Shown in pieces: positions 1-64,000 of a DNA stretch of 64,000 bases (position 1 is the first letter of the stretch; each line of letters begins with the position of its first letter). Where the stretch lies: assembly GCF_031454135.1 (NCBI RefSeq), contig NZ_JAVDQF010000001.1, positions 2,046,001 through 2,110,000 of the forward strand. Direction: 5' to 3'. The notes below the pieces were generated by a model. It saw only the letters and a program-made list of their open reading frames with translations, was not told the origin of the DNA and ran no database searches. Position numbers and translations under genes: made by a program. Source of the stretch: Arthrobacter russicus. Its GTDB lineage: Bacteria > Actinomycetota > Actinomycetes > Actinomycetales > Micrococcaceae.

Positions 1-156
1 CTCACGCAACGCTTCGGTCCATACTCGCGGATCGACCACGGTACCGTCCGGGTGCGCGGCGCTGCCCTGGCTGAGCACCCGCCCGTCGGCCGCGTCCACG
101 GTGAGCACTTTGCAGGACTGGGTCGAGGAATCGATGCCGACCGCGATCTGCGCCAT
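1..156 (-). CDS. xylB: Xylulokinase-type FGGY carbohydrate kinase, N-terminal part (runs off the window)
   Basis: Only the first 52 codons are present; the rest lies before base 1. The ATG at 156 opens a protein beginning MAQIAVGIDSSTQSCKV, the phosphate-1 loop of FGGY sugar kinases in the form seen in xylulokinases. FGGY xylulokinases phosphorylate D-xylulose in the cytoplasm and feed it to the pentose phosphate pathway. The start lies two bases after the stop codon of the SorC regulator, so the two are almost certainly co-transcribed. With the divergent polyol importer this fits polyol catabolism, where mannitol, arabitol or xylitol is oxidised to a ketose. The xylulose assignment rests on a short fragment; another FGGY kinase is possible. 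Confidence 0.75.
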   Translation of the reverse strand, partial: MAQIAVGIDSSTQSCKVLTVDAADGRVLSQGSAAHPDGTVVDPRVWTEALRE

Positions 157-158
157 GT

Positions 159-1154
159 TCAGCCCGCCCCGCCGGACAGCCCGGCCCGATCCGGATGCCC
201 CGGCTCCTCGGCCGCATTGGCCCCGCTGGAAAGCGCCGCGGCGAGTTCCTCGTCGGCGACCAGCGTACTGACGATCCCGGCGGCGATCGCGGCCCGCACA
301 GCCGCCGCCCGGGCCGCACCCTGCGCCACCGCGATGACCGCGGGCGTCCGCTTGAGTTGGGCCAGCGTCACCGCCAGAACCCGGCCCTCCAGCTCCGAGC
401 GCACCGACTCGCCGCGGGCGTCGACCAGCCGACCGGAACATTCCGCCACTGCGCCGGCGGCGATCCCGGCTTGCCGCACCAGGTTGTCCACCCGGTCCCA
501 GACCGTGGAAAGCCCGGGGCTCCAGGCACCGATGGCAATCGCTGCGAGATCCAGCGAGTCGGCTTTGGTCAACGCCGTGGAAATTTCAGGTTGCTGCCGC
601 AGCCCGGCCGCAGTTTGCGCACTGTCCACGACCAACGGCGCCCACAATGGCCAGACCTGCCCTTCGGATACCCGGCCCAAGCGCTGGATGAGTTCCAGCG
701 GGTTCGAGTTGCCGGTTCCGGGCAACGCCCCGGCCAATTGGACGACGTCGCATTTGGGCAGCCGCGTGACATGCCGGGCCGCAACGTCCAGTGTGCGCGA
801 CCAGGAAACGCCGACCGTCATCCCGGACCGCGTCGCCGCCATCAATTCCGCGGCAACCGCCTGGGCCAACAGATCCCGCTGCAACACCTCATCGTTGTGC
901 GAACGCACCACCACCACCCGGGTGATGCCCAGGCGTTCGGCGAGCCGCGCCGGATCCACGGCTCCCGCCGAGCCCGGGAAGCGCACTTCGATCCGCACGA
1001 TCCCTTCTTCCCGGGCTTCGTCGAGGTACCTGGCCACCTGGAACCGGGAGATCCCGTAGCGCTGCGCAATGTCCACCTTGGACAGGTTGTCCAGGTAGTA
1101 CTCCTTGCCGATCAGCGCTAAAAGCTCTTCGTGGTCTGGCTGGATGGCGGTCAT
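159..1154 (-). CDS. SorC-family transcriptional regulator of the polyol locus
   Basis: The protein has 331 residues. An N-terminal helix-turn-helix (about residues 20-50, SKVDIAQRYGISRFQVARYL) is followed by a sugar-phosphate-sensing domain of the SorC/DeoR-C type. Regulators of this family bind phosphorylated sugars and control polyol uptake and catabolism genes. The frame stays open upstream to 1280, but the ATG at 1154 starts just before the conserved helix-turn-helix and is the likelier start. The gene is divergent from the ABC importer and directly precedes the xylulokinase. The perfect 17-bp inverted repeat in the divergent intergenic region is its probable operator. The family call is firm; the effector is unknown. 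Confidence 0.85.
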   Translation of the reverse strand: MTAIQPDHEELLALIGKEYYLDNLSKVDIAQRYGISRFQVARYLDEAREEGIVRIEVRFPGSAGAVDPARLAERLGITRVVVVRSHNDEVLQRDLLAQAVAAELMAATRSGMTVGVSWSRTLDVAARHVTRLPKCDVVQLAGALPGTGNSNPLELIQRLGRVSEGQVWPLWAPLVVDSAQTAAGLRQQPEISTALTKADSLDLAAIAIGAWSPGLSTVWDRVDNLVRQAGIAAGAVAECSGRLVDARGESVRSELEGRVLAVTLAQLKRTPAVIAVAQGAARAAAVRAAIAAGIVSTLVADEELAAALSSGANAAEEPGHPDRAGLSGGAG

Positions 1155-1240
1155 GGCTTCCTCTGACGCGGGCGTGGAAGGTGCGACTACTGGATCGTCG
1201 CACCGAAATCGCGAATATTTCGGACGAATGAGCAGCAGGT

Positions 1241-1311
1241 CTTGCTCAAATGAGTATATATGACTAAAGTCACTTAACAAATGAGCTTCAGTGAATACTC
1301 ATTTGAGCAAG
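1241..1311. promoter_or_regulatory. Probable SorC operator: perfect 17-bp inverted repeat
   Basis: The arms 1241-1257 (CTTGCTCAAATGAGTAT) and 1295-1311 are exact reverse complements, 37 bp apart. Each arm contains the near-palindrome CTCAAATGAG, and a partial copy (AAATGAGC) lies between them. The spacing fits a tetrameric SorC protein binding two sites. The left arm overlaps the predicted -35 element of the importer operon. Confidence 0.75.
1242..1270 (+). promoter_or_regulatory. Candidate sigma-70 promoter of the polyol importer operon
   Basis: TTGCTC at 1242-1247 and TAAAGT at 1265-1270 are separated by 17 bp. The -35 element lies inside the left operator arm, so regulator binding would compete with RNA polymerase. 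Confidence 0.5.
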
Positions 1312-1329
1312 TACAGGGAAGGTAGCCCA

Positions 1330-2715
1330 ATGAAGTTCTCCCCCCGCCCGGCAGCGCAACGCCGTCGCGCCCCCGGCAAGCTCAAGGCCGCGGCAGCCGC
1401 CTTGGCAGTCCTCGCGTTGGCCTTGACCGGCTGTTCTGCGAGCGCGGGCGGGAAGACCGACATTGTGGTGGCAATCGTCGCCAATCCCCAGATGAACGAT
1501 GCGATCTCACTGCAGGACGACTTCCGCAAGGCCTATCCGGACGTGAACGTGAAGTTCGTTTCGCTGCCGGAAAACGAGGCCCGGGCAAAAATCACCGCCT
1601 CGGTGGCAACCGGCGGCGGCGAGTTCGACGTCGTGATGATCTCGAACTACGAAACCGAAATGTGGGCCAAAAACGGCTGGATCAGCAACCTCCAGCCTTA
1701 CGCGGACAAGACTCCGGGCTATGACCCGGATGATTTCATCCCCACGATCAAGGACGCGCTGAGCTACCAGGACAACCTCTACTCGGTCCCGTTCTACGGC
1801 GAGTCCTCCTTCGTGGCCTACCGCAAGGACCTCTTCGACAAAGCCGGACTGACCATGCCGGCCAATCCCACCTGGGACGACATCAAAGTGTTCGCGGCGA
1901 AGCTCGACGACAAGAAAAACGACTTCGCCGGCGTCTGCCTGCGTGGGCTGGCCGGATGGGGCGAGGTGATGGCGCCCCTGGACACCATGATCAACACTTA
2001 CGGCGGCCAGTGGTTCGATCAGGATTGGAACGCCAAGCTCGATTCCCCGCAGGTGAAATCCGCAGTCAACGACTACGTTTCACTGCTGAACGCCTACGGA
2101 CAACCGGGCGCGGCGACCAGCGGTTACGGCGACTGCATCACCCGGTACAGCCAGGGCAAGGCCGCCATGTGGTACGACGCCACAGCCATGGTGTCCTCGG
2201 TGGAGGACCCGAAGTCCTCCAAAGTCGCCGGGCAGACCGCTTACGCCCCGGCTCCGGTCAAGAACACCGCTTCCGCTGGCTGGCTGTACAGCTGGTCGCT
2301 GGCAATCCCGAACACTTCGAAAAACAAAGACGCCGCCTGGGACTTCATCTCCTGGATGACGAACAAGGACTACATCAAACTGGTCGGCAACCGGATCGGC
2401 TGGGAACGGGTGCCGCCAGGCAGCCGTCTGTCCACCTACCAGATTCCGGAATATGCGAAAGTCGCCCAAGCCTACGCAGCACCCACACTCAATGCGATGA
2501 ACAACGCCTCGCAGGAAAACTCCATGGTGCAGCAAGTGCCCTACCCCGGTCTCCAGTTCGTGGGGATTCCGGAATTCCAGGACCTGGGCACCCAGGTCGC
2601 GCAACAGATCTCCGCCGCGATCGCCGGCCAGAAGAGCGTCGAAGACGCCCTGGAACAGGCTCAGCAATACGCCCAAGTGGTCGGCGAGTCCTACCAAACA
2701 GGAGTTGGAAAATGA
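1330..2715 (+). CDS. Polyol (mannitol/sorbitol-type) ABC transporter substrate-binding lipoprotein
   Basis: This 461-residue lipoprotein has an N-terminal signal ending in the lipobox LTGC (Cys35), so it should be anchored to the outer face of the membrane. The following segment, with the stretch PENEARAKITASVATGGGEFD, is typical of binding proteins of the SmoE/MtlE polyol family. The ATG at 1330 is preferred over an upstream GTG at 1291 because GGGAAGG lies just upstream of it. It is the first gene of a three-gene operon and overlaps the next gene by 4 bp (ATGA). The SorC regulator and xylulokinase next door support a polyol substrate; the exact one cannot be read from sequence. Confidence 0.85.
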   Translation: MKFSPRPAAQRRRAPGKLKAAAAALAVLALALTGCSASAGGKTDIVVAIVANPQMNDAISLQDDFRKAYPDVNVKFVSLPENEARAKITASVATGGGEFDVVMISNYETEMWAKNGWISNLQPYADKTPGYDPDDFIPTIKDALSYQDNLYSVPFYGESSFVAYRKDLFDKAGLTMPANPTWDDIKVFAAKLDDKKNDFAGVCLRGLAGWGEVMAPLDTMINTYGGQWFDQDWNAKLDSPQVKSAVNDYVSLLNAYGQPGAATSGYGDCITRYSQGKAAMWYDATAMVSSVEDPKSSKVAGQTAYAPAPVKNTASAGWLYSWSLAIPNTSKNKDAAWDFISWMTNKDYIKLVGNRIGWERVPPGSRLSTYQIPEYAKVAQAYAAPTLNAMNNASQENSMVQQVPYPGLQFVGIPEFQDLGTQVAQQISAAIAGQKSVEDALEQAQQYAQVVGESYQTGVGK

Positions 2716-3671
2716 CGACGGCGGTCAGGGACCGGTCCGCACGGCACGGCGCGGCCCGAGCAGGCAAACCGGACGAGTCCGGCTTCGAGTATTCCAAAGC
2801 CGAAGCCTGGCGGCGGCGGGCGCCCTTGCTGCCGGCTCTGGTGTTCACCATCGTGGTCACCCAGATCCCGTTCCTGCTGACCATTTGGTATTCGCTGCGC
2901 AACTGGAACCTGCTCCGCCCGGACAGCGATCAGTTCGTCTTCCTGAAGAACTACGCCGACATCTTTTTGAACTCGACCTTCCGCGGCGCCGCGTTCAACT
3001 CGATCCTGATCACCCTGGGCTGCGTCTTCGTCGCAATGATCCTGGGCATCTTCTTGGCGATCCTGCTGGACCGCAGCTTCCGCGGCCGTTCCGTCGTCCG
3101 AACCTTGCTGATCACCCCGTTCCTGATCATGCCGGCGGCCTCGGCCACACTGTGGAGCGTCTCGATGCTCAACCCGAGCTTCGGCCTGGTCAACTGGGTC
3201 ACCTCCCTGGTCGGCATTCCGGCGGTTGACTGGACGTCGAAATACCCGGTGGTATCGATCCTGATCGCCCTGGTCTGGCAGTGGACGCCGTTCATGATGC
3301 TCCTGGTGCTCGCCGGCTTGCAGGCGCAGCCGAAAGACGTGCTCGAGGCCGCCCAGATCGACGGTGCCGGCTGGTGGAAGACGTTCGCCTTCGTGACCTT
3401 GCCGCAGTTGCGCCGCTACATCGAACTCGGCGTGCTGCTCGGCGCGATCTACGTGGTCAACACCTTCGACCAGATCTATCTGATGACCGCCGGGGGTCCG
3501 GGCACAGCCAGTGCCAATCTGCCTTTCTACATCTATCAGCGGGCCTTCCTCGGCTTCGACATCGGCCAGTCCGCAGCCATGGGCGTCGTGACCGTGATCG
3601 CCACAATCGTCATCGCAACCTTCGCCCTGCGACTGATCTTCCGCAGCTTCGAGACCAAGGACGCACTATGA
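2712..3671 (+). CDS. Polyol ABC transporter permease, MalF/UgpA type
   Basis: This 319-residue membrane protein has about six transmembrane segments and the permease EAA loop (EAAQIDGAGWWKTFAFVTLP), which docks on the ATPase subunit. About 40 N-terminal residues are cytoplasmic and charged. It overlaps the binding-protein gene before it and the second permease after it, each by ATGA, indicating translational coupling. It should form a heterodimeric channel with the next gene product. The operon has no ATPase gene; a shared MsiK-like ATPase is the usual solution in actinomycetes. Confidence 0.88.
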   Translation: MTTAVRDRSARHGAARAGKPDESGFEYSKAEAWRRRAPLLPALVFTIVVTQIPFLLTIWYSLRNWNLLRPDSDQFVFLKNYADIFLNSTFRGAAFNSILITLGCVFVAMILGIFLAILLDRSFRGRSVVRTLLITPFLIMPAASATLWSVSMLNPSFGLVNWVTSLVGIPAVDWTSKYPVVSILIALVWQWTPFMMLLVLAGLQAQPKDVLEAAQIDGAGWWKTFAFVTLPQLRRYIELGVLLGAIYVVNTFDQIYLMTAGGPGTASANLPFYIYQRAFLGFDIGQSAAMGVVTVIATIVIATFALRLIFRSFETKDAL

Positions 3672-4540
3672 CCGCCATGCTCCGCACCGGCCAGTCGATC
3701 GACCGCGCGGACGGCGCCCGGGCCCGCCGGAAGAAAGTCGGCGCCTCGGCCTTGACCACGCTGACCTGGCTGATTGCCTTGATCTTCTTCGCGCCGGTGC
3801 TCTGGATGGTGCTGACCGCGTTCAAGCAGGAATCCGATGCCGCCTCCAGCCCGCCGAAGTTCGTCTTCGAACCCACCTTGGACCAATTCGGTGCGGTATT
3901 GAACGCCGGCGCCGGAAGCTACTTCCTGAACTCGTTGCTTGCCACCGGCGTCTCCACGGTGTTGGTGCTCCTGCTCGCGGTGCCGGCGGCTTACGCCTTG
4001 AGCATCCGCCCGGTGAAAAAGACCCAGGACGTACTGTTCTTCTTCATTTCCACCAAGATGTTGCCCGTGGTCGCGGTGATCATGCCGATCTACGTGATCG
4101 CCGGGCAGCTGAAAGTCTTGGACAGCGTCGGCACGCTGATCGTGCTCTACACCTCGATGAACCTGCCCATCGCGGTCTGGATGATGCGTTCGTTCTTCCA
4201 GGAAGTGCCGGCAGAAGTCCTCGAGGCCGCCCAGATGGACGGTGCCGGACTGCTCAAGACGATGCGGACCATCCTGGTTCCGATGGTTGCTCCAGGCTTG
4301 GCGGCAACCGCATTGATCTGTGTGATTTTCGCCTGGAACGAGTTCTTCTTCGCCCTCAACCTGACCGCGGCCAATGCCGCCACGGTACCGGTTTTCCTGG
4401 TCTCGCAGATGACCAGCGAAGGGTTGTTCCTGGCGAAGCTTTCGGCCGCCTCGGTACTCGCCTCGCTGCCCGTGGTGATCGCCGGCTGGCTGGCGCAGAA
4501 ACAATTGGTCCGCGGGCTTTCCATGGGCGCGGTCAAATAG
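3668..4540 (+). CDS. Polyol ABC transporter permease, MalG/UgpE type
   Basis: This 290-residue inner-membrane protein has six predicted membrane segments and the EAA loop EAAQMDGAGLLKTMRTILVP. It is the second channel subunit of the importer and starts inside the stop codon of its partner. It ends the operon; no clear intrinsic terminator follows, and instead a relic of an unrelated ABC ATPase begins about 60 bp downstream. The family call is firm; the substrate follows the binding protein. Confidence 0.88.
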   Translation: MTAMLRTGQSIDRADGARARRKKVGASALTTLTWLIALIFFAPVLWMVLTAFKQESDAASSPPKFVFEPTLDQFGAVLNAGAGSYFLNSLLATGVSTVLVLLLAVPAAYALSIRPVKKTQDVLFFFISTKMLPVVAVIMPIYVIAGQLKVLDSVGTLIVLYTSMNLPIAVWMMRSFFQEVPAEVLEAAQMDGAGLLKTMRTILVPMVAPGLAATALICVIFAWNEFFFALNLTAANAATVPVFLVSQMTSEGLFLAKLSAASVLASLPVVIAGWLAQKQLVRGLSMGAVK

Positions 4541-4597
4541 GCCCCTGCTAGGCCCTCACAAGCAAGCACGGATCACCGCGCAGCACTCGTCCAAGCG

Positions 4598-4711
4598 GTG
4601 TCTCGGCGCCGGACCGGAAGAAGCGGGCCGTCGAGCTGCTGCGCAACCTGACCCGGGATCTCGGCACCACGATCGTGGTGGTCACCCATGATCAGGGCTC
4701 GCCGGAATGAC
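4598..4711 (+). pseudogene. Relic of an ABC-transporter ATPase (C-terminal fragment)
   Basis: The frame ending at TGA 4709-4711 reads VELLRNLTRDLGTTIVVVTHD, the region between the D-loop and the H-loop histidine of an ABC ATPase. The protein stops six residues after that Asp. No Walker A, Walker B or signature motif is found upstream and there is no start codon with a ribosome-binding site, so this is a decayed remnant. The sequence resembles MacB/LolD-type ATPases more than sugar-importer MalK/MsiK proteins, so it need not have served the neighbouring importer. Confidence 0.6.
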
Positions 4712-4817
4712 CGATCGGAAATTTTGACTTTCGCAGGGAAAACTCAAAGAGGAAGCCGTCCGGAAACAACACTGACTGCCCACTTCAGCGCAGCGGCAAT
4801 ATGAACAGAACATATAG

Positions 4818-4828
4818 GACAGACTGTC
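4818..4828. promoter_or_regulatory. Short palindrome GACAG-A-CTGTC upstream of the peptide gene
   Basis: This is a perfect 5-bp-arm palindrome about 60 bp upstream of a candidate -10 element (TATATT, 4886-4891) for the small peptide gene. It may be a regulator site, perhaps for the TetR protein encoded downstream, but nothing ties it to that protein. Confidence 0.3.
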
Positions 4829-4896
4829 TCAATTTAGTGTGATAAAAAATTCAAATTTGCTCTTCTCAAGGGTGAACTTGGGCAGTATATTCAGAA

Positions 4897-4908
4897 TGCA
4901 GGCCTGCA
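4897..4908. promoter_or_regulatory. 12-bp perfect palindrome just downstream of the candidate -10 of the peptide gene
   Basis: TGCAGGCCTGCA lies six bases after a TATATT hexamer and 44 bases before the ATG of the peptide gene, where an operator would overlap the transcription start. Part of the same string (TGCAGGCC) recurs in the terminator stem at 5124-5161. Confidence 0.35.
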
Positions 4909-4952
4909 CTGATTGCCCCCGAAAAAATCCCCCTTGAATCACAGGAGCCACA

Positions 4953-5063
4953 ATGCACACTATTGCTGACCTCATTGCGACGCTTTACACCTTCATTGGA
5001 CCGGCCGTGCACACCATGTCCGAGTTCGTCCTTCGTTTGATCGCCCGCCTCTGGGGCCTGTGA
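4953..5063 (+). CDS. Small hydrophobic/amphipathic peptide, 36 residues
   Basis: ATG at 4953 follows a good ribosome-binding site (ACAGGAGCC) and opens MHTIADLIATLYTFIGPAVH..., ending LRLIARLWGL at TGA 5061-5063. The peptide is rich in Leu, Ile and Phe, has a central Gly-Pro kink and a C-terminal segment with two Arg among hydrophobic residues, as expected for a membrane-inserting or membrane-active helix. It has its own terminator downstream and palindromes upstream. I do not recognise the family. Possibilities are a phenol-soluble-modulin-like or leaderless bacteriocin peptide, a type I toxin, or a small membrane regulator. No export or immunity gene is next to it. Confidence 0.55.
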   Translation: MHTIADLIATLYTFIGPAVHTMSEFVLRLIARLWGL

Positions 5064-5123
5064 TCCTTACGGAATAGCGGTACGGCATGCACTCAGAACG
5101 TACTGGGGCAAGCCGACGAAGGG

Positions 5124-5168
5124 GGTGCAGGCCGGCCGGATTTCCCGCGCCGGCCTGCACCTCTCCTT
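5124..5168 (+). terminator. Intrinsic terminator of the small peptide gene
   Basis: A 12-bp perfect stem (GGTGCAGGCCGG, 5124-5135, pairing with 5150-5161) with a 14-base loop is followed by CTCTCCTTTT. This is a strong rho-independent terminator 60 bp after the peptide stop, which supports the peptide gene as a discrete transcription unit. Confidence 0.8.
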
Positions 5169-5268
5169 TTAAATTGGCTTAGTCCCCGCCGATTGGCATG
5201 CCAAAAGACCTTTCCATTCAGCAGCGCCGGGATAAATGCGACGTGAATTCCTTCTTGCGCAGTCGATT

Positions 5269-5290
5269 GTAGATCATTATCAAGATCTAC
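5269..5290. promoter_or_regulatory. Inverted repeat upstream of the TetR gene
   Basis: GTAGATC (5269-5275) and GATCTAC (5284-5290) are exact reverse complements separated by 8 bases in an AT-rich region about 200 bp before the TetR start. This is a plausible autoregulatory operator, though its distance from the start codon leaves this open. Confidence 0.4.
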
Positions 5291-5490
5291 TTACGTATTA
5301 AGGATCGGTTATCGTATTTCCCGACCACCGCCACCGGGCAATGCCGGCCATCGACAGTGCACACAGGCAACCAAAACGTAGATCAATTTTCCAATCAATG
5401 GATTATTCACATTCCGGCAAGTCCGGGCACGAGCGTATCCTGGCTATGGGGGAAGCAATCAAGGATCGGCCGACCCCGGAGAAAGAGACC

Positions 5491-6162
5491 ATGTCTGAGA
5501 ACAAGCGAGGACTGACCGGGCGCAGCGTCGGTCGCCCGGCAATAATGTCCCGGGAATCCATCGGCCGGGCCGCGCTGGCCGAGCTGGACGGGATTTCGTC
5601 GACCAAAGTCGCCAAGCGCCTCGGCGTCGGGCAGAGCTCGCTGTACCGGCATATCACCGACCGCGCAGACCTGGTCCGGCTCGCCGTCGACTTCGGCCTC
5701 ACGCAACAGGAATGGCCGGAACCAGGCGACAGTTGGCGGGGCTATTTGCTGGACTTCGCCACGTCGTTCTGGAACTTCCTGGACCGTCACCCCGGAGCCA
5801 GCCAAGAGATCAAAATGATGCGGCCGTCCCCGGCAGGCCTGATTTCGGCAGCCACCAAGATCGCGCAGGACCTGATGGGATTCGGATTCAGCGCCGCGGA
5901 TGCGAACATGGCAGTCGACGTGGTCGGCCATATCACCATGGACACCATGATCTCCGAAGAGATCTTCCGTTCCCGCGATGCGCACGGCGTACTGGTCCGG
6001 GACGAACAGCGCGCGGCTTGGTCGGCGCAGGAGGATCCCGTACTGGCCGCGGAAACCCTGCGCGCCATCGACGATGGCATGTACCGACTGCTGCTGGAGC
6101 GGACCGAACTGCTGCTGGACGGCTTCGAGTTCCGCCTGAGCAAGGTCCAAAAGGTGAATTAA
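5491..6162 (+). CDS. TetR-family transcriptional regulator
   Basis: The protein has 223 residues. The N-terminal DNA-binding domain has the hallmark GRPA..SRESIGRAALAELDG followed by the helix-turn-helix TKVAKRLGVGQSSLYRHI. The C-terminal half is a mostly helical ligand-binding/dimer domain like that of tetracycline-repressor-type proteins. The reading frame is open back to 5341, but the ATG at 5491 sits behind GGAGAAAGAG and immediately before the conserved domain. It is flanked by the small peptide gene and the copper operon; no transporter is adjacent, so its target is unknown. Its stop codon touches the first CsoR operator, so the copper promoter begins immediately behind it. Confidence 0.85.
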   Translation: MSENKRGLTGRSVGRPAIMSRESIGRAALAELDGISSTKVAKRLGVGQSSLYRHITDRADLVRLAVDFGLTQQEWPEPGDSWRGYLLDFATSFWNFLDRHPGASQEIKMMRPSPAGLISAATKIAQDLMGFGFSAADANMAVDVVGHITMDTMISEEIFRSRDAHGVLVRDEQRAAWSAQEDPVLAAETLRAIDDGMYRLLLERTELLLDGFEFRLSKVQKVN

Positions 6163-6178
6163 TACCCCCTAGGGGTAT
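6162..6178. promoter_or_regulatory. CsoR operator 1
   Basis: ATACCCCCTAGGGGTAT is a near-perfect GC-flanked palindrome of the type bound by CsoR copper repressors. It starts at the last base of the tetR stop codon and abuts the -35 element of the copper operon. Confidence 0.88.
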
Positions 6179-6207
6179 TTGACTTATACCCCGATGGGGT
6201 ATACCTT
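6179..6207 (+). promoter_or_regulatory. Promoter of the csoR-copZ-copA operon
   Basis: TTGACT (6179-6184) is followed after 17 bp by TACCTT (6202-6207). The weak -10 lies at the edge of operator 2 and the -35 abuts operator 1, as expected for a copper-derepressed promoter. Confidence 0.6.
6185..6203. promoter_or_regulatory. CsoR operator 2
   Basis: TATACCCCGATGGGGTATA is a second CsoR-type palindrome, centred about 24 bp after the first. It lies between the -35 and -10 elements, so CsoR bound here would block transcription until copper is bound. Confidence 0.88.
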
Positions 6208-6213
6208 GGCATC

Positions 6214-6513
6214 ATGTCACACGGCTACAGCGAAGAAAAACAGGCCTATTTGCGACGGCTCCGTCGCGTCGAGGGCCAAGTCCGCGGCATCGCCAAGATG
6301 GTCGAGGAAGACAAATACTGCATTGACATCCTGACCCAGATGGCCGCAGTCAACAAAGCCCTGCACGCGGTGAGCATCGGCTTGCTGCAGGAGCACATCG
6401 ACCACTGCGTCGTCGGCGCTGCCGAAGAATCCGCCCGGACCGGCAACCCGGAAATCGTCAAAGACAAAGTCCAAGAAGCCACCGACGCGATTTCGCGTCT
6501 GCTGAGGAGCTAA
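6214..6513 (+). CDS. csoR: Copper-sensing transcriptional repressor CsoR
   Basis: The protein is 99 residues long, the usual length. CsoR is an all-helical tetrameric repressor that leaves DNA on binding Cu(I). The copper ligands are all present: Cys36 (DKYC), His61 and Cys65 (EHIDHC), at the same positions as in the Mycobacterium tuberculosis protein. It is the first gene of an operon with copZ and copA. Two palindromic CsoR operators cover its promoter, so it is autoregulated. Recognition is firm. Confidence 0.95.
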
Positions 6514-6519
6514 AGACCC

Positions 6520-6750
6520 ATGAGCAATCACACCACCACCGTTTCCATTTCCGGGATGACCTGCGGGCACTGCGTCAATTCGGTCACCGAGGAGCTCAGC
6601 TCGATCGCCGGCGTGGAAAACGTCGACGTCGAGTTGAACGCCGGCGGCATCTCCACAGCCACGATCAGCTCCTCGAGCGAGCTCAGTGACGCCGAAGTCG
6701 GCGAAGCCGTCGCCGAAGCGGGATACTTGGTCGTCGCCGACCGGGCCTGA
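6520..6750 (+). CDS. copZ: Copper chaperone CopZ (heavy-metal-associated domain)
   Basis: This 76-residue single ferredoxin-like HMA domain carries the Cu(I) site GMTCGHC (Cys15, Cys18). It should carry Cu(I) in the cytosol and hand it to CopA or to CsoR. The start is six bases after csoR, so the two are co-transcribed. The chain is somewhat more Ser-rich and acidic in its second half than typical, but the fold-defining residues are present. Confidence 0.93.
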   Translation: MSNHTTTVSISGMTCGHCVNSVTEELSSIAGVENVDVELNAGGISTATISSSSELSDAEVGEAVAEAGYLVVADRA

Positions 6751-6854
6751 TCCGCCAGCTCCACCCCGACCAGCCGAGCGATCGGCAACCCGTTCTCTCG
6801 CGCGCCCGAAATGACGCCGCGTCCCACACGTGCAGCCAGCACCGGAGGCAGCAG

Positions 6855-9044
6855 ATGAAATCCCCCAGCACTTCAGAGCGGTTCGTCGACCTGGACATCC
6901 AGGGGATGACCTGCGCCTCCTGCGTCGCCCGGGTGGAGAAGAAACTCAACCGGATCGACGGCGTACAAGCGGTGGTGAACCTGCCCCTGGAGTCGGCCCG
7001 GGTGCAGGTGCCGGCGGGAATCAGCGACGCCGAGCTGCTGGCCGCGGTCGAAGCCACCGGCTACCGCGCCACCGTGCAGGCCGCGCGTCCGGACCGCGGG
7101 GAGCCGACCCCGCATTCCGGCGCCGCCGAGCTGCTGCCCCGGCTGCTGGTTGCCGGAATACTGACCCTGCCGGTATTCCTGATCTCGATGCTTCCGGTTT
7201 TGCAGTTCGCCCATTGGGGCTGGGTAGTGGCCGCCCTGTCCTTGCCCGTGGTGAGCTATTCCGCCTGGGGGTTCCACAAGGCCGCGGTGGCCAATGCCCG
7301 GCACCTCGCGTCGACCATGGACACCTTGGTCTCGATCGGGGTGAGCGCCGCCTACCTGTTCTCGCTCGGCGAGCTGCTGGCGAATCCGGCCCTCACCGCG
7401 CATGCCGGCATGGAGATGGCCGGCGCCGGGCACCCGGCGCTCTACTTCGAAGTCGCGGCGGTGGTCACCACGTTCTTGCTGCTGGGCCGCTACTTGGAAG
7501 CCCGGTCGAAAGCGAAAGCCGGCGACGCGCTGATGGCACTGTTGAACCTCGGCGCGAAGCACGCCACCGTGCTGCGGCACGGCGAGGAATTCAAGATCCC
7601 AGCCGAACAGCTGGCGGTCGGTGAGGTGTTCGTCGTCCGGCCGGGTGAGAAGCTGCCCGCCGACGGCGAAGTCCTGGAAGGCCATTCCGCCATTGACACG
7701 TCCTTGGTCACCGGGGAGTCGGTTCCGGTCGAGGTGGCGCCGGGCGACCCGGTCACAGGCGCCACGATCAACGCCTCGGGACGGATTCTGGTCCGCGCCA
7801 CCCGGGTCGGCAGCGAGACGACCCTGGCCCAGATGGGCCGGCTGGTCAGTCAGGCGCAGAGTTCCAAGGCCCCGATCGCCAGGCTCGCCGATCGGATCAG
7901 TTCGGTCTTCGTGCCGGTGGTGCTCGGCATCGCCGTGCTCACCTTTGCACTCTGGTGGATCCTGAGCGGAGATCTACAAGCTGCTTTCACCGCCGCGGTG
8001 GCGGTACTGGTGATCGCCTGCCCTTGCGCCTTGGGTTTGGCGACTCCGGTGGCCCTGCTCGCCGGGACCGGCCGGGGCGCCCAACTGGGCATCCTGATCA
8101 AGGGGCCCCAAGTACTCGAAGACACCCGGACCGTGGACACCATCGTGCTCGACAAAACCGGCACCGTGACCAGTGGGCAGCTCGCCGTCAGCGCAGTGGA
8201 ACCGGCAGCCGGAATGGACCGCGAGCAGCTCCTGGCCCTGGCCGGCGCCCTGGAGCAGGGCAGCGAACACCCGGTGGCCAAAGCGATCATCGCGGCCGCG
8301 GCCGGCCCGCTCAATCCGGTCACGGATTTCCAGGCGACCGCCGGTGGCGGCATCCGGGGCGCGGTGGCCGGCCGCGCGGTACTCGCCGGCACTGCGGATT
8401 TCCTAAAGCGCAACGGAGTAGCCGCCGGGGCGCCCAGCCAGGCCGTGGGCACCCAGTTCCAGGTGGCCGTCGGCGGTGTTTTCGCCGGAACCATCGTGCT
8501 CGCCGACTCCGTGAAGCCCGGCTCCGCTGCCGCGATCGAGAAATTGCGTGCCCTCGGCCTGCGCCCGCTGCTGCTCACCGGGGACAATGCCGGGAGCGCC
8601 GCGGAAGTCGCGGCCGCCGTCGGCATTCCGGCTGTCGACGTGCATGCCGGGGTACGGCCGGAAGGCAAGGTCGCCGTCGTACGCGGGCTCCAGGCCGGCG
8701 GCGCCACGGTCGCGATGGCCGGCGACGGTGTGAACGACGCCGCAGCATTGGCGCAAGCGGATCTGGGCATTGCCATGGGTTCCGGAACCGACGTCGCGAT
8801 CGAAGCCGCAGACCTGACCGTCATGGGCAACGATCTGGCCCAGGTGGCCACCGCGATCGGCCTTTCCCGGGCCACCCTGCGAACCATCAAAGTGAACCTG
8901 TTCTGGGCGTTCGCCTACAACACTTTGGGCATTCCAGTGGCCGCACTCGGTCTGCTCAACCCGATGATCGCCGGCATCGCGATGGCCGCGAGTTCAGTCC
9001 TGGTGGTGGCCAACTCGCTGCGCTTGCGCAGCTTCGGCCGGTAA
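6855..9044 (+). CDS. copA: Copper-exporting P1B-type ATPase CopA
   Basis: This 729-residue inner-membrane pump expels Cu(I) using ATP. It has one N-terminal HMA domain (GMTCASC, Cys20/Cys23), the membrane metal site CPCALGLATP (Cys389/Cys391), the actuator motif TGES, the phosphorylation motif DKTGT (Asp433), the nucleotide-domain HP dipeptide and GDGVND (about residue 623). GGAGGCAG lies just before the ATG. It follows copZ by about 100 bp within the CsoR-controlled operon. Its last 51 bases overlap the 3' end of the convergent eamA gene, an unusually long tail-to-tail overlap. Confidence 0.95.
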   Translation: MKSPSTSERFVDLDIQGMTCASCVARVEKKLNRIDGVQAVVNLPLESARVQVPAGISDAELLAAVEATGYRATVQAARPDRGEPTPHSGAAELLPRLLVAGILTLPVFLISMLPVLQFAHWGWVVAALSLPVVSYSAWGFHKAAVANARHLASTMDTLVSIGVSAAYLFSLGELLANPALTAHAGMEMAGAGHPALYFEVAAVVTTFLLLGRYLEARSKAKAGDALMALLNLGAKHATVLRHGEEFKIPAEQLAVGEVFVVRPGEKLPADGEVLEGHSAIDTSLVTGESVPVEVAPGDPVTGATINASGRILVRATRVGSETTLAQMGRLVSQAQSSKAPIARLADRISSVFVPVVLGIAVLTFALWWILSGDLQAAFTAAVAVLVIACPCALGLATPVALLAGTGRGAQLGILIKGPQVLEDTRTVDTIVLDKTGTVTSGQLAVSAVEPAAGMDREQLLALAGALEQGSEHPVAKAIIAAAAGPLNPVTDFQATAGGGIRGAVAGRAVLAGTADFLKRNGVAAGAPSQAVGTQFQVAVGGVFAGTIVLADSVKPGSAAAIEKLRALGLRPLLLTGDNAGSAAEVAAAVGIPAVDVHAGVRPEGKVAVVRGLQAGGATVAMAGDGVNDAAALAQADLGIAMGSGTDVAIEAADLTVMGNDLAQVATAIGLSRATLRTIKVNLFWAFAYNTLGIPVAALGLLNPMIAGIAMAASSVLVVANSLRLRSFGR

Positions 9045-10064
9045 TAGTTCTTCCCCCGCCGGGTTCCGGTCCGGCAATGCCGAAGCCTCCGGCGTCCACT
9101 CGGCTGCCGGATCGTGCCCCGCGTCCGGGCCCGCAGAGTCCGCCTGGCGCAGCTCGCCGACCCGGACCAGAACCACCCCGAGCACGATCAGGAGCCCACC
9201 CAGGAGCTGGATCGTGCGCGGCAATTCGGCCAACAGCAGCCAAGCCCAGAGCACCGCGAAGAGCACTTCCACGAGGGAAACGAAAGAGGCGATCCGAGTG
9301 CCCAAGCGACGCACGCCCATGATGCCGAAGACATAGGAGAACACCGTGCTCAGCAGCACCAAACCCAATAACGGCACCAGCCAGCTGACCCGCTGACCGG
9401 CGAAAACCACATCCGAGGTGCTCATGGTCAGCGGCATCAACCCGGTCAGGCCCAAGATGCCGATCAGCAGCGCGCCGAAGACCATTCCGCCACCGGCCAT
9501 CAACACCGGCGGAACCACATCGTCCGCCCGGGCGGACATGATGAAGTAGAACGCGGAACAGACCGCCGCGGCCAGGCCCCAAAGCACCCCGACGACGTCG
9601 ATCGACTGGCTGCCGTTCAGGTCGAGCACCAGGAACAAGCCGCCGATGGCGCTCAGCGCGCCCGCAATGGTCAACACCCGGGGGCTGCGCCGGGTCAACG
9701 CCCAGCTGTACAGCACCAGCAACACCGGGGAAAGGTATTCCAGCAGCAGCGCAACACCCACGGAGAGGTGCTGCACCGCGTTGAAGAAGAACAATTGGCA
9801 CAAAGCGATCGGCACCATGCCGTATACCGCGATCCGCCACAGCGATCCGCACACACTTGCCCATCGACGCACCAGGACGAAAACCACCGGGACCAGCATG
9901 ACGATTGCAGCACCGCCGATCCGGCCCAGCGCGGCGGCTCCGGAGGACCAGCCGGATTCGAAGAGCGACTTCGCGAAGGTGCCGGAAAAGCCGAAGGCCG
10001 CAGCCGAAGCCAAAGCGAGTCCCAGACCGGACAACGCCGTGCGCGAAGTGGTGTTCATGGTCAT
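8994..10064 (-). CDS. EamA/RhtA-type drug/metabolite exporter
   Basis: This DMT-superfamily membrane protein of about 356 residues has ten predicted helices in two EamA repeats; the second repeat includes the typical SLVEVLFAVLWAWLLLAELP segment. Family members export amino acids and other metabolites. An extended Glu/Ala/Pro-rich tail of about 50 residues follows the last helix, and part of it is read through the end of copA on the other strand. The ATG at 10064 (MTMNTTS) has GGAA 7-10 bases upstream; another in-frame ATG lies at 10058. It is divergent from a CGNR regulator, a pairing that suggests local control. Confidence 0.85.
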   Translation of the reverse strand: MTMNTTSRTALSGLGLALASAAAFGFSGTFAKSLFESGWSSGAAALGRIGGAAIVMLVPVVFVLVRRWASVCGSLWRIAVYGMVPIALCQLFFFNAVQHLSVGVALLLEYLSPVLLVLYSWALTRRSPRVLTIAGALSAIGGLFLVLDLNGSQSIDVVGVLWGLAAAVCSAFYFIMSARADDVVPPVLMAGGGMVFGALLIGILGLTGLMPLTMSTSDVVFAGQRVSWLVPLLGLVLLSTVFSYVFGIMGVRRLGTRIASFVSLVEVLFAVLWAWLLLAELPRTIQLLGGLLIVLGVVLVRVGELRQADSAGPDAGHDPAAEWTPEASALPDRNPAGEELLPAEAAQAQRVGHHQD

Positions 10065-10130
10065 CTCAAATATTCCGTCGTTTGATCCCGCGGCACGCCG
10101 CATCCTGCAGATTTCTTGAGCTACCGCTCA

Positions 10131-10162
10131 TGTCATCAGCAAAGTGAGTTACGCTAATGACA
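10131..10162. promoter_or_regulatory. Inverted repeat between eamA and the CGNR regulator gene
   Basis: TGTCATCAGC (10131-10140) and GCTAATGACA (10153-10162) match as an inverted repeat at 9 of 10 positions, 12 bp apart. The site sits in the divergent promoter region and is the best candidate operator for the CGNR protein. Confidence 0.45.
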
Positions 10163-10190
10163 ATACGCTTTGTCTGAATCAGGAGCCAAC

Positions 10191-10730
10191 ATGGTCTTTG
10201 CTCATGACACGGAGGACGCGCTGCGCGGCGTCGCGGCCTTGGTCAACACCGGCGCGAATGCCGACTCCCTGCGCACATTCGACGAGCTGGACGAGTTCGT
10301 CCAAGCGCAGCAGTACAGCGGCTCCAGGACCCACGACGCGGCCGAATTGCGTGGCGTGCTGGCTTTGCGCAGCCGGCTCGCCGGGCTCTGGAGTGCCCCC
10401 GAGGACGTGATGGTGCAGGAAACCAACGCGATCCTGCGCGAAGCGAAAGCCCTGCCGCAATTGGTGAAGCACGACGGCTTGGATTGGCACCTGCACGCGA
10501 CCGCACCGGAAGCGGAACTCGCCGTGCGGATCGGCGTCGAGGCAGCCATGGCGTTGACCGATGTGGTCCGGGCCGGCGAATTGGCGCGGCTGAGGATCTG
10601 CGCTGCGGAGGACTGCCACGCCGTGGTGCTGGATCTGTCCAAGAACCGTTCCCGCCGGTTCTGCGACACCGGCAACTGCGCGAACCGGACGCACGTGGCG
10701 GCCTACCGGGCCCGGAAGGCCTCCGCCTAG
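10191..10730 (+). CDS. CGNR zinc-finger regulator (ABATE domain)
   Basis: The protein has 179 residues. The N-terminal two thirds correspond to the ABATE domain and the C-terminus to a CGNR zinc finger: CAAEDC...FCDTGNCANRTHVAAYRAR carries the four Cys of the metal site. Proteins of this class are putative transcription regulators, often next to transporters. The ATG at 10191 follows AGGAGCC; an upstream in-frame TTG at 10170 is less likely. Divergent placement from the EamA exporter suggests that it controls that gene. Confidence 0.8.
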   Translation: MVFAHDTEDALRGVAALVNTGANADSLRTFDELDEFVQAQQYSGSRTHDAAELRGVLALRSRLAGLWSAPEDVMVQETNAILREAKALPQLVKHDGLDWHLHATAPEAELAVRIGVEAAMALTDVVRAGELARLRICAAEDCHAVVLDLSKNRSRRFCDTGNCANRTHVAAYRARKASA

Positions 10731-10772
10731 CCCCGCCGGCCCGTCCGCTTCCCTTTCTGCGAAAACAGCTGC

Positions 10773-10790
10773 GCCCGGGTTGCCCCGGGC
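10773..10790 (+). terminator. Possible weak terminator hairpin after the CGNR gene
   Basis: GCCCGGG (10773-10779) pairs with CCCGGGC (10784-10790) around a 4-base loop. No T-run follows, so termination would be weak or factor-dependent. Confidence 0.35.
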
Positions 10791-10952
10791 AAGAAGCCAA
10801 CTGTCCAACGTTGCCGCAAATTCACAGGTACAGTCACAGCCAATCACGCTTGTCCGGATAAACATCTTCACATAGACTCCAAAACATCGTTATTGATTAC
10901 TAACTCGTCTTTAACGAATAAATGTTGCCTATTTTCGAAGAGGATATAGACA

Positions 10953-11210
10953 GTGAAGAAATTAATCAGAAATTCGATCGGCGCCGTTACAATTGCGGGA
11001 GCGATCGCTGGCGGCGCTCTACTCACCGCCCCTCTGGCCGGCGCACTCGCGCCTGGAACGTATTTCCTGCCTAACGAAAATGCTTGCTACGGCGCGCAGG
11101 ACCGCATGGAACGAAGTGGATTCACGATTACCCAGCGTTGCACCTACAGCGGCCCGATGTTCCTTGGCTGGCGCACCGCGGACGGCCCGTGGCTGTTTGT
11201 GGCGAAATAG
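10953..11210 (+). CDS. Small secreted protein of unknown function, 85 residues
   Basis: A GTG start begins a clear signal peptide (MKKLIRNS then a hydrophobic stretch ending in an APLAGALA-type cleavage region), leaving a mature part of roughly 50 residues. The mature part has two Cys (NENACYG and TQRCTYS), which could form one disulfide, and is rich in aromatic residues and Gly. I do not recognise the family. It stands alone, preceded by an AT-rich region with lower GC than its neighbours and followed by a 62-bp perfect palindrome. Confidence 0.7.
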   Translation: MKKLIRNSIGAVTIAGAIAGGALLTAPLAGALAPGTYFLPNENACYGAQDRMERSGFTITQRCTYSGPMFLGWRTADGPWLFVAK

Positions 11211-11228
11211 CTCGGCATACCCTTAAGG

Positions 11229-11290
11229 ATTAATGCACTCTGGGTGGTGGCATCAACAATTGTTGATGCCACCACCCAGAGTGCATTAAT
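11229..11290. repeat. 62-bp perfect palindrome between convergent genes (probable bidirectional terminator)
   Basis: The bases 11229-11259 and 11260-11290 are exact reverse complements with no loop, so either strand can fold into a 31-bp hairpin. It lies between the stop of the small secreted protein (+) and the stop of an ABC permease gene (-). Its position fits a shared terminator, but there is no good T-run, and the length without a single mismatch is unusual. Confidence 0.7.
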
Positions 11291-11303
11291 TATTGATTGG
11301 AAG

Positions 11304-12212
11304 TTACTTCATCGTTCCCTGCGACACTGAACCTTGCAGCTGGCGTTGGAAGATGACATAGACGATCAGCACCGGGACTACGGTGATCACTACCGCGGCG
11401 AACAATGAGCCGTAGTTGACGTTGTAGTTCGCACCGGTCGCGAACGCGCCCAAAACTTGTGAAAGCAGTCGATTCTCCGGAACCCTGGCGTTCAAGGCCA
11501 CGGCGAGCAGATATTGGTTCCACAAGCCCACGAAGTTCAGAATCGCCACGGATGCCAATCCAGGCCGCGCCATCGGCAGCATGACTTGGAAAAAGGTCCG
11601 CCACTCCCCGGCTCCGTCGATCGCAGCGGCTTCACCGATCTCGAAGGGCAGAGATTTGAAGAAGGAGAACAGGAAGAAGACCGTGAACGGGAGCGCGAAC
11701 GAGACGAAGACCAGGATCAGCCCAAGATGGGTGCCCAAAAGGCCTAGACTCTGCAAGATTCCGAACAACGGAACAATGGCCAAAAAGATTGGAAACGTCA
11801 GACCAGCAAGCATTCCGATGTAGATGGCGCGACTGCCCCAGAACTTGAACCGCGCCAAGACGTAGGCGCACATTGAGCCAAGCAGCATCACCAGAACCAA
11901 GGAACAGCCGACGACGATGATCGTGCTGAGGAATGCCCCGCCGATCTTCGAATCCGTCCAGGCGTTCGCATAGTTCTCAAATCGCCAAACCTTGGGCAAG
12001 GCGAAGGGGGAGTCGAAAATCTCGGAGCTGGTCTTGAACGAGCTCAACAAAGTCCAGAGCAACGGCAGCACCACGATGACCGACCAGATCACCAAAATCG
12101 TGTGCGAAACGCCGCCAACGACCTTGTCCCCGGTGCTGGTCTTGGGCTTGCGCAGATCCAAAGCCCCTGATGCGGCCCGGGTTTTCGGCGGTGAAGTCAA
12201 TTGAGCAGTCAT
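11304..12212 (-). CDS. Carbohydrate ABC transporter permease, MalG type (amino-sugar locus)
   Basis: This 302-residue membrane protein has six predicted helices, with the EAA loop EAAAIDGAGEWRTFFQVMLP. It is the last gene of an operon running RpiR regulator, SIS protein, binding protein, permease, permease. Its ATG overlaps the stop of the preceding permease by one base. It forms the import channel with that permease, probably for N-acetylglucosamine or a chito-oligosaccharide given the NgcE-like binding protein. No ATPase is encoded here. Confidence 0.87.
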   Translation of the reverse strand: MTAQLTSPPKTRAASGALDLRKPKTSTGDKVVGGVSHTILVIWSVIVVLPLLWTLLSSFKTSSEIFDSPFALPKVWRFENYANAWTDSKIGGAFLSTIIVVGCSLVLVMLLGSMCAYVLARFKFWGSRAIYIGMLAGLTFPIFLAIVPLFGILQSLGLLGTHLGLILVFVSFALPFTVFFLFSFFKSLPFEIGEAAAIDGAGEWRTFFQVMLPMARPGLASVAILNFVGLWNQYLLAVALNARVPENRLLSQVLGAFATGANYNVNYGSLFAAVVITVVPVLIVYVIFQRQLQGSVSQGTMK

Positions 12213-13201
12213 CAGTACGAGGTGTCCTTACTTCCACCGGTGAGCTTGTTCACCAGGAAAACCAAGCCGGCAAAGCAAAGGGTCAACAGCGCTGCGATGA
12301 CCGCCATGGCGCAAGCCAAGCCAAAACTGCCTTTTGTGAATGCCGTCCGCAACAGGTTCTGCGCCATCACCCAGGTTGAATTCTCTGGACCACCGTCAGG
12401 ATTCAGTGCCGCCATGTAGACGAAGGCATCCAGAGCCAGGATTCCCATGTAGATGAAGGCCGTTTGTACATTGTCGCGAATCAACGGGATGGTGATCGAG
12501 ACCGCCAATCGGAAGCGACCAGCACCGTCGATTCTGGCCGCTTCGTAGATCTCCGCCGGCACGCCTTTGATCGCCGCGATGAACAGCACCATGTAGAAGC
12601 CCACCAAGCCCCAGATGATGACGAAAATGCTGGCGCCCATCGCAGTGCTCGCCGAGCCCAGCCAATTCGAGCCCTCGATCCCGAATAGCCCGAGGATACT
12701 GTTCAACAGCCCGCCATTCGGGGTGTAGACCTGAGCCCAGATGATGCCGATGGCGATTGCCGGAATCACATAGGGGAAGAATGAGACCACCCGGTAGAAG
12801 CTTGAACCCTTCAGACCCCGGATCTGTCCCCGACTCGGCCCGCCAATGGTCACCATCGTGGAAAAGATCAAAGCGATGACGATCGTGACGATCGGCACGA
12901 TGACCGCCAGAATCACGTTGTTCAGCAGGGCCTTCATGAACAGTTCGTCTTGGAAAACTTTGACAAAGTTGTCGAGCCCCACGAACGTGAAGTTCGTCGT
13001 AAAGCCGGACCAGTTGGTCAATGAATAGTAGATCGCCTGAACAAACGGGGAGACTACGAAAAACAAGTACAACGCCAGCGGCAAGCCCAGGAACACCAGG
13101 AAGAAACTCACCTTGTCCCAGGTGAGCTTCTTCCTGCCGCCACGGCGGGTGGCGACGTTGTCGTCGCCACCCGCCGATGGCTTCAATGGAACAGAAGTCA
13201 C
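12212..13201 (-). CDS. Carbohydrate ABC transporter permease, MalF type (amino-sugar locus)
   Basis: This 329-residue membrane protein has six predicted helices and the EAA loop EAARIDGAGRFRLAVSITIP. A cytoplasmic N-terminus of about 30 residues carries a basic TRRGGRKK stretch. Translation starts at GTG 13201, which overlaps the stop of the binding-protein gene (GTGA), so the two are coupled. It pairs with the MalG-type permease that follows. The family call is firm; the substrate is inferred from the binding protein and the neighbouring kinase. Confidence 0.87.
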   Translation of the reverse strand: MTSVPLKPSAGGDDNVATRRGGRKKLTWDKVSFFLVFLGLPLALYLFFVVSPFVQAIYYSLTNWSGFTTNFTFVGLDNFVKVFQDELFMKALLNNVILAVIVPIVTIVIALIFSTMVTIGGPSRGQIRGLKGSSFYRVVSFFPYVIPAIAIGIIWAQVYTPNGGLLNSILGLFGIEGSNWLGSASTAMGASIFVIIWGLVGFYMVLFIAAIKGVPAEIYEAARIDGAGRFRLAVSITIPLIRDNVQTAFIYMGILALDAFVYMAALNPDGGPENSTWVMAQNLLRTAFTKGSFGLACAMAVIAALLTLCFAGLVFLVNKLTGGSKDTSY

Positions 13202-14610
13202 TTCACTTCAACCTTCGTCACCGACGAGTCGTTGCGGATCTTGTCGAAGATCTTTTGCGACTCGGAGGTCAGCGTCGCCACATCGGACTGCCCGTCCAAG
13301 AAGCTGTTCCACAGCGTGAGGAAGTCCTTGTTGGTGCCGTAGAAGTCATTGAAATTGAAAGTAAAGACTTTACTGCCGGCGGCTTCGATCATCTTGGTCT
13401 GCGAAACCAGCGCGGTGGAACCGAAACCGTCGGCCGGTACCGTGCCCTTGACGATGGTGGGCGCCAACTTGGTCTTGGCGAAGTTGGTAGCGGCGTCCTT
13501 CGACAGCATCGTGCGCAGCAGTTCCTTAGCGCCCGGCACGTTGTTTCCCTTGCTCGGAATCATGAACGGCTCGCCCGCTGCGCTGTGCAGCGTCTCGGCG
13601 GGCAGCTTGGAGTTCGCGGAAACCGTGAACGCCGGCACCCCGGCCATCTTGAAGTCCGCTTTGGTCTGGTCCTTCATTTCGTTTTCGATCCAGGAACCGG
13701 AAGGGTAGAGCAGGGCCTCTTGCTTATTGGCCCATTGCGCCTGTGCCACTTTGAAATCGGTGCCAGAGCCGCCGGGTACGAAGTAACCCTTCTGCACTGC
13801 CTCGGCGATCTTGTTGAACACGGCCTGGATAGCCGGGTGCGACCATGAATCGGCCTTGAGATTCTCCAGCGCGATCCGGACCTCGTCGCCGCCTTCCTTG
13901 ACTGCTGAGCTGACCGCGAGTTCCATGTAGTAAGTTGCCGCCTGCTTGCCCCAAACGAAGAGCTTGATGCCTTTTTCTGCCGCCTTGGCGCCGAGTGCCA
14001 GAGCCTCGTCCCAGGTCTTCGGCGGAGTCCACCCATTGGCTTCGAAGAGCGAGCCGGAGTACCACACGGCATACACGGTGAGCGCATAGTTCAGGGCGAC
14101 GAATTTTCCGCCGAAGGTGCCCGGAGCCGTCACGCCTTCATACAGCGTGTCCTTGATCGGGGTGCCTTCGAGGTTCTTGGCGTTGATCACCGAGTTGAGG
14201 TCTTCGAGCTGCTCCAGGATCGTGCTGATGCCGATTGACTTGGCACCGGAGTTGTCGAGCAAGTCCGGCGGGGTCCCGCCCGCGAAGCGGGGCTGGAGCT
14301 CTCCGGAGATGTCGGTTGACGGCGACACCTTGATGGTTACTCCGCCATGGGATTTCTTCACTACGTCGGCAGCGAACTGCACGTAGTCAATGCCGTATCC
14401 GCCGTCGAAGACTACCGCGTCGATGGTCGAGTTGTCCGCCAAACCGAACGGGTTCGAGTCGGATACGGTGCCAGTCTGGCCGCCCCCGGAGGTGCTGCCG
14501 CCGCCGGACGCGCAGGATGCCAGCGTGCCGCCGAGCGGGACCAGTACGGCTGCGGCGAGCGCGCCGCGCAGGAAGCCGCGCCGTTCAAAAGATTTGGTCT
14601 CGATAGTCAT
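13198..14610 (-). CDS. N-acetylglucosamine-type ABC transporter substrate-binding lipoprotein
   Basis: This 470-residue protein has a signal that combines a twin-arginine-like ERRGFLRG with the lipobox LASC (Cys33), suggesting Tat export and lipid anchoring. The overall pattern resembles the NgcE group of binding proteins for N-acetylglucosamine and diacetylchitobiose. The start ATG at 14610 has GGGAAGG upstream. It lies 77 bp after the SIS-protein gene and overlaps the first permease gene. RpiR, SIS and BadF-kinase neighbours support an amino-sugar substrate, but the identity is an inference. Confidence 0.82.
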   Translation of the reverse strand: MTIETKSFERRGFLRGALAAAVLVPLGGTLASCASGGGSTSGGGQTGTVSDSNPFGLADNSTIDAVVFDGGYGIDYVQFAADVVKKSHGGVTIKVSPSTDISGELQPRFAGGTPPDLLDNSGAKSIGISTILEQLEDLNSVINAKNLEGTPIKDTLYEGVTAPGTFGGKFVALNYALTVYAVWYSGSLFEANGWTPPKTWDEALALGAKAAEKGIKLFVWGKQAATYYMELAVSSAVKEGGDEVRIALENLKADSWSHPAIQAVFNKIAEAVQKGYFVPGGSGTDFKVAQAQWANKQEALLYPSGSWIENEMKDQTKADFKMAGVPAFTVSANSKLPAETLHSAAGEPFMIPSKGNNVPGAKELLRTMLSKDAATNFAKTKLAPTIVKGTVPADGFGSTALVSQTKMIEAAGSKVFTFNFNDFYGTNKDFLTLWNSFLDGQSDVATLTSESQKIFDKIRNDSSVTKVEVK

Positions 14611-14687
14611 TTCTTGCCTTCCCTATATGGTGCGATTGTCATTGCTGTTGTGGCGCCATTGCACTGCCCGGGTCAATCGGGCCCAGC

Positions 14688-15470
14688 TCATGAAACCTGC
14701 CGGATTCGCTCGGCATAGAGGTCCTCCAGAGCATTGTTGTGTTCATCCCCGCCAGGGACGTTCGCCGAAATGTAGAACGGCGGGCGTTCCCCGGATTCGG
14801 CCAATTTCGCCGCAGTGCCGATGGTCAGCAACTGGGCGATGTAGGCCGCCGTCAACGAAGACACGGCCCCCACGCCGGTGCCGTCCGCTGTGGTCAAAGT
14901 GGTGTCGCCGAACGGCGCCAGGTTGTCGATCACGACGTCGGCCACTTCACTGAGCCGCTTGCCGCTGGAATGCTTGGGTTCTACCGCGTTGGTGTGCGCC
15001 AGGCTGGTCACCGCGATGAGTTTGTGGCCGCGGGCTTTCACGGCCAGGGCCAGCTCGACGATCGAACCGTTGACCCCGGAATTCGAAGCGATCAGGAACA
15101 CGTCCCGCGGATCGATCGGGTAGAGCGAGAGCAGATCGCCGATCACCTCGGGGTTGCGCTCCAAAGCGGAGCCGGTGAGGATCTCCGGCTGGTACCCGCC
15201 GCGCAGCACCAGGGCCCGGAGGGTGATCCGGCTGGTCGGAATCAGCCCGCCGGCCCGGCCGGCGATTTCCATCGCGAAGGCCTCTGAGTGGCCGGTCCCG
15301 AATGCCTGGATCACGCCGCCGGCGCGCACCGCATCGGCGAACAGCTGGACAGCGGCGTCGAACCCGCCGGCGTCGGCGGTTTCCGCGAGCTGCGAAAGCC
15401 GGCTGGAGACCTGTTCGCTGAAGTCCTGCATCAAGGCTTTTTCTTCCGTGCGCCCAATGAGATCAGACAA
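14688..15470 (-). CDS. SIS-domain phosphosugar-binding protein
   Basis: This 260-residue protein is built around a sugar-isomerase (SIS) domain; the loops AFGTGHSEAFAMEIAGRAGG and IASNSGVNGS are the usual phosphosugar-binding elements. Such proteins isomerise, hydrolyse or sense phosphosugars. A TTG at 15470 follows GAGGAAG and overlaps the end of the rpiR gene by 8 bp, which suggests coupling; an ATG at 15431 is the alternative start. The product probably acts on the phosphorylated sugar formed by the divergent BadF-type kinase. The exact reaction cannot be read from the sequence; a MurQ-like etherase is possible but not shown. Confidence 0.78.
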   Translation of the reverse strand: MSDLIGRTEEKALMQDFSEQVSSRLSQLAETADAGGFDAAVQLFADAVRAGGVIQAFGTGHSEAFAMEIAGRAGGLIPTSRITLRALVLRGGYQPEILTGSALERNPEVIGDLLSLYPIDPRDVFLIASNSGVNGSIVELALAVKARGHKLIAVTSLAHTNAVEPKHSSGKRLSEVADVVIDNLAPFGDTTLTTADGTGVGAVSSLTAAYIAQLLTIGTAAKLAESGERPPFYISANVPGGDEHNNALEDLYAERIRQVS

Positions 15471-16440
15471 TGTTCTTCCTCTTTCGATCGACTGAATGCG
15501 GGGTCAGCCGAGCCATGTGCTCGGCTGCGGAAATCGCCCGGCCGGGCCGGCGATGCGGGGCCACCGCCATTGCCGAAGATGCCAGTTGCGCGGTCGCCCG
15601 GGGGAAATTCTCCTGCGCCACCAGCAAGTAGAGGAGGTCCATGGCCAGGAGTTGCACGTGTTTTGCCGAGAGGTCATCGGGCTGCAGGAACTGCTCGTGC
15701 ACGCTGGTGGTGATTTGGAAGTCCGCCGATTCGGCCAGTGGAGAGTTCGGATTGTTGGTCAACGCCACGGTACTGGCACCGGCCAGGCCGGCCTGGCGCA
15801 GCATCTGGATGGTCTCCTCGGTGCGCCCGGTATTCGAGATGCCGATCGCGATGCACTCCGGATTCTGCAGCGATGCGCTGGTCAGGCCGGCGTGCACTTC
15901 GGTCCAATGATGCGTGGGGATGCCGATCCGATAGAGCCGGTTCTGCAGTTCCTTGGCCATCACCGCACTGCCCCCGATGCCGTAGATGTCCACGTGTTCG
16001 GCCAGGGCCAATCGCCGGGCGAGGTTTTTCATCAACCGCAGGTCGAGTACCGCGGCGGTCTCCTGCAAGGACCGGGTATGCGCATTCATCAGGGTGCTCA
16101 GTACGTCGCGCGGCGAATCATCCGGGCCGAAGGCCCGCCCGATGTCCGTTTTCCAAGACTCCCGGGCGTCGGAGCGGCCGACGTCGGAGGCGACACCGAC
16201 TCGGAACGGCGCATAACCGGTGTAGCCGATCAAACGGCAGAATCTGGTCACGGTGGCTGCCGAGGTGCCGGTTTCATCGGCGAGTTCTTTGATCGAAAGC
16301 TCCAAGGGGGCCTGTGGCTTCTCGATCAAGAACCTGGCAATCTTGGACATCGCACCACTCATCTCGGGCAGACGCGCCTTGATCCGATTGACCACGCCCA
16401 CCACGGAATCCACGGCGAAATGCGTCGCGGCGTTCCCCAT
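15463..16440 (-). CDS. MurR/RpiR-family transcriptional regulator
   Basis: The 325-residue protein has an N-terminal RpiR helix-turn-helix (ELADETGTSAATVTRFCRLIGY) and a C-terminal SIS domain (GIGGSAVMAKEL, ISNTGRTEET) that senses a phosphosugar. It heads the operon that includes the SIS protein and the ABC importer and is divergent from the sugar kinase. The ATG at 16440 follows GGAAACT; an upstream in-frame start at 16503 would lie inside the promoter. Likely ligand: the phosphorylated amino sugar handled by this locus. Confidence 0.87.
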   Translation of the reverse strand: MGNAATHFAVDSVVGVVNRIKARLPEMSGAMSKIARFLIEKPQAPLELSIKELADETGTSAATVTRFCRLIGYTGYAPFRVGVASDVGRSDARESWKTDIGRAFGPDDSPRDVLSTLMNAHTRSLQETAAVLDLRLMKNLARRLALAEHVDIYGIGGSAVMAKELQNRLYRIGIPTHHWTEVHAGLTSASLQNPECIAIGISNTGRTEETIQMLRQAGLAGASTVALTNNPNSPLAESADFQITTSVHEQFLQPDDLSAKHVQLLAMDLLYLLVAQENFPRATAQLASSAMAVAPHRRPGRAISAAEHMARLTPHSVDRKRKNIV

Positions 16441-16481
16441 AGTTTCCACGATGAAAATCCATTTCTTGCAAATGAGTGATG

Positions 16482-16516
16482 ATGGAAAACTATTCTCATA
16501 CACTCTTGTGTGTCAA
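16482..16516 (-). promoter_or_regulatory. Promoter of the rpiR operon with overlapping partial palindrome
   Basis: On the minus strand TTGACA (plus 16511-16516) is followed after 18 bp by TAGTTT (plus 16487-16492). The stretch ATGGAAAACTATTCTCAT (16483-16500) shows partial dyad symmetry and overlaps the -10, so it is a candidate RpiR operator acting on both divergent genes. Confidence 0.55.
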
Positions 16517-16543
16517 GTCACAGAAGGTAAAAGGTAGGTTACA

Positions 16544-17527
16544 GTGGCACTTTTCCTGGCCGTGGATGCCGGCGGCACCTCGACCCGCGCAGCGGTCCTC
16601 GATCAGTTCGGCAATTGCCTCGGATTCGGCAAGGCCGGCCCTGGAAACCCTATTTCTTCAGGGGTGGAGCGGGCAACCGAGTCGGTAAGCGAAGCCTCCC
16701 GACAAGCTTTGGGTGAGCTTTCCGAGCCCCGGCCCGAGCTCCAGGGGGCCGCTTTGGCGATGGCCGGCGGCTCCGTCGAGGTGCCGCTCGACGGCATCCA
16801 GTCAACGCTTCGGGCACACGGCCTCCAGAATAAAGCGATGATCGAATCTGATCTTTTAGCTATGTATTTATCCGGAACTCATCATTCTGATGGTTTTGCA
16901 TTGGTCTCCGGCACCGGAGCCATCTGCGCCCGGGTCGAGCAATTCGAAACCAGTCACGTGGCCGATGGCCTCGGTTGGCTGCTGGGCGACCAAGGTTCGG
17001 GGTATTGGATCGGCCATGAAGCAGTCCTCGCGGTCGCCGCCGCGCTGGACGGGCGGGCGCCGCGGACCATGCTGACCGGAGCGCTGCTGGAACAGCTGGC
17101 CGTGCCGCGCTCGGCTTTGCGCATCGAAGGCCGGCCAGCCGAGCTGCAGTCGTTCCTGTTGAAAATCTATGCGCTCCGGCCGATCCAACTCGCCGGCTTC
17201 GCCACCCTGGCGTTCGACGCCGCCGAACAAGGCGACCAGGTGGCCGCGGAAATCCTGCGCCGGGCCGGCCGGGCGCTGCTGCACAGCCTCGCCGCGGTCC
17301 GTCCGGAGGGAACCGCATTGCCCCTGGTGATCGGCGGCAGCATCCTGCGCGCCGGATCCCCGGTGCTGCAGACCGTGCAGGAAGCGCTCCCCGGCGTCGC
17401 GGTCACCCGGGTGGAGGACGGCTTGGCCGGGGCCGCCTCGATTGTGCTGCGACGCGCCGGCATCACCGTGGACGAAGCGGTGTTCACCCGGATCCGGGAC
17501 AGCCTCGGCGGGCTCCGGAACCGCTGA
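16544..17527 (+). CDS. BadF/BadG-type sugar kinase (N-acetylglucosamine kinase-like)
   Basis: This 327-residue protein has the ASKHA ATPase fold: phosphate loop AVDAGGTSTRAAV at the start, SGTGAIC in the middle and GLGWLLGDQGSGYWIG, a hallmark of N-acetylglucosamine kinases of the BadF/BadG/BcrA/BcrD family. It would phosphorylate the imported amino sugar in the cytosol. The start is GTG at 16544 with AAAGGTAGG upstream. It is divergent from the rpiR-SIS-ABC operon, which completes uptake plus phosphorylation. Deacetylase and deaminase genes (nagA, nagB) are not in the window. Confidence 0.82.
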   Translation: MALFLAVDAGGTSTRAAVLDQFGNCLGFGKAGPGNPISSGVERATESVSEASRQALGELSEPRPELQGAALAMAGGSVEVPLDGIQSTLRAHGLQNKAMIESDLLAMYLSGTHHSDGFALVSGTGAICARVEQFETSHVADGLGWLLGDQGSGYWIGHEAVLAVAAALDGRAPRTMLTGALLEQLAVPRSALRIEGRPAELQSFLLKIYALRPIQLAGFATLAFDAAEQGDQVAAEILRRAGRALLHSLAAVRPEGTALPLVIGGSILRAGSPVLQTVQEALPGVAVTRVEDGLAGAASIVLRRAGITVDEAVFTRIRDSLGGLRNR

Positions 17528-17598
17528 TCGGACAGCTCGATTCTGCATCGCGCCTCCGGCGCGTACGGTATTCCAATACGCGAAAAATTGCGGTCCGG

Positions 17599-18030
17599 TT
17601 AGCTGTACTCGGGCCGCGGCTTATCCTCCGGGCCAGGTGCCTGTGCAGCGGACTCCGACGGCTCGGCCGGCTCGGTCAGATCAGGCTCCACCGGTGAACT
17701 GGCCGGGGCCGGCTTTACCGACTTCTTCAACCGGTCTTCGGAGCGCAGGCTCACACCCGAGCCTTTGCCGAGATGATCGGCATTTTCCTTGTAGCTCATC
17801 GCGAGCATCGCGCACATCACCAGCGCCACCACGAAAGTGATGCCGAACGCGATCAGCCCGAGATCGAAGCGGACCACCCGGAGTTGGCCGTTGCTGGCGT
17901 CCCTTCCGGTACCGCCGGTAGCGACCACGGTAGTGATCACCGCGGCGATCAGGCCGAGCACTGCGGAGAAAACAAGCGGTCCCTTGACCGAGGTCCGCAG
18001 CTTCTTGCCGCTGCCTTCTTGGTCGGTCAC
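17599..18030 (-). CDS. Conserved membrane protein of unknown function
   Basis: This 143-residue protein has two predicted transmembrane helices (about residues 17-40 and 55-80) and a C-terminal cytoplasmic tail of about 60 residues rich in Pro, Glu and Ala. The start is GTG at 18030. I do not recognise a defined family. The next gene upstream on the same strand is a DUF308/HdeD-like membrane protein, about 40 bp away, so the two may be co-transcribed. Confidence 0.65.
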   Translation of the reverse strand: MTDQEGSGKKLRTSVKGPLVFSAVLGLIAAVITTVVATGGTGRDASNGQLRVVRFDLGLIAFGITFVVALVMCAMLAMSYKENADHLGKGSGVSLRSEDRLKKSVKPAPASSPVEPDLTEPAEPSESAAQAPGPEDKPRPEYS

Positions 18031-18069
18031 GAGCGCTCCTTCAGAAATGTTGCTATTTGGGTACCGAAC

Positions 18070-18672
18070 TTATTCTACGCCCGGTAGAGATTGTTTTCCG
18101 CCTCGACCGGCCGTACCGGACTGCATCGGCCGGGCGCCGTCGTGCCGGTAGCTGAGTGCGGCAAGGACCAGCACCACGCCGATGATCACGGCGGAGCCGC
18201 CAGTCACGCCGAGCGGCGCGCGCGGTGAACCGTTGGCCAGGACGAACAACAGGATTCCGGCCAGTGCGGCGACGCCGCCGGTGATCAGCCAATCCCGGCC
18301 CAACACCGTCTGCAGCCGGAACTTCAGCCCGAGCAGGATTTCCAGCACGCCGGAAAGCAACAGCCCGGCACCGAGCGCGAGTGCGATGGCCCCCGGGGCG
18401 ACCAGCGCGAGGATTCCGCATGCCGCCAAGACAATGCTCTCGGTGCGCAGCAGCAAAGCAGACCCCTTGAGCCCGTGCTGTACCGCCAGATTGAGTGAAA
18501 CCACCGCGATGCCGCTGAAAATCAGATAGATTCCGGCGACGAACGACGGCACATCCGGCCAAAAAACCGTCAACAATCCAAACCCCAAAGCGATCAGCGC
18601 CCGTAACAGCACAGGTTTCCACAAACCGGGTTCCGGCGTTGGCCGCCCGGCATCGGCGCGGTTCAAAGTCAC
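18070..18672 (-). CDS. HdeD/DUF308-like membrane protein
   Basis: This 200-residue protein has about six short hydrophobic helices with repeated Gly/Ala-rich segments and FWPDVPSFVAGIYLIFSG, as in the HdeD/DUF308 family of acid-resistance-associated membrane proteins. Start GTG at 18672. The molecular role of these proteins is unknown. It lies 91 bp after the MATE gene on the same strand and 40 bp before the small membrane protein. Confidence 0.68.
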   Translation of the reverse strand: MTLNRADAGRPTPEPGLWKPVLLRALIALGFGLLTVFWPDVPSFVAGIYLIFSGIAVVSLNLAVQHGLKGSALLLRTESIVLAACGILALVAPGAIALALGAGLLLSGVLEILLGLKFRLQTVLGRDWLITGGVAALAGILLFVLANGSPRAPLGVTGGSAVIIGVVLVLAALSYRHDGARPMQSGTAGRGGKQSLPGVE

Positions 18673-18762
18673 TTCGTCTCCATCCGATGAGCTGCTTGCC
18701 GCTCCAGTCTATTCGGTTCCGGTACCTGGCCGCCGCCGCGGCCGGCGGGCCGGCCCGCCGGT

Positions 18763-20109
18763 TCAGGCGCCGGTCCGCTGCCAAGCGTCGGTACGGGCCC
18801 GCAGGCCCAGGCTCACCGCCCTTGCCAGCAGATAGCCGCCGGCGAAGGCGGCCCACAACCAGGCCAAGGCGGCTGGGCCTTCGACGCCTGAGCTTTCGAC
18901 CCAGAACAGCAGCGGCAGATATCCGGCCAGGCAGAGCACGCCGACCAGCGCCAGATAACGGGCATCTCCGGCGCCGATCAGCACCCCGTCCAGGACGAAC
19001 ACGAATCCGGCAATCGGCTGGCCGAGCGCCAGCGCCAGCAAGGCGGCGGACAGCGCGGCATGCACGCCCCGGTCCGCAGTGAAGATCCAACCGACCCAGG
19101 GCGCAGCGAGGAATACCAGTGCACCGGTCAGCACGCCGAAGCCCAGGCCCCACAGCAGCATCTTCCGGGTCAGCGTACGCACCGCCACGAGGTTCCCCGC
19201 GCCCAGCTCCTTGCCGATCAGGGCCTGAGCGGCGATCGCCAAGGCATCGAGCGCGAAGGCCAGGAGGTTGAACACCGTCATCGCGATCTGGTGCGCGGCC
19301 AAATTCGCCGGCCCTTGCGAGGTCGCCAGCAGCACGGTGGCCAGAATCGCGATCCGCAGGCTGAGCGTGCGCAGCAGCAGCCAGCCGCCGACCGAAGTCA
19401 GGTTGAGCACGGCCTTCCACTGCGGCGCCAGACTCAGCTTCTCCCGCCGGGCCGCGCGGACCACGATCACCAGGTACACCGCAGCCATCAGCCACTGGAC
19501 GATCGAGGTGCCGATCGCCGAACCGGCCACCCCCCATCCGACCGGGTAGACCAGAAGCCAGTTCAGTCCCGCGTTGAGCGCGAAGCCGGCCGCGGCGACG
19601 TACAGCGGCGTCCGGGTATCCTGCAGCCCGCGCAGCACTCCGGTGGCCGCGAGCACCAAGAGCATCGCGGGGATCCCGGGCAGCGAAAAGCGCAGATAGC
19701 TGCCCGCTTCCGCCAAGACCTGGCCCTGCGCGCCCATCGCCGTGAGCAATGGCTCAATGCTGAAAATACCCACGACTGCCAATGCGAGGCCCAAGACCAG
19801 GGCCAGCCACATGCCGTCCCGGCCGACCGCGATCGCATCCCGGTGCCGGCCCGCGCCGATCAGCCGCGCAACGGCCGGGGTCGTCGAATACGCCAGGAAG
19901 ACCAGCAAACCGACCGCAGTCTGCAGCAGTGTGGCGGCCAGGCCGACGCCGGCCAGTTGGTTGACCCCCAGGTGGCCCACGATCGCCGAATCGGCGATCA
20001 GGAAAAGCGGCTCGGCGATCAAGGCTCCGAAAGCCGGAACGGCCAATCTCAGGATCTGCGCATTGCTGCCGCGGCGGGGCGCGGCCAATCCGGTCGGTTC
20101 GGCGGGCAC
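18763..20109 (-). CDS. MATE-family efflux transporter (DinF-like)
   Basis: This 448-residue protein has twelve predicted transmembrane helices arranged as two MatE repeats. Characteristic stretches include AFGALIAEPLFLIADSAIVGHLG in the first repeat and ALDALAIAAQALIGKELG in the second, typical of the DinF branch. MATE proteins export cationic drugs or metabolites by cation antiport. The start is GTG at 20109. The TOPRIM gene starts divergently only 52 bp away. Confidence 0.88.
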   Translation of the reverse strand: MPAEPTGLAAPRRGSNAQILRLAVPAFGALIAEPLFLIADSAIVGHLGVNQLAGVGLAATLLQTAVGLLVFLAYSTTPAVARLIGAGRHRDAIAVGRDGMWLALVLGLALAVVGIFSIEPLLTAMGAQGQVLAEAGSYLRFSLPGIPAMLLVLAATGVLRGLQDTRTPLYVAAAGFALNAGLNWLLVYPVGWGVAGSAIGTSIVQWLMAAVYLVIVVRAARREKLSLAPQWKAVLNLTSVGGWLLLRTLSLRIAILATVLLATSQGPANLAAHQIAMTVFNLLAFALDALAIAAQALIGKELGAGNLVAVRTLTRKMLLWGLGFGVLTGALVFLAAPWVGWIFTADRGVHAALSAALLALALGQPIAGFVFVLDGVLIGAGDARYLALVGVLCLAGYLPLLFWVESSGVEGPAALAWLWAAFAGGYLLARAVSLGLRARTDAWQRTGA

Positions 20110-20160
20110 AGCTGAAGTTTACCCGCCGATTCGAGCCCGGGAGGTGCAAGACTGAGTGCC

Positions 20161-20913
20161 ATGGAAAGCCCAGCTGGAATCCCGTTACGCGGACCAGCGC
20201 GCCCGACGCCGGTGCAGCACCCGTCCATGAACCAGTTCAGCGCGGCCGCAATCAGCTGGGCGAGCGCCGGCGGAGCGGCTGGACCCGCGCAGCGCGTAGC
20301 CCGGCAGTTGAGCTCCGACTCCGGGGTGCGCTCCGTGGTGCTGGTCGAGGGTGCCAGCGACCAGGCCGCCGTCGAAGCCCTGGCACTGCGGCACGGCCGG
20401 GATTTCGAGACGGAGCGGATCGCCGTGATTCCGATGGGCGGGGTGACCAATATTGCGAAGTTCAGCGCCCTACTCGGTCCGGAAGGGTTGGGACTGACCC
20501 TGGCCGGTCTCTGCGATCTGGGCGAAGCCCGGTATTTCCGCCGCGCCTTGGCGCGGGCCTATCCCGCTGCGGCCGAGCGCGGACCGGACTGGATGCAGCG
20601 GCTGGGCTTCTTCATCTGCGATACCGATCTGGAAGTGGAGTTGATCCGCGCGCTGGGCGTCGACCGGGTACAGCAGGTGATCGCGGAACAGGGCGATCTG
20701 CGCCCATGGCAGACCCTGCAGCAACAACCGGCGCAACAAGGCCGCAGCATCGAACAGCAATTGCACCGTTTCATGGGCACTACGAGCGGGCGCAAGATCC
20801 ATTACGGGGCGGTCTTGGTCGAAGCGCTCGATCCCGCCCAGGTGCCGGCACCGTTGGCCGGCTTGCTCGATTTCCTCGGCGTAGCGGACCGCCCGGCCGG
20901 TCCGGTTGGCTGA
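20161..20913 (+). CDS. Stand-alone TOPRIM-domain protein (OLD-nuclease-like, no ATPase)
   Basis: The 250-residue protein contains a TOPRIM fold: VVLVEGASDQAAVEAL with the conserved Glu, a DLGE segment, and ICDTDLEVEL as the likely DxD-type metal site. It resembles the C-terminal TOPRIM part of OLD-family ATP-dependent endonucleases but has no Walker motifs of its own, and no ABC-type ATPase is adjacent. The first 60 residues are unstructured-looking. An internal ATG at 20227 is a possible alternative start. Nuclease activity and biological role are unproven. Confidence 0.72.
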   Translation: MESPAGIPLRGPARPTPVQHPSMNQFSAAAISWASAGGAAGPAQRVARQLSSDSGVRSVVLVEGASDQAAVEALALRHGRDFETERIAVIPMGGVTNIAKFSALLGPEGLGLTLAGLCDLGEARYFRRALARAYPAAAERGPDWMQRLGFFICDTDLEVELIRALGVDRVQQVIAEQGDLRPWQTLQQQPAQQGRSIEQQLHRFMGTTSGRKIHYGAVLVEALDPAQVPAPLAGLLDFLGVADRPAGPVG

Positions 20914-20934
20914 CAGCTGCCAGCTCAGACGGGA

Positions 20935-22320
20935 TCAGTAAGCCCCGCCGGCATTGTCCGGCGCCATGTTGGAGAACCTCGAATAGTGCCCTTGGAAGCC
21001 GACCACGATGGTCTTGGTGGGGCCGTTACGGTGTTTCGCGATGATCACGTCCGCCTCACCGGCCCGGGAGGACTCTTTGTCGTAGATGTCCTCGCGGTGC
21101 AGCAGGATCACCATGTCCGCGTCCTGCTCGATGGATCCGGACTCACGCAGATCGGAGACCATCGGCTTCTTGTCCGTGCGCTGCTCGGAACCACGGTTCA
21201 GCTGGGACAGCGCGATCACCGGTACGCCGAGCTCTTTCGCCAGCAGTTTGAGCGCGCGGGAGAATTCGGAGACTTCCTGCTGCCGCGACTCGACCCTTTT
21301 GCCCGAAGACATCAGCTGCAGATAGTCCAAGACCACGAGTTTGAGATCGTGCTGCTGCTTGAGCCGACGGCACTTGGCCCGGATTTCCATCAGCGACATG
21401 TTCGGGCTGTCGTCGATGAACAGCGGGGCTTCGTTGAGCGGACCCATCACTTTGGCGATTTTGGCCCACTGCTCGTCTTTCACCGTGCCCTTGCGCAGGT
21501 CCTGCAACTGGATCGTGGCTTCCGCGCTCATCAGACGCATCGCGATTTCGGTCCGGCTCATTTCCAGGGAGAAGAACACCGTGGCCATTTTGTGCTTGAT
21601 CGCCGCCGATCGGGCGATGTCCAGCGCGAAAGTGGATTTGCCGACTGCCGGACGGGCCGCGATCACGATCATCTGGCCCGGATGCAAGCCGTGCGTGAGT
21701 TCATCGAGGTCGTAGAACCCGGTGGGCACGCCGATCATGCCTTCGCCGCGATGCCCTGCCGCTTCGATCTCGTCCATCGCGGATTCCATCACTTCGCCCA
21801 GCGCAACATAGTCTTCCGCAGACCGGCGTTCTGCCACTGCGAAGATCTCGGCCTGGGCGGCGTTGACGATGTCCTCGACCTCGCCGTCGTTGCCGTATCC
21901 GAGCTGCACGATTTTGGTACCGGCATTGACCAAGCGGCGCAAAACCGCCCGCTCGGCGACGATCTGGGCGTAAAAACCGGCATTCGCCGCGGTCGGCACG
22001 GATTGGATCAGTTGATGCAGATAGGCCGGACCGCCCACCTTCGAGATCTCGCCGCGCTTGGTCAATTCATCCGAGACGGTGACCGCGTCGGCCGGCTCGC
22101 CACGGCCATAGAGATCCAGCACCGCTTCGTAGATGCTCTCATGCGCGGGCCGGTAGAAATCCTGCCCCCGGAGGACTTCGACCACATCCGCAATCGCGTC
22201 CTTGGACAACAGCATGCCGCCCAACACGCTTTGTTCGGCAACCAGGTCCTGCGGTGGCGTCCGCGCGAATTCCGGCTCTCGCAACGACGCGACGTCCGCT
22301 TGCTGATCCGCTACCGACAT
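20935..22320 (-). CDS. dnaB: Replicative DNA helicase DnaB
   Basis: The 461-residue protein has the normal length, with no intein. The N-terminal DnaG-interaction domain precedes a RecA-like helicase domain with Walker A ARPAVGKST (Lys228), a Walker B/VVLDYLQLM segment and the arginine-finger region near the C-terminus. It unwinds DNA at the replication fork. GGAGAGAGA precedes the ATG at 22320. The upstream region is an unusually long 570 bp with several DnaA-box-like sites. It lies close to the ribosomal-ssb cluster, as is common in actinomycetes, but is separated from rplI by three genes. Confidence 0.96.
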   Translation of the reverse strand: MSVADQQADVASLREPEFARTPPQDLVAEQSVLGGMLLSKDAIADVVEVLRGQDFYRPAHESIYEAVLDLYGRGEPADAVTVSDELTKRGEISKVGGPAYLHQLIQSVPTAANAGFYAQIVAERAVLRRLVNAGTKIVQLGYGNDGEVEDIVNAAQAEIFAVAERRSAEDYVALGEVMESAMDEIEAAGHRGEGMIGVPTGFYDLDELTHGLHPGQMIVIAARPAVGKSTFALDIARSAAIKHKMATVFFSLEMSRTEIAMRLMSAEATIQLQDLRKGTVKDEQWAKIAKVMGPLNEAPLFIDDSPNMSLMEIRAKCRRLKQQHDLKLVVLDYLQLMSSGKRVESRQQEVSEFSRALKLLAKELGVPVIALSQLNRGSEQRTDKKPMVSDLRESGSIEQDADMVILLHREDIYDKESSRAGEADVIIAKHRNGPTKTIVVGFQGHYSRFSNMAPDNAGGAY

Positions 22321-22894
22321 CGACGCTCTCTCTCCACAAAAATCTCATGACCGCCGGCCCGGTTGCGATCGGCATCGCGGCCGGCGGATCTTTACTCAAT
22401 TGTGCCGCTGCACTCCGACAATATTGGGTAACCCCCAGGCGTACCGCGCGCAGCGGAGCACCTGGCGCACGCTGCGCGGATCGAATCTTCCGAACCGCAG
22501 AACCTGTCCGTAGCGGGGCTTCACCGGGGGGTACCTCGCAACGTTAGACGCTGTGCCGGTCAACGCCAAGCCGCCTTGTGGCTCTACTTGTGGATAACTT
22601 GTGGATACTGCGGCGTGTTGTGTGCACAGGCTGGGGACAAGGTTGTGGACAGAAAGATTTTTTTCCACAAATAGTTGCTCTGACCTGCTGTTTTGCTAAT
22701 CACACGCTGTGGAGGAAAAGAAGTTTTTCGGAAACCTTCATCCACAGCTTGCATGTTGACAACCTCACGGAATTGCGCATGCAGGGCGATCCTGGCCCGC
22801 TCGGCATCGAGGATGATGTGATGGATGTCACTGCGACCGCAGGTCTCCCGCGCGATCGCTAGGCACCGGCGATTCTGCGCACTAAGCTCGGTTC
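22321..22894. other. Long intergenic region upstream of dnaB
   Basis: These 574 bases hold no convincing gene: the open frames present lack conserved sequence and ribosome-binding sites. From about 22588 the region becomes rich in DnaA-box-like 9-mers and short T- and A-runs. It contains the dnaB leader at one end and, at the other, the promoter region of the L7/L12-like gene at 22895. Confidence 0.6.
22589..22746. promoter_or_regulatory. Cluster of DnaA-box-like sequences upstream of dnaB
   Basis: TGTGGATAA at 22589-22597 is a perfect box (TTATCCACA on the other strand). TGTGGATAC follows at 22600-22608, exactly 11 bp later. TTTTCCACA at 22661-22669 and TCATCCACA at 22738-22746 each differ by one base; TGTGGACAG at 22644-22652 differs by two. 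The T-run 22658-22664 adds an easily melted element. Possible roles: DnaA control of dnaB or DnaA titration. Confidence 0.6.
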
Positions 22895-23242
22895 ATGGAT
22901 TGGTTGATCGTAGTCATCATTGGCATTGCCGGGCTCGCGATCTTGATCTGGGCATTGCGGGTCGGCCGAGGCAAGGGGGCCCAGCTCTCCGACGCGGACG
23001 TGTATCTGCGCGGACTCACCGCGAAATCGCACAGCTCCAAAGTCTCGGCACCGCAGAATCTGACCTCGGCGCAGTCCACCGCCGCGTACACCCAAGCCCC
23101 TGCGGCCCAGCTTCCACCGCATATCCATGCCCAGGCGCAAGCCATGGTCCGCGCCGGTCAGAAGATCCAGGCGATCAAATTGATCCGGCAGTCGACCGGC
23201 TGGGACCTGGCCACCTCGAAACGATTCGCCGACAATCTCTGA
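22895..23242 (+). CDS. Membrane-anchored protein with an L7/L12 C-terminal-like domain
   Basis: This 115-residue protein has an N-terminal hydrophobic helix (about residues 3-22), a flexible Ser/Ala/Gln-rich linker, and a C-terminal segment (AMVRAGQKIQAIKLIRQSTG... to the end) that matches the alpha-helical core of the ribosomal L7/L12 C-terminal domain. It lacks the rest of L7/L12, so it is not a ribosomal stalk protein. The function is unknown. It is followed 24 bp later by a DUF1801 gene. Confidence 0.65.
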   Translation: MDWLIVVIIGIAGLAILIWALRVGRGKGAQLSDADVYLRGLTAKSHSSKVSAPQNLTSAQSTAAYTQAPAAQLPPHIHAQAQAMVRAGQKIQAIKLIRQSTGWDLATSKRFADNL

Positions 23243-23266
23243 ACCGGCCGAAGGGGTCTGCCCACG

Positions 23267-23710
23267 ATGAATGCCGCAAACCTGACCATGCCCACGAACG
23301 CCCCGGCCACCGAATTCATCAATGGGGTGGAAAACCCGAAGCGGCGGGCTGACGCGATCGAACTGCTCCGGCTCTTCGAGGCGGCCACCGGCGCTCCGGC
23401 CGTGATGTGGGGGAATTCCATGGTCGGCTTCGGCTGGAACCACTACCGCTACCCGAGCGGACGCGAGGGCGATCAGATGGCGGTGGGATTCTCGCCGCGC
23501 AAAGCCAACCTTGCGCTGTACGGGCTGATCAACACGGACGCCGCCCGGCTCCGGCTGGCCGAATTGGGCAAGCACAAAACCGGCGTCGGCTGCCTCTACT
23601 TGACCGCCTTGGCCGACGCCGACCCGGCGGTCCTGGGTGATCTGGTGCGCGAAGGCTTCGAACTGATGAACACCGGGCCCGAAGGCACCATGGTCACTGC
23701 GCAGCTGTGA
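23267..23710 (+). CDS. DUF1801-domain protein
   Basis: This 147-residue soluble protein has the DUF1801 pattern: an N-terminal helix with the PKRRADAIELLRLFE stretch, MWGNSMVGFGWNHYRYPSGREG, a beta-rich core ending in SPRKANLALYGL, and KTGVGCLYL near the end. The family resembles YdhG-type proteins of unknown function. It is probably co-transcribed with the L7/L12-like gene and overlaps the 3' end of phzF on the other strand by 17 bp. Confidence 0.78.
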   Translation: MNAANLTMPTNAPATEFINGVENPKRRADAIELLRLFEAATGAPAVMWGNSMVGFGWNHYRYPSGREGDQMAVGFSPRKANLALYGLINTDAARLRLAELGKHKTGVGCLYLTALADADPAVLGDLVREGFELMNTGPEGTMVTAQL

Positions 23711-24554
23711 GCCCGGACTCCGTCAGCACGGTCCCGCTGACGCAACAAGTTGCGGCTCCGCCGATCCAAACCTCACCGTCCAGCAATTCCACGTGGATCC
23801 GCCCGGCGCGGCCCAGAACCGTGCCCTGCCGCGCAATATAGGACTCTGGAGCCAATCCGGCGCCGATCAGCCATTGCGCCGCACCGGCGTTGAAGCTCCC
23901 GGTGACCGGATCTTCCCGGACCGCGTCTTTGGCCATGAAGGTCCGGACTTCGAACTGCTCCGCCGAGCCTTCCGGGCACGCGCCGATGACGCCGACTTTG
24001 AGCTCGCCCAAGGCCTCGAAATCGGGAACCAGGGCAAGCACTTCCGCTGCGCTTTGCAACCGGACACCGATCCACTCCGGACCATTGACCAGCCAGCTGG
24101 CCTCGAGGAGCCGCTCCGGGGCGAGGCTCAGCCCCCGGGCAAGCTGAGTACGTTCCGCCTCGCTCACCGGACCGAAGCGGCTCATCGGCGGAGCTTTGAA
24201 GGCGAGCCGTCCGCCGTCGTGCCGGATCTCCACCAACCCGGCGCCGCATTCCTGGACCAATCGGCCAGTCTGCTTGGGCGTCCCTCCAGCGTCCAGCCAA
24301 GCCCGTGCCGAACCCAAGGTAGGGTGCCCGGCGAACGGGTACTCGGCGCTGGTGGAGAAGATCCGCAGCCGGTAGTCGGCCTCGGGGTGTTGCGGGGCGA
24401 ACACGAAGGTGGTCTCTGAAAGGTTCGTCCAGTTGGCCAGCTGCTGCATCTGAGCACTGTCCATGCCGTCGGCGTCGAGCACGACGGCGACCGGGTTGCC
24501 TTTGAAAGGTTCGCTCGAAAACACGTCGACCTGGCTGAATCTGCGGCTGATCAT
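23694..24554 (-). CDS. PhzF-family isomerase/epimerase-like protein
   Basis: The protein has 286 residues. The fold repeats two diaminopimelate-epimerase-like halves; the conserved opening QVDVFSSEPFKGNPVAVV, the catalytic Glu47 in NLSETTF, the FAGHPTLGSA motif and the late DPVTGSFNAGAAQW segment are present. No phenazine genes are near, so this is one of the many PhzF homologues of unknown substrate. The ATG at 24554 begins right before the family motif; the frame extends upstream into the rplI terminator hairpin and can be ignored there. Confidence 0.86.
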   Translation of the reverse strand: MISRRFSQVDVFSSEPFKGNPVAVVLDADGMDSAQMQQLANWTNLSETTFVFAPQHPEADYRLRIFSTSAEYPFAGHPTLGSARAWLDAGGTPKQTGRLVQECGAGLVEIRHDGGRLAFKAPPMSRFGPVSEAERTQLARGLSLAPERLLEASWLVNGPEWIGVRLQSAAEVLALVPDFEALGELKVGVIGACPEGSAEQFEVRTFMAKDAVREDPVTGSFNAGAAQWLIGAGLAPESYIARQGTVLGRAGRIHVELLDGEVWIGGAATCCVSGTVLTESGLTAAQ

Positions 24555-24572
24555 CGGCCCAGCGTAACAGCG

Positions 24573-24635
24573 GTTAAAACGCAACGCGGCCTCGCGATTC
24601 CGCTGGAAGATCCAGCGAACCCCGAGGCCGCGTTG
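24573..24635 (-). terminator. Intrinsic terminator of the rpsF-ssb-rpsR-rplI operon
   Basis: Arms 24582-24594 (CAACGCGGCCTCG) and 24623-24635 pair perfectly over 13 bp. Inside, 24601-24607 (CGCTGGA) pairs with 24611-24617. Reading on the minus strand the stem is followed by GCGTTTTAACC, giving a short T-run. It lies about 125 bp after the rplI stop and just upstream of phzF. Confidence 0.75.
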
Positions 24636-24759
24636 GCGCGTCCGGAAACCTGCGCAAATAGACCTGCTCCACCCTCGCACGCTCGGGCGGAGCCTCTGGC
24701 CTAGGTTCGCGAACTTCCCTCCAAGCCTCGTAAACTCGGCTTGAGGGGACCCTGTTCGC

Positions 24760-25212
24760 TTACTTGCTTGCGACGACGTTCAGGTCGATGACTGCGGAAA
24801 CGTCCTCGTGCAGACGAACGTTTGCCTGGTACTTCCCGATGCTCTTGATGTGCGCCGGAATCTCGACCTTGCGCTTGTCGATGCTGCCCAAACCGGCAGC
24901 TTCAACAGCTTTCGCAACGTCTTCGGCCTTGACCGTGCCGAAGAGCCGACCGGATTCGCCGGCCTTCACTTCGAGCAGCACCGGCGAAGCGGAGAGCTTC
25001 GCAGCCTGGGCCTGGGCAGCTTCGACCGAAGCGTGCTCGCGGGCGGTGCGGGCAGCCTTGATCGACTCGACCTGCTTCTCGCCGCCTTTGGTCCAGGTCA
25101 GCGCGAAACCGCGGGGCAGAAGGTAGTTACGTGCGTAACCGTTCTTCACCTCGACGATGTCGCCCGCAGCACCGAGACCGGTTACTTCGTGGGTCAGAAT
25201 GAGCTTTGCCAT
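24760..25212 (-). CDS. rplI: 50S ribosomal protein bL9
   Basis: The protein has 150 residues, the normal length. The N-terminal RNA-binding domain with [20 protein letters not shown] is joined by the long helix to the C-terminal domain. It belongs to the large ribosomal subunit. It is the last gene of the rpsF-ssb-rpsR-rplI operon and is followed by the hairpin terminator at 24573-24635. Confidence 0.97.
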
Positions 25213-25242
25213 AGTAGTTTTCTCCTAACTTTCTGCGGTCGC

Positions 25243-25482
25243 TTAGCCGCGGCCAGCGCCGGAGTACGGCAGCAGAGCGACTTCGCGAGCGTTTTTGATC
25301 GCCTGGGCGATCTTGCGCTGCTCCTGCACGGTCACGCCGGTGACGCGACGAGCACGGATCTTTCCGCGGTCGGAGATGAACTTGCGCAGCAAAGCTACGT
25401 CCTTGTAGTCGATGACGGTGATGTCAGCGGCCTTCAAGGGGTTGGACTTTGGTTTGGGCTTACGGATTTCAGCCTTAGCCAT
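25243..25482 (-). CDS. rpsR: 30S ribosomal protein bS18
   Basis: The protein has 79 residues. The core [20 protein letters not shown] is characteristic. It binds with bS6 to the platform of the small subunit. The ATG at 25482 follows GGAGCTCC; an upstream open frame to 25593 has no conserved sequence. The Cys positions of zinc-binding S18 paralogues are absent. It sits between ssb and rplI. Confidence 0.96.
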
Positions 25483-25625
25483 CGTGGAGCTCCTTTTCTC
25501 GTGGAGCCCGTGGTTTTTCACGCCACGGGATGGGGATTGGGGCAGGCCCTTTCGTGTCGCTCGCGCGCCACCTAGGGACCCTGGCTGCCCCACTCAAATG
25601 ATTTGTTTCGTGCTCTACCCGAAGA

Positions 25626-26183
25626 TTAGAACGGCGGTTCGGAAGAATCCGGACCGGCGCCCCAGCCACCCGAGTTGGCCGAGGGGGTCGCCCACGGGTC
25701 TTCGGCTGGTGCAGACTGCGCGCCGCCCCAGGAGGAGTTTCCGCCACCCTGGTTATTGGCCTGTCCGCCGCCGAAGTTCCCGCCACCGCCGAAGTTCCCG
25801 CCACCCTGGCCGCCGGAGCGCTGGGTACGGTTCACTTTGGCATTGGCGTAACGGAGCGAGGGGCCGATCTCGTCGACCTCGAGCTCCATCACAGTGCGCT
25901 TTTCGCCCTCTTTGGTTTCGTAGGAGCGCGACTTCAGCCGCCCGGAAACAATCACCCGGGTGCCCTTGGTCAGCGACTCGGCCACGTTCTCCGCCGCTTC
26001 GCGCCACACCGAAGCGCGCAAGAACAGCGTTTCGCCGTCCTTCCACTCATTCGAATTGCGGTCGAAAGTACGCGGCGTGGACGCGATGGTGAAGTTGGCG
26101 ACTGCCGAACCGGACGGCGTGAACCGCAACTCCGGGTCGTTGGTCAGGTTGCCAATCACGGTAATGGTGGTTTCGCCGGCCAT
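25626..26183 (-). CDS. ssb: Single-stranded DNA-binding protein
   Basis: This 185-residue protein has the N-terminal OB fold (residues 1-110, starting [21 protein letters not shown]), then a Gly/Asn-rich flexible linker with GGNFGG repeats, and the acidic tip ending DSSEPPF that recruits partner proteins. It coats single-stranded DNA in replication and repair. It lies between rpsF and rpsR, the standard order. Confidence 0.96.
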
Positions 26184-26244
26184 ATCTCCTGCTTCCTACG
26201 ATGTTCTTTAAGACAACAGTCTTCAGATCAGCGGTGCACCGAAA

Positions 26245-26550
26245 TTACTCGGCGACAACCTTCTGGTCTTCCGGGCGGATGATCTTGGTGCGCAGAATGG
26301 TCTCGTTGAGGCCAAGCTGACGGTCGACTTCCTGAGCGGTAGCCGGCTCAGCGGTGAAATTCACCACGGCGTAGATACCCTCGGACTTCTTCTTGATGTC
26401 GTAAGCCAAACGCCGACGGCCCCAGATGTCCACCTTGTCGACGGTTCCACCGTCTGTGGTGATCACGTTGAGGAACTTCTGCAGCGATGGCTCGACGGAA
26501 CGCTCTTCGACCTCTGGGTCGATGATTACCATCAATTCGTAAGGACGCAT
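26245..26550 (-). CDS. rpsF: 30S ribosomal protein bS6
   Basis: This 101-residue protein begins [16 protein letters not shown]. It pairs with bS18 in the small subunit. The ATG at 26550 follows a full Shine-Dalgarno sequence AAGGAGGTGGG, which decides the start against a longer upstream frame to 26667. It is the first gene of the ribosomal-ssb operon. Confidence 0.97.
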
Positions 26551-26731
26551 ATGTGAACCCACCTCCTTTGGGCTAAGCGGTTGCGGGATTTCCGTAACAG
26601 GAGGTTCATTTGCGTCGACCTGCCGCGCATTCGGCGTGCACTTGGCACACCTGCAGACGCAACACATCGAATCTGTGCGAACACAGACTTGTCAATGATA
26701 CCGGAAACCCGGCCCGCCAAGCGACCAGCCT

Positions 26732-26792
26732 GCCGAGTGGCCAGCTCTGCAGGTTAAAAGCCGCGTTTAAGCTGCAGAGCTGGCCACTCGGC
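26732..26792 (-). terminator. Long hairpin terminator after the MFS gene
   Basis: Arms 26732-26752 and 26772-26792 are exact 21-bp reverse complements. The 19-base loop itself contains TTAAA/TTTAA complementarity, so the structure can extend further. It lies 10 bases after the MFS stop codon and about 180 bases upstream of rpsF, insulating the ribosomal operon from read-through. No T-run follows on the minus strand. Confidence 0.65.
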
Positions 26793-26802
26793 GGAATCTG
26801 GA

Positions 26803-28086
26803 TCAGTCGGGGAGCGGCTTGAACGCAGTTTCGCGCAAGGCGAAGACGTAGACCGCCAAGGAGATCAGGCAGAGCGCCACCACGTACCAACCGAACAACC
26901 CAGGCACGCCCCAGCTTTTGAACAGGGTGCCGACGAACGGCGCTGTGCCGCCGAAGACCGCCACGGTGAGCGAATACGGGAAGCCGATCCCGGCGCTGCG
27001 CACATGGGTCGGGATGGTCTCGGCATTCACCGCGGCGGAAATTGCGGTGAACCCGCTCAACACCAGCATGCCCAGCAGGGTGACCACGAGCGCCCCCGCG
27101 AAGGTCGATTGCGAAACCAGCGAGAGGCCAGGCACGATGCCGACGGCGAAGATCCCCGCGGAGCCGATCAGCAACGGCCGGCGGCCGATCCGGTCCGAAA
27201 GCATGCCCACCAGAGGCTGGACCAGCATGAAGAAGAACAGCCCGATCGTGGAAATGATCAGGAAGTCCTTGGCTTCGAACGGCCCGTTGCCGGTCGCATA
27301 GGTCGGCAGATAGGTGGTCCAGGTGTAGTAGAGGATCGTGCCGGAAATCGTGATCCCGACAATCAGCAGCGACTGCTTCGGATATTTGGCCAAGGCGTCG
27401 AAGAGCCCTGGCCGGGCGGTTTCCGCTTTGACCACGAGAGTCTCTTCGGTGCCGCGGCGGATCCACAATCCCACCAGGCTCAGGAGTGCGCCGACCAGGA
27501 ACGGCACGCGCCAACCCCAAGCTTCCATATCGGCCTTGCTCAGCGTGTTCAGCAACCAGGCGGCCAGCCCGGAGGCCAGCAATTGCCCCGCGGTGGTCGA
27601 GACATATTGGAAGGACGAATAGAAGCCCCGCCGGTGCGCCGGCGCCGACTCGACCAGGAACACGGTGTTCGCGGCGAATTCGCCGCCCACCGACAAACCG
27701 GAGATCAGACGCCCGAGCACCAGGATGACCGGTGCCCAGATTCCGGCCGCGGCGAAGCTGGGCGTGAGCCCGACGATCAACGAACCCAGCCCCATCGCGG
27801 CGATCGTCAACACCAGGGTGCGCTTCCGGCCGATCCGGTCCGCAAGGTTGCCCACCAGCAATCCGCCGATCGGCCGCAGCAGGAAGCTCGCCGCGAACAC
27901 CGCGAAGGCGGAAAGCAGCGCCGCGGTCGGGTCTCCGGCGTCGAAGATCTGCGGTGCGAAGACCACGGCCAGGAAGCTGTAGATGTACCAGTCGTACCAC
28001 TCCACCGCATTGCCCACCCCGGAGGCAATGATCTGACGTGCATGCCTGCTGACCGATTGGACTTGTGCGGTGGAGGTTTCACTCAT
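26803..28086 (-). CDS. MFS metabolite:proton symporter (MHS group)
   Basis: This 427-residue membrane protein has twelve predicted helices. The first helix segment GVGNAVEWYDWYIYSFL and the loop DRIGRKRTLVLT are typical of the metabolite:H+ symporter family (proline/betaine, citrate, shikimate and ketoglutarate carriers), a group of importers. The ATG at 28086 or a GTG two codons earlier could start it. The substrate cannot be deduced. It is monocistronic and ends in a strong hairpin. Confidence 0.85.
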   Translation of the reverse strand: MSETSTAQVQSVSRHARQIIASGVGNAVEWYDWYIYSFLAVVFAPQIFDAGDPTAALLSAFAVFAASFLLRPIGGLLVGNLADRIGRKRTLVLTIAAMGLGSLIVGLTPSFAAAGIWAPVILVLGRLISGLSVGGEFAANTVFLVESAPAHRRGFYSSFQYVSTTAGQLLASGLAAWLLNTLSKADMEAWGWRVPFLVGALLSLVGLWIRRGTEETLVVKAETARPGLFDALAKYPKQSLLIVGITISGTILYYTWTTYLPTYATGNGPFEAKDFLIISTIGLFFFMLVQPLVGMLSDRIGRRPLLIGSAGIFAVGIVPGLSLVSQSTFAGALVVTLLGMLVLSGFTAISAAVNAETIPTHVRSAGIGFPYSLTVAVFGGTAPFVGTLFKSWGVPGLFGWYVVALCLISLAVYVFALRETAFKPLPD

Positions 28087-28169
28087 GGCCACATGCTACG
28101 TCCGGGATCCGGTTGATTCGGGCAACCACGTCATCATCGGTCATCCGGGCGCCGGCTCGCGGCGGCGGG

Positions 28170-28210
28170 CCGGGTGCCGGGCCCGCCTCGGGTCAACGCC
28201 CGGCACCCGG
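28170..28210. repeat. GC-rich hairpin in the leader of the DUF1345 gene
   Basis: CCGGGTGCCGGG (28170-28181) pairs exactly with CCCGGCACCCGG (28199-28210) around 17 bases. The hairpin ends 15 bases before the GTG start at 28226, in the divergent region with the MFS gene. It could attenuate transcription or limit access to the ribosome-binding site. Confidence 0.4.
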
Positions 28211-28225
28211 GACTAGGATCGGTTC

Positions 28226-28894
28226 GTGGAGAATCACTCACGACGGGCCCGGATCGCCCGACGGCGCTTCCTGGTCATGGCCGGCGCCGCATTGGCCGCG
28301 CTGCTGCTCACCGGCTTCGGCGACTCCTGGCTGCACGCACCGGCAGTCGCCTGGGCAGTCGCCGCGGGAATCTACGACCTCTGGGTCTGGCTGGCGATCG
28401 CCAGAATGGATGCAAGTACGACGGCGGCGCATGCCACCGAAGAGGATCCGCGCCGGGACACGTCGAACCTGCTGATCACCTTCGCCGCGGTGGCCAGTCT
28501 GGCCGCCGTCGTGGTCGTGATGATCGACGGCAAAGGCGCAGACGGACCGGCCAAACTGGTCCTGGCCGCATTGGCCCTGGGCACCACGGCGCTGTCCTGG
28601 CTCATGGTCCACACGCTCTACACCTTGCGGTACGCGGAAATCTACTACACCAACCGCGGCCCGGACGGGCGGATCCAACCCGGCGGCATCGACTTCAACC
28701 AGAGCGAACCGCCGCAATACACGGACTTCGCCTACATGTCCTTCAGCTTGGGCATGACCTACCAGGTCTCGGACACCAATATCCAAACCCGGGCCATGCG
28801 CTCGGCGGCCCTGCGGCACAGCCTGCTCGCTTTCGTCTTCGGCACCGGAATCCTGGCCACCACGATCAACCTGGTGGTGAGCCTGGCCGCTTGA
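28226..28894 (+). CDS. DUF1345 membrane protein
   Basis: This 222-residue protein has about five predicted transmembrane helices and the DUF1345 hallmarks: a segment LRYAEIYYTN after the fourth helix, then DFAYMSFSLGMTYQVSDTNI, and a final helix. The start is GTG at 28226. The role is unknown. It stands alone, divergent from the MFS gene and convergent with the aminopeptidase gene. Confidence 0.83.
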   Translation: MENHSRRARIARRRFLVMAGAALAALLLTGFGDSWLHAPAVAWAVAAGIYDLWVWLAIARMDASTTAAHATEEDPRRDTSNLLITFAAVASLAAVVVVMIDGKGADGPAKLVLAALALGTTALSWLMVHTLYTLRYAEIYYTNRGPDGRIQPGGIDFNQSEPPQYTDFAYMSFSLGMTYQVSDTNIQTRAMRSAALRHSLLAFVFGTGILATTINLVVSLAA

Positions 28895-28909
28895 GCCGCC
28901 GACCGCCGA

Positions 28910-30190
28910 TCAGAGTGCGGTACCGAAGAACCCTTCGGTGACCCGGGCCAGGTGGCGCGGATCCTGGACCCCGCACATCTCCCGGGCCGAATGCATCGAC
29001 AGCAACGGAATGCCGACGTCCACGGTACGGATTCCCAGTCGGGTCGCGGTCAGCGGTCCGATCGTCGAACCGCAGGGAATATCGTTGTTCGAAACAAATT
29101 CCTGATACGGAATATTTGCTTCGGCGCACAGCCTGGAGAACGCTGCGGCACCGGTGGCGTCCGTGGCGTAGCGCTGGTTCGCATTGATCTTCAACAACGG
29201 CCCGGCATTGAGCTGCGGCCGGTTCGCCGGATCATGCCGTTCGGAATAGTTCGGGTGCACGGCGTGCCCGGCATCGGCGGAAAGGCAGAACGAAGCGGCC
29301 AGGGCCCGCCGCCACTGGTCGTCGCTCGCCGCCAGGCCATTGGAAATCCGGCGCAGCACATCGGCCAAGAACGGTCCGGAAGCTCCGGAGGCCGAACCGC
29401 TGCCGACCTCTTCATGGTCGAAGGCCGCGAACACCGCGATCGGGCCGTCTGCCTGCGGCTCGAAAGCCAGCAACGCGCTCAGCCCGGCATGCACCGAACT
29501 CAGGTTGTCCAGGCGTCCCGAGGCGAAGAACTCGCCGTTCCCACCGAAGACACCCGGTTCCTGGCAATCCGCAGCCACAATGTCATAGCCGCCGACCTGG
29601 TCGGCCGGCACCCCGGCGGCGTCCGCGAGCACGGCCAGCAAATCCGACTCCGAAGCCTCGCCCAATCCCCACACCGGATTCATTTGCTGCTGTTTGCCCA
29701 GCTGCAGGCCTTCGCTGTTCACCGCGCGGTCCAAGTGCACCGCCAATTGCGGGAACCGCAGCAGCGGGCCGGTCTGGGTCAATACCGTCCGGCCGTCCCG
29801 CAACACCAGGCGGCCGGCCAGGCGCAGTTCCCGGTCCAGCCAGGAGTTGAGCAGCGGGCCGCCGTAAACCTCGACGCCGGCCTGCAACCAGCCGGCCCGG
29901 CCGGTGCTGGGCTTGGGTTTGAGCTTGAAAGACGGCGAATCCGTGTGCGCGCCCAGAACATTAAAACCGGTGGTTGCTGCTGCCGCCTCCGGCACCACCC
30001 AGGCGATGATCGCGCCGTCCCGGATGGTGAAGAACTTGCCCGGCCCGCCGGGCCACTGGTCCCGCTCGAACAAGGGCGAGAATCCGCCGTCCAGCAGTCT
30101 GCGCCCGGCTTCGGCAGCAGCGTGGAAGCTCGACGGCGAGGCGCCGACGAAGCGGCCCAGGTCTTGGATGTGTTCGATGGCGGAAGGCAT
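28910..30190 (-). CDS. apeB: M18-family aminopeptidase
   Basis: This 426-residue zinc aminopeptidase removes N-terminal residues, classically Asp/Glu, from peptides in the cytosol. The metal ligands and catalytic residues are visible: LGAHTDSPSFKLKP (His, Asp), AFDHEEVGS (Asp, paired Glu), SADAGHAVHP, and the final His in LLSMHSAREM. The ATG at 30190 is preferred over a TTG at 30202. It is convergent with the DUF1345 gene and divergent from padR. Full length, no defects. Confidence 0.93.
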   Translation of the reverse strand: MPSAIEHIQDLGRFVGASPSSFHAAAEAGRRLLDGGFSPLFERDQWPGGPGKFFTIRDGAIIAWVVPEAAAATTGFNVLGAHTDSPSFKLKPKPSTGRAGWLQAGVEVYGGPLLNSWLDRELRLAGRLVLRDGRTVLTQTGPLLRFPQLAVHLDRAVNSEGLQLGKQQQMNPVWGLGEASESDLLAVLADAAGVPADQVGGYDIVAADCQEPGVFGGNGEFFASGRLDNLSSVHAGLSALLAFEPQADGPIAVFAAFDHEEVGSGSASGASGPFLADVLRRISNGLAASDDQWRRALAASFCLSADAGHAVHPNYSERHDPANRPQLNAGPLLKINANQRYATDATGAAAFSRLCAEANIPYQEFVSNNDIPCGSTIGPLTATRLGIRTVDVGIPLLSMHSAREMCGVQDPRHLARVTEGFFGTAL

Positions 30191-30267
30191 AGTCCGATTC
30201 AACCAGAAAACCCTGACAGGTTCTTGCAGCCGACCAGTCCGGGGATATTGCCAGGCAGCACGGATGG

Positions 30268-30286
30268 ATATATCTTTCAGATATAT
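30268..30286. promoter_or_regulatory. Probable PadR operator
   Basis: ATATATCT-TTC-AGATATAT is a perfect 8-bp inverted repeat with a 3-base centre, 15 bases before the padR start codon, in the position of a -10/start region. PadR-type repressors typically bind AT-rich palindromes of this kind. Confidence 0.6.
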
Positions 30287-30301
30287 ATGTTGAGGAGTCC
30301 G

Positions 30302-30913
30302 ATGTCCGAGCCGAGCACCGAATCCCAGCCGGGTAACGAACCGCCGGCTTTGACCCCGACTGCTTGGGCGATCCTGGGCTATCTCTCACTGAAATCGCAG
30401 AGCGGATACGAAATCCTGCGCGCCGCCCGGGAATCGATCGCCGAGTTCTGGGGCGTCAGCCCCGGCCAGCTCTACCCGCAGCTGCAGAACTTGGCCGAAC
30501 TCGGATTCATCCAAGCCCAAGGCGCGGCCGAAGGCCCCCGGGCCAAGCAGCAATGGTCGTTGACCGAGGCGGGCCAGCAGGCGCTGCAGCAATGGTTCAC
30601 CGCACCGTCGGAGCCATTGAAGATCCGGGACGAGGCCTTGGCCAAACTCTTCTTCGCCGCGAAGGGCGGGCCGGCCGGCCGCGATTCCGGACTGCTCGCC
30701 CGGCTGCAGGCCGAGCGCCGTCGAATCCAGGCCCAGCTGGACCGGACGCTCGCCGCGGCGCTGCCGGACGGCCCGCTCCCCGACCCGCAAGAAGCCGCAA
30801 AGCTCGGCGCCCCGGAACTCGCAGTGCGCTACGGCGCGCACGCCGCACGGACTGCCCGGCACTGGGCCAAAGACCTGCTCGGCAAAGACCCTCGCAACCG
30901 GGCGGAACCATGA
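30302..30913 (+). CDS. PadR-family transcriptional regulator
   Basis: The 203-residue protein has an N-terminal PadR winged helix (AILGYLSLKSQSGYEILRAA, FWGVSPGQLYPQLQNLAELG) and a C-terminal Vir-like helical dimerisation region. PadR proteins are ligand-sensing repressors, often autoregulated. GAGGAGTCCG precedes the ATG. Its stop overlaps the start of the UbiB-like kinase gene (ATGA), so it likely controls that gene through the AT-rich palindrome upstream. Confidence 0.88.
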   Translation: MSEPSTESQPGNEPPALTPTAWAILGYLSLKSQSGYEILRAARESIAEFWGVSPGQLYPQLQNLAELGFIQAQGAAEGPRAKQQWSLTEAGQQALQQWFTAPSEPLKIRDEALAKLFFAAKGGPAGRDSGLLARLQAERRRIQAQLDRTLAAALPDGPLPDPQEAAKLGAPELAVRYGAHAARTARHWAKDLLGKDPRNRAEP

Positions 30914-32895
30914 GCGTGGAGACATCCTTGAATGAAGCCCTGCTGAGCATTCCGGCCTGGATCGTCACGATTGGCCTTTTCGCCTTCAGCGCCGGATTTC
31001 TGGCTCGGCGGCTGCTCGGCGTGCCTATCGGCTGGCCGCGTTCGATCGTCGTCGGATTGATCGTCTACGCCGCCGGGGCCCCGGTGGCGACCCTCTTCGC
31101 CTCGACCTCGGGGTTGAGCGCCGGCACTGAACTGTCTCCGTCCGCCCTGGGCGCAGCCGCGCTGATCGTGGTGCTGTCCTTCGCCTGGGCTTTTGCCTTC
31201 GGCATCGGGCTTCTGGTCCTGGTCGAAGTGCTCTGGCCCACCGGATCCATTCCCACGCCCTTGGCTTACTTCCGGGCCCGGCGCGCGTCCAAGGCCCGCC
31301 GCCGGCGTTACTTCCGGGTGGCCGCCCTGGCGATCCGGAATGGACTGCTGCGCCCGGTCGGCGCCCGCGCCATCCAGTCGGGGACCCCGGAGGCCACACG
31401 CACTGCCCGGGCGCTGGCCAAAACCTTGAACCAAGCGGGCGTGAGCTTCATCAAACTCGGCCAGACAATGTCCACCCGGGCAGATATGCTCCCTGCGGAA
31501 TATATTTCCGAACTGTCCGTGCTGCAGACCCGGGCGGAGCCGGAGAACTGGACGGATCTGGAACCGGCCCTGGCCGCCGCCCTCGGCGCTCCTGTGGACC
31601 AGGTATTCGCCTCGGTCAGCACCGAACCGCTCGCCTCGGCATCGGTGGCGCAAGTGCATGCTGCGGTACTGCCGAACGGGGACGCCGTCGTGGTCAAAGT
31701 GCAGCGTCCGCAGGCGTTGGCCCAAGTCACTGTGGACCTGGACATCATCGAACGGTTCGCAGGGACTCTGGAAAACCGCACCGGCTGGGGCAAAGCCCTC
31801 GGCGTCAAGGCGCTGGCGAGCGGATTCGCCGATTCGCTGCGTGAAGAACTCGACTACACCGCCGAGCTGGAGAGCATGCGGACGATTGCCTCCGGCGCTT
31901 CCACGATCCGGATTCCGACGGTCTACCCCGAGCTCTCCTCGAAGCGGGTTCTGGTGATGGAAAGGCTCGACGGCGTGCCACTCGGCGAAGCCGATTTCAG
32001 TGCGGTTCCGGCGCCGGAGCGGCAACGCCTGGCGGAGTCCTTGCTGCGCGGCGTGCTGGCCCAGGTAGTGGTCTCCGGAGTGTTCCATGCGGACCTGCAC
32101 CCGGGGAACATCTTGCTGCTGGCCTCCGGCGAACTGGCGCTGCTGGACTTCGGATCGGTGGGCAGGCTCGGCAAGGACACCCGGACTTCGTTGGCCGGCT
32201 TCCTGGTTGCGGTCAAGGCTGAGGACAATGTGGCGGCGGCCGAGCGATTGCTGGAAATGCTGGATCCACCCCCGGAGCTGGATCGGAGGCAGTTCGAACG
32301 GGATCTGGGCGTGCTGCTCACCTACCTGGGCGGATCGACGTCGTCCTTGGTGACCCGGCTGTTCCGTCTGGTCCAGCAGCACGCGCTGGGTGTACCGGCT
32401 CAGCTTGCCGCCGCACTGCGGGCAATCGGGGCGCTGGAAGGTTCGATCAAGCTGATCGAGCCGGGCTTCGACGTGATCGCCGAGGCGCAGAAGCAGTCCT
32501 CGTCCTTGTTGGCCTCGATGTACTCAGCCGAGTCGTTGAAGCACCTGCTGGCCTCGAACGCGATCGGCCTGGTCTCCGCGTTGCAGCGGCTGCCGGGGAA
32601 TCTGAGCAGCTTGAGCGAGAAGATCGAACAGGGAACCCTGCAGGTGCGCGTCCGGCAGTTCTCCGATGCCGGCGACCGGAGCTTCCTGACCTCCTTGGCG
32701 CACGAAGGGATCGTGGCGTTGATCGCAATCGCCGCGGTGATCGGCAGCATCGTGCTGGTGGGCCTCGACACCGGGCCGATGCTGGCGCCGAATCTGCGGC
32801 TGTATACGTTCTTCGGCTATACCCTGGCGCTTGGCGGCTTCGTGTTCGGACTGCGCACGCTGGTGCGGGCGTTCCGAGGCAAGCGCGAGCGCTAA
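30910..32895 (+). CDS. UbiB/ABC1 (AarF)-family atypical kinase, membrane-bound
   Basis: This 661-residue protein has three N-terminal transmembrane segments (residues 10-110), an ABC1 protein-kinase-like domain with KLGQTMSTRADMLPAEYI (the KxGQ motif), the Ala-rich loop ASASVAQVH, catalytic HADLHPGN and the metal-binding DFGSVGRLG, and two C-terminal helices. UbiB/COQ8 proteins are ATPases that support isoprenoid-lipid (quinone) metabolism. Translation is coupled to padR by an ATGA overlap, an unusual partner for this family. The kinase hallmarks are firm; the function here is not known. Confidence 0.87.
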   Translation: MSVETSLNEALLSIPAWIVTIGLFAFSAGFLARRLLGVPIGWPRSIVVGLIVYAAGAPVATLFASTSGLSAGTELSPSALGAAALIVVLSFAWAFAFGIGLLVLVEVLWPTGSIPTPLAYFRARRASKARRRRYFRVAALAIRNGLLRPVGARAIQSGTPEATRTARALAKTLNQAGVSFIKLGQTMSTRADMLPAEYISELSVLQTRAEPENWTDLEPALAAALGAPVDQVFASVSTEPLASASVAQVHAAVLPNGDAVVVKVQRPQALAQVTVDLDIIERFAGTLENRTGWGKALGVKALASGFADSLREELDYTAELESMRTIASGASTIRIPTVYPELSSKRVLVMERLDGVPLGEADFSAVPAPERQRLAESLLRGVLAQVVVSGVFHADLHPGNILLLASGELALLDFGSVGRLGKDTRTSLAGFLVAVKAEDNVAAAERLLEMLDPPPELDRRQFERDLGVLLTYLGGSTSSLVTRLFRLVQQHALGVPAQLAAALRAIGALEGSIKLIEPGFDVIAEAQKQSSSLLASMYSAESLKHLLASNAIGLVSALQRLPGNLSSLSEKIEQGTLQVRVRQFSDAGDRSFLTSLAHEGIVALIAIAAVIGSIVLVGLDTGPMLAPNLRLYTFFGYTLALGGFVFGLRTLVRAFRGKRER

Positions 32896-32981
32896 GCCAT
32901 CGACATGCATCCGGGCGAACAACTCTGACGTCCTCAGCACTGGAACGTACCTGGCTCCTGACCCGGCGCCGGTGACCGGCT

Positions 32982-34160
32982 TCAGTCGTCTTCCGCCGCA
33001 CCAGCCATGACCGCAGCCGGTGCCAAATAGCCGTTGGGGTCGAGGACCCAGCCCGCCGCCCGTGCTGCGGTGACTACTTCGGGAGCCCACTCCAAACGGA
33101 CTCGACCATCACCGGGATTGATCACCAGGACTTCCCCGGTACCCTCGGTGGCTGCCGAGCTGCCAGCTTCGAGGCAGCGCAGTTCACGCCATACGTCCGC
33201 TGGAACCGACAAAGAATCCGAAGGGCCCAGCTCCACCGCCGAGCCTCCGTCCGCGTCAAGCGTCACGAGCCATCGCCCGCTCTTGACCAGCACAACTTGG
33301 GGGCGGTCATGACGGTGGCGCAGCAGGCCTTCCGCGGGCCGCGCCCGCAACCAAGCGATGTTAAAACTGTGCGGCTCATGAATCGGCGGAACCTGGCGGC
33401 GGTCTTCAGACATGCCATAGCCAATGGCCAGGCTGAGTTCGGCACCGCCGGCGGGCAGGCCGTTGCAAAGAAGTCCCCGGCGACTGTAAACCCGGTCATT
33501 GGGTTGCACCACTCGAGAACGCATGTCTTCGGCAGAATAATCGGTCAATTCGTCGATGTATTCCTGCTCCATCGGCTTGATCAAGGCAACGTCCGTCGGA
33601 AGCGTGTCGCCGGCAACCGTGTCGATGAGGCGATTGTCCGCGGTCAGGTGAAGCCCATAAGATTCCGCCTCCCGCAGCACCGATGGACCCCAGATGATTC
33701 CGCCGGTCTCATCGTGGCCGAGCACGGTGTAAAGTATCCCCTCGTCCGAGCCTTCATTGGTGAATCCCCGGAAAATCCAAGTGGGTATCGAGACAATATC
33801 TCCGTCTTTGGCAATATATTCTCCCTGTTTCCCGTCGACCCCCCAACGCAGTCTGAATTCACCGCCCAGGTTGATGAAAACCTCAGCTGTGAAGTGCAGA
33901 TGCAAATTGTTGCTGATCCCTCGTGGCATTCCGGCGGCACCGGTATTGAAGCCGTGGGGCTCCGCCAAATTTACGTATTGATTGGGATTCTGCGAAACGC
34001 CGGGTCCGACGAAGGCGTAATTCTCTTTCTGATCGGAACCCGGAGTACGGCAGTCGATGAATGCCGCGTTGCAGGCCACCCAGTCCGCGCGGCGAATCGT
34101 TCGACGTGCAATTTCGGCGCTGTCGAGGCGCCCTTCGGGACGGTTGATGAGATTGCTCAT
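32982..34160 (-). CDS. Double-cupin protein of the LacI-controlled catabolic cluster
   Basis: This 392-residue soluble protein consists of two cupin barrels. The first carries a metal-type motif NNLHLHFTAEVFINLGGEF (about residues 84-102); the second has RHRHDRPQVVLVKSG. The two-barrel layout is like that of quercetinase- or gentisate-type enzymes and sugar isomerases of the cupin group, but I cannot assign a reaction. It is 35 bp downstream of the SnoaL-like gene, with AAGGACC before its ATG, and ends the operon started by operator 35218-35236. It is convergent with the UbiB-like gene. Confidence 0.75.
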   Translation of the reverse strand: MSNLINRPEGRLDSAEIARRTIRRADWVACNAAFIDCRTPGSDQKENYAFVGPGVSQNPNQYVNLAEPHGFNTGAAGMPRGISNNLHLHFTAEVFINLGGEFRLRWGVDGKQGEYIAKDGDIVSIPTWIFRGFTNEGSDEGILYTVLGHDETGGIIWGPSVLREAESYGLHLTADNRLIDTVAGDTLPTDVALIKPMEQEYIDELTDYSAEDMRSRVVQPNDRVYSRRGLLCNGLPAGGAELSLAIGYGMSEDRRQVPPIHEPHSFNIAWLRARPAEGLLRHRHDRPQVVLVKSGRWLVTLDADGGSAVELGPSDSLSVPADVWRELRCLEAGSSAATEGTGEVLVINPGDGRVRLEWAPEVVTAARAAGWVLDPNGYLAPAAVMAGAAEDD

Positions 34161-34195
34161 AATGGTCCTTCCTTGAATTCTGGTCAGTGAATCGA

Positions 34196-35176
34196 TCAGT
34201 AAATATTCGCGTTGGGCTCCGGCCCATCGCCACGTGCGGCGTTGATTTGCGCACGCACCGCAATGTCATCCCACAACTTGATTTCTCGGGAGATCCGTCC
34301 ATCGTGGAACAGGAACTGCGAGATGCCCAGGATTTCCACGGGACTACCGGTGGTTGCGCCGAAGCGCGCCCTTCCGTTATAGGCGCCGGTGAATTTCCAA
34401 GTCACTGCAATGCGCAGGCCCCCATATCGGACCGCGTCCTGGGTCTGAATGTCGCGGACCTCAAACTGCCCAGAGGGGAATGCGTCGAGGAAGTGCAGCA
34501 ATCGCCGCCGGTACCCCTCCGGCCGGATGACCAGCTCATTGCCGATGGTGTGCAGGGTGAGGTCCCTCAGGAAAAACTCATCGACCTGTTTCAGGTCCCG
34601 GTCGTTCCAGACTTGTTGAATCATTGCCAGAACAATCTCGACTTCTCTGCGGTAATCGTCCGGTCGGGGACCAGAATCCCCGGCGGCAATGACATCCACT
34701 GGTCCGGGTTGCGCAAATGAACCGGTGTAACCGCGAAAACTCTTGGTTCGTGCCACTTCGCTCGGGTCGAGGCCCAGGGCCAAGGTCTGTGCAAGTTCAT
34801 CACGGACAACCCATTCTTCGACCATCCTGCCCCGTCGGTAAAGGCAATTGGCAATCGTTTTACCCACCACCTTGTAACCGGTTTCGCCGGAGAGCACCAG
34901 GTGCGAACTGAGGAATGCATCATTGCCACGCGCTTCCCAAACCACATCGCCTGCTTGTCCGATGTGTTCGGGTGCGTCCGAGATTCGCATCAGGCATCCC
35001 TCGATGACTTCCTGGCGCGAGGTCGAAGTACCGTACGAGCCGTGCACGATTGAATTCGGCTCATAGTTCTCCCGGATGAACCCGATCTGGCGTTCGACCC
35101 AAATGAGGTCGGTGACCTCCCGGATGAAATCGTCAGGATTCTGGTATGGGTGATAGGCAACCGGATCGAGGGGCAT
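34196..35176 (-). CDS. Tandem SnoaL/NTF2-like protein
   Basis: The 326-residue protein is made of two SnoaL-like (NTF2-fold) halves, each opening with the helix that precedes IWVERQIGFIRENYEPNSIVHG or MIQQVWNDRDLKQVDEFFLRD, followed by barrel strands. SnoaL-like proteins catalyse cyclisation, isomerisation or hydration of polyhydroxylated substrates. It is the first gene of a two-gene operon with the double-cupin gene. A promoter (TTGCAA-17-TACACT) with a LacI operator inside lies 42 bp upstream. Confidence 0.75.
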   Translation of the reverse strand: MPLDPVAYHPYQNPDDFIREVTDLIWVERQIGFIRENYEPNSIVHGSYGTSTSRQEVIEGCLMRISDAPEHIGQAGDVVWEARGNDAFLSSHLVLSGETGYKVVGKTIANCLYRRGRMVEEWVVRDELAQTLALGLDPSEVARTKSFRGYTGSFAQPGPVDVIAAGDSGPRPDDYRREVEIVLAMIQQVWNDRDLKQVDEFFLRDLTLHTIGNELVIRPEGYRRRLLHFLDAFPSGQFEVRDIQTQDAVRYGGLRIAVTWKFTGAYNGRARFGATTGSPVEILGISQFLFHDGRISREIKLWDDIAVRAQINAARGDGPEPNANIY

Positions 35177-35217
35177 ACTTGCTCGCTTTCGGCGGACAGA
35201 AACTAGCGGACACGATT

Positions 35218-35246
35218 AGTGTATGCGTATGCAATTATGCTTGCAA
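35218..35246 (-). promoter_or_regulatory. LacI operator A and promoter of the SnoaL-cupin operon
   Basis: On the minus strand AATTGCATACGCATACACT (plus 35218-35236) is one of four copies of the same operator. It fills the spacer and the -10 of a promoter: TTGCAA (plus 35241-35246), 17 bp, TACACT (plus 35218-35223). Confidence 0.7.
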
Positions 35247-35275
35247 GGATATCCCTGGCCCCGGTCACGAACTGC

Positions 35276-36271
35276 TTAGGAGATACTGCCCAGCGTGTCT
35301 CGGACAACCAGCTCGGATCGGAATTTGCATTGCTCCACAGGCCGATCGGGCTCTTCGATGCGTCGGACCAAAAGATCCGCCGCCCGGCGCACCATTGCCT
35401 CCAAATCGAAGGACACCGTAGTCAACCGGATGATCGGCCACGAAGCGGCAGGCAAATCGTCGAACCCGATAATCGACACATCTGCCGGGACCTCGGCCCC
35501 GATGCAGCGGGCCGCATTGAGCGCACCGAAAGCGACAACGTCATTCCCACAGACAATGGCCGTCGGTGGCTGCGCCGCCTCCAACAGGGCTCGCGTCGCG
35601 GTGAACCCGGTCATCGTGTCGAAAGGACCCCGATGCACGTACTCGGCGGAAAGCGAAATGCCATGCCGGGCGAGGGCTTCCCGCAAGGCAAGTTCGCGGC
35701 CGACTCCGGTACTGGTATCAGCAGGGCCGAAGATGGCGGCGATCCGTCGATGCCCGCGCTCGAAGAGGGCGTCCGCCATTTGGACCATCCCGGGAATCGG
35801 ATCAACCTCCGCCGAATCCGCTTGAACGGACGAGGACGTGCGGTTGAAGTAGACGAAAGGGAGTTCACGGTCGCGTAGCCGCAACGGCACCACCGAATCG
35901 ACCTTCGAAGTCGCCAAGAGGACCCCGTCCAGGCCGTTGGAAATGAGGCGTTCGGCAACAGTCTCGGTATCCACTGCCTCCGTGTGCAGCATCAGCTGAT
36001 AGCCGCGCGACTGGAGCTGTTCATGGGCAGGCGCGATGATGTGCGAATAGAACTGATTCTCGAGGTCGGTCAGCAACAGGCCGATCCGGCGCGTGCGACC
36101 ACTGGAGAGCGCGCGCCCCGCCTCACTCGGAACGTAGCCCAGTCGCTCGGCAGCTTCTCTAATCCGCTTCTTCGTCGCTTGGGACACTCGCGGATCGTCG
36201 CGCAAGGCGCGCGAAACCGTCGGTTGTGAAACACCGGCCAAGCGTGCGACATCACGGCTCGTGACGACCAT
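35276..36271 (-). CDS. LacI-family regulator of the HisD/aldolase catabolic cluster
   Basis: The 331-residue protein has the LacI helix-turn-helix and hinge at its N-terminus (VTSRDVARLAGVSQPTVSRA, then RIGLLLTDLENQFYSHII) and a periplasmic-binding-protein-like sensor domain. It is divergent from the first HisD-like gene, and lies between the SnoaL-cupin operon and the dehydrogenase operon. Four copies of one palindrome near TGCATACGTATGCA stand before the surrounding transcription units, including its own divergent region, which makes it the likely repressor of the whole cluster. The inducer is unknown. Confidence 0.88.
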   Translation of the reverse strand: MVVTSRDVARLAGVSQPTVSRALRDDPRVSQATKKRIREAAERLGYVPSEAGRALSSGRTRRIGLLLTDLENQFYSHIIAPAHEQLQSRGYQLMLHTEAVDTETVAERLISNGLDGVLLATSKVDSVVPLRLRDRELPFVYFNRTSSSVQADSAEVDPIPGMVQMADALFERGHRRIAAIFGPADTSTGVGRELALREALARHGISLSAEYVHRGPFDTMTGFTATRALLEAAQPPTAIVCGNDVVAFGALNAARCIGAEVPADVSIIGFDDLPAASWPIIRLTTVSFDLEAMVRRAADLLVRRIEEPDRPVEQCKFRSELVVRDTLGSIS

Positions 36272-36320
36272 CTGTCCCTCCTGAAGATTGGGCGTGCGAA
36301 GTTTATCAGGTGCTTAGCCC

Positions 36321-36367
36321 TTGACCTCTACAGATCCAATTCATAGAATCTTGCATACGTATGTCTG
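36321..36367 (+). promoter_or_regulatory. LacI operator B and sigma-70 promoter of the hisD1-SDR-aldolase operon
   Basis: TTGACC (36321-36326), 17 bp, TAGAAT (36344-36349) is a good promoter. The operator CTTGCATACGTATGTCT (36350-36366) begins immediately after the -10 and covers the expected transcription start, a classic repressor position. Confidence 0.8.
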
Positions 36368-36384
36368 TCTAGTAAGGAGAGTCC

Positions 36385-37719
36385 ATGGTTCAGCACTTGA
36401 AACATGCGTCGTCCAAATCGTTCGCCGACACCGGCCACACGGAAGTGGCGGATCGGGTTCGACAAATCATCACCGAGGTAAGAAGCGAGGGCGACAAAGC
36501 CGTCCGCAAATACGCCGAACTCTTCGACCGGCAGACTGCGGCCTCGTTCCGGGTCCCCGAAGCCCACATCGCAGAAATCATGGACACCCTCGATCAGCAA
36601 ATCATCGATGACATCGTTTTTGTCCAGGACCAGGTCCGCACTTTTGCCAGGGCGCAAAGAGCCTCCATGCAGGACGTCGAAATCGAAACCCTTCCCGGCG
36701 TCTTCCTCGGACACCGGCATATTCCGGTACAGGCCGTAGGTTCATACATTCCGGGCGGGAAGTATCCCTTGACTGCCTCGGCGCACATGACGATCATCAC
36801 CGCAAAGGTAGCCGGAGTGCCTCGCGTCGTGGCATGCACGCCACCAATCCGAGGCGAAGTCCCAGCGGCGACCATCGCCGCGATGAAGCTCGCCGGCGCG
36901 GACGAAATCTACCTCCTGGGCGGCGTGCAGGCTGTGGCCTCGATGGCACTCGGCACCGAGTCGATGGAACGGGTCGATATGATCGCGGGCCCCGGAAACG
37001 CTTACGTCGCTGAGGCCAAACGCCAGCTGTTCGGCGAAATCGGTATCGATCTGTTCGCCGGACCGACTGAAATCCTGATCATCGCCGACGCCGACGCCGA
37101 CCCGTTTCTGATCGCGGTAGACCTCCTGTCCCAGGCAGAGCACGGCCCTGATTCCCCCGCGATTCTGGTCACCACCTCGGCTCGGCTCGGCCAATGGGTT
37201 CTCGAATACATCGAACGGATCCTCCCGGGCATGCCCACCAAGGACTTCGCTGAACCGGCTTGGCGCGACTGGGGCCAAGTCATCGTCGTGGATGACCTGG
37301 ATCAGGCGTATGCCTTGGGCAATCGGCTTGCTGCCGAGCACGTCCAGGTATTCACTGCCGACCCGGCGGCCGCCCTGATGAAAATGCACAATTACGGTGC
37401 CCTCTTCCTGGGCGAGAACACCTGCGTCTCGTACGGCGACAAGGTCATCGGCACCAATCATGTGCTGCCCACGCTCGGAGCCGCCCGGTATACCGGTGGA
37501 TTGTGGGTTGGAAAGTTTCTCAAGACCGCCACATATCAATACATTGAAAACCCGGTTTCGGCCGCGGAGCTCGGTCGGGTTTGCGGCCGGGCGGCCAGGG
37601 TGGAGCTGTTCGATGGGCATGCCCGTGCGGGGGATGTGCGCGCTTGGCGGCATGGGGGCGACGACTTCGACTGGATAACGCAAGCACTGGCAGATGCGCC
37701 GAGGGGGTCGGGAAAATGA
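36385..37719 (+). CDS. HisD-family polyol/sulfopropanediol-type dehydrogenase, copy 1
   Basis: The 444-residue protein has the histidinol dehydrogenase fold. All metal and catalytic positions are kept: Gln250 and His253 (SQAEHG), Glu318-His319 (AAEHV), Asp352 (YGDKVIGTNH) and His412 (DGHAR). It is not in a his operon and matches the branch that includes sulfopropanediol 3-dehydrogenase (HpsN), which oxidises a primary alcohol to a carboxylate in two NAD-dependent steps. AAGGAG precedes the start; the ATG at 36385 is the first in frame after the operator. It overlaps the SDR gene by ATGA. Substrate unknown; a polyol-like or hydroxy-acid compound is likely. Confidence 0.82.
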   Translation: MVQHLKHASSKSFADTGHTEVADRVRQIITEVRSEGDKAVRKYAELFDRQTAASFRVPEAHIAEIMDTLDQQIIDDIVFVQDQVRTFARAQRASMQDVEIETLPGVFLGHRHIPVQAVGSYIPGGKYPLTASAHMTIITAKVAGVPRVVACTPPIRGEVPAATIAAMKLAGADEIYLLGGVQAVASMALGTESMERVDMIAGPGNAYVAEAKRQLFGEIGIDLFAGPTEILIIADADADPFLIAVDLLSQAEHGPDSPAILVTTSARLGQWVLEYIERILPGMPTKDFAEPAWRDWGQVIVVDDLDQAYALGNRLAAEHVQVFTADPAAALMKMHNYGALFLGENTCVSYGDKVIGTNHVLPTLGAARYTGGLWVGKFLKTATYQYIENPVSAAELGRVCGRAARVELFDGHARAGDVRAWRHGGDDFDWITQALADAPRGSGK

Positions 37720-38474
37720 CCCGTCTGACCGGACGAACCGCTTTGATCACCGGAGGCGGTACCGGACTCGGCGCGGCGATCGCCCGCGCGCTGCACGGAG
37801 CCGGTGCCAAGGTGGTGCTCGCCGGCCGCCGGGCCGAACCCGTCCGCAAGCTCGCGGAGGTATTCGGCGAACGTGCAGACTGGCGGACCGTGGATGTGGC
37901 CGACGCCGGTTCAGTAGCCAGGCTCGAAGCCACCTTGCGGGAGCAGGAGATCTCGATTCTGGTGAACAACGCCGGAGTGGCCGGTCCGGTCGCGCCGATG
38001 ATCGACATCTCGGTCGATGAATGGGATGAAGTTTTCGGCATCAACGTGCGCGGCACTTTCCTCATGTGCCAGGCGTTCCTTCCCGCCATGGTCCGACGCG
38101 GTGCCGGGGACGTGATCAACCTGGCTTCGGTCTCCGGTAAACGACCCTTGATTCGACGCACCCCTTACTGCGCCTCGAAGATGGCCGTCATCGGCCTCAG
38201 CTCCACACTGGCCTTCGAAGTAGGATCGGCCGGAATCAAAGTCAATACGCTTTCCCCGGGCCCGGTGGAAGGACCCCGGATGGAGCGCAATTTCAGACTC
38301 GAGGCGCAGTGGAGCGGCACCAGTTATGAAAGCGCGATGGAGGCCTTTGTGTCACGTTCTGCGCTCGGTCGGATGGTGACCGAAACCGAGGTCGGCGCCG
38401 CAGTGCTGGCGATGTTGGGCATGCCCGGCTTGTCCGGTGCGGACGTGGACCTTTCCGCGGGGATGATCGCATGA
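37716..38474 (+). CDS. Short-chain dehydrogenase/reductase (SDR)
   Basis: This 252-residue classical SDR has the Rossmann motif TGGGTGLG (residues 12-19), NNAG (84-87), Ser138/Ser140, and the catalytic YCASK (Tyr151, Lys155). It oxidises or reduces a hydroxyl with NAD(P)H. It is translationally coupled to the HisD-like gene before it and the aldolase gene after it by ATGA overlaps. In this context it probably oxidises a secondary alcohol of the same substrate, setting up the aldol cleavage. Confidence 0.88.
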   Translation: MTRLTGRTALITGGGTGLGAAIARALHGAGAKVVLAGRRAEPVRKLAEVFGERADWRTVDVADAGSVARLEATLREQEISILVNNAGVAGPVAPMIDISVDEWDEVFGINVRGTFLMCQAFLPAMVRRGAGDVINLASVSGKRPLIRRTPYCASKMAVIGLSSTLAFEVGSAGIKVNTLSPGPVEGPRMERNFRLEAQWSGTSYESAMEAFVSRSALGRMVTETEVGAAVLAMLGMPGLSGADVDLSAGMIA

Positions 38475-39235
38475 ACGGCCAGCGGAGATCCTTGCGCCAG
38501 CGAGTACTGGCCGGAGAGCGCGTCTGCGGTGTGCTGCTGCGGATTCCAGCCGAGGAGCTCGTCGAAATGCTCGCCGTCGCCGGCTTCGATTTTATTCTGA
38601 TCGACTGCGAACATGGCCCGGCCGATGTGGTGGCTCTGCGGCAGCACATCGCCGCTGCGGCAATGCACGGCGTCGACGTCCTGGTCCGTGTCGGCACCGG
38701 AGAAGAGGCACTGATTCTGCGCTCATTGGACCACGGAGCGACAGGGATCGTGGCACCACATGTGGATAGCCCAGCCCAGGCGGCACAATTGGTCGCGGCG
38801 ACGCACTACCCGCCGCATGGGCACCGTGGTTTCGCCACCTACGGCCGTTCCGGCCGTTACGGCGGAGTGGACGCCGCGGCACACCAATCCAGGCTCGCAG
38901 CCGAGACTCTGGTGATCGCCATGGTCGAATCCCCCACCGCAGTGGCGGCGGTTGCGGAGATCGCGGCCGTTCCGGGCATCGACGGAATCATGCTCGGCGC
39001 CGCAGACCTGGCCGCCTCAAGCACCCCGGAGCAGCTTTCCCTGTTGGAATCCCGAGGCCGGGTCAATGCGGCCCTGGCTGCGGCCGGTTCGCTGCGGCTG
39101 GACCTCGTCGGCGATGCCGAGGCGGCAGCGGCGGCCTATTCCGACGGGGCGCAAATGGTTGCATACAACCTGACGCAAGTGCTCATGAGGCAATTCGCGG
39201 GACTGCTGGCGCCAAGACCTGCAGATGCCCGGTGA
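38471..39235 (+). CDS. HpcH/HpaI-family aldolase
   Basis: The 254-residue class II aldolase fold carries the expected residues: His48 (CEHGP), Arg73 (LVRVG), and metal ligands Glu153 (MVESP) and Asp179 (LGAADLA). Family members cleave 2-keto-4-hydroxy acids to pyruvate plus an aldehyde, for example 2-keto-3-deoxy-L-rhamnonate or 4-hydroxy-2-oxoheptanedioate. It ends the hisD1-SDR-aldolase operon. Its TGA is followed directly by the reversed stop of the convergent hydrolase gene (TGA|TCA), with no intergenic base and no terminator. Confidence 0.87.
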   Translation: MNGQRRSLRQRVLAGERVCGVLLRIPAEELVEMLAVAGFDFILIDCEHGPADVVALRQHIAAAAMHGVDVLVRVGTGEEALILRSLDHGATGIVAPHVDSPAQAAQLVAATHYPPHGHRGFATYGRSGRYGGVDAAAHQSRLAAETLVIAMVESPTAVAAVAEIAAVPGIDGIMLGAADLAASSTPEQLSLLESRGRVNAALAAAGSLRLDLVGDAEAAAAAYSDGAQMVAYNLTQVLMRQFAGLLAPRPADAR

Positions 39236-39967
39236 TCAGCGCGCCCACTGCTTGATCAACCGGCCCACTTCACCGGGGCGCTCCATCGGAACGACGTGTC
39301 CGGCCCGTACGGACGCCAGTTGCGCCCCCGGAATGATTGCCGCAATAGCCTGATGGAATACCGGGGGACAAATGACGTCCGCCGTTCCGGATATCAGCAA
39401 AACCGGCATCCGGAGCAGGCCGAGCGTCCGCGATTCGTCGATCCGGCTCTCTTGCATTTGGAGCTGGGCGTCCAGTTGCCCGGCTCCGATGTGGTCGGCC
39501 ATCCGGAGCAACCGGTCAGCAATATCGGGATCCCGCAACCGGGCTGGCTCGCTCGACAAGGCACTGAGGATGCCTTGTTGCAGGCTGTAAGGCGTCTCTG
39601 CAGCAGCCAGCCGATCGCGCCAGGACTGCCAACCGGCACGCTGGGCAGGCGTCGGCGCTTTCGCATTGGTGGACATGAGGCACAGCCGAGCCACCCGCTC
39701 TGGGGCGCGCCGGCACAGCGACATAGCGACTACCCCACCGAGCGAGAAGCCGACCAAGGCGAAGCGCCGGGGCAGGCTGTCGAGCAATCGGTCGACTTGC
39801 CGGTCGACCGTCGTTTCCGCGAGCGCCGGTGTGATCGCACCGACCAGCCCGCACCCGGTCCAAAGATCCGGAGTGCAGTTCATTCCGGGCAGGAGAACCA
39901 GCGGTTCGCCGGAGACGGCGGAGTCGCAGAGCCGGTCCTTGTCCATTGTGGGCAAGAATCGGCTCAT
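39236..39967 (-). CDS. Alpha/beta hydrolase
   Basis: This 243-residue hydrolase has nucleophile motif GFSLGG (Ser75), acid Asp197 (SGTADVI) and His224 (RAGHVVPME). It is likely a cytoplasmic esterase or lactonase. It is the last gene of the operon binding protein-permease-permease-hydrolase, and its ATG overlaps the stop of the second permease (ATGA). A role in opening an ester or lactone taken up by the importer is plausible. Its stop abuts that of the convergent aldolase gene. Confidence 0.83.
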   Translation of the reverse strand: MSRFLPTMDKDRLCDSAVSGEPLVLLPGMNCTPDLWTGCGLVGAITPALAETTVDRQVDRLLDSLPRRFALVGFSLGGVVAMSLCRRAPERVARLCLMSTNAKAPTPAQRAGWQSWRDRLAAAETPYSLQQGILSALSSEPARLRDPDIADRLLRMADHIGAGQLDAQLQMQESRIDESRTLGLLRMPVLLISGTADVICPPVFHQAIAAIIPGAQLASVRAGHVVPMERPGEVGRLIKQWAR

Positions 39968-40845
39968 CCTTTGACCGCACCGTCGCTCAACCCGGCAACG
40001 AGGTACTTCTGGGCAATAAAGGCGATCGCGATTACCGGCAGCGTCAGCAGCATCGCCGCCGCACCGGCCTGCTGCAGCATCGGAAGAGTCTGTCCGAGCT
40101 GTGTGGTGATGAATACCGGCACTGTTTTGGATGACGTATCGGTGAGCACGAGCGCAGTCAGATATTCCTGGAACGCCAAAAGGAAGACGAAAATCCCGGC
40201 GGTGAGGATGCCGGGACGCAGCAATGGGATCATCACCCGGCGGAGCATGCTCAACCGGGTGCAGCCATCGATCATCGCCGCTTCATCGAGTTCCTTCGGG
40301 ATCTCCGCGAAGAAGTTCCGCAGAAGCCAGATGGTGAACGGCTGATTGATCGCAACCAGGGCCGCTGCCAAAGCGAAACTCGTGTCGTATATCCCGAGCG
40401 CCTTGCTGATCTCGTACATCGGCAACACCACCGAAAAACGCGGCAGTGACCGAAAAATGAGCGCGATGATCAACAGGATCGCCGAAACATAGCCAGGATA
40501 ACGCGACAAGGCATAAGCAGCCGGAATGCCGATCACCAACGCCACGACCGTGGACATCACCGCAACCATGATGGTGTTCACCAGGTACTCGGCAAAATAC
40601 GTGGTTTCCCAGAGGTCGACAAAAGCTTCGAACGTCGGGGTGTAGCCCGTGAAGACCGGCGGGTTGGCGAAGGCCACATCGGTCGGTTTAGTCACCGACA
40701 AGGCGGTCCAGATAAAGGGGGCGAGCATCAGTAAGGCCATCAGGCTAAGCAGTAAAACCGAACCACGACTCCTTTTGCGGCCTGGGCTGCCGGTCCTTTT
40801 GCCCTTGAACCCGGCCGTCTTGGCGGTAGCGGTATGGATACTCAT
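39964..40845 (-). CDS. Carbohydrate ABC transporter permease, MalG type (LacI cluster)
   Basis: This 293-residue membrane protein has six predicted helices and the EAA loop DEAAMIDGCTRLSMLRRVMIP. The N-terminal 28 residues are strongly basic. It overlaps the first permease gene before it and the hydrolase gene after it by ATGA, so all are translated together. It is the second channel subunit of the cluster importer. The ATPase must come from elsewhere. Confidence 0.88.
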   Translation of the reverse strand: MSIHTATAKTAGFKGKRTGSPGRKRSRGSVLLLSLMALLMLAPFIWTALSVTKPTDVAFANPPVFTGYTPTFEAFVDLWETTYFAEYLVNTIMVAVMSTVVALVIGIPAAYALSRYPGYVSAILLIIALIFRSLPRFSVVLPMYEISKALGIYDTSFALAAALVAINQPFTIWLLRNFFAEIPKELDEAAMIDGCTRLSMLRRVMIPLLRPGILTAGIFVFLLAFQEYLTALVLTDTSSKTVPVFITTQLGQTLPMLQQAGAAAMLLTLPVIAIAFIAQKYLVAGLSDGAVKG

Positions 40846-41714
40846 GCGCGCACCTTCGCTTCTTTGAGGAGTCCCCGGATGAACGGGAACAGGCAGATGA
40901 GGATGAGGAGAATCGCCAGTACATTGATCGCACTGCCCAGACCAAGCTGTTCCGACCCGTCACGGAAGGCCACATCGTAGATATAGAGCATGATCGACTC
41001 ATTGCCGATGGCATCGGCTTGCGGGGAGAGCGGGATGAGATTGTCGAACGTACGAAGTACGTCCATGATCGTAATCAGGCAGACGAAGCCGAGGATTCCA
41101 CGGATCGCGGGGATGATGACATAACGGTGGGTCTGCCACGGCGAGGCCCCGTCGATCTTCGAGGCCTCGCGCAATTCGGCCGGCACACCTTGGAGCGCAG
41201 CAAGGATCATCAGCATAGAAAACGGAAGCAGATGCCACACCGTATTCGCGATCACCATGATTCGGTTGGGCCAGGTTTCGGTAAACCAGAGCAGTTCAGC
41301 ACCAGTCAGCGAACGGACGATTCCACTCACCACCCCGCCGAAGTTCTGATCGAACAACCAGGAAAACGAAACCGCTCCGACGATGTTCGGCAACACATAG
41401 GAGACGAGCATTGCCCCCAAAATCACCGGCTGGAGCCGGCCGAGGCGGTTCATTCCAGTTGCCACGAGATACCCGAGGACTAGAATCATGACGGTCACGA
41501 CGGTGGTGATCAGCAGCGTGAAAAACACTGCCCGGCCAAATCGCGGATCGGACAAAGCCGAACTGAAGTTCCCCAAGCCGATGAATTCCCCGGGCTCACC
41601 GTACTGAACCTTTTGGAAGCTCCACTGAATGGTGCGGATCAGCGGGACTACCAGCAGTCCGAACATCACCAGCAGACTGGGTCCGATCAACAGGGCGAAT
41701 TCGCGTCGTCGCAT
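40842..41714 (-). CDS. Carbohydrate ABC transporter permease, MalF type (LacI cluster)
   Basis: This 290-residue membrane protein has six predicted helices and the EAA-like loop REASKIDGASPWQTHRYVIIP. The ATG at 41714 lies 6 bases after AGGAA, which makes it a better start than the GTG two codons upstream. It is about 95 bp downstream of the binding-protein gene and overlaps the next permease gene. It forms the import channel with that gene product. Confidence 0.87.
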   Translation of the reverse strand: MRRREFALLIGPSLLVMFGLLVVPLIRTIQWSFQKVQYGEPGEFIGLGNFSSALSDPRFGRAVFFTLLITTVVTVMILVLGYLVATGMNRLGRLQPVILGAMLVSYVLPNIVGAVSFSWLFDQNFGGVVSGIVRSLTGAELLWFTETWPNRIMVIANTVWHLLPFSMLMILAALQGVPAELREASKIDGASPWQTHRYVIIPAIRGILGFVCLITIMDVLRTFDNLIPLSPQADAIGNESIMLYIYDVAFRDGSEQLGLGSAINVLAILLILICLFPFIRGLLKEAKVRA

Positions 41715-41809
41715 CGTCACTTCCTATCTATGAAGTCTCTGCAAGAACTTGAGTGCACTGATTAGCCACCGACCAAGCGGGACTCATTCCGGTTCCGGTA
41801 GAACGCCGC

Positions 41810-43129
41810 TCAGCGCCGGCCGGATATCGCACGTTCTGCGAGGTCTTGCATCTGAATCAGGCCGACCGGCACCTCGACCTGCCCGGTGATGATCTGCACC
41901 AGGACCGGGCGGATGGCGTTGCTCACCGCGGCCATCTCGGATTGACCGATTGCCGGCATGGTCTTGGCTATGGTGTCGATTGCCGCGGTGGCGTACTTCG
42001 AGCTGTCCGGACTCACCGTGTCCTCCCGGGCCGGGTAAGCAGCAGGCACCGCCGCCTTGGAAGCTTCCTCGCTGATCGAAGCTGCCATCATCTGGAACAA
42101 CATGTCTTTGTCCAACGTGGTGTTTTTGGGTATCGACCAGCCATCGATCGACAATCGGCTGTACAGATAGGGAGCCCCAGCCTCGATCGCAGGCGAGGCC
42201 GCGAAGCCGAACTGGCCGGACAACTTGCTATTGGCCGGGAGCGTGAGGTCGTTCATCCGGCCAGAAAACATGATCCCCATGGCAGCGGTGCCATTGAACA
42301 TCTGTTGCTGCACTTTGGGCTGGTCAAACGTGGTGACCTGCGGGTCCATGTATGGAAACAGCGACCGCATTCCCTCTAATGCCCGACTCGCTTCATCGGA
42401 ATCAAACTGCACTCTGCCCGACGGATCGATGAAATCCTTGCCCAACGAATTCATCGCCGCTTGGTAATGAGTGGTGACATCGGCGGTGGCCAGCCAAGGC
42501 AAGGCGATCGGGTATCTGATCCCGCCGATGGTTTGGATTGCCTTAGCCGACTCGATCATCTCCGCAAAATTCGTGGGGGGCTTCAGGCCCAGTGAATCAA
42601 AGACATCCGTCCGGTAGGCAAGTACGAACATCTGGGCCTGCATCGGCAGAGCATAGAGTTTTCCGTCGAAGGACAGTCCTTCTCGCATCGCGGCATTGAG
42701 CTCGTTGAGCTTGTATCTGTCCGAGTACTTGGCGACCAAGTCATCCAGTGGTTCGAGTTTGCCATTGTCGGCCAGTCCGGGGAGCACGAATCCATAAGTT
42801 TCCAAGATGTCGTAGCTGCCTTCATCCCCGGCCAAGGTTGCCGTGGTCTTGGTCACCTGGCCCGCGAAATCGATCGGATCGTGTTTGAGTGTGACGCGGT
42901 CACGACTGCAACTCTTCACCATGGTGTTGGTGAAAGGGTCGATCGCGGAGGAGTTGTAAGCCAGGACGTTCACCGTGGTCGACTGGGTGGGCATGGTGTA
43001 CCCGCATTCGACCGCGGTCGCATTCTGCGCTCCCACCCGCGAGGCGGCCCCGCATCCGGCAAGCGCCAAGACGCTTGCGACCATCGCCAAGCCGGCAGTC
43101 CCTTTCCGTACGACAGAAGTGTGTAGCAT
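41810..43129 (-). CDS. ABC transporter substrate-binding lipoprotein of the LacI cluster
   Basis: This 439-residue extracytoplasmic binding protein has a lipoprotein signal ending in LAGC (Cys26). GAGGGGG lies before the ATG at 43129; the open frame continues to 43303 across the operator and is not coding there. It has the general layout of family 1 sugar-binding proteins, with the stretch LYALPMQAQMFVLAYRTDVFDSLG typical of them, but it is not close to a type I can name. The upstream operator copy indicates LacI control. The substrate is therefore that of the HisD/aldolase pathway. Confidence 0.82.
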   Translation of the reverse strand: MLHTSVVRKGTAGLAMVASVLALAGCGAASRVGAQNATAVECGYTMPTQSTTVNVLAYNSSAIDPFTNTMVKSCSRDRVTLKHDPIDFAGQVTKTTATLAGDEGSYDILETYGFVLPGLADNGKLEPLDDLVAKYSDRYKLNELNAAMREGLSFDGKLYALPMQAQMFVLAYRTDVFDSLGLKPPTNFAEMIESAKAIQTIGGIRYPIALPWLATADVTTHYQAAMNSLGKDFIDPSGRVQFDSDEASRALEGMRSLFPYMDPQVTTFDQPKVQQQMFNGTAAMGIMFSGRMNDLTLPANSKLSGQFGFAASPAIEAGAPYLYSRLSIDGWSIPKNTTLDKDMLFQMMAASISEEASKAAVPAAYPAREDTVSPDSSKYATAAIDTIAKTMPAIGQSEMAAVSNAIRPVLVQIITGQVEVPVGLIQMQDLAERAISGRR

Positions 43130-43158
43130 GAATCCCCCTCCAAAGGCAGTTCCCGGGT

Positions 43159-43172
43159 GCAGACAAGTCTGC
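43159..43172. promoter_or_regulatory. Palindrome GCAGAC-AA-GTCTGC in the binding-protein leader
   Basis: A perfect 6-bp-arm palindrome lies 30 bp upstream of the start codon and about 20 bp downstream of LacI operator C. It could be a second regulator site or a small leader hairpin. Confidence 0.35.
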
Positions 43173-43186
43173 ATCGATAAACCCTT

Positions 43187-43205
43187 AACACATGCGTATG
43201 CAATT
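43187..43205 (-). promoter_or_regulatory. LacI operator C upstream of the importer genes
   Basis: On the minus strand AATTGCATACGCATGTGTT (plus 43187-43205) matches operator A at 16 of 19 positions. It lies about 60-75 bp before the binding-protein start, so the importer operon can be controlled separately from the HisD2 gene upstream. A convincing promoter hexamer pair was not found around it. Confidence 0.7.
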
Positions 43206-43232
43206 CCTGGTCGAGCAATTGTCCGTCTAATC

Positions 43233-44564
43233 TTAGGTCCTTCGACCACGCACCAGATCAAGGCGCAATTGGGCGCTGTCCCGGTGGGCCGGCATTTGTT
43301 CAAAATCCGAAATCACCACAGTCGGGCCGGCCTGGATTTCGGTCGCCTCACGGGTTGCCCGCTGGTAAGTCAGCTGCTTGAGGAACCGGGCAACCGAGAG
43401 CCCCCCGGTATACCGGGCTCCGCGACCGGTAGGCAGCACATGATTGGTCCCGGACATTCCCTTATCCGCATACGCCACGGTCGACCACTCACCAAGAAAC
43501 AATGACCCGTAGTTACGCAGATTCTGGAGGTAGTAGTCCGGATCCTCGGTCAGGATCTCCAAATGCTCCGGGGCGAGAAGATCCATGACTTCAACCGCGG
43601 TCCGCGGCGAATCCACCAAGTAGATCGACCCCCAGTCGCGCCACGAGGCTCCCGCGACTTCCCGTGTCGCCAAGCCGGAAAGCTGCTGTTGGATCTCCCG
43701 CTCGACGTCAGCCGCCAACCTCGCCGAAGTGGTCACCAGGCAGGCGGGCGAGGTCGGACCGTGTTCGGCCTGGGCTAGGAGATCTGCCGCCACCATGGCT
43801 GCATTGGCTTGCTCGTCGGCGATTACTGCCACCTCCGATGGCCCCGCCAGTACATCAATCCCAACCCTCCCATGGAGCTGCCGCTTCGCCTCCGCCACAA
43901 AAGCGTTCCCGGCGCCGACCAACATGTCAGCAGGATCGGCGTCGAGCAATCCGAAAGCCATGGCCGCCAGCGCCTGCACGCCACCAAGTGCGAAAATCCG
44001 CTCCGTTCCGGATATCTGTGCAGCGTAAAGTACGGCCGGATGTACCTGCCCGTTCCGCGACGGCGGTGTGCAGGAAAGCACCTTCGACACCCCCGCGGCT
44101 CGCGCCACCCCAACCGTCATAAAGGCACTGGCCAGCAAGGGGAACCGGCCGGCCGGCAAGTACGCCCCCACCGTTTCCACCGGGACGTAGCGTTGTCCGC
44201 AGTGCACGCCAGGGACGACTTCGGCTTCGAAATCGCTCAACCGGTCGCGCTGCATCCGGGCAAAGTTGCCGGTACGCTCGGAGCCGGCATCGAGCGCCTC
44301 GCGCAATTCGACGGGAAGTTCGGCTACCAGACGCTCGGCGGCTTTCGGGGTGATCTCGAAGTCGGTCCCCCCGGTCCAACCATCGAGTTCCGAAGCATAC
44401 TCCCGGACCGCATCCAGGCCCCGGGCTTCGATGGCGGAAAGCATCTCGGAGACCCTGGAAATGACGCCGGGATCGGCCTGTGCCGGCACATCTGGACGAT
44501 TCGGCTCGCGGACCGCGGTAACGTTGCCGGAAAGGCGAATTTTGTCTTTCAGCGTCAAATGCAT
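43233..44564 (-). CDS. HisD-family polyol/sulfopropanediol-type dehydrogenase, copy 2
   Basis: This 443-residue protein is a second HisD-like enzyme with all key residues: Gln265, His268 (AQAEHG), Glu333-His334 (APEHL), Asp367 (YADKG) and His427 near the end (MPAHR). It is clearly diverged from copy 1, so it probably acts on a different intermediate or stereoisomer; it too is closer to the HpsN-type branch than to biosynthetic HisD. The start ATG lies within a LacI operator and has no ribosome-binding site, while a promoter ends 6 bases upstream, so the mRNA is probably leaderless. About 100 bp separate it from the binding-protein gene. Confidence 0.82.
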   Translation of the reverse strand: MHLTLKDKIRLSGNVTAVREPNRPDVPAQADPGVISRVSEMLSAIEARGLDAVREYASELDGWTGGTDFEITPKAAERLVAELPVELREALDAGSERTGNFARMQRDRLSDFEAEVVPGVHCGQRYVPVETVGAYLPAGRFPLLASAFMTVGVARAAGVSKVLSCTPPSRNGQVHPAVLYAAQISGTERIFALGGVQALAAMAFGLLDADPADMLVGAGNAFVAEAKRQLHGRVGIDVLAGPSEVAVIADEQANAAMVAADLLAQAEHGPTSPACLVTTSARLAADVEREIQQQLSGLATREVAGASWRDWGSIYLVDSPRTAVEVMDLLAPEHLEILTEDPDYYLQNLRNYGSLFLGEWSTVAYADKGMSGTNHVLPTGRGARYTGGLSVARFLKQLTYQRATREATEIQAGPTVVISDFEQMPAHRDSAQLRLDLVRGRRT

Positions 44565-44600
44565 ACGTATACTATATGTGACTCACCTAACATTAAGCAA
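44558..44600 (-). promoter_or_regulatory. LacI operator D overlapping a leaderless promoter of hisD2
   Basis: TGCATACGTATAC (plus 44560-44572) is the fourth operator copy and contains the ATG of hisD2. Upstream on the minus strand are TTGCTT (plus 44595-44600), 18 bp, and TATAGT (plus 44571-44576). The -10 ends 6 bases before the ATG, so transcription should start at the A of the start codon. Confidence 0.65.
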
Positions 44601-44725
44601 GAGATGTCCGCACATTCCTAACGGGGTGGCTACGGGGTCGCACGACGACCGGGCAGGGCCTTCTCCGGCTGGCGCCCCCGGCGCAACGCAGGGTCGATTC
44701 TCTTGCTGAACTGGGAGGGGAAGTG

Positions 44726-44760
44726 CCTTGCCCGCAGCGTCAGAGACGCTGCGGGCAAGG
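44726..44760 (-). terminator. Hairpin terminator after the papain-like protease gene
   Basis: CCTTGCCCGCAGCGT (44726-44740) pairs exactly over 15 bp with 44746-44760 around a 5-base loop. It lies 27 bases after the protease stop on the minus strand. No T-run follows, but the stem is strong. Confidence 0.7.
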
Positions 44761-44786
44761 GTTCACTTGCCGAGGGTGGCCGAAAC

Positions 44787-45677
44787 CTAGTTGGCCGCCA
44801 AGGAGTTCATCGAATTGACCTCGTCGACGTCGCTTCCGGTGACCCAGGACCACGGTGCGGTAAAGAACCCGCCGTCGCCCCAGTTGGTGCCCCAGCTGTT
44901 CTCCACGGTCACCCCATCGGCGTCGTATCCGATGATGGTCACTTCATGCCCGGCATTGGGAATCAGATTTCCCTGCGCCGGATCGTAGTAGGAGTTGTTC
45001 GAGTCCAGATCATTGAAGTTGTCCCGGACCGAGAACCCGACGGCTACCGGGTGACCTTGCGAAATCGCCGACTTCACCGCAGTTTGGCGATCACTATTGG
45101 TCAGATCGGTGAAGCTGCCCAGTTTGTAGTTCAGCGCGTTCTTCTTCTGCGCGGCACTGGGCAATGTCTTGTAGTTGGTGGTGCCCTGCGAGTAATCGGA
45201 CTGGGTGTCGATGCCGCGGGACTTCTCCATCGGGAGCGCCACCGAAGCGAACGTCCCGCTGTCCTGGCCGTTGTTGTTCTCCTTCACGATCTGCGAGTAG
45301 ATGAACATCGGCGCCATCGGCGCGCCACTGCGGCCAGCCTCGTTCATCAGGATCCCATAGCCGCTGTAACCGGTGGCCCAGGTGACGCAGGAGCCCACTT
45401 GGCCCTGGTCCCCCGGGGACAGTGCATAGTCTTTGAGCGAATAGGAGTCCGGGGCGGCAATCGCCGGGCTGGACTCGAAGCTGGCCCGCTCATTGCCGGT
45501 CTTGGCGTGGTGCGCCCGGGCCGCTGCGATGTCGAAACCCATGCCGTGCACTTCGCCCGAGGAATCGGTCACCGTGCCGGGGACCACCGGTGCGGCCTGT
45601 GCCAGCCCGGCGCCGGAAGCGAGCGTGAAAGCGGCCGTCGCTACGGCCAGAGCTGAGAAAAACCCACGTTTGTTCAT
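44787..45677 (-). CDS. Secreted papain-family (C1) cysteine protease
   Basis: The 296-residue protein has an N-terminal Sec signal peptide (MNKRGFFSALAVATAAF..., cleavage near AQAAP), a short proregion, and a papain-like catalytic domain. The oxyanion Gln91, nucleophile Cys97 (QGQVGSCVTWA), His244 (NAGHEV) and Asn260 in ENSWGTNWGDGG are all present. It should be exported and active outside the cell. C1 proteases of this type are uncommon in bacteria. It stands alone on the minus strand, behind the two-component operon, 150 bp after the response regulator gene, and ends in a strong hairpin. Confidence 0.87.
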   Translation of the reverse strand: MNKRGFFSALAVATAAFTLASGAGLAQAAPVVPGTVTDSSGEVHGMGFDIAAARAHHAKTGNERASFESSPAIAAPDSYSLKDYALSPGDQGQVGSCVTWATGYSGYGILMNEAGRSGAPMAPMFIYSQIVKENNNGQDSGTFASVALPMEKSRGIDTQSDYSQGTTNYKTLPSAAQKKNALNYKLGSFTDLTNSDRQTAVKSAISQGHPVAVGFSVRDNFNDLDSNNSYYDPAQGNLIPNAGHEVTIIGYDADGVTVENSWGTNWGDGGFFTAPWSWVTGSDVDEVNSMNSLAAN

Positions 45678-45829
45678 GCTGGTATTAACTCCCTTGTCAA
45701 TAACGTCGCGGTCCCGAATGGAACCCAGAAAGGAGCCTGATCCTGCGGACTGGAAGCTAACTGAGAATCACCCGCAAAAAGCCTCGAATCGGCGAACTCC
45801 CAGCCAAGCCGCCGCCAACGCATAGAAAG

Positions 45830-46486
45830 CTATTCGGCGCCCGGCACCACCACGCCGGTTTCATACGCCCAAACCACCACTTGCACCCGGTCCCGCAAAT
45901 CCAATTTGGTCAGGATCCGCCGCACATGGGTTTTCACCGTGGCTTCGGAGAGGAAGAAGTGTCCGGCGATCTCGGCGTTCGAAAGGCCTTCTGCCAGGGC
46001 GCGGACCACTTCGACCTCCCGCGACGTCAGGCCTTCCGCGGAACCGTCCGAGGCCGCGACCGGTTGCTTGGAGCGCACGAAATTCTCCAACAGCCGCTGC
46101 GTCACCCGCGGCGCCACCACGGCTTCGCCGCTGGCCACCACCCGGACTGCCTGGACCAACTCGCCCGGAGCCACGTTCTTGAGCAGGAAGGCACTCGCTC
46201 CGGCTTGCAAGCCGGCAAAGGCGTATTCGTCCAGATCAAAGGTGGTCAGGATGATCACCCGCGCGGACGAACCCGAACCCACGATGTTCCGGGTTGCTTC
46301 GATTCCGTCCATCACCGGCATCCGCACGTCCATGAGCACCACGTCCGGCTCCAGTTCGCGGACCATCCGCACGGCTTGCTCGCCGTCCTGCGCCTCGCCC
46401 ACAATGCTGAAATCGGGCTCGCCTTCCAGGATCAGCCGGAAGCCCATCAGCAAGAGCGGCTGATCATCGACCAACAAGATCTTCAC
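45830..46486 (-). CDS. NarL/LuxR-type response regulator
   Basis: The 218-residue protein has a receiver domain (acidic pair Asp7-Asp8, phospho-acceptor Asp53 in LMDVRMP) and a C-terminal LuxR helix-turn-helix (LTSREVEVVRALAEGLSNAEIA). The start is GTG at 46486 and overlaps the kinase stop by 4 bp. It is the last gene of an operon ABC ATPase, ABC permease, kinase, regulator, so it probably controls this exporter in response to a membrane or cell-envelope signal. Confidence 0.92.
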   Translation of the reverse strand: MKILLVDDQPLLLMGFRLILEGEPDFSIVGEAQDGEQAVRMVRELEPDVVLMDVRMPVMDGIEATRNIVGSGSSARVIILTTFDLDEYAFAGLQAGASAFLLKNVAPGELVQAVRVVASGEAVVAPRVTQRLLENFVRSKQPVAASDGSAEGLTSREVEVVRALAEGLSNAEIAGHFFLSEATVKTHVRRILTKLDLRDRVQVVVWAYETGVVVPGAE

Positions 46487-47760
46487 GGGGTCTCCTCACC
46501 GTCTTTGGAATCCGGGCACTGCAGTCTCGCATCCACCAGCCATCCGCCGCTCGCCGCGGGGCCGGCACTGACTTCGCCCTGATAGGCCGCGACCCGCTCG
46601 CGCATTCCGATCAGGCCGTTCCCACTGCCGACCTTCGGCGGCCGCAGCAAGGTGCTTCCCCGGCCGTCGTCGGCAATCCGCAACCGGACGTGGGGGTGTT
46701 CGTGTTCCATCTTCAATTCCACCCGGGAAACCGACTGCGCGTAGCGCAGCACATTGGTCAACGACTCCTGCACAATCCGGTAAACCGTCAGCCGGAAAGC
46801 CGGGTCCGAGGGCAGTGCGGGGCCGGAAATCGAAACCGAAAGCGGCATCCCGGCCGTGCGGAATCCGGCGATCAGCGACTCCACCTCGAAATCCGCCGGC
46901 AGCGGCTTGCGCTCACCTTGCTCTTTGGAGCCCTCCAGACGCAAGACGCCGAGCACCCGCTGCATATCGGAGAGCGCGCTGCGGCCGGTCTGCGAAAGCT
47001 TCACCAAGGCTTCTTCGGCCCGGTCCGGGGCCCTCTTCAAGGCCACTTGTGCACCGTCCGCGAGCGCGATCATCACGGACAACGAGTGTGCCACGACGTC
47101 GTGCATCTCGCGGGCGATCCGATTCCGCTCATTGGCCGAAGCCAGCTCGGCATTCCGGCTCGCCCAGGCACGCAACTCCAGTTCATGCTGGCGATCGCGC
47201 CACACCGAAACCCCGATCCCGGTGGCGATCACATTCGCCAGGACCATGAAGCCGGCCGGCAGCAAGAGCATGCTCACGGTTTGGCCCAGCCCCACCGGAT
47301 CCCGGCTGAGCGAGAGCAGCACCAGCAAAACCGAGGTCGGAATGCTGACTGCCGCAGTCGCGATGAATCCGAATCGACCACCGCGGGCCGCGGCCACCGC
47401 GTACAGCGCGAAAATCGAACTGACGCCCAACCCGTCCGGGGCATTCGCCATCGACAGCGCCGAAAAGACTTCGAGGACACTGGTTGCCAGCAGAACCCGG
47501 ACCGGGAACCGGCGGCGGAAGAACAACACCAGCGCAATCAGGAGACAGAACAGTACTGGCAACGGATTTTCGCGGAATGTCTCGGAAAAGAACCCGAGGC
47601 TGGACAGCAAAAGGTAGACGAGCACCACGACGGCGTCCATCCAGACCGGACGCTCATAGAAAAAACGCCGCAGCGGGCCGCGGCGTTTGGTGGTGAATTC
47701 GGTGAGGGCGACGCCGGCCGTTCGTTCCGGCACCGCCCCCACCTGGCTTGTTCTGCTCAT
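46483..47760 (-). CDS. Sensor histidine kinase (HisKA_3 type)
   Basis: The 425-residue membrane kinase has about six predicted transmembrane helices in residues 40-185, then a dimerisation/phospho-acceptor helix with the H-box REMHDVVAHS (His220) and a C-terminal ATPase domain (DGRGSTLLRP, GNGLIGMRERV). The lack of a long extracellular loop suggests sensing within the membrane. It is paired with the NarL-type regulator by a 4-bp overlap and lies 9 bp after the ABC permease gene. Confidence 0.9.
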   Translation of the reverse strand: MSRTSQVGAVPERTAGVALTEFTTKRRGPLRRFFYERPVWMDAVVVLVYLLLSSLGFFSETFRENPLPVLFCLLIALVLFFRRRFPVRVLLATSVLEVFSALSMANAPDGLGVSSIFALYAVAAARGGRFGFIATAAVSIPTSVLLVLLSLSRDPVGLGQTVSMLLLPAGFMVLANVIATGIGVSVWRDRQHELELRAWASRNAELASANERNRIAREMHDVVAHSLSVMIALADGAQVALKRAPDRAEEALVKLSQTGRSALSDMQRVLGVLRLEGSKEQGERKPLPADFEVESLIAGFRTAGMPLSVSISGPALPSDPAFRLTVYRIVQESLTNVLRYAQSVSRVELKMEHEHPHVRLRIADDGRGSTLLRPPKVGSGNGLIGMRERVAAYQGEVSAGPAASGGWLVDARLQCPDSKDGEETP

Positions 47761-47769
47761 GAGTAGAGC

Positions 47770-48672
47770 TTAGGCATCCCGTCGCTTGAGCACGATCATC
47801 GCCGGAATCGTGAAGAGCGCGATCCAGGCCAGGAAGATCAGCCCGCCGACACCGGGATCGATCAGTCCGTTGATCTGGGTGACCTCCAGCATCCGGCCGC
47901 CGGCGAAACTCGGCAGGTATTCCTGCACGTGCTTCCAGAATTCTCCGGGGATCAGTTGCGCTGCCTGGGCGGCGAAGGGGAGCACGAACATCAACGCCAT
48001 CACCACGATGATCGCACCGGCCGAGCTGCGCAGCAGCACGCCGAGCGACAAGCCGATGACCGCGACTCCGGCGACGTAGAGCCCGCCCAACAGGATTCCC
48101 TGCAATACGCCGTTCTGGCTGAGGCTGATCTCGATGTTGTAGCCGTTCAAGATCGGTACCGCCAACGCGAAGGTGACAAAAGCGGCGACCAGCGTCAAAA
48201 CATAGGAGACCACCACGAGTACCACGGCCTTGGCCAGGAAAGCCTGGATCCGGCCGGGAACTGCGGCGAAGGTGGAGCGGATCATCCCGGTGCCGTATTC
48301 GGAAGCGATGAACAGCACCGCGAGGGCACCGAGGATCAGCACGCCGATCTGCAAGCCGGCGACCGGAATCCCGGAAATTTCGAGTCCGCGCGGGGGGTTG
48401 TCCAGAACTTGTTGCAGGGTCAGCCCGGACGGGACGACCTCGCCGTTGGGCCCGGTGACGTTCCGGGTCATTTCAGTGAATGCCGTGGCGCGCAGCCAAG
48501 CCGCCAAACTGCCGATGCCGACCATCGCCACGAAGGTCACCGCGAGCAGCAGTTTGGTCGAAAGCAGAGTCCAGAATTTGATCGACTCGCTGCGCAGCAC
48601 GCCGATGAAGCTCAGCCCGCGGGTACCGGCACTCGAGGTGCGGGCGGGCGCAGTCGCAATTGCATGTGACAT
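47770..48672 (-). CDS. ABC-2-type transporter permease
   Basis: This 300-residue membrane protein has about six helices and a large extracellular loop between helices 1 and 2, the ABC-2 exporter layout. The N-terminal segment SIKFWTLLSTKLLLAVTF is typical of this group. It pairs with the ATPase encoded 5 bp upstream and is followed by the two-component system, an arrangement used for antibiotic-peptide resistance or envelope-stress exporters. The substrate is unknown. Confidence 0.86.
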   Translation of the reverse strand: MSHAIATAPARTSSAGTRGLSFIGVLRSESIKFWTLLSTKLLLAVTFVAMVGIGSLAAWLRATAFTEMTRNVTGPNGEVVPSGLTLQQVLDNPPRGLEISGIPVAGLQIGVLILGALAVLFIASEYGTGMIRSTFAAVPGRIQAFLAKAVVLVVVSYVLTLVAAFVTFALAVPILNGYNIEISLSQNGVLQGILLGGLYVAGVAVIGLSLGVLLRSSAGAIIVVMALMFVLPFAAQAAQLIPGEFWKHVQEYLPSFAGGRMLEVTQINGLIDPGVGGLIFLAWIALFTIPAMIVLKRRDA

Positions 48673-48677
48673 GTCGG

Positions 48678-49640
48678 TTACTTCCCTTCCTGGGAGAGCG
48701 CGGCGAGCAACTGGGCATCGCCGGACGCGCCGCCGTCGATCGTGGAGTGGTACTCCACCTCGTCCTTGGTGAGATTGAAGTACGCCTCTTCGAGCGAAGC
48801 GTTCAGGGGCGAAAGCTCGTAGACCAGAACCCGGTTGTCCAGGGCGATCTGCGCGATCTGCCGCGCATCCAAGCCGGTGACCTCCAGCGTCTCCGCCTCG
48901 CTGGCGCTGATCGTGACGCCGTCCGAGGCCAGGAACCGGGTCAGCTCGGTAGCCTGCGGGGTCCGGACCCGGACCCGGGCGGCACGGCTCCCGGAGATCA
49001 ATTCGGCGATCGGCGCATCCGCAATGATCCGGCCGCGCCCGATCACGATCAAGTGGTCCGCGGTCTGCGCCATCTCACTCATCAGGTGCGAGGACAGAAA
49101 GACGGTCTTGCCTTCGGAGGCCAGGTACTTGACCAGGTTGCGCACCCAGAGCACGCCTTCCGGATCCAAGCCGTTGACCGGCTCGTCCAGGATCAGGGTC
49201 TGCGGATCCCCCAAAAGCGCCGTCGCGATGCCCAGCCGCTGCCCCATGCCGAGCGAAAAGCCACCGGCCTTTTTCTTGGCTACTTGGCCCAGGCCGGTCA
49301 TTTCGATCACCTGGTTGACCCGGCTCACCGGAATGCTGTGGGTCGCGGCCATCGCCCGCAGGTGGTTGTACGCGCTGCGGCTGGTGTGCACTGCTTTCGC
49401 GTCGAGCAAGGCACCCACTTGGTGCAGCGGGTCTTTGTGCTGTGCGTAGTGCTTGCCGTTGACCGTGACGTCGCCGCCGCTGGGCCGGTCCAGGCCCACG
49501 ATCATCCGCATCGTGGTCGATTTGCCGGCCCCGTTCGGGCCCAGGAAGCCGGTGACTTTGCCCGGCTGCACGGTGAACGTCACCCCGGCCACAGCGGTCT
49601 TCTCTCCATAGTGCTTGGAGAGCTGCCTTGCTTCAATCAT
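48678..49640 (-). CDS. ABC transporter ATP-binding protein
   Basis: The 320-residue protein has one ABC ATPase domain: Walker A GPNGAGKST, signature SLGMGQ, Walker B LILDEPVNGLD and H-loop SSHLMSEM. The signature is the variant SLGMGQ seen in ABC-2/drug exporters of the DrrA/CcmA type. The C-terminal 100 residues are a DUF4162-like extension common in this class. It is the first gene of the exporter/two-component operon. Confidence 0.92.
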   Translation of the reverse strand: MIEARQLSKHYGEKTAVAGVTFTVQPGKVTGFLGPNGAGKSTTMRMIVGLDRPSGGDVTVNGKHYAQHKDPLHQVGALLDAKAVHTSRSAYNHLRAMAATHSIPVSRVNQVIEMTGLGQVAKKKAGGFSLGMGQRLGIATALLGDPQTLILDEPVNGLDPEGVLWVRNLVKYLASEGKTVFLSSHLMSEMAQTADHLIVIGRGRIIADAPIAELISGSRAARVRVRTPQATELTRFLASDGVTISASEAETLEVTGLDARQIAQIALDNRVLVYELSPLNASLEEAYFNLTKDEVEYHSTIDGGASGDAQLLAALSQEGK

Positions 49641-49757
49641 GAGCTTGCTCCTTCAAAGGTCGATTCCAGGTTCTACGCTACGGAACCGGCGCCCTGAATG
49701 CAGCCCGCTCAAGGATGAATCAACCGTCCTCCGCAAGGATGACGGCGGCCGCCCGGA

Positions 49758-50048
49758 TCAGCGGGCTTCGTAGGTCAGGCAATCCGCCATTTCCGCGCCG
49801 GGTCCGATCCGGACGTCGTGCGCCTCGCACATCAGGTTGGCATTGTGCGAACACTCGCTGCGCTGGCAGGCACCCACCGTGGCCAGCACTTTGGGCAGCC
49901 CGCCGGTCGCCGAAGTGTCGATGAAGGTGGCGCAGGAAGCGTGCTCCGGAGAGCCGGAGACGGTGATCGCGTAAGCCGTGCAGCCATCGTGGTTGAACGA
50001 ACAATTGTGCACGGAACAATCGGAAACATTGGCAACTGGCGTCGACAT
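49758..50048 (-). CDS. DUF1540-domain Cys-rich protein under probable iron control
   Basis: The 96-residue protein contains two DUF1540-like Cys clusters: CSVHNCSFNHDGC in the first half and CQRSECSHNANLMC in the second, with further Cys at SCATF and DCLTY. They probably bind a metal ion. GAGGAG lies just before the ATG. An IdeR/DtxR-type iron box lies 20 bp upstream, so expression is probably raised when iron is scarce or altered by iron level. The function is unknown. Confidence 0.78.
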   Translation of the reverse strand: MSTPVANVSDCSVHNCSFNHDGCTAYAITVSGSPEHASCATFIDTSATGGLPKVLATVGACQRSECSHNANLMCEAHDVRIGPGAEMADCLTYEAR

Positions 50049-50066
50049 GGCATTCTCCTCGATATT

Positions 50067-50085
50067 TTAGGTAAGCATTACCTCA
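50067..50085. promoter_or_regulatory. IdeR/DtxR-type iron box
   Basis: TTAGGTAAGCATTACCTCA is an imperfect palindrome with the arms TTAGGT and ACCTCA, close to the consensus TTAGGTTAGGCTAACCTAA (about five differences). It lies 20 bp before the start codon of the DUF1540 gene, a repressing position. Confidence 0.65.
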
Positions 50086-50162
50086 ATAAATATTTACTGG
50101 AATGATTCCCGTTTCGAAGATAACACCGGGGATAATTAAAAGAACCGCTGAATTAGCGCATT

Positions 50163-51647
50163 TTATCTGCGCGTATTTCCGGCCGCGGAATACACCGTGA
50201 GCGCCCCGGGGCGCACCGTGAAGACCGCGGAGACCACGCCGGCGACGACTTCGCCGTCGATGGCCAGATCGAACGGCAGATCTGCCGCCTGCAGCCGGAC
50301 CGACGTCGGCGTCTGCAGCCCGATGGCCTTCGAGACCTCGGTGCGGCCGGTGAGGATCGCAGCCAACAGCCGGAACCTGGAGAACGCCGAGTGGGCCGAG
50401 ATGGTGCGAAGATCGAGCACTCCGTCATCGAGCACCGGGCGTTCCAACGGCGCAAAGCCCCGCGGGTAGTAGCGCCCGCGGCCCAGGTAGACCAGCCAGA
50501 TCTTTTTGCGCTGCCCGTCGACGATCAACGTGGTGGGCCGGACCACGGCAAAAGTCCGCAGCCCGGCGACGATGCCGGCCAGCGGTTTGCCCAGGCTTTT
50601 CTGCAGCAGATCCCGGCGCTGCACCAGTTCCGGGTAAATTCCGACGCTGGCGGTATTGAGCATGATCCGGCTCGATGTGCCGTCCGAACGCTCGATCAGC
50701 ACTTCGGCGACGTCCGTGCGGATCGCCGAGCCCCGCGCGAGCGCCTCCTGGACCGCGGCTGGATCCGCCGCGTGCACATCCCGGGCGAAATGGTTGAAGG
50801 TGCCACCCGGGAAGACCGCCAGCGGCAACGCTTCCTGGAGTGCCCGCTGCGCCACCGCGCCGACCGTGCCGTCGCCACCCCAAACCCCCAGTGCTTCGGC
50901 CCCTGGCCTGCGCAATGCGGCGTCGATGGATTCGGACAATGGCGCCGAGCCATCGTATTCGGTCAGCGCCAGCTCCGGCAGATTCTGCCGCAACCCGGCC
51001 ATGGCGGCCGGCGAATAAGACCCGCTGGCGCGGTTCGCCAGCAATCGCAGTCCGGCCCCTGCGGCCAGCGGCACCGCCGGCACTTCGGTCACCCGGGTTT
51101 GCGGAGTCGGCGTCGCGGGCGGGAACCAATTGCGCACCAGCAACCCCGAGGCCACCCCGATCGCAGAGCCGAGCACCACATCCGAGGGCCAATGCGCCCC
51201 GGTGTGCACCCTGGAGTATGCCACGCCGAGCGCCAGCGGCGCCAAGGCCAAACCCAACGCCGGACTGGTGGTCGCGACTCCGGTGGCAAAGGCCATCGCC
51301 GAGGCCGAATGCCCGGACGGAAGCGATGAACTCACCGGTTGCGGCTTGACGAAGCGAAATCCGGGCAGCAGCTCGGCGCCCGGCCGACGCCGCGGCAACA
51401 ACGTCTTGAACACCAGATTCGTGGTCCCCGACGCCAACCCGAGGGCCAGCAATCCGCTCAGCGCAGCCCGCCTCGGGGTGCCCGGAAAGAGTGCCGTGAC
51501 CCCGGCGATGCCGAACCAGAGTTTGCCCTTCGTGGCGGCTGCGGACAGCTCGCGCATCGCGGTGTCCAGCGGCCCGTTGGGCAGCCGGCTGATCCGCCGG
51601 ACAATGCGCCGGTCCAGCTTGGCGAACGGACGGAGAGCTTTGCGCAT
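50163..51647 (-). CDS. Fusion of PAP2 phosphatase and diacylglycerol-kinase domains
   Basis: This 494-residue protein has two enzymes in one chain. Residues 1-185 form a membrane PAP2 phosphatase with the three motifs KTLLPRRRPG, PSGHSASAMAF and SRVHTGAHWPSD. Residues 200-494 form a diacylglycerol-kinase/lipid-kinase catalytic domain with GVWGGDGTVGAVA and AVFPGGTFNHFARD. It could phosphorylate a lipid and remove phosphates from another, or link the two steps. Actinomycetes have such fusions, but the physiological substrates are unclear. It lies alone, next to the MFS gene. Confidence 0.85.
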   Translation of the reverse strand: MRKALRPFAKLDRRIVRRISRLPNGPLDTAMRELSAAATKGKLWFGIAGVTALFPGTPRRAALSGLLALGLASGTTNLVFKTLLPRRRPGAELLPGFRFVKPQPVSSSLPSGHSASAMAFATGVATTSPALGLALAPLALGVAYSRVHTGAHWPSDVVLGSAIGVASGLLVRNWFPPATPTPQTRVTEVPAVPLAAGAGLRLLANRASGSYSPAAMAGLRQNLPELALTEYDGSAPLSESIDAALRRPGAEALGVWGGDGTVGAVAQRALQEALPLAVFPGGTFNHFARDVHAADPAAVQEALARGSAIRTDVAEVLIERSDGTSSRIMLNTASVGIYPELVQRRDLLQKSLGKPLAGIVAGLRTFAVVRPTTLIVDGQRKKIWLVYLGRGRYYPRGFAPLERPVLDDGVLDLRTISAHSAFSRFRLLAAILTGRTEVSKAIGLQTPTSVRLQAADLPFDLAIDGEVVAGVVSAVFTVRPGALTVYSAAGNTRR

Positions 51648-51683
51648 GCGCCCCAGCCTAGCCGTTCCGGCTTCGCCGACCGG

Positions 51684-52889
51684 TCAGCCTGCGGCTTTTT
51701 GCAGCTCGACCGGCTTCAACGGACGGGCTGCCGGAACCACCAGGATCGAGAGCACCATCACTGCCCCGATGGCCAGCAGGGCCGGGCGCAGCGTGAAGTG
51801 ATCGCCGAGGAAGCCGATGATCGGCGGGCCGGCCAGGAACGCGATGTATCCGATCGTGGACACCACCGAAACCCGCTTGGCGGCCCGGAGCGGATCATCT
51901 GCTGCCGCGGACATCCCGGTGGGGAAGCCCAACGCTGCGCCGGCACCCCAGAGCACCGCGCCGACGCCGCTGATCCAGACGTTCGTGCCGAAGACGAAGA
52001 TCACCAAGCCGGCCAGGGCGGCCAGCAGGCTGGCATACAGAGTCGGCACCCGGCCCCAGCGGTCGATCAACCGGCCACCGAGGAAGCGGCACATGGTCAT
52101 CGAGGCGATGAACACCGCGAACATCAGGGCACCGGCCCATTCCGGCGCGCCCAGGCCGTCCACGGTGGCCTTCGCGATCCAATCGTTCGCCGCACCCTCG
52201 GTCAGCGCTGCCCCGAGCACCACCAGGCCCACCAGCAATGTGCGCAACTCACCCCAAGCACTGCGCGACGTCGTCTTGCCGGCAGATCCGTCGCGCTCCG
52301 TACGGTGTTCGGCCTCGGGCAGGAAGTTCCGGGTTGCCAGGAACAGCACGGCCAGCACCAGGATCGAAATGACGATCAAGTGCGGCGGCAATGGCACATC
52401 CAAGGCGGACAAACCGGCGCCGGCCAGAGCACCCAGGAAGGCGCCGCCGGAAAACGCGGCGTGGAATTGCGACATCACGGTCCGTTTGAGCTTCTGCTCC
52501 ACCGCGGCGCCCTCGACATTCTGCGCGACGTCCCACAGCCCGATGCCGGCGCCGAACAGGAACAGTCCGACCACGGTCAGCGGCACCGAAGCCAGGCTCA
52601 ACGCGAGCGCAACGAACAAAACCCCGATGGCGGCGATCACCGCAGCCACCCGCACGGTATTGGCCGTGCCGATTCTCGAGACGACGTTGCCGGCCATCGG
52701 CAATGCGATCACCGAACCGGCTGCCAGACTGAGCAATACCGCACCCATTTCACCACTGCTGAGTTCGAGTACCCGGGTCACCGTGGGGATCCGGGCCGCC
52801 CAAGAGGCGAAAGCCAAACCGTTCACCGCGAAGATCAACATCGTCGCAACGTAGGCGGGGCGGGCATTGAATTTGTTCGCGCCAATCAC
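51684..52889 (-). CDS. MFS transporter paired with a DeoR regulator
   Basis: This 401-residue protein has twelve predicted helices. Translation starts at GTG 52889, overlapping the deoR stop by 4 bp (GTGA); the open frame upstream of this is not coding. ANGLAFASWAARIPTVTRVL near the N-terminus is typical of a group of fucose-permease/AraJ-like MFS carriers. The pair with a DeoR/GlpR-type regulator suggests transport of a sugar or related metabolite. Substrate unknown. Confidence 0.82.
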   Translation of the reverse strand: MIGANKFNARPAYVATMLIFAVNGLAFASWAARIPTVTRVLELSSGEMGAVLLSLAAGSVIALPMAGNVVSRIGTANTVRVAAVIAAIGVLFVALALSLASVPLTVVGLFLFGAGIGLWDVAQNVEGAAVEQKLKRTVMSQFHAAFSGGAFLGALAGAGLSALDVPLPPHLIVISILVLAVLFLATRNFLPEAEHRTERDGSAGKTTSRSAWGELRTLLVGLVVLGAALTEGAANDWIAKATVDGLGAPEWAGALMFAVFIASMTMCRFLGGRLIDRWGRVPTLYASLLAALAGLVIFVFGTNVWISGVGAVLWGAGAALGFPTGMSAAADDPLRAAKRVSVVSTIGYIAFLAGPPIIGFLGDHFTLRPALLAIGAVMVLSILVVPAARPLKPVELQKAAG

Positions 52890-53641
52890 AGCGACGTCAC
52901 CTCCACCTGGGCAGCGCGGGCCGCCGCGATTTCGGGTTGGGAAAATTCGTGGTCGGTGACCACCTGGTCGACCTGGTCCGGTCCGGCCACCACGGCCGGC
53001 GCATGCCGCTCCCATTTGCTCTGGTCGCAGACCACGATCACCCGCTTGGCAGAAGCGATCGCGGCTCTTTTGATCGCCGCATCAGCCAGGTCGTAGGCCA
53101 TGATTCCGGTGCTCAGATCGAAGGCGCACGGCGTGATGATCGCGGTGTCGAAACGCAAGGCAGCAATATTGCGCTCCGCCATCGGCCCCTGGAACGCCAA
53201 TTCGCCTTCACTCAGGTCGCCGCCGGGCACAATGATCCGGCTCCGGCCGCCGATGAGTTCATTGACGGCATGCAGACTGGCCGGGAAGACGGTCAGCAGG
53301 CGCTGCTGGAGCACCGAGGCGATCTGGGTCGCAGTGCTTCCGCTGTCCAAGAACACGAACTCGCGATCCTGGACCAGTCCATCGACTTTCTGCGCCAACG
53401 CGGCCTTGGACCAGCGATTCTCCAGTACCCGCTGGGCATATCCCGGTTCGTAGCCGCCCAGCACCAAGGAGACCGCAGCACCATGGACCCGGCGCAGCAC
53501 CCCGCGCTGTTCCAACAGGTCCAGGTCACGCCGGATGGTGGCGGCCGAAGTCGCGCAGCGCGCCGCGAATTCGTCCACTTCGATGCGCTCTTGGTGTTGC
53601 AGCATTTCGGTCATCAACCGGTGCCGCTCGTCAGCAGTCAT
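52886..53641 (-). CDS. DeoR/GlpR-family transcriptional regulator
   Basis: The 251-residue protein has an N-terminal DeoR winged helix (ADERHRLMTEMLQHQERIEVDE, TIRRDLDLLEQRGVLRRVHG) and a C-terminal sugar-phosphate sensor domain (FLDSGSTATQIA, VCDQSKW). Such regulators repress sugar uptake and catabolism genes. The ATG at 53641 begins the conserved domain; an upstream ATG at 53662 is possible but would overlap the operator-like repeat. It is co-transcribed with the MFS gene, which it probably regulates. Confidence 0.86.
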   Translation of the reverse strand: MTADERHRLMTEMLQHQERIEVDEFAARCATSAATIRRDLDLLEQRGVLRRVHGAAVSLVLGGYEPGYAQRVLENRWSKAALAQKVDGLVQDREFVFLDSGSTATQIASVLQQRLLTVFPASLHAVNELIGGRSRIIVPGGDLSEGELAFQGPMAERNIAALRFDTAIITPCAFDLSTGIMAYDLADAAIKRAAIASAKRVIVVCDQSKWERHAPAVVAGPDQVDQVVTDHEFSQPEIAAARAAQVEVTSL

Positions 53642-53666
53642 GTCCAAACGATAGCATCCCATGCTC

Positions 53667-53691
53667 AAATGAACATATAAGGTGTTCGTTT
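53667..53691. promoter_or_regulatory. Inverted repeat upstream of the DeoR gene
   Basis: AAATGAACA (53667-53675) and TGTTCGTTT (53683-53691) form an inverted repeat with one mismatch, 26 bp upstream of the deoR start. It lies between deoR and the ABC-F gene and is a likely autoregulatory DeoR operator. Confidence 0.45.
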
Positions 53692-53705
53692 CATATTGAT
53701 CTGGT

Positions 53706-55388
53706 TCAGCGCTTGCGGACCACCCGGGATTCGTCCCAGACCGGCGCATCCGATTCGTAGACTTTGCCCTCGGAGCCGAACACGAAGAACCGGTCGAAGG
53801 ACCGGGCGAACCAGCGGTCGTGGGTCACTGCCAAAACCGTGCCCTCAAATGCGTCGATGCCCTGTTCCAAAGCTTCCGCCGAATGCAAGTCCAAGTTGTC
53901 CGTGGGCTCGTCCAGCAGCAGCAAGGTGGCTCCGGAAAGTTCCAAAAGCAGAATCTGCAACCGGGCTTGCTGCCCGCCGGAGAGCGAATCGAACGTCTGC
54001 TCGGCCTGTTTGGCCAATCCGTAACGGTCCAAGGCGCGGGCCGCCGGCTCCTGCGAAAGCCCATCCCGGTGCTCGTCGCCGCGGTGCAGGATTTCCAGCA
54101 GGGTACGCGCCTGCAAATCCGGGCGGACGTGCGTCTGCGCGAAGAATCCGGGCCGGATCCGGGCGCCGAGCTTCACCGTTCCGGTATGCGGAACCTCGGC
54201 GATCACCACTTCGGAGACTGGAAGGTGTTCCCGCTCCGGATCGGTTCCGCCAGCCGCCAGCAGCCGCAGGAAGTGCGATTTGCCGGAGCCGTTCGAGCCC
54301 AGAATCGCCACCCGGTCACCGAACCAGATTTCGGCGTCGAACGGCTTCATCAATCCGGTCAGCTCGAGCTTCGTGGCCACCACTGCGCGTTTGCCGGTCC
54401 GGCCGCCACGCAGCCGCATCTTCACGTTCTGCTCGATCGGAATCGCCTGCGGCGGACCGGCCTCCTCGAATTTCTGCAACCTGGTCTGCGCCGCCCGGTA
54501 ACGGGAAGTGAACCCGTCGTTGACCGAAGCCTTGACCTTCAAGCGTTGCACCAACTCGCGCAGCTGGGCGTGCTGCTCGTCCCAACGCCGCAAAAGCTCT
54601 TCGAAACGGGCATTGCGATCGTCCCGGGCCTGCTTGTAGCTGCCGAAGCCGCCGCCGTGCGTCCAAGAATTCGCGCCGGAGGCGCCCGGTTCCAAGGTAA
54701 TGATCCGATCGGCGCCATTCGCGAGCAGCTCCCGGTCGTGGCTGACGAACAGCACCGACTTGGCTGAAGCGTTCAAGGTGGCTTCCAGCCACCGCTTGCC
54801 GGGCACGTCGAGGTAGTTGTCCGGTTCGTCCAGGAGCAGGATCTGGTCCGGACCGCGGAATAGGGCTTCCAAAACCAATCGCTTCTGCTCGCCGCCGCTG
54901 AGCGTAGCCGCCGCCCGGTATTGGGCGCGTTCGAAGGGCACTCCCATCGCCGCCATGGTCACTTCATCCCAAGTGGTCTCGATCTCGTAACCACCGGCAT
55001 CGCCCCAATCCGCGAGCGCTTGTGCATACTTCATCTGCACCGCTTCGGAGTCGTCCTCCAGCATCGCCAACTCGGCGGCGTCGACCGCCAAGCCGGCGGC
55101 ATTCACCGCCTTCGGCGCCACGGCGAGCAGCAAGTCGCGCACCGTCGACTGATCCCGGACTTGGCCGATGAACTGGCGCATCACACCGATGCTGCCGCTG
55201 TAGGTGATCGCACCGTCATCGGCCTTGAGATCGCCGGCGATGATCCGCAGCAGCGTGGTCTTCCCGGTGCCGTTGGGCCCGATCAGGGCGCTCTTGATGC
55301 CGTCTCCGACCCGGAAGGAGACGGAGTTGAGCAGCTGCCTGCCGTCCGGGAGGAAGAAGTCGATGTTCGCGACGTCGATGTGTGCCAC
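53706..55388 (-). CDS. ABC-F family ATPase
   Basis: The roughly 560-residue protein has two tandem ABC domains with no membrane segment. Walker A motifs GPNGTGKTT and GSNGSGKSH, signatures LSGGEQKR and LSGGQQAR, and Walker B LLLDEPDNYLD and LLLDEPTDNLD are present. The linker between the domains contains a charged helix (FEELLRRWDEQHAQLRELV). ABC-F proteins act on the ribosome, some giving antibiotic resistance. The GTG at 55388 gives the usual MAHIDVANIDFFLP start; an ATG at 55421 is the alternative. It is monocistronic. Resistance specificity is not evident. Confidence 0.88.
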   Translation of the reverse strand: MAHIDVANIDFFLPDGRQLLNSVSFRVGDGIKSALIGPNGTGKTTLLRIIAGDLKADDGAITYSGSIGVMRQFIGQVRDQSTVRDLLLAVAPKAVNAAGLAVDAAELAMLEDDSEAVQMKYAQALADWGDAGGYEIETTWDEVTMAAMGVPFERAQYRAAATLSGGEQKRLVLEALFRGPDQILLLDEPDNYLDVPGKRWLEATLNASAKSVLFVSHDRELLANGADRIITLEPGASGANSWTHGGGFGSYKQARDDRNARFEELLRRWDEQHAQLRELVQRLKVKASVNDGFTSRYRAAQTRLQKFEEAGPPQAIPIEQNVKMRLRGGRTGKRAVVATKLELTGLMKPFDAEIWFGDRVAILGSNGSGKSHFLRLLAAGGTDPEREHLPVSEVVIAEVPHTGTVKLGARIRPGFFAQTHVRPDLQARTLLEILHRGDEHRDGLSQEPAARALDRYGLAKQAEQTFDSLSGGQQARLQILLLELSGATLLLLDEPTDNLDLHSAEALEQGIDAFEGTVLAVTHDRWFARSFDRFFVFGSEGKVYESDAPVWDESRVVRKR

Positions 55389-55454
55389 TGCACTAGTCTG
55401 CCACCAGTGCAGCAGCAACATCGTGTCCCCGCTGCCGTGCGGTTTCCGGCCGGG

Positions 55455-58400
55455 CTAACTCCGGCGGCGGCGCACCCCCAGCAGGAGTGCGGCTCCGGCG
55501 AACAGCGCGCCGAATCCGGCCAGCGCCAACGGCGTGCCGTCGAAGCCGGTTCCGCTCAATTGCCCGTCCGGTTGCGCACCGGCTCCGGAGCCCGGCAGCG
55601 GAACCGAACCGCCCGGATCTCCGGGGTTCGGACCCACCGTTTGTTCCGCCACCGTGAAGCCGATCGCCACCGGCTTGTTCGATACGGCGCCGGTCAGCAC
55701 CACCTGGTGCGCACCCAAGGCCGCAGCGTCCGGAACCGTGAATTCGCCGGTCAGAATGCCGTGCGCATCGGCTTGGGCGGTGCCCAGCAGCAAGGGCTCG
55801 GAGTGCAGGCTGATGCTGACCAATTCGCCGGGCGCGAAACTGTCCCCGCTGAATCGGACGGTCTCGCCCCGGGCCGCCGAGCTCTGCTCCAGCCGTGCGT
55901 TCGGCGAGTAGCTCACCGGTGGCGTGGCCGCCTCCACCAGCACCGTGCCGCTGACCGGGATCTGGCTGGATGCACCGCGCAGGCGCACCGGGTAGACGCC
56001 CGGCTTGGCGTCCTGCGGCACCGTGAGCCGGAAGGCCACCGAACCGGTGGCATCGGCGTCGGCCGAGAGCTGCTGCACCGACCCGGACTCCACGCTGCCG
56101 AAGTCGAGCGACACCTTTTCTCCGGCGTCGAACTTGCTGCCGGTGACGGTCACCGGAGCTCCGGGGCGCACGGCCCCGGCCGGATCGATCTTCAGCTCCG
56201 GCTGCGGTTTCGCGGCCGGCTTGACCGTGACCGGGATCTGCACCGTGCGCGAACCGTTGGCGTCCGAGACGGTCAGCGCAGCGGTGAACGAACCCGTTGC
56301 GGAATAGCGGTGTTGCGCGGTGATCGCGGCGACCAGATCGGGCCCCGGCAGGGCGAACCCCGCATCCTCGGTCGGGCTGCCGTCGCCCCAGTAGACCCGG
56401 GCGCTGTATTCGCCCGGCACCGCTTGCCCGGCGCTCAGGCCCGGCGAACCGCCGGATGCCGTACCGAGCGTTGCTTCGACGGCGCCGCCCAGCTCGGCGG
56501 AAATCCCACTGGCCGGCTCGGCCCGCAGCACCGGCGGCGGAACGATGGCGCCGTCGGTGGCCACGGCGAAGACATGGATCCGCCCGTCGCGCTCCGCTCC
56601 GGCCTGCTGCGGCAAAGTCACCGAAGCCACCGTTTTGCCTTCCGGAATCCGGTAGGGCTTGGTGGCGAAGAGGAACGGGATGGCGCCGTCCTTGGCAGTC
56701 CCGGCGAGCCGGTACGGCGCTTTCGCCACTACGGTGTTGCCGAAGGCCGGCACCGCATCCGGCGTGGCACCGAGCGTCCAATCCGAGAATTGCATCGGCA
56801 GCGGCGCGCTGGATCCGTCGGTGAAGCCCACGGTCCCCGAAACGTCTTGGTTTCCCTGCGTTCCGGTGCCGATGAAGGACAACACCGTCGCTTCTTTGCT
56901 CAGCGTCAGCTTCACTTTCTGACCGGAGCCCATGGCATTGTCCGGTGCTCCCGGGGGGACCGCCGGCAGCGTGAACGCCAACGTCTTCCCGTCGACCTGC
57001 ACCGAGTTCGGCACCCCCTGGACCACACCGGCTGCGGCCAGCGCCTGCCGCGAGAAGGCGTATCCCACCGAATCGCAGTTGGCTGCCGCCGGGTCTGGCA
57101 CGCCCGGGTCATCACCCAGGCAAACCTTGTCGAAGGCGCTGGCGATGCCGGAAGCATCGGCGAGTTCCACAGTGGCCAGAAGGGCCGCACTCTGCTTGGC
57201 CAGGCCGTCGCTCGCGGTCACCGTCACCTGGTACACGCCGGGTTTGGCGTAGTTGTGGCTGGCGCTGACCGGACGGACGACGCCGGTCCCCGCCACGGTT
57301 GCCGGTGTCACCGCAGTGCCATCACCCCAGTCGACCGTCGCGGTGTAACCGTTCGCCGCAGCTCCGCCGCCGACCGTGCCGAGCAGCTGCTTGCTGTCCA
57401 CGCCGGGGATCGCAGTGATTCCCTTCGCCGCAGTGACCGCCAGGTCTCCGGGCACGGCGTCACTGGCTTTGGCCAGCAATTCCAACTCGGCGAGCACTGG
57501 CAGGTCTCCGGATCTGCTCGCGGCAATGCTCAGCCGGTAGTGCGCAAACGGCGTCGGCGTGCTGATTTGGAACGGCTTGGTCTGCAACCTCCAGTCGAAG
57601 CGCACGTCCTGGCGGCGGTCCAGTTCGGTCCAGGCGCTGCCGTCGTTGGAACCCTCCAGCGTCCAGGCCGCCGGGTCCGCCCCGGAGGCCGCCGAGCCGG
57701 AGGTCAGGGTGTAGAAGCTCGCCTTTTGTTTCCCCGCCGGGTAATCCAGTGAAATCACCGGAGCCGGCACCGAGAAGGAAACCTGGCTCGCCGAATTGTC
57801 GTCGCTGAGGGTTTTCAGGTCCTCGCCGCCGCTGCTGCGCAGCACCGCATCCTTGGTGGTGTCCATGATCGGCTCCGGAACCGGACCCGGTTGTGCCGCA
57901 GCGCCCCAGTTCGAAGGGTTGGGCCCCATCACGAAATCGATGCTGCCGCCATCTGCGATGTCGCTTTGGTCCAGAGTCGTGGAATCATGCGCTTTGCCGT
58001 TGATCGACATCGACTGCACATAGACGTTGCTGGTGGAGTTGTTTCGGGCATTGATCACCAGGGTCTTGCCGTTGCCCCAACGCACCGTGGCTTTGCTGAA
58101 CTGCGGCGAACCGATCGAAAAATGCGCTGAGCCGACTTGCAGCGGATAGAAGCCCAGGGTGGAGAAGATGTTCCACGAGCTCATTTCGCCATTGTCCTCA
58201 TCGCCCGGGTAGCCCTGGCCGATCTCCGAGCCGACGAAGAGCCGGCGCTGGATTTCGCGCACCACGGCCTGGGTCTTGGCCGGTGCGCCGGCATAGTTGT
58301 AGATGTACGGAATGTGGTGCGAAGGCTGGTTGGACATGCCCAATTGGCCCATCCGGACCGCTCTGGCCTCGACCATTTCATGGATCACACCGCCGTAACC

Positions 58401-61307
58401 GCCGGGCTTGTCCGCGTTTTCCGGCGTCGCGAAAAAGGCATCGAGCTTGTTCTCCAAGCCTTTCGGCCCGCCGTAGAGCGCGGCCAGCCCCCGGCCGTCC
58501 TGTGGAGCGTGGAAGGCGAAGTTCCAACCGTCGGTCTCGGTGAACAGACCGCCCCAGGATTCCGGATCCAAGCCGGCTTGGAACTCGCCGCCCGGGCTGC
58601 GCCCGTTGAAGAAGCCTTGCTCCGCATCGAACATGTTCACGTAGTACTGGGCCCGGTTGAGGTAGTATGCCGAGTCTTCCTTGAGCTGCGCCCGTCTGGC
58701 GTCCGGGGTCGCCGGGTCCGCGGCCAGTTTCGCCGCCATATTGCCCAAGCCGAAATCGTTGATGAAGCCTTCGAGCCCCCAGGAGACGCTTTCCCCGGTA
58801 CTGCTGCTGGTATAGCCGGTGAACACCGACGTGGTCAGGCCTTTGCGGCCGACCGCGGAATTTCCGATCGAGGGCACGGTCGCGTTGCGCACCGCGGCAT
58901 CGTAGGCACCGAGCGGGTCCGGCAGCGGCACTCCCTTGAGATACGCGTCGGCGAAGGAGACGTCCGAGCTGGTCCCGGTCATCAGATCGGCGTAACCGGG
59001 CGACGACCAGCGCGCGATCCAACCGCCGTCCCGGTATTGCTGCACGAAGCCGTCGGCCAATTCTGCGACCTTTTCCGGATACAGCAAGGAATAGGCCGGC
59101 CACGCAGTGCGGTAGGTGTCCCAGAATCCGTTGTTGACATAGATCTTGCCGTCCAGGATCCGGCCTTGTCCGGTGGCCGGATCCTGGGAAACCGGGCTGC
59201 GGTACTGGTATTTCGGCGCGGCTGCGGTTCCGGTGTTTTCGAAACCGGAATTCGGGTACAGATTCAACCGGTACAGATTGGAGTACAAGGTGGTCTGCTG
59301 GGAGTCGTTGGCGCCCTCGACGTCGATCACCCCGAGCCGGGCGTTCCACAGCTCCCGCGCGGCGGCACGGACTTCCTCGAAACTGCGGCCGGCGACTTCC
59401 AGATCGAAGTTCCGCCGCGCCTGGGCCTGGTCGATGAACGACGTCGCGAACCGCAAAGTGACCGTGCCGCCGGCCGGTGCCGGCCCGGCGAAGACCGCCG
59501 CCGCCGGGGCACTCAGCGTGCTGCTCGGCACCGTGTCGAAGCTGCCGTACAGGTACATGTCGCCTTGTCCGGAGCCGCCTTGCGCCGGAACCGTCCCGGT
59601 GACCGTGCTGCCGTCGAAACTGAACCGGGCACCGCCCTTGGGCGAATCGAAGACCAGGCTGCGCTGCGCGCCCTCGAAACCGAAACGCATCAGCGCACCG
59701 TGGTCGCTCGCGGTCATCTCGGCTTTGACGCCGCCGGCCAACTGCACCCGGTAATAATCCGGCTGCGCAACTTCCTGATCGTGCGAAAAGGCGAGCGCCC
59801 GTGCCGATTTGCTGGCACTCGGCGTCGCGGTGGCCGCCGGCATCACGGAGAACTGGTTCCGGTCGCCCATCCACGGGCTGGGTATGTGCGAAACCGCCAA
59901 GCCCTGCAGAGTGGGCTGATTCGAGGCATTGTTGGCGGACTGGTAGTCGTACTCCCAGTTGGAAACACTGGCGTTGGTCACCGGGGCCAGGAAGTTGAAG
60001 CCATTGGGCACGGCGGTGATCGGCAAGTTGTTGCCGCGGGAGAACGATCCGGAGGAATTGCTGCCCCGGCGGGTGTCCACGAAGTTCGTTTTGGACGATC
60101 CGTCGATCCGGTTCGGAGTGCCCTCGATCTTCAGGTCGTCGATCCACCCGCTGAAGACACTCTGCGCCGGAGCCGCCGTGTTGTCGAAGCGCAGCAGGAT
60201 CCGGTCAATGGTCTTCCCTGCCGCGACGGCGCCGATCTCGCTGAGCACATAATTCCATTGTGCGGCGAAGAGGATCTTGCCCTCGCCTTGGCCCGCTGCG
60301 GTGAGCGGCACGCCGTTCTGATCCACCGGAGAGAGCTCCGAGAGGTAACTGCCGTCGGTGAAGTGCAGGTCCACGGCGGCGTACGTGGCGAGGTAGTCCG
60401 TGTAGTCCGCGCCCGGGATGATCTTGTAGCTCAAGCGGCTTCCCGGCAACACCGGCAGATTGACGTCGAACAGCTTGTTCAGTGCAAAGGCCCGTCCGGC
60501 CTGGGTTTTGGTGCCGCTGTACTTCAGCGCCCGGACTCCGGTGAAACCGGCATTGGACTTGACGTTGTAGCCGCTGCCCGGCCCATTGCCCACCGCGGTG
60601 TCCATGGTCTTGCCGGTTCCGGGCTCCGGAACCGGCAAATCCGCACTGGCAAGGTCCCAATCCGCCAACTGCAGGATTCCGGAGTTTCCGGTCTTGGTCA
60701 CCGAAAGCCGGTAGTACTGGTAACTGCCCGGTACCGCGACCGGGTAGAGCTTTTTCAAGCCGCGGTCGGCAAAGGACTGGCCGCGTTGGCCGTCCACCGT
60801 GGTCCAGGCTTGGCCGTCGGCGGAACCCTGGAGATCCCAGTCCACCGGATCCCGCAACGGCGCATCTCCGCCGCTGGTCAAGGAGTAACTCTTAACGGTA
60901 TGCGCCGCATCCAGCTGGTACTGCGCCCATCCGGTGTCGCTGAAGACCAGCCACTTGGTGCCTGCGGAACCGTCCTTGAGATTGCCGGCCACTTCATTGG
61001 GCGGATTCTCCCCGCTCGCACTGACGTTGCGCACCGAATCCAAGATGCTGTCCTTGAGCGCCAGATCGGTGTTGCCGGCGCCGGATACCCCGGAGCCGAC
61101 CGGTTTGCCGTCCGCTCCGGCCTCCGGGGTGCTCTTCGCCGGCTTGACCGGTTCGGAGTCTTCGAAGGAACTGGCGAAGTCGGTGGGACCCGGAGCAGCC
61201 CGGGCCGGGATCACGTTCATACCGGAGAACAATAGTGCGCAGACCGTGCCCAGCGCGATCATCGCGGAAAATCTCAATCCAATGTGCGGCCGGGGGAAGC
61301 GGATCAC
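55455..61307 (-). CDS. Large, surface-anchored GH92 alpha-mannosidase with accessory domains
   Basis: The 1,950-residue protein begins at GTG 61307 behind AAGGAGG, with a signal peptide ending near ARA|A. Order of parts: an F5/8C-like carbohydrate-binding region (about 85-220), a GH92 catalytic region (about 405-1125; FVDTRRGSNSSGSFSRGNN and GYPGDEDNGEMSSWN are GH92 hallmarks), a second F5/8C domain (about 1155-1275), two PKD-like domains (about 1280-1370 and 1595-1690) separated by a beta-rich region, and Ig-like repeats. The C-terminus has LSGTG, a hydrophobic helix and RRRRS, a sortase-like sorting signal. GH92 enzymes are Ca-dependent alpha-1,2/1,3-mannosidases. A LacI gene is divergent. 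Confidence 0.9.
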   Translation of the reverse strand: MIRFPRPHIGLRFSAMIALGTVCALLFSGMNVIPARAAPGPTDFASSFEDSEPVKPAKSTPEAGADGKPVGSGVSGAGNTDLALKDSILDSVRNVSASGENPPNEVAGNLKDGSAGTKWLVFSDTGWAQYQLDAAHTVKSYSLTSGGDAPLRDPVDWDLQGSADGQAWTTVDGQRGQSFADRGLKKLYPVAVPGSYQYYRLSVTKTGNSGILQLADWDLASADLPVPEPGTGKTMDTAVGNGPGSGYNVKSNAGFTGVRALKYSGTKTQAGRAFALNKLFDVNLPVLPGSRLSYKIIPGADYTDYLATYAAVDLHFTDGSYLSELSPVDQNGVPLTAAGQGEGKILFAAQWNYVLSEIGAVAAGKTIDRILLRFDNTAAPAQSVFSGWIDDLKIEGTPNRIDGSSKTNFVDTRRGSNSSGSFSRGNNLPITAVPNGFNFLAPVTNASVSNWEYDYQSANNASNQPTLQGLAVSHIPSPWMGDRNQFSVMPAATATPSASKSARALAFSHDQEVAQPDYYRVQLAGGVKAEMTASDHGALMRFGFEGAQRSLVFDSPKGGARFSFDGSTVTGTVPAQGGSGQGDMYLYGSFDTVPSSTLSAPAAAVFAGPAPAGGTVTLRFATSFIDQAQARRNFDLEVAGRSFEEVRAAARELWNARLGVIDVEGANDSQQTTLYSNLYRLNLYPNSGFENTGTAAAPKYQYRSPVSQDPATGQGRILDGKIYVNNGFWDTYRTAWPAYSLLYPEKVAELADGFVQQYRDGGWIARWSSPGYADLMTGTSSDVSFADAYLKGVPLPDPLGAYDAAVRNATVPSIGNSAVGRKGLTTSVFTGYTSSSTGESVSWGLEGFINDFGLGNMAAKLAADPATPDARRAQLKEDSAYYLNRAQYYVNMFDAEQGFFNGRSPGGEFQAGLDPESWGGLFTETDGWNFAFHAPQDGRGLAALYGGPKGLENKLDAFFATPENADKPGGYGGVIHEMVEARAVRMGQLGMSNQPSHHIPYIYNYAGAPAKTQAVVREIQRRLFVGSEIGQGYPGDEDNGEMSSWNIFSTLGFYPLQVGSAHFSIGSPQFSKATVRWGNGKTLVINARNNSTSNVYVQSMSINGKAHDSTTLDQSDIADGGSIDFVMGPNPSNWGAAAQPGPVPEPIMDTTKDAVLRSSGGEDLKTLSDDNSASQVSFSVPAPVISLDYPAGKQKASFYTLTSGSAASGADPAAWTLEGSNDGSAWTELDRRQDVRFDWRLQTKPFQISTPTPFAHYRLSIAASRSGDLPVLAELELLAKASDAVPGDLAVTAAKGITAIPGVDSKQLLGTVGGGAAANGYTATVDWGDGTAVTPATVAGTGVVRPVSASHNYAKPGVYQVTVTASDGLAKQSAALLATVELADASGIASAFDKVCLGDDPGVPDPAAANCDSVGYAFSRQALAAAGVVQGVPNSVQVDGKTLAFTLPAVPPGAPDNAMGSGQKVKLTLSKEATVLSFIGTGTQGNQDVSGTVGFTDGSSAPLPMQFSDWTLGATPDAVPAFGNTVVAKAPYRLAGTAKDGAIPFLFATKPYRIPEGKTVASVTLPQQAGAERDGRIHVFAVATDGAIVPPPVLRAEPASGISAELGGAVEATLGTASGGSPGLSAGQAVPGEYSARVYWGDGSPTEDAGFALPGPDLVAAITAQHRYSATGSFTAALTVSDANGSRTVQIPVTVKPAAKPQPELKIDPAGAVRPGAPVTVTGSKFDAGEKVSLDFGSVESGSVQQLSADADATGSVAFRLTVPQDAKPGVYPVRLRGASSQIPVSGTVLVEAATPPVSYSPNARLEQSSAARGETVRFSGDSFAPGELVSISLHSEPLLLGTAQADAHGILTGEFTVPDAAALGAHQVVLTGAVSNKPVAIGFTVAEQTVGPNPGDPGGSVPLPGSGAGAQPDGQLSGTGFDGTPLALAGFGALFAGAALLLGVRRRRS

Positions 61308-61355
61308 GGACGTCCTCCTTGACGTGACAGGGTTCAAATCGACCGGCTGGATCGA

Positions 61356-61370
61356 TGAAAACGTTTCCAA
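61356..61370. promoter_or_regulatory. LacI-type operator upstream of the GH92 gene
   Basis: TGAAAACGTTTCCAA contains the LacI-family core AACGTT flanked by matching ends (GAAAACGTTTCC). It lies about 50 bp upstream of the GH92 start, with a half-site GGAAAACGT on the minus strand nearby (plus 61391-61399). Confidence 0.55.
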
Positions 61371-61448
61371 TTTGACGAGGCTACGTTTTCCCTGTGCGTC
61401 CGTCAAGAGTCCGGAAGCCGATTGGCCCAGCTCCGGAGCGCGGCCGCC

Positions 61449-61480
61449 GATTCTTCTTGGTAACGTTTCCAAGAAGAATC
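61449..61480. promoter_or_regulatory. LacI-type operator nested in a 12-bp inverted repeat
   Basis: GATTCTTCTTGG (61449-61460) and CCAAGAAGAATC (61469-61480) are exact reverse complements flanking TAACGTTT. The inner TTGGTAACGTTTCCAA (61457-61472) is a LacI-type palindrome. It lies 20 bp before the lacI start, so it probably serves autoregulation and the divergent mannosidase gene. Confidence 0.6.
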
Positions 61481-61499
61481 GCACCGGACAGGAGCCAGC

Positions 61500-62552
61500 A
61501 TGAACCAGGCCGCCGCTTCCAGAGCCACGATGAAAGACGTCGCAGCACGTGCCGGCGTCGGCTTGGCCACCGTCTCCCGCGTAGTCAACGGCGATGCCAA
61601 AGTCAGTGAAAAAACCAGGATCCTGGTCGACCAGGCCATCGCCGATCTCTCCTTCCGCCGCAACGACAGTGCCAGGTTGCTGCGTCAAGGCATCGCGGCA
61701 AGCATCGGCGTGGTCTTGGACGACGTCGCCGACCCGTTCTTCTCCACCCTCAACCGGGCAGTGGAAACCCAGGCGATCGCCCGCAAAACACTGTCCATGA
61801 CCGCCTCCACCGGCAACGACGCCGCACATGCCAAAGAGCTGATCGTGGCGCTGTGCGCCCGGCGCGTGGACGGATTGATCGTCGCAGCTCCGCACGGCAC
61901 CGAGGAGAGCTACCTTGCGGACGAAATCCGCGCCGGCACCCCGGTGGTCTTCGTCGATCGCCCGCCCGTGGCGTTGAAAGCTGATGCCGTCTTGAGCGAC
62001 AATGCCGGCGGGGCCCGGCTCGGCGTGCAGCACTTGATCGCGCACGGGCACCGCAAAATCGCCTGTTTGAGCGACGGGAGCAATCTCTACAGCGTCCGGC
62101 AGCGAATCGAGGCCTACCGCCAGGCCTTGGCGGAGGCCGGCATCCAGGCCGAGCCGGTCCTGGAGCACAGCGATGGCCACGATGGCCTGGACCTCGGGCA
62201 GTGGCTCGAAGCCGCCGACGCTTTGCCGGAATCGGATCGGCCCACCGCGTTGTTCTGCACCAACAGCCGGGCTTCGGTCGCGGTACTGCGCGCCTTGCGC
62301 AACCGCAGCGGCGCCGAACCGGGGGCGCCGTGGCCGGCATTGCTCTGCTTCGACGACTTCGAATTGGCCGACGTCGTACAGCCGGGCATCACCGTGGTGG
62401 CGCAGGATCCGGCCGCGATCGGCGCGGCAGCGGCGGATTTGCTGTTCCGTCGGCTCGATGGCGACACCGGCCCGGCGAGCACTATCACGGTGCCGACCCG
62501 GCTGATCGTGCGGGGCTCCGCTGAAACGCCTCCGGTCAGTGGGCGGCGCTGA
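61500..62552 (+). CDS. LacI-family regulator of the mannosidase gene
   Basis: The 350-residue protein opens with a LacI helix-turn-helix (ATMKDVAARAGVGLATVSRVVNG) and hinge, then a periplasmic-binding-protein-like sensor (SIGVVLDDVADPFFSTL). GGAG lies just before the ATG at 61500. It is divergent from the GH92 gene with two AACGTT-core operators in the 192-bp gap, so it probably represses that gene until mannose or manno-oligosaccharides appear. Its 3' end overlaps the 3' end of the HxlR gene by 17 bp. Confidence 0.88.
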   Translation: MNQAAASRATMKDVAARAGVGLATVSRVVNGDAKVSEKTRILVDQAIADLSFRRNDSARLLRQGIAASIGVVLDDVADPFFSTLNRAVETQAIARKTLSMTASTGNDAAHAKELIVALCARRVDGLIVAAPHGTEESYLADEIRAGTPVVFVDRPPVALKADAVLSDNAGGARLGVQHLIAHGHRKIACLSDGSNLYSVRQRIEAYRQALAEAGIQAEPVLEHSDGHDGLDLGQWLEAADALPESDRPTALFCTNSRASVAVLRALRNRSGAEPGAPWPALLCFDDFELADVVQPGITVVAQDPAAIGAAAADLLFRRLDGDTGPASTITVPTRLIVRGSAETPPVSGRR

Positions 62553-62919
62553 GCACCGCGTCCTCGATGGCCGCGTCGTATTCGTCCTGCGCGGCCGCCA
62601 TTCTGCCGACATTCTGTTCCGCCCAGGTGCGCAGGGTCTTCAACGCGGGCAGCAGGCTCGCGCCCAATTCCGTCAGCTGGTAGTCCACCCGCGGCGGCAC
62701 CTGGGCAAATACCGTCCGGGTCAACAAACCGTCGCGTTCCAGTGTGCGCAACGTCTGGGTGAGCACCTTGGGGGTGACCACCGCGACCTTGGCCCGCAAA
62801 TCGCTGAACCGCATCGGCCCGGGCTCGAGCACTTGGATCACCAGGGTGGCCCACTTGTCTCCGATCCGTTGGAACACCAGCCGGGACGGACAGTTCGGAT
62901 CCATGATGTTGGTTTCCAT
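62536..62919 (-). CDS. HxlR-family transcriptional regulator
   Basis: The 127-residue winged-helix protein of the HxlR group has the typical opening PSRLVFQRIGDKWATLVIQVLEPGPMRFSDL and the recognition segment VLTQTLRTLERDGLLTR. HxlR proteins often sense reactive electrophiles or quinones through a Cys; the single Cys here lies in DPNCPSRL (Cys10). It is divergent from an NAD(P)-binding reductase, a frequent HxlR target. Confidence 0.9.
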   Translation of the reverse strand: METNIMDPNCPSRLVFQRIGDKWATLVIQVLEPGPMRFSDLRAKVAVVTPKVLTQTLRTLERDGLLTRTVFAQVPPRVDYQLTELGASLLPALKTLRTWAEQNVGRMAAAQDEYDAAIEDAVLSAAH

Positions 62920-62974
62920 GAGTATCTTCCAGGTTACTGAGTATCTTTGAAGCCATCAGTGTCAAATGGATACT
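62919..62974. promoter_or_regulatory. Operator-like repeats between hxlR and the reductase gene
   Basis: TGAGTATCTT occurs twice as a direct repeat (62919-62928 and 62938-62947, 19 bp apart). AGTATC at 62940-62945 and GATACT at 62969-62974 form an inverted repeat. The first copy overlaps the hxlR start codon. These are candidate HxlR binding sites. Confidence 0.5.
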
Positions 62975-63008
62975 TTTAGATTATCCGAAAACCAACCCAG
63001 GAGGAAAC

Positions 63009-63626
63009 ATGAAAATCGCCATCATCGGAGCCACCGGCATGGTCGGCCGCGAAATCACCGTCGAAGCTCTCCGCCGTGGGCACCAGGTCACCGCGGCGAG
63101 CCGCAGCGGGGCCGCCGTGGAGGGTGCCCCCGCGGCCACCCCGCAGGCCCTCGAACTAGGCGACTCCGCGGCGCTCCGCAGCTTGGCCCAAAGCAACGAT
63201 GTCATCATTTCGGCGACCGGACCGAGCCGCACCGGAGGTGATCACGACGCTTGGTTGGCGCAGAACCAGCAGGCCTTCGACGCGGTCGGCGATACCCGGA
63301 TCCTGGTGGTCGGCGGGGCGGGCTCGTTGCAGTTGCCGGATGGCAGCCGGTTGGTCGACGCCCCGGACTTCCCCGACGCCTATCGGTCCGAGGCGCTCAG
63401 TGCCGCCCGGCTGTTGGACGTCCTGCGCAGCCAACCGAACCGGCTGGACTGGACGATGCTCTGCCCGTCCCCGGTCATCACTCCGGGCGAGCGCACCGGA
63501 AACTACACCACTGCCCGGGACGAGGTGGCCGGCCCGAAAATCTCCAGCCAAGACTTCGCCGTCGCCATGCTCGACGAAGTGGAGCACCCGGCGCATCGCC
63601 GGGCCCGGTTCACCGCAGCCAACTGA
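63009..63626 (+). CDS. NAD(P)-binding reductase, atypical SDR (NmrA/SDR5-like)
   Basis: The 205-residue protein has the Rossmann signature GATGMVG (residues 8-14) and a strand-loop VIISATGPS; it lacks the YxxxK pair of classical SDRs, as in the NAD(P)H-binding atypical group. AGGAGG precedes the ATG. Divergent from an HxlR gene, it probably belongs to an electrophile or oxidative-stress response that this regulator controls. The substrate is unknown. Confidence 0.85.
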   Translation: MKIAIIGATGMVGREITVEALRRGHQVTAASRSGAAVEGAPAATPQALELGDSAALRSLAQSNDVIISATGPSRTGGDHDAWLAQNQQAFDAVGDTRILVVGGAGSLQLPDGSRLVDAPDFPDAYRSEALSAARLLDVLRSQPNRLDWTMLCPSPVITPGERTGNYTTARDEVAGPKISSQDFAVAMLDEVEHPAHRRARFTAAN

Positions 63627-63716
63627 ATCCACCCCAGCCGCCCGGCGCGCAGCGGGTCAGGGGTGCCGGAATGCCCTGGCCTGCTGCCGCCGGGTCGCGG
63701 ACCAGCCGGGCAGCGT

Positions 63717-64000
63717 TCACGGCAAGCGACGAGCGGTGAATCCGTCCAGCAGCGGATCGTCGACGCCGCTGCGGCGGAGCAGATCACGCCGCGGATCGAG
63801 CACGTCCCGCACCACCAAAGCCAACATCACCAAAGTAACGATGTTCGAGGTCAGCACCGCCAGTGCGTAATAGGGCAAATCGATCCCGTGCTGAGCGTTG
63901 TTGTCGCCCAACACCACGCCCAAGTGGAGCAGTTGTGCCAGATAGAACAGGATTCCGAAGAGCTGCCAGATCAGCAAGGCGCGCCAACGCGGCCGGGCCA
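63717..64000 (-). CDS. Membrane protein of unknown function, C-terminal part (runs off the window)
   Basis: The frame is open to the right end of the window and ends at 63717, so only the C-terminal 94 residues are seen. They contain two hydrophobic helices (about ALLIWQLFGILFYLAQLLHL and YYALAVLTSNIVTLVMLALV) and a charged tail RDVLDPRRDLLRRSG. The family is not recognisable from this piece. Confidence 0.6.
   Translation of the reverse strand, partial: ARPRWRALLIWQLFGILFYLAQLLHLGVVLGDNNAQHGIDLPYYALAVLTSNIVTLVMLALVVRDVLDPRRDLLRRSGVDDPLLDGFTARRLP

Follow-up and report, generated by a model that had tools for sequence, protein, structure and literature searches.

The catabolism of DHPS, with the gene order LacI-hpsN-hpsO, is among the described systems closest to an eleven-gene cassette of Arthrobacter russicus found in a 64,000-nucleotide stretch of contig NZ_JAVDQF010000001.1, the whole of which is referred to here as the window. 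The two dehydrogenases of the cassette, HisD1 and HisD2, share with HpsN the HisD fold family, the zinc ligands, the catalytic Glu and His, and Lys353, and both systems have a partner SDR and a LacI neighbour. His126 is described as the sulfonate-recognising residue and is called distinguishing for HpsN in PMC11382572. The cassette, however, lacks both this residue and a recognised C-S lyase, and adds a cupin, a SnoaL protein, an aldolase, a hydrolase and a second HisD. Histidinol dehydrogenase (HisD) itself resembles HisD1 and HisD2 in that both score above the cut-offs of PF00815 and TIGR00069 (for the latter, 448.4 and 430.3 bits versus 243.8), but they carry Lys instead of Tyr at 353, are set apart from the genome's other two HisD proteins by long branches and have no his neighbours.

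Two further systems are also among those closest to the cassette. The tetronate pathway, OtnI-OtnK-OtnC, is paired in some relatives with the same cupin-aldolase core, whereas in the window HisD1 and the SDR occupy that place. In the lower lumichrome pathway the lactonase LumW, the cupin hydratase LumY and the retro-aldolase LumX act in series to give pyruvate and acetoacetate, according to PMC12746152. The likeness is one of described function: LumY has a mass of 16 kDa, whereas the double cupin of the cassette has 392 residues, and LumW is a cobalt-dependent hydrolase, whereas the cassette encodes a serine-type alpha/beta-hydrolase.

Organization of the cassette

The cassette is a discrete, movable unit that is missing from a conspecific genome (L076). 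Upon aligning the window with that genome by BLASTN, the left flank was found to match up to position 32885 (97.4% identity, 10,331 columns) and the right flank from position 44786 (98.4%, 8,888 columns). The conspecific has 51 bp at the same place, and the 11.9 kb of the cassette hold all eleven genes. The GC content is 60.9%, compared to 64.2% in the remainder of the window. Open reading frames and Pfam matches agree with the gene set that was originally predicted (Table 1). For the solute-binding protein (SBP), whose closest solved structures are 5iai and 4rya, 43129 is a likelier start than the TTG of its reading frame. No ATPase gene for the importer was found among the reading frames and Pfam matches of the cassette.

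Table 1. Positions of the cassette, its genes and its operator sequences in the window
Feature	Position	Strand	Evidence or remark
Whole cassette	32886..44785	.	BLASTN against conspecific L076; includes the final 10 bases of the left neighbour ORF
Double cupin, 392 aa	32982..34160	-	H87xH89xxxE93 invariant; Arg131 at motif-2 His position
Tandem SnoaL-like protein, 326 aa	34196..35176	-	PF07366 64.6 bits, C-terminal half
Operator variant GTATGCGTATGC	35221..35232	+	46 bp upstream of snoaL
LacI-family regulator	35276..36271	-	PF00356 62.8 bits, PF13377 111.4 bits
Operator GCATACGTATGT	36353..36364	+	~30 bp upstream of hisD1
HisD1, HpsN-branch dehydrogenase, 444 aa	36385..37719	+	PF00815 465 bits; residues; tree
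SDR dehydrogenase, 252 aa	37716..38474	+	PF00106 167 bits; chosen start overlaps hisD1 stop
HpcH/HpaI aldolase, 254 aa	38471..39235	+	PF03328 113.5 bits
Alpha/beta-hydrolase	39236..39967	-	Pfam; alignment of 15 rows
ABC permease, MalG-like	39964..40845	-	PF00528 68.2 bits
ABC permease (second)	40842..41720	-	PF00528 49.2 bits
Solute-binding protein (SBP)	41810..43129	-	PF01547 105.7 bits; start chosen at ATG 43129
Operator-like sequence GCATACGCATGT	43190..43201	-	upstream of SBP gene; read by eye
HisD2, HpsN-branch dehydrogenase, 443 aa	43233..44564	-	PF00815 430 bits; ORF start overlaps operator
Operator GCATACGTATAC	44561..44572	+	at hisD2 start

Exact copies of the palindromic operator RYATACGTATRY stand at hisD1 and hisD2 in the cassette and nowhere else in the 3.8-Mb genome. 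Because variants also precede snoaL and the SBP gene, the promoters have a motif in common and the cassette bears the sequence signature of the single regulon that had been proposed. The LacI protein of the cassette would be the one that binds this motif. The motif is missing from two Actinomadura loci and from a Paracoccus locus.

The HisD1 and HisD2 dehydrogenases

Residues Gln248, His251, Glu318, His319, Asp352, Lys353 and His411 are present in all 60 aligned rows of the HpsN branch, including HisD1 and HisD2, so that neither protein has lost its metal or catalytic residues. (L032, an incomplete sequence, was excluded from this count and from the tree.) The host genome has two further HisD genes, which are taken as canonical and encode Tyr at 353. 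In the tree long branches separate these from HisD1 and HisD2; L001 and L002 stand apart from the genome's other HisD with a support of 100/100, and a HisD-like protein of the window has 35% identity to one of the other two. A plain HisD identity is thus ruled out by the tree and by residue 353. No other his genes adjoin hisD1 or hisD2 among the reading frames and Pfam matches, in agreement with the expectation that neither belongs to a his operon. In L022 and L024 a membrane protein adjoins the sister HisD genes; its identification as GntP was considered and rejected, the L022 protein having no Pfam family at 1e-6.

The hydrolase, cupin, aldolase and SnoaL proteins

The metal site of the double cupin is unusual, because the motif-2 His is missing. 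Its closest folds, with tied Z, include oxygenases, decarboxylases and seed proteins; the best 50 rows of VIA-align comprise bicupin enzymes and seed proteins with nearly tied Z and pick out no single reaction, and a profile search of the PDB gave weak matches only. The fold families do not determine the reactions. Pfam recognises one half of the SnoaL protein, but the predicted tandem was confirmed by comparing profiles of the two alignment halves, which are related with an hhalign probability of 99.3 over 136 columns. The closest solved structures are of the ester cyclase, polyketide cyclase and SnoL types.

The aldolase scores above the PF03328 cut-off of 25 bits, and H48, R73, E153 and D179, presumably with catalytic roles, are invariant in 15 of 15 rows. 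It falls below the TIGR02311 model of the HpaI 4-hydroxy-2-oxoheptanedioate aldolase (125.5 versus 368.8 bits). Likewise, the alpha/beta-hydrolase has S75, D197 and H224 in all 15 rows and esterases among its closest solved structures, and falls below the TIGR02427 model of the PcaD 3-oxoadipate enol-lactonase (78.1 versus 255.85 bits).

Recurrence of the cassette in other genomes

Relatives of the cassette occur in Actinomycetota, Pseudomonadota, Deinococcota and Bacillota. Among 395 genomes of the family, the own genome included, HisD1-like proteins (E<=1e-140) are found in 32 and the cupin in 11. A HisD1 of at least 68% identity lies near the cupin in 10 of these 11, an overlap with a hypergeometric probability of 3e-11 when kinship of the genomes is ignored; the co-occurrence proposed as a check of the cluster thus exceeds chance. 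The minimal form consists of the cupin, the alpha/beta-hydrolase, the aldolase and a transporter, as in L067 (GntR-aldolase-cupin-hydrolase-MFS), and the first three appear to form the core of the cassette.

The distribution of HisD and OtnK was compared in 29 cupin-bearing loci, 13 of them cupin-anchored and 16 from plasmids; the 28 HisD1-anchored loci were left out because they had been selected by HisD1. HisD without OtnK was found in 24 loci, OtnK and OtnC without HisD in four (three of which also have OtnI), neither in one and both in none. The Fisher value of 2e-4 is only indicative, because the plasmid loci were hand-selected while 47 SnoaL records and the list of HisD2 matches were also in view, and it ignores kinship of the loci. 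The 16 plasmid loci all come from the cupin match list, having been picked from 52 cupin records with preference for best matches, variety and annotated records; in the choice of L039, L040 and L041 in particular, their HisD2 matches were in view. The remaining three of the 19 plasmid loci (L038, L042 and L048) have no cupin in the fetched stretch. Contig ends shorten some loci, and four cupin-anchored loci, whose contigs equal those of L005, L007, L027 and L029 in length, probably lie on these very contigs.

Two of the four OtnK loci are from Vibrionaceae and none is from Actinomycetota. The Salinivibrio OtnK, OtnC and OtnI pass the NCBIfam equivalog cut-offs, whereas the Ensifer OtnC and the Thioclava OtnI fall below them (the Vibrio proteins were outside the scan). 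The Ensifer plasmid has a HisD relative elsewhere. No tblastn match to OtnK or OtnC was found in the window at 1e-5. The presence of OtnK-OtnC in place of HisD in these relatives points to a C4 hydroxy-oxo acid. Two relatives have TRAP binding proteins that are closest to 4p47, 4p9k, 4pdh and 4nq8, several of which we take to be D-erythronate or pantoate binders.

Proposed pathway and alternatives

The eleven genes probably serve to import and degrade a hydroxylated acid. We infer this substrate class, and all the chemical steps below, from the observed gene content, operator motif, presence or absence in a conspecific, residue conservation and recurrence. There is about an even chance that the cassette is mobile, is controlled by LacI and serves to catabolise a polyhydroxylated carboxylic acid with a terminal hydroxymethyl group, or an ester, amide or lactone of such an acid. 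The substrate would be taken up by the ABC importer. HisD2 and HisD1 would then oxidise a primary alcohol beside a carbinol to the aldehyde and on to the acid, in a four-electron reaction with NAD+, as HpsN does with DHPS, but with a carboxylate as the probable metal-chelating group. The SDR may oxidise the adjacent secondary alcohol. The alpha/beta-hydrolase would open a lactone or ester, and hydration or isomerisation of the product by the cupin would give a 4-hydroxy-2-oxo acid. From this the HpcH-type aldolase would release pyruvate and a small hydroxy-oxo fragment of the tetronate level. The hydrolase-cupin-aldolase core is thus predicted to yield pyruvate and a C4 hydroxy-oxo acid, while the HisD and SDR enzymes act on the terminal CH2OH and the secondary alcohol. 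The tandem SnoaL protein may additionally act as an isomerase, dehydratase or lyase. The sequence of import, hydrolysis, oxidation, rearrangement and aldol cleavage in the original prediction is plausible. In line with its statement that no named pathway with the full set was known, the literature searched gave no description of the cluster.

This best explanation does not account for the nitrogen-containing substrate suggested by the amidases or C-N hydrolases that recur in relatives. These enzymes might act first on an amide or amine compound, with HisD oxidising an amino-alcohol or the freed hydroxy acid. An amidase is present in 7 of 19 plasmid loci and a C-N hydrolase in 9 of 28 HisD1-anchored, 5 of 13 cupin-anchored and 1 of 19 plasmid loci, and one or the other often adjoins HisD2, the cupin or SnoaL. 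Such a substrate is nevertheless unlikely here: neither gene was found in the window, the best match in the genome to the C-N hydrolase of L027 has 35% identity, and L006 has no such gene in its available stretch.

HpcH/HpaI and RraA aldolases work in aromatic routes, and NTF2-fold lignin lyases exist. The core might accordingly be a lower aromatic or lignin-type pathway, in which hydrolase, cupin and aldolase act on a ring-cleavage product, SnoaL acts as such a lyase, and HisD and the SDR act on the side chain. The HisD1 of L017 lies near reading frames that by eye resemble VOC and FAH proteins, and LumW, LumY and LumX serve an aromatic route (PMC12746152). The LacI protein and the importer type, however, point to sugar- or polyol-like ligands, and no ring-cleaving or ring-hydroxylating oxygenase was recognised in the cassette, unless the cupin is one, making an aromatic substrate distinctly improbable.

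A relation to HpsN had been taken as a pointer to a sulfo-polyol, with HisD1 and HisD2 as DHPS dehydrogenases. HpsN is the closest solved structure to HisD1, its long branch groups next to the HisD2 clade, and the order LacI-hpsN-SDR is annotated in Cupriavidus. This part of the earlier interpretation did not stand, in contrast to the regulon, the residues, the lack of his neighbours and the order of steps. The main sequence test goes against the sulfonate lead: His126 is missing from 59 of the 60 HpsN-branch rows, including both window proteins (L030 is the single exception), and a sulfonate substrate is ruled out as the leading reading. The HpsN motif G-R-Y-A/S-H is GKYPL in HisD1 and GRFPL in HisD2. 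The cassette genes include no recognised C-S lyase, as had been stated originally, and none was noticed in the annotated relatives viewed, so that degradation of a sulfo-polyol is very unlikely.

A long shot, suggested by carbon bookkeeping, is a C7 ring compound with a hydroxymethyl-carbinol, such as gadusol or a mycosporine-type sunscreen core. In such a route the vinylogous amide would be split by the relatives' amidase or C-N hydrolase, and demethylation would be the task of the MetE-like protein that some of them have. Opening the ring and hydrating or oxidising it would fall to the hydrolase and cupin. The aldolase would cleave the tertiary aldol to pyruvate and 3-oxo-tetronate, which OtnK-OtnC would carry to DHAP, or which HisD1 and the SDR would bypass by earlier hydroxymethyl oxidation. 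Among the papers listed by literature searches for mycosporine breakdown none showed a bacterial gene set, and this would be, to our knowledge, the first for such sunscreens. Least probable of all is a biosynthetic or detoxifying cluster: SnoaL and bicupin families do occur in biosynthesis, but the importer genes, the LacI-type regulator, the swap with the catabolic OtnK-OtnC pair and the pyruvate-releasing type of aldolase argue against it.

Implications

The cassette defines two further groups of the HpsN branch, a branch whose proteins routinely receive the name histidinol dehydrogenase. Because these recur with their partner set in four phyla, many 'hisD' genes are probably misnamed; among the plasmid matches to HisD1 that were listed, 28 of 40 are annotated as histidinol dehydrogenase. 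The exchange of HisD and SDR for OtnK and OtnC narrows the intermediate, and the compact, operator-marked unit makes the inducer and the substrate accessible to direct tests.

Organization and boundaries of the cassette

The genes of the original prediction are all present at the positions it gave, as judged from open reading frames and Pfam matches. Besides its eleven genes, the cassette takes in the final 10 bases of a neighbouring reading frame, and nothing further was recognised in it (table). The Pfam match of the SnoaL-like protein is confined to its C-terminal half. Nevertheless, a profile comparison of the two halves shows them to be related (hhalign 99.3), and the protein is therefore a tandem one, as had been claimed. 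No ATPase gene for the ABC importer lies within the cassette. ABC importers of this group commonly use a shared ATPase.

Features of the cassette and of the surrounding window
Feature	Window coordinates	Strand	Remarks
Cassette	32886-44785		
HisD1	36385-37719	+	
SDR		+	Chosen start overlaps HisD1 stop
HpcH/HpaI aldolase		+	
Double cupin		-	392 aa; one side of the + strand genes
SnoaL-like protein		-	Same side as cupin
LacI regulator		-	Same side as cupin
Alpha/beta-hydrolase		-	Other side of the + strand genes
Two ABC permeases		-	Same side as hydrolase
Solute-binding protein		-	Same side as hydrolase
HisD2	43233-44564	-	Same side as hydrolase
C1 cysteine peptidase	44787-45677	-	Papain family; directly adjoins cassette
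GH92 protein	55455-62612	-	2,385 aa; alpha-mannosidase family
Long reading frame	58137-61235		Opposite strand to GH92 gene
Long reading frame	54921-57752		Opposite strand to GH92 gene

The boundaries were located using a conspecific genome (G390, 98% complete), which has no match to the cupin, nor to HisD1 at the thresholds used. One of its contigs matches the window up to position 32885 (97.4% identity over 10,331 columns) and again from 44786 (98.4%, 8,888 columns), with 51 bp between both matches, which gives the cassette a length of 11,900 bp. Its GC content is 60.9%, compared with 64.2% in the remainder of the window. The cupin is present in 11 of 395 genomes of the family and 4 of 296 of the class, the genome under study being counted in both. 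This scattered presence favours transfer, while the comparison with G390 alone fits either gain here or loss there. The neighbouring C1 peptidase, which has a signal-like N-terminus as read by eye, is also found in the conspecific genome and so lies outside the cassette.

Elsewhere in the window, the GH92 protein combines its catalytic domain with F5/8 type C and PKD matches. The two long reading frames opposite this region, neither of which matches Pfam at 1e-6, are probably antisense artefacts.

HisD1 and HisD2

The closest solved relatives of HisD1 are structures of HpsN, the sulfopropanediol (DHPS) dehydrogenase (346 bits), with histidinol dehydrogenases behind (at most 278 bits). Residues were compared in a 64-row HisD alignment numbered from the annotated Cupriavidus HpsN. 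Leaving aside HpsN itself, the two other HisD proteins of the genome and one truncated row, 60 rows belong to the HpsN branch. The zinc residues, the catalytic residues and Lys353 are kept in all 60, including HisD1 and HisD2, in agreement with the claim that both retain their metal and catalytic residues. His126 is missing from 59 of these rows, again including HisD1 and HisD2, where G[KR][YF]P or a similar motif replaces GRYAH. The single exception, a relative from a Chloroflexota MAG (L030), has GRFTH and is possibly a true HpsN. According to the published account, His126 is the sulfonate-recognising residue that distinguishes DHPS dehydrogenases (PMC11382572).

In the other two HisD proteins of the genome, which are taken as canonical HisD, position 353 is Tyr and His126 is absent. 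One of their genes has an OB-fold reading frame upstream, and the other has an E1-E2 (P-type) ATPase reading frame downstream. The 63-row tree sets both proteins apart, places HisD1 within a 40-row clade (100/99) and puts HisD2 beside HpsN, which is on a long branch. Pairwise identities among HisD1, HisD2 and HpsN are 40 to 49%, and HisD1 and HisD2 are each 35% identical to one of the other HisD proteins. The residues, the tree and the identities thus place HisD1 and HisD2 in the HpsN branch. Judged by the published motif they are not DHPS dehydrogenases, and the sulfo-polyol to which their relation with HpsN had seemed to point is not borne out. By the tests made, the two HpsN-branch groups of the cassette appear to be neither HisD nor HpsN. 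Both enzymes probably chelate their substrate through an acidic group other than sulfonate, which we infer to be a carboxylate.

A shared operator motif

A palindromic motif (probe GCATACGTATGT) is found at the cassette promoters. The pattern KNATACGTATNM, with at most one mismatch, matches the window three times, always inside the cassette: snoaL and hisD1 each have a match upstream, and the third lies at the hisD2 start. The mean chance expectation is 0.87, and three matches were reached in 4 of 100 shuffles. In the entire 3.8-Mb genome there are two sites with exact RYATACGTATRY, both in the cassette, and none with its backwards control. A fourth, variant site was read by eye upstream of the solute-binding protein gene.

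Related clusters of Arthrobacter, Pseudarthrobacter, Specibacter, Nocardioides, Streptomyces, Gordonia polyisoprenivorans and Zhihengliuella have the motif or its TATGCGTATGCA variant at one unit or more, and a betaproteobacterial locus has it at its HisD1 gene. Two Actinomadura loci, one of Paracoccus and three that lack the cupin (L016, L017, L019) have neither form. The proposed single regulon thus holds at the level of sequence, as an operator motif common to the cassette promoters, and the LacI protein of the cassette would be the one to bind it.

The same operator, as ATACGTAT, accompanies sister HisD genes (61-66% identity) in four loci without cupin, SnoaL or hydrolase (L020, L021, L022, L024). 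A LacI gene is nearby in all of these except L021. A hydrophobic protein follows the sister HisD in L022, where it has no Pfam match, and in L024.

Recurrence of the gene set

The cupin is present in 16 of 28 loci anchored on HisD1. All 16 have SnoaL, SDR and LacI, and 15 each have the aldolase and the hydrolase. The 12 cupin-less loci have no SnoaL or hydrolase and a single aldolase; some of the loci counted are truncated. Among 13 Actinomycete loci anchored on the cupin, the aldolase is found in 13, and hydrolase, HisD, SDR, SnoaL and LacI in 12 each.

Largely the same set occurs on plasmids of Pantoea, Klebsiella (without SnoaL), Deinococcus, Priestia, Novosphingobium, Roseibium, Martelella, Alloyangia, Ruegeria, Marinovum (no SDR detected) and Octadecabacter. 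In these versions the aldolase is of HpcH or RraA type and the transporter ABC, TRAP or MFS; the Deinococcus and Priestia cupins have only about 206 residues. The smallest form (L067) consists of GntR, aldolase, cupin, hydrolase and MFS, with a zinc-type alcohol dehydrogenase gene farther away on the opposite strand.

Some clusters carry additional genes. A MetE-like protein is added in three marine relatives and one betaproteobacterial relative (L044, L041, L051, L026); that of L044, the one scanned, is Meth_synt_2. The Marinovum cluster adjoins genes annotated for DMSP breakdown. Nitrilase-superfamily C-N hydrolases, which seem to form more than one sequence group, occur in nine clusters (L007, L008, L010, L011, L014, L015, L018, L027, L029), often beside HisD2, cupin or SnoaL.

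Proposed pathway

Residues S75, D197 and H224 of the alpha/beta-hydrolase are invariant and are read as a catalytic triad; the best solved matches are esterases. The aldolase retains the residues that are catalytic in HpaI. In the lumichrome pathway, a cupin is reported to hydrate a dienedioate between the lactonase and retro-aldolase steps, giving pyruvate and acetoacetate (PMC12746152). The triad, the aldolase residues and this precedent together suggest a scheme in which the hydrolase would open a lactone or ester, hydration or isomerisation would follow, and aldol cleavage would then yield pyruvate and a hydroxy-oxo acid. The HisD and SDR enzymes would oxidise a terminal CH2OH and the neighbouring secondary alcohol. 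The main observation that this scheme leaves uncovered is the recurrent amidase or C-N hydrolase, of which there is none in the window; the best match in the genome has 35% identity.

The pathway had been called possibly undescribed. No description of the cluster or its gene set was found in the literature searched, where DHPS papers were met and few subscription papers were covered, and the claim stands within those limits. The cassette, probably a catabolic one, joins known enzyme families in a combination for which these searches gave no description.

Exchange of HisD for OtnK-OtnC

Four loci (Ensifer, Salinivibrio, Vibrio, Thioclava) combine the cupin, the aldolase and a protein annotated as a hydrolase with OtnK and OtnC of the tetronate pathway, and three of the four have OtnI as well. 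No HisD was detected in these stretches, although a relative of HisD lies at another place on the Ensifer plasmid. An NCBIfam scan covered Otn proteins from Salinivibrio, Ensifer and Thioclava. Those of Salinivibrio score above the equivalog cut-offs (OtnK 560.7 vs 350, OtnC 284.5 vs 250, OtnI 332.5 vs 325), as does Ensifer OtnK (456.2), while Ensifer OtnC (240.8) and Thioclava OtnI (279.2) fall below theirs. Altogether, 29 cupin-bearing loci comprise 24 with HisD only, four with OtnK only, one with neither and none with both (Fisher 2e-4, a value that ignores relatedness and the hand choice of 16 plasmid loci). HisD and OtnK-OtnC are read as alternative routes for one and the same C4 fragment.
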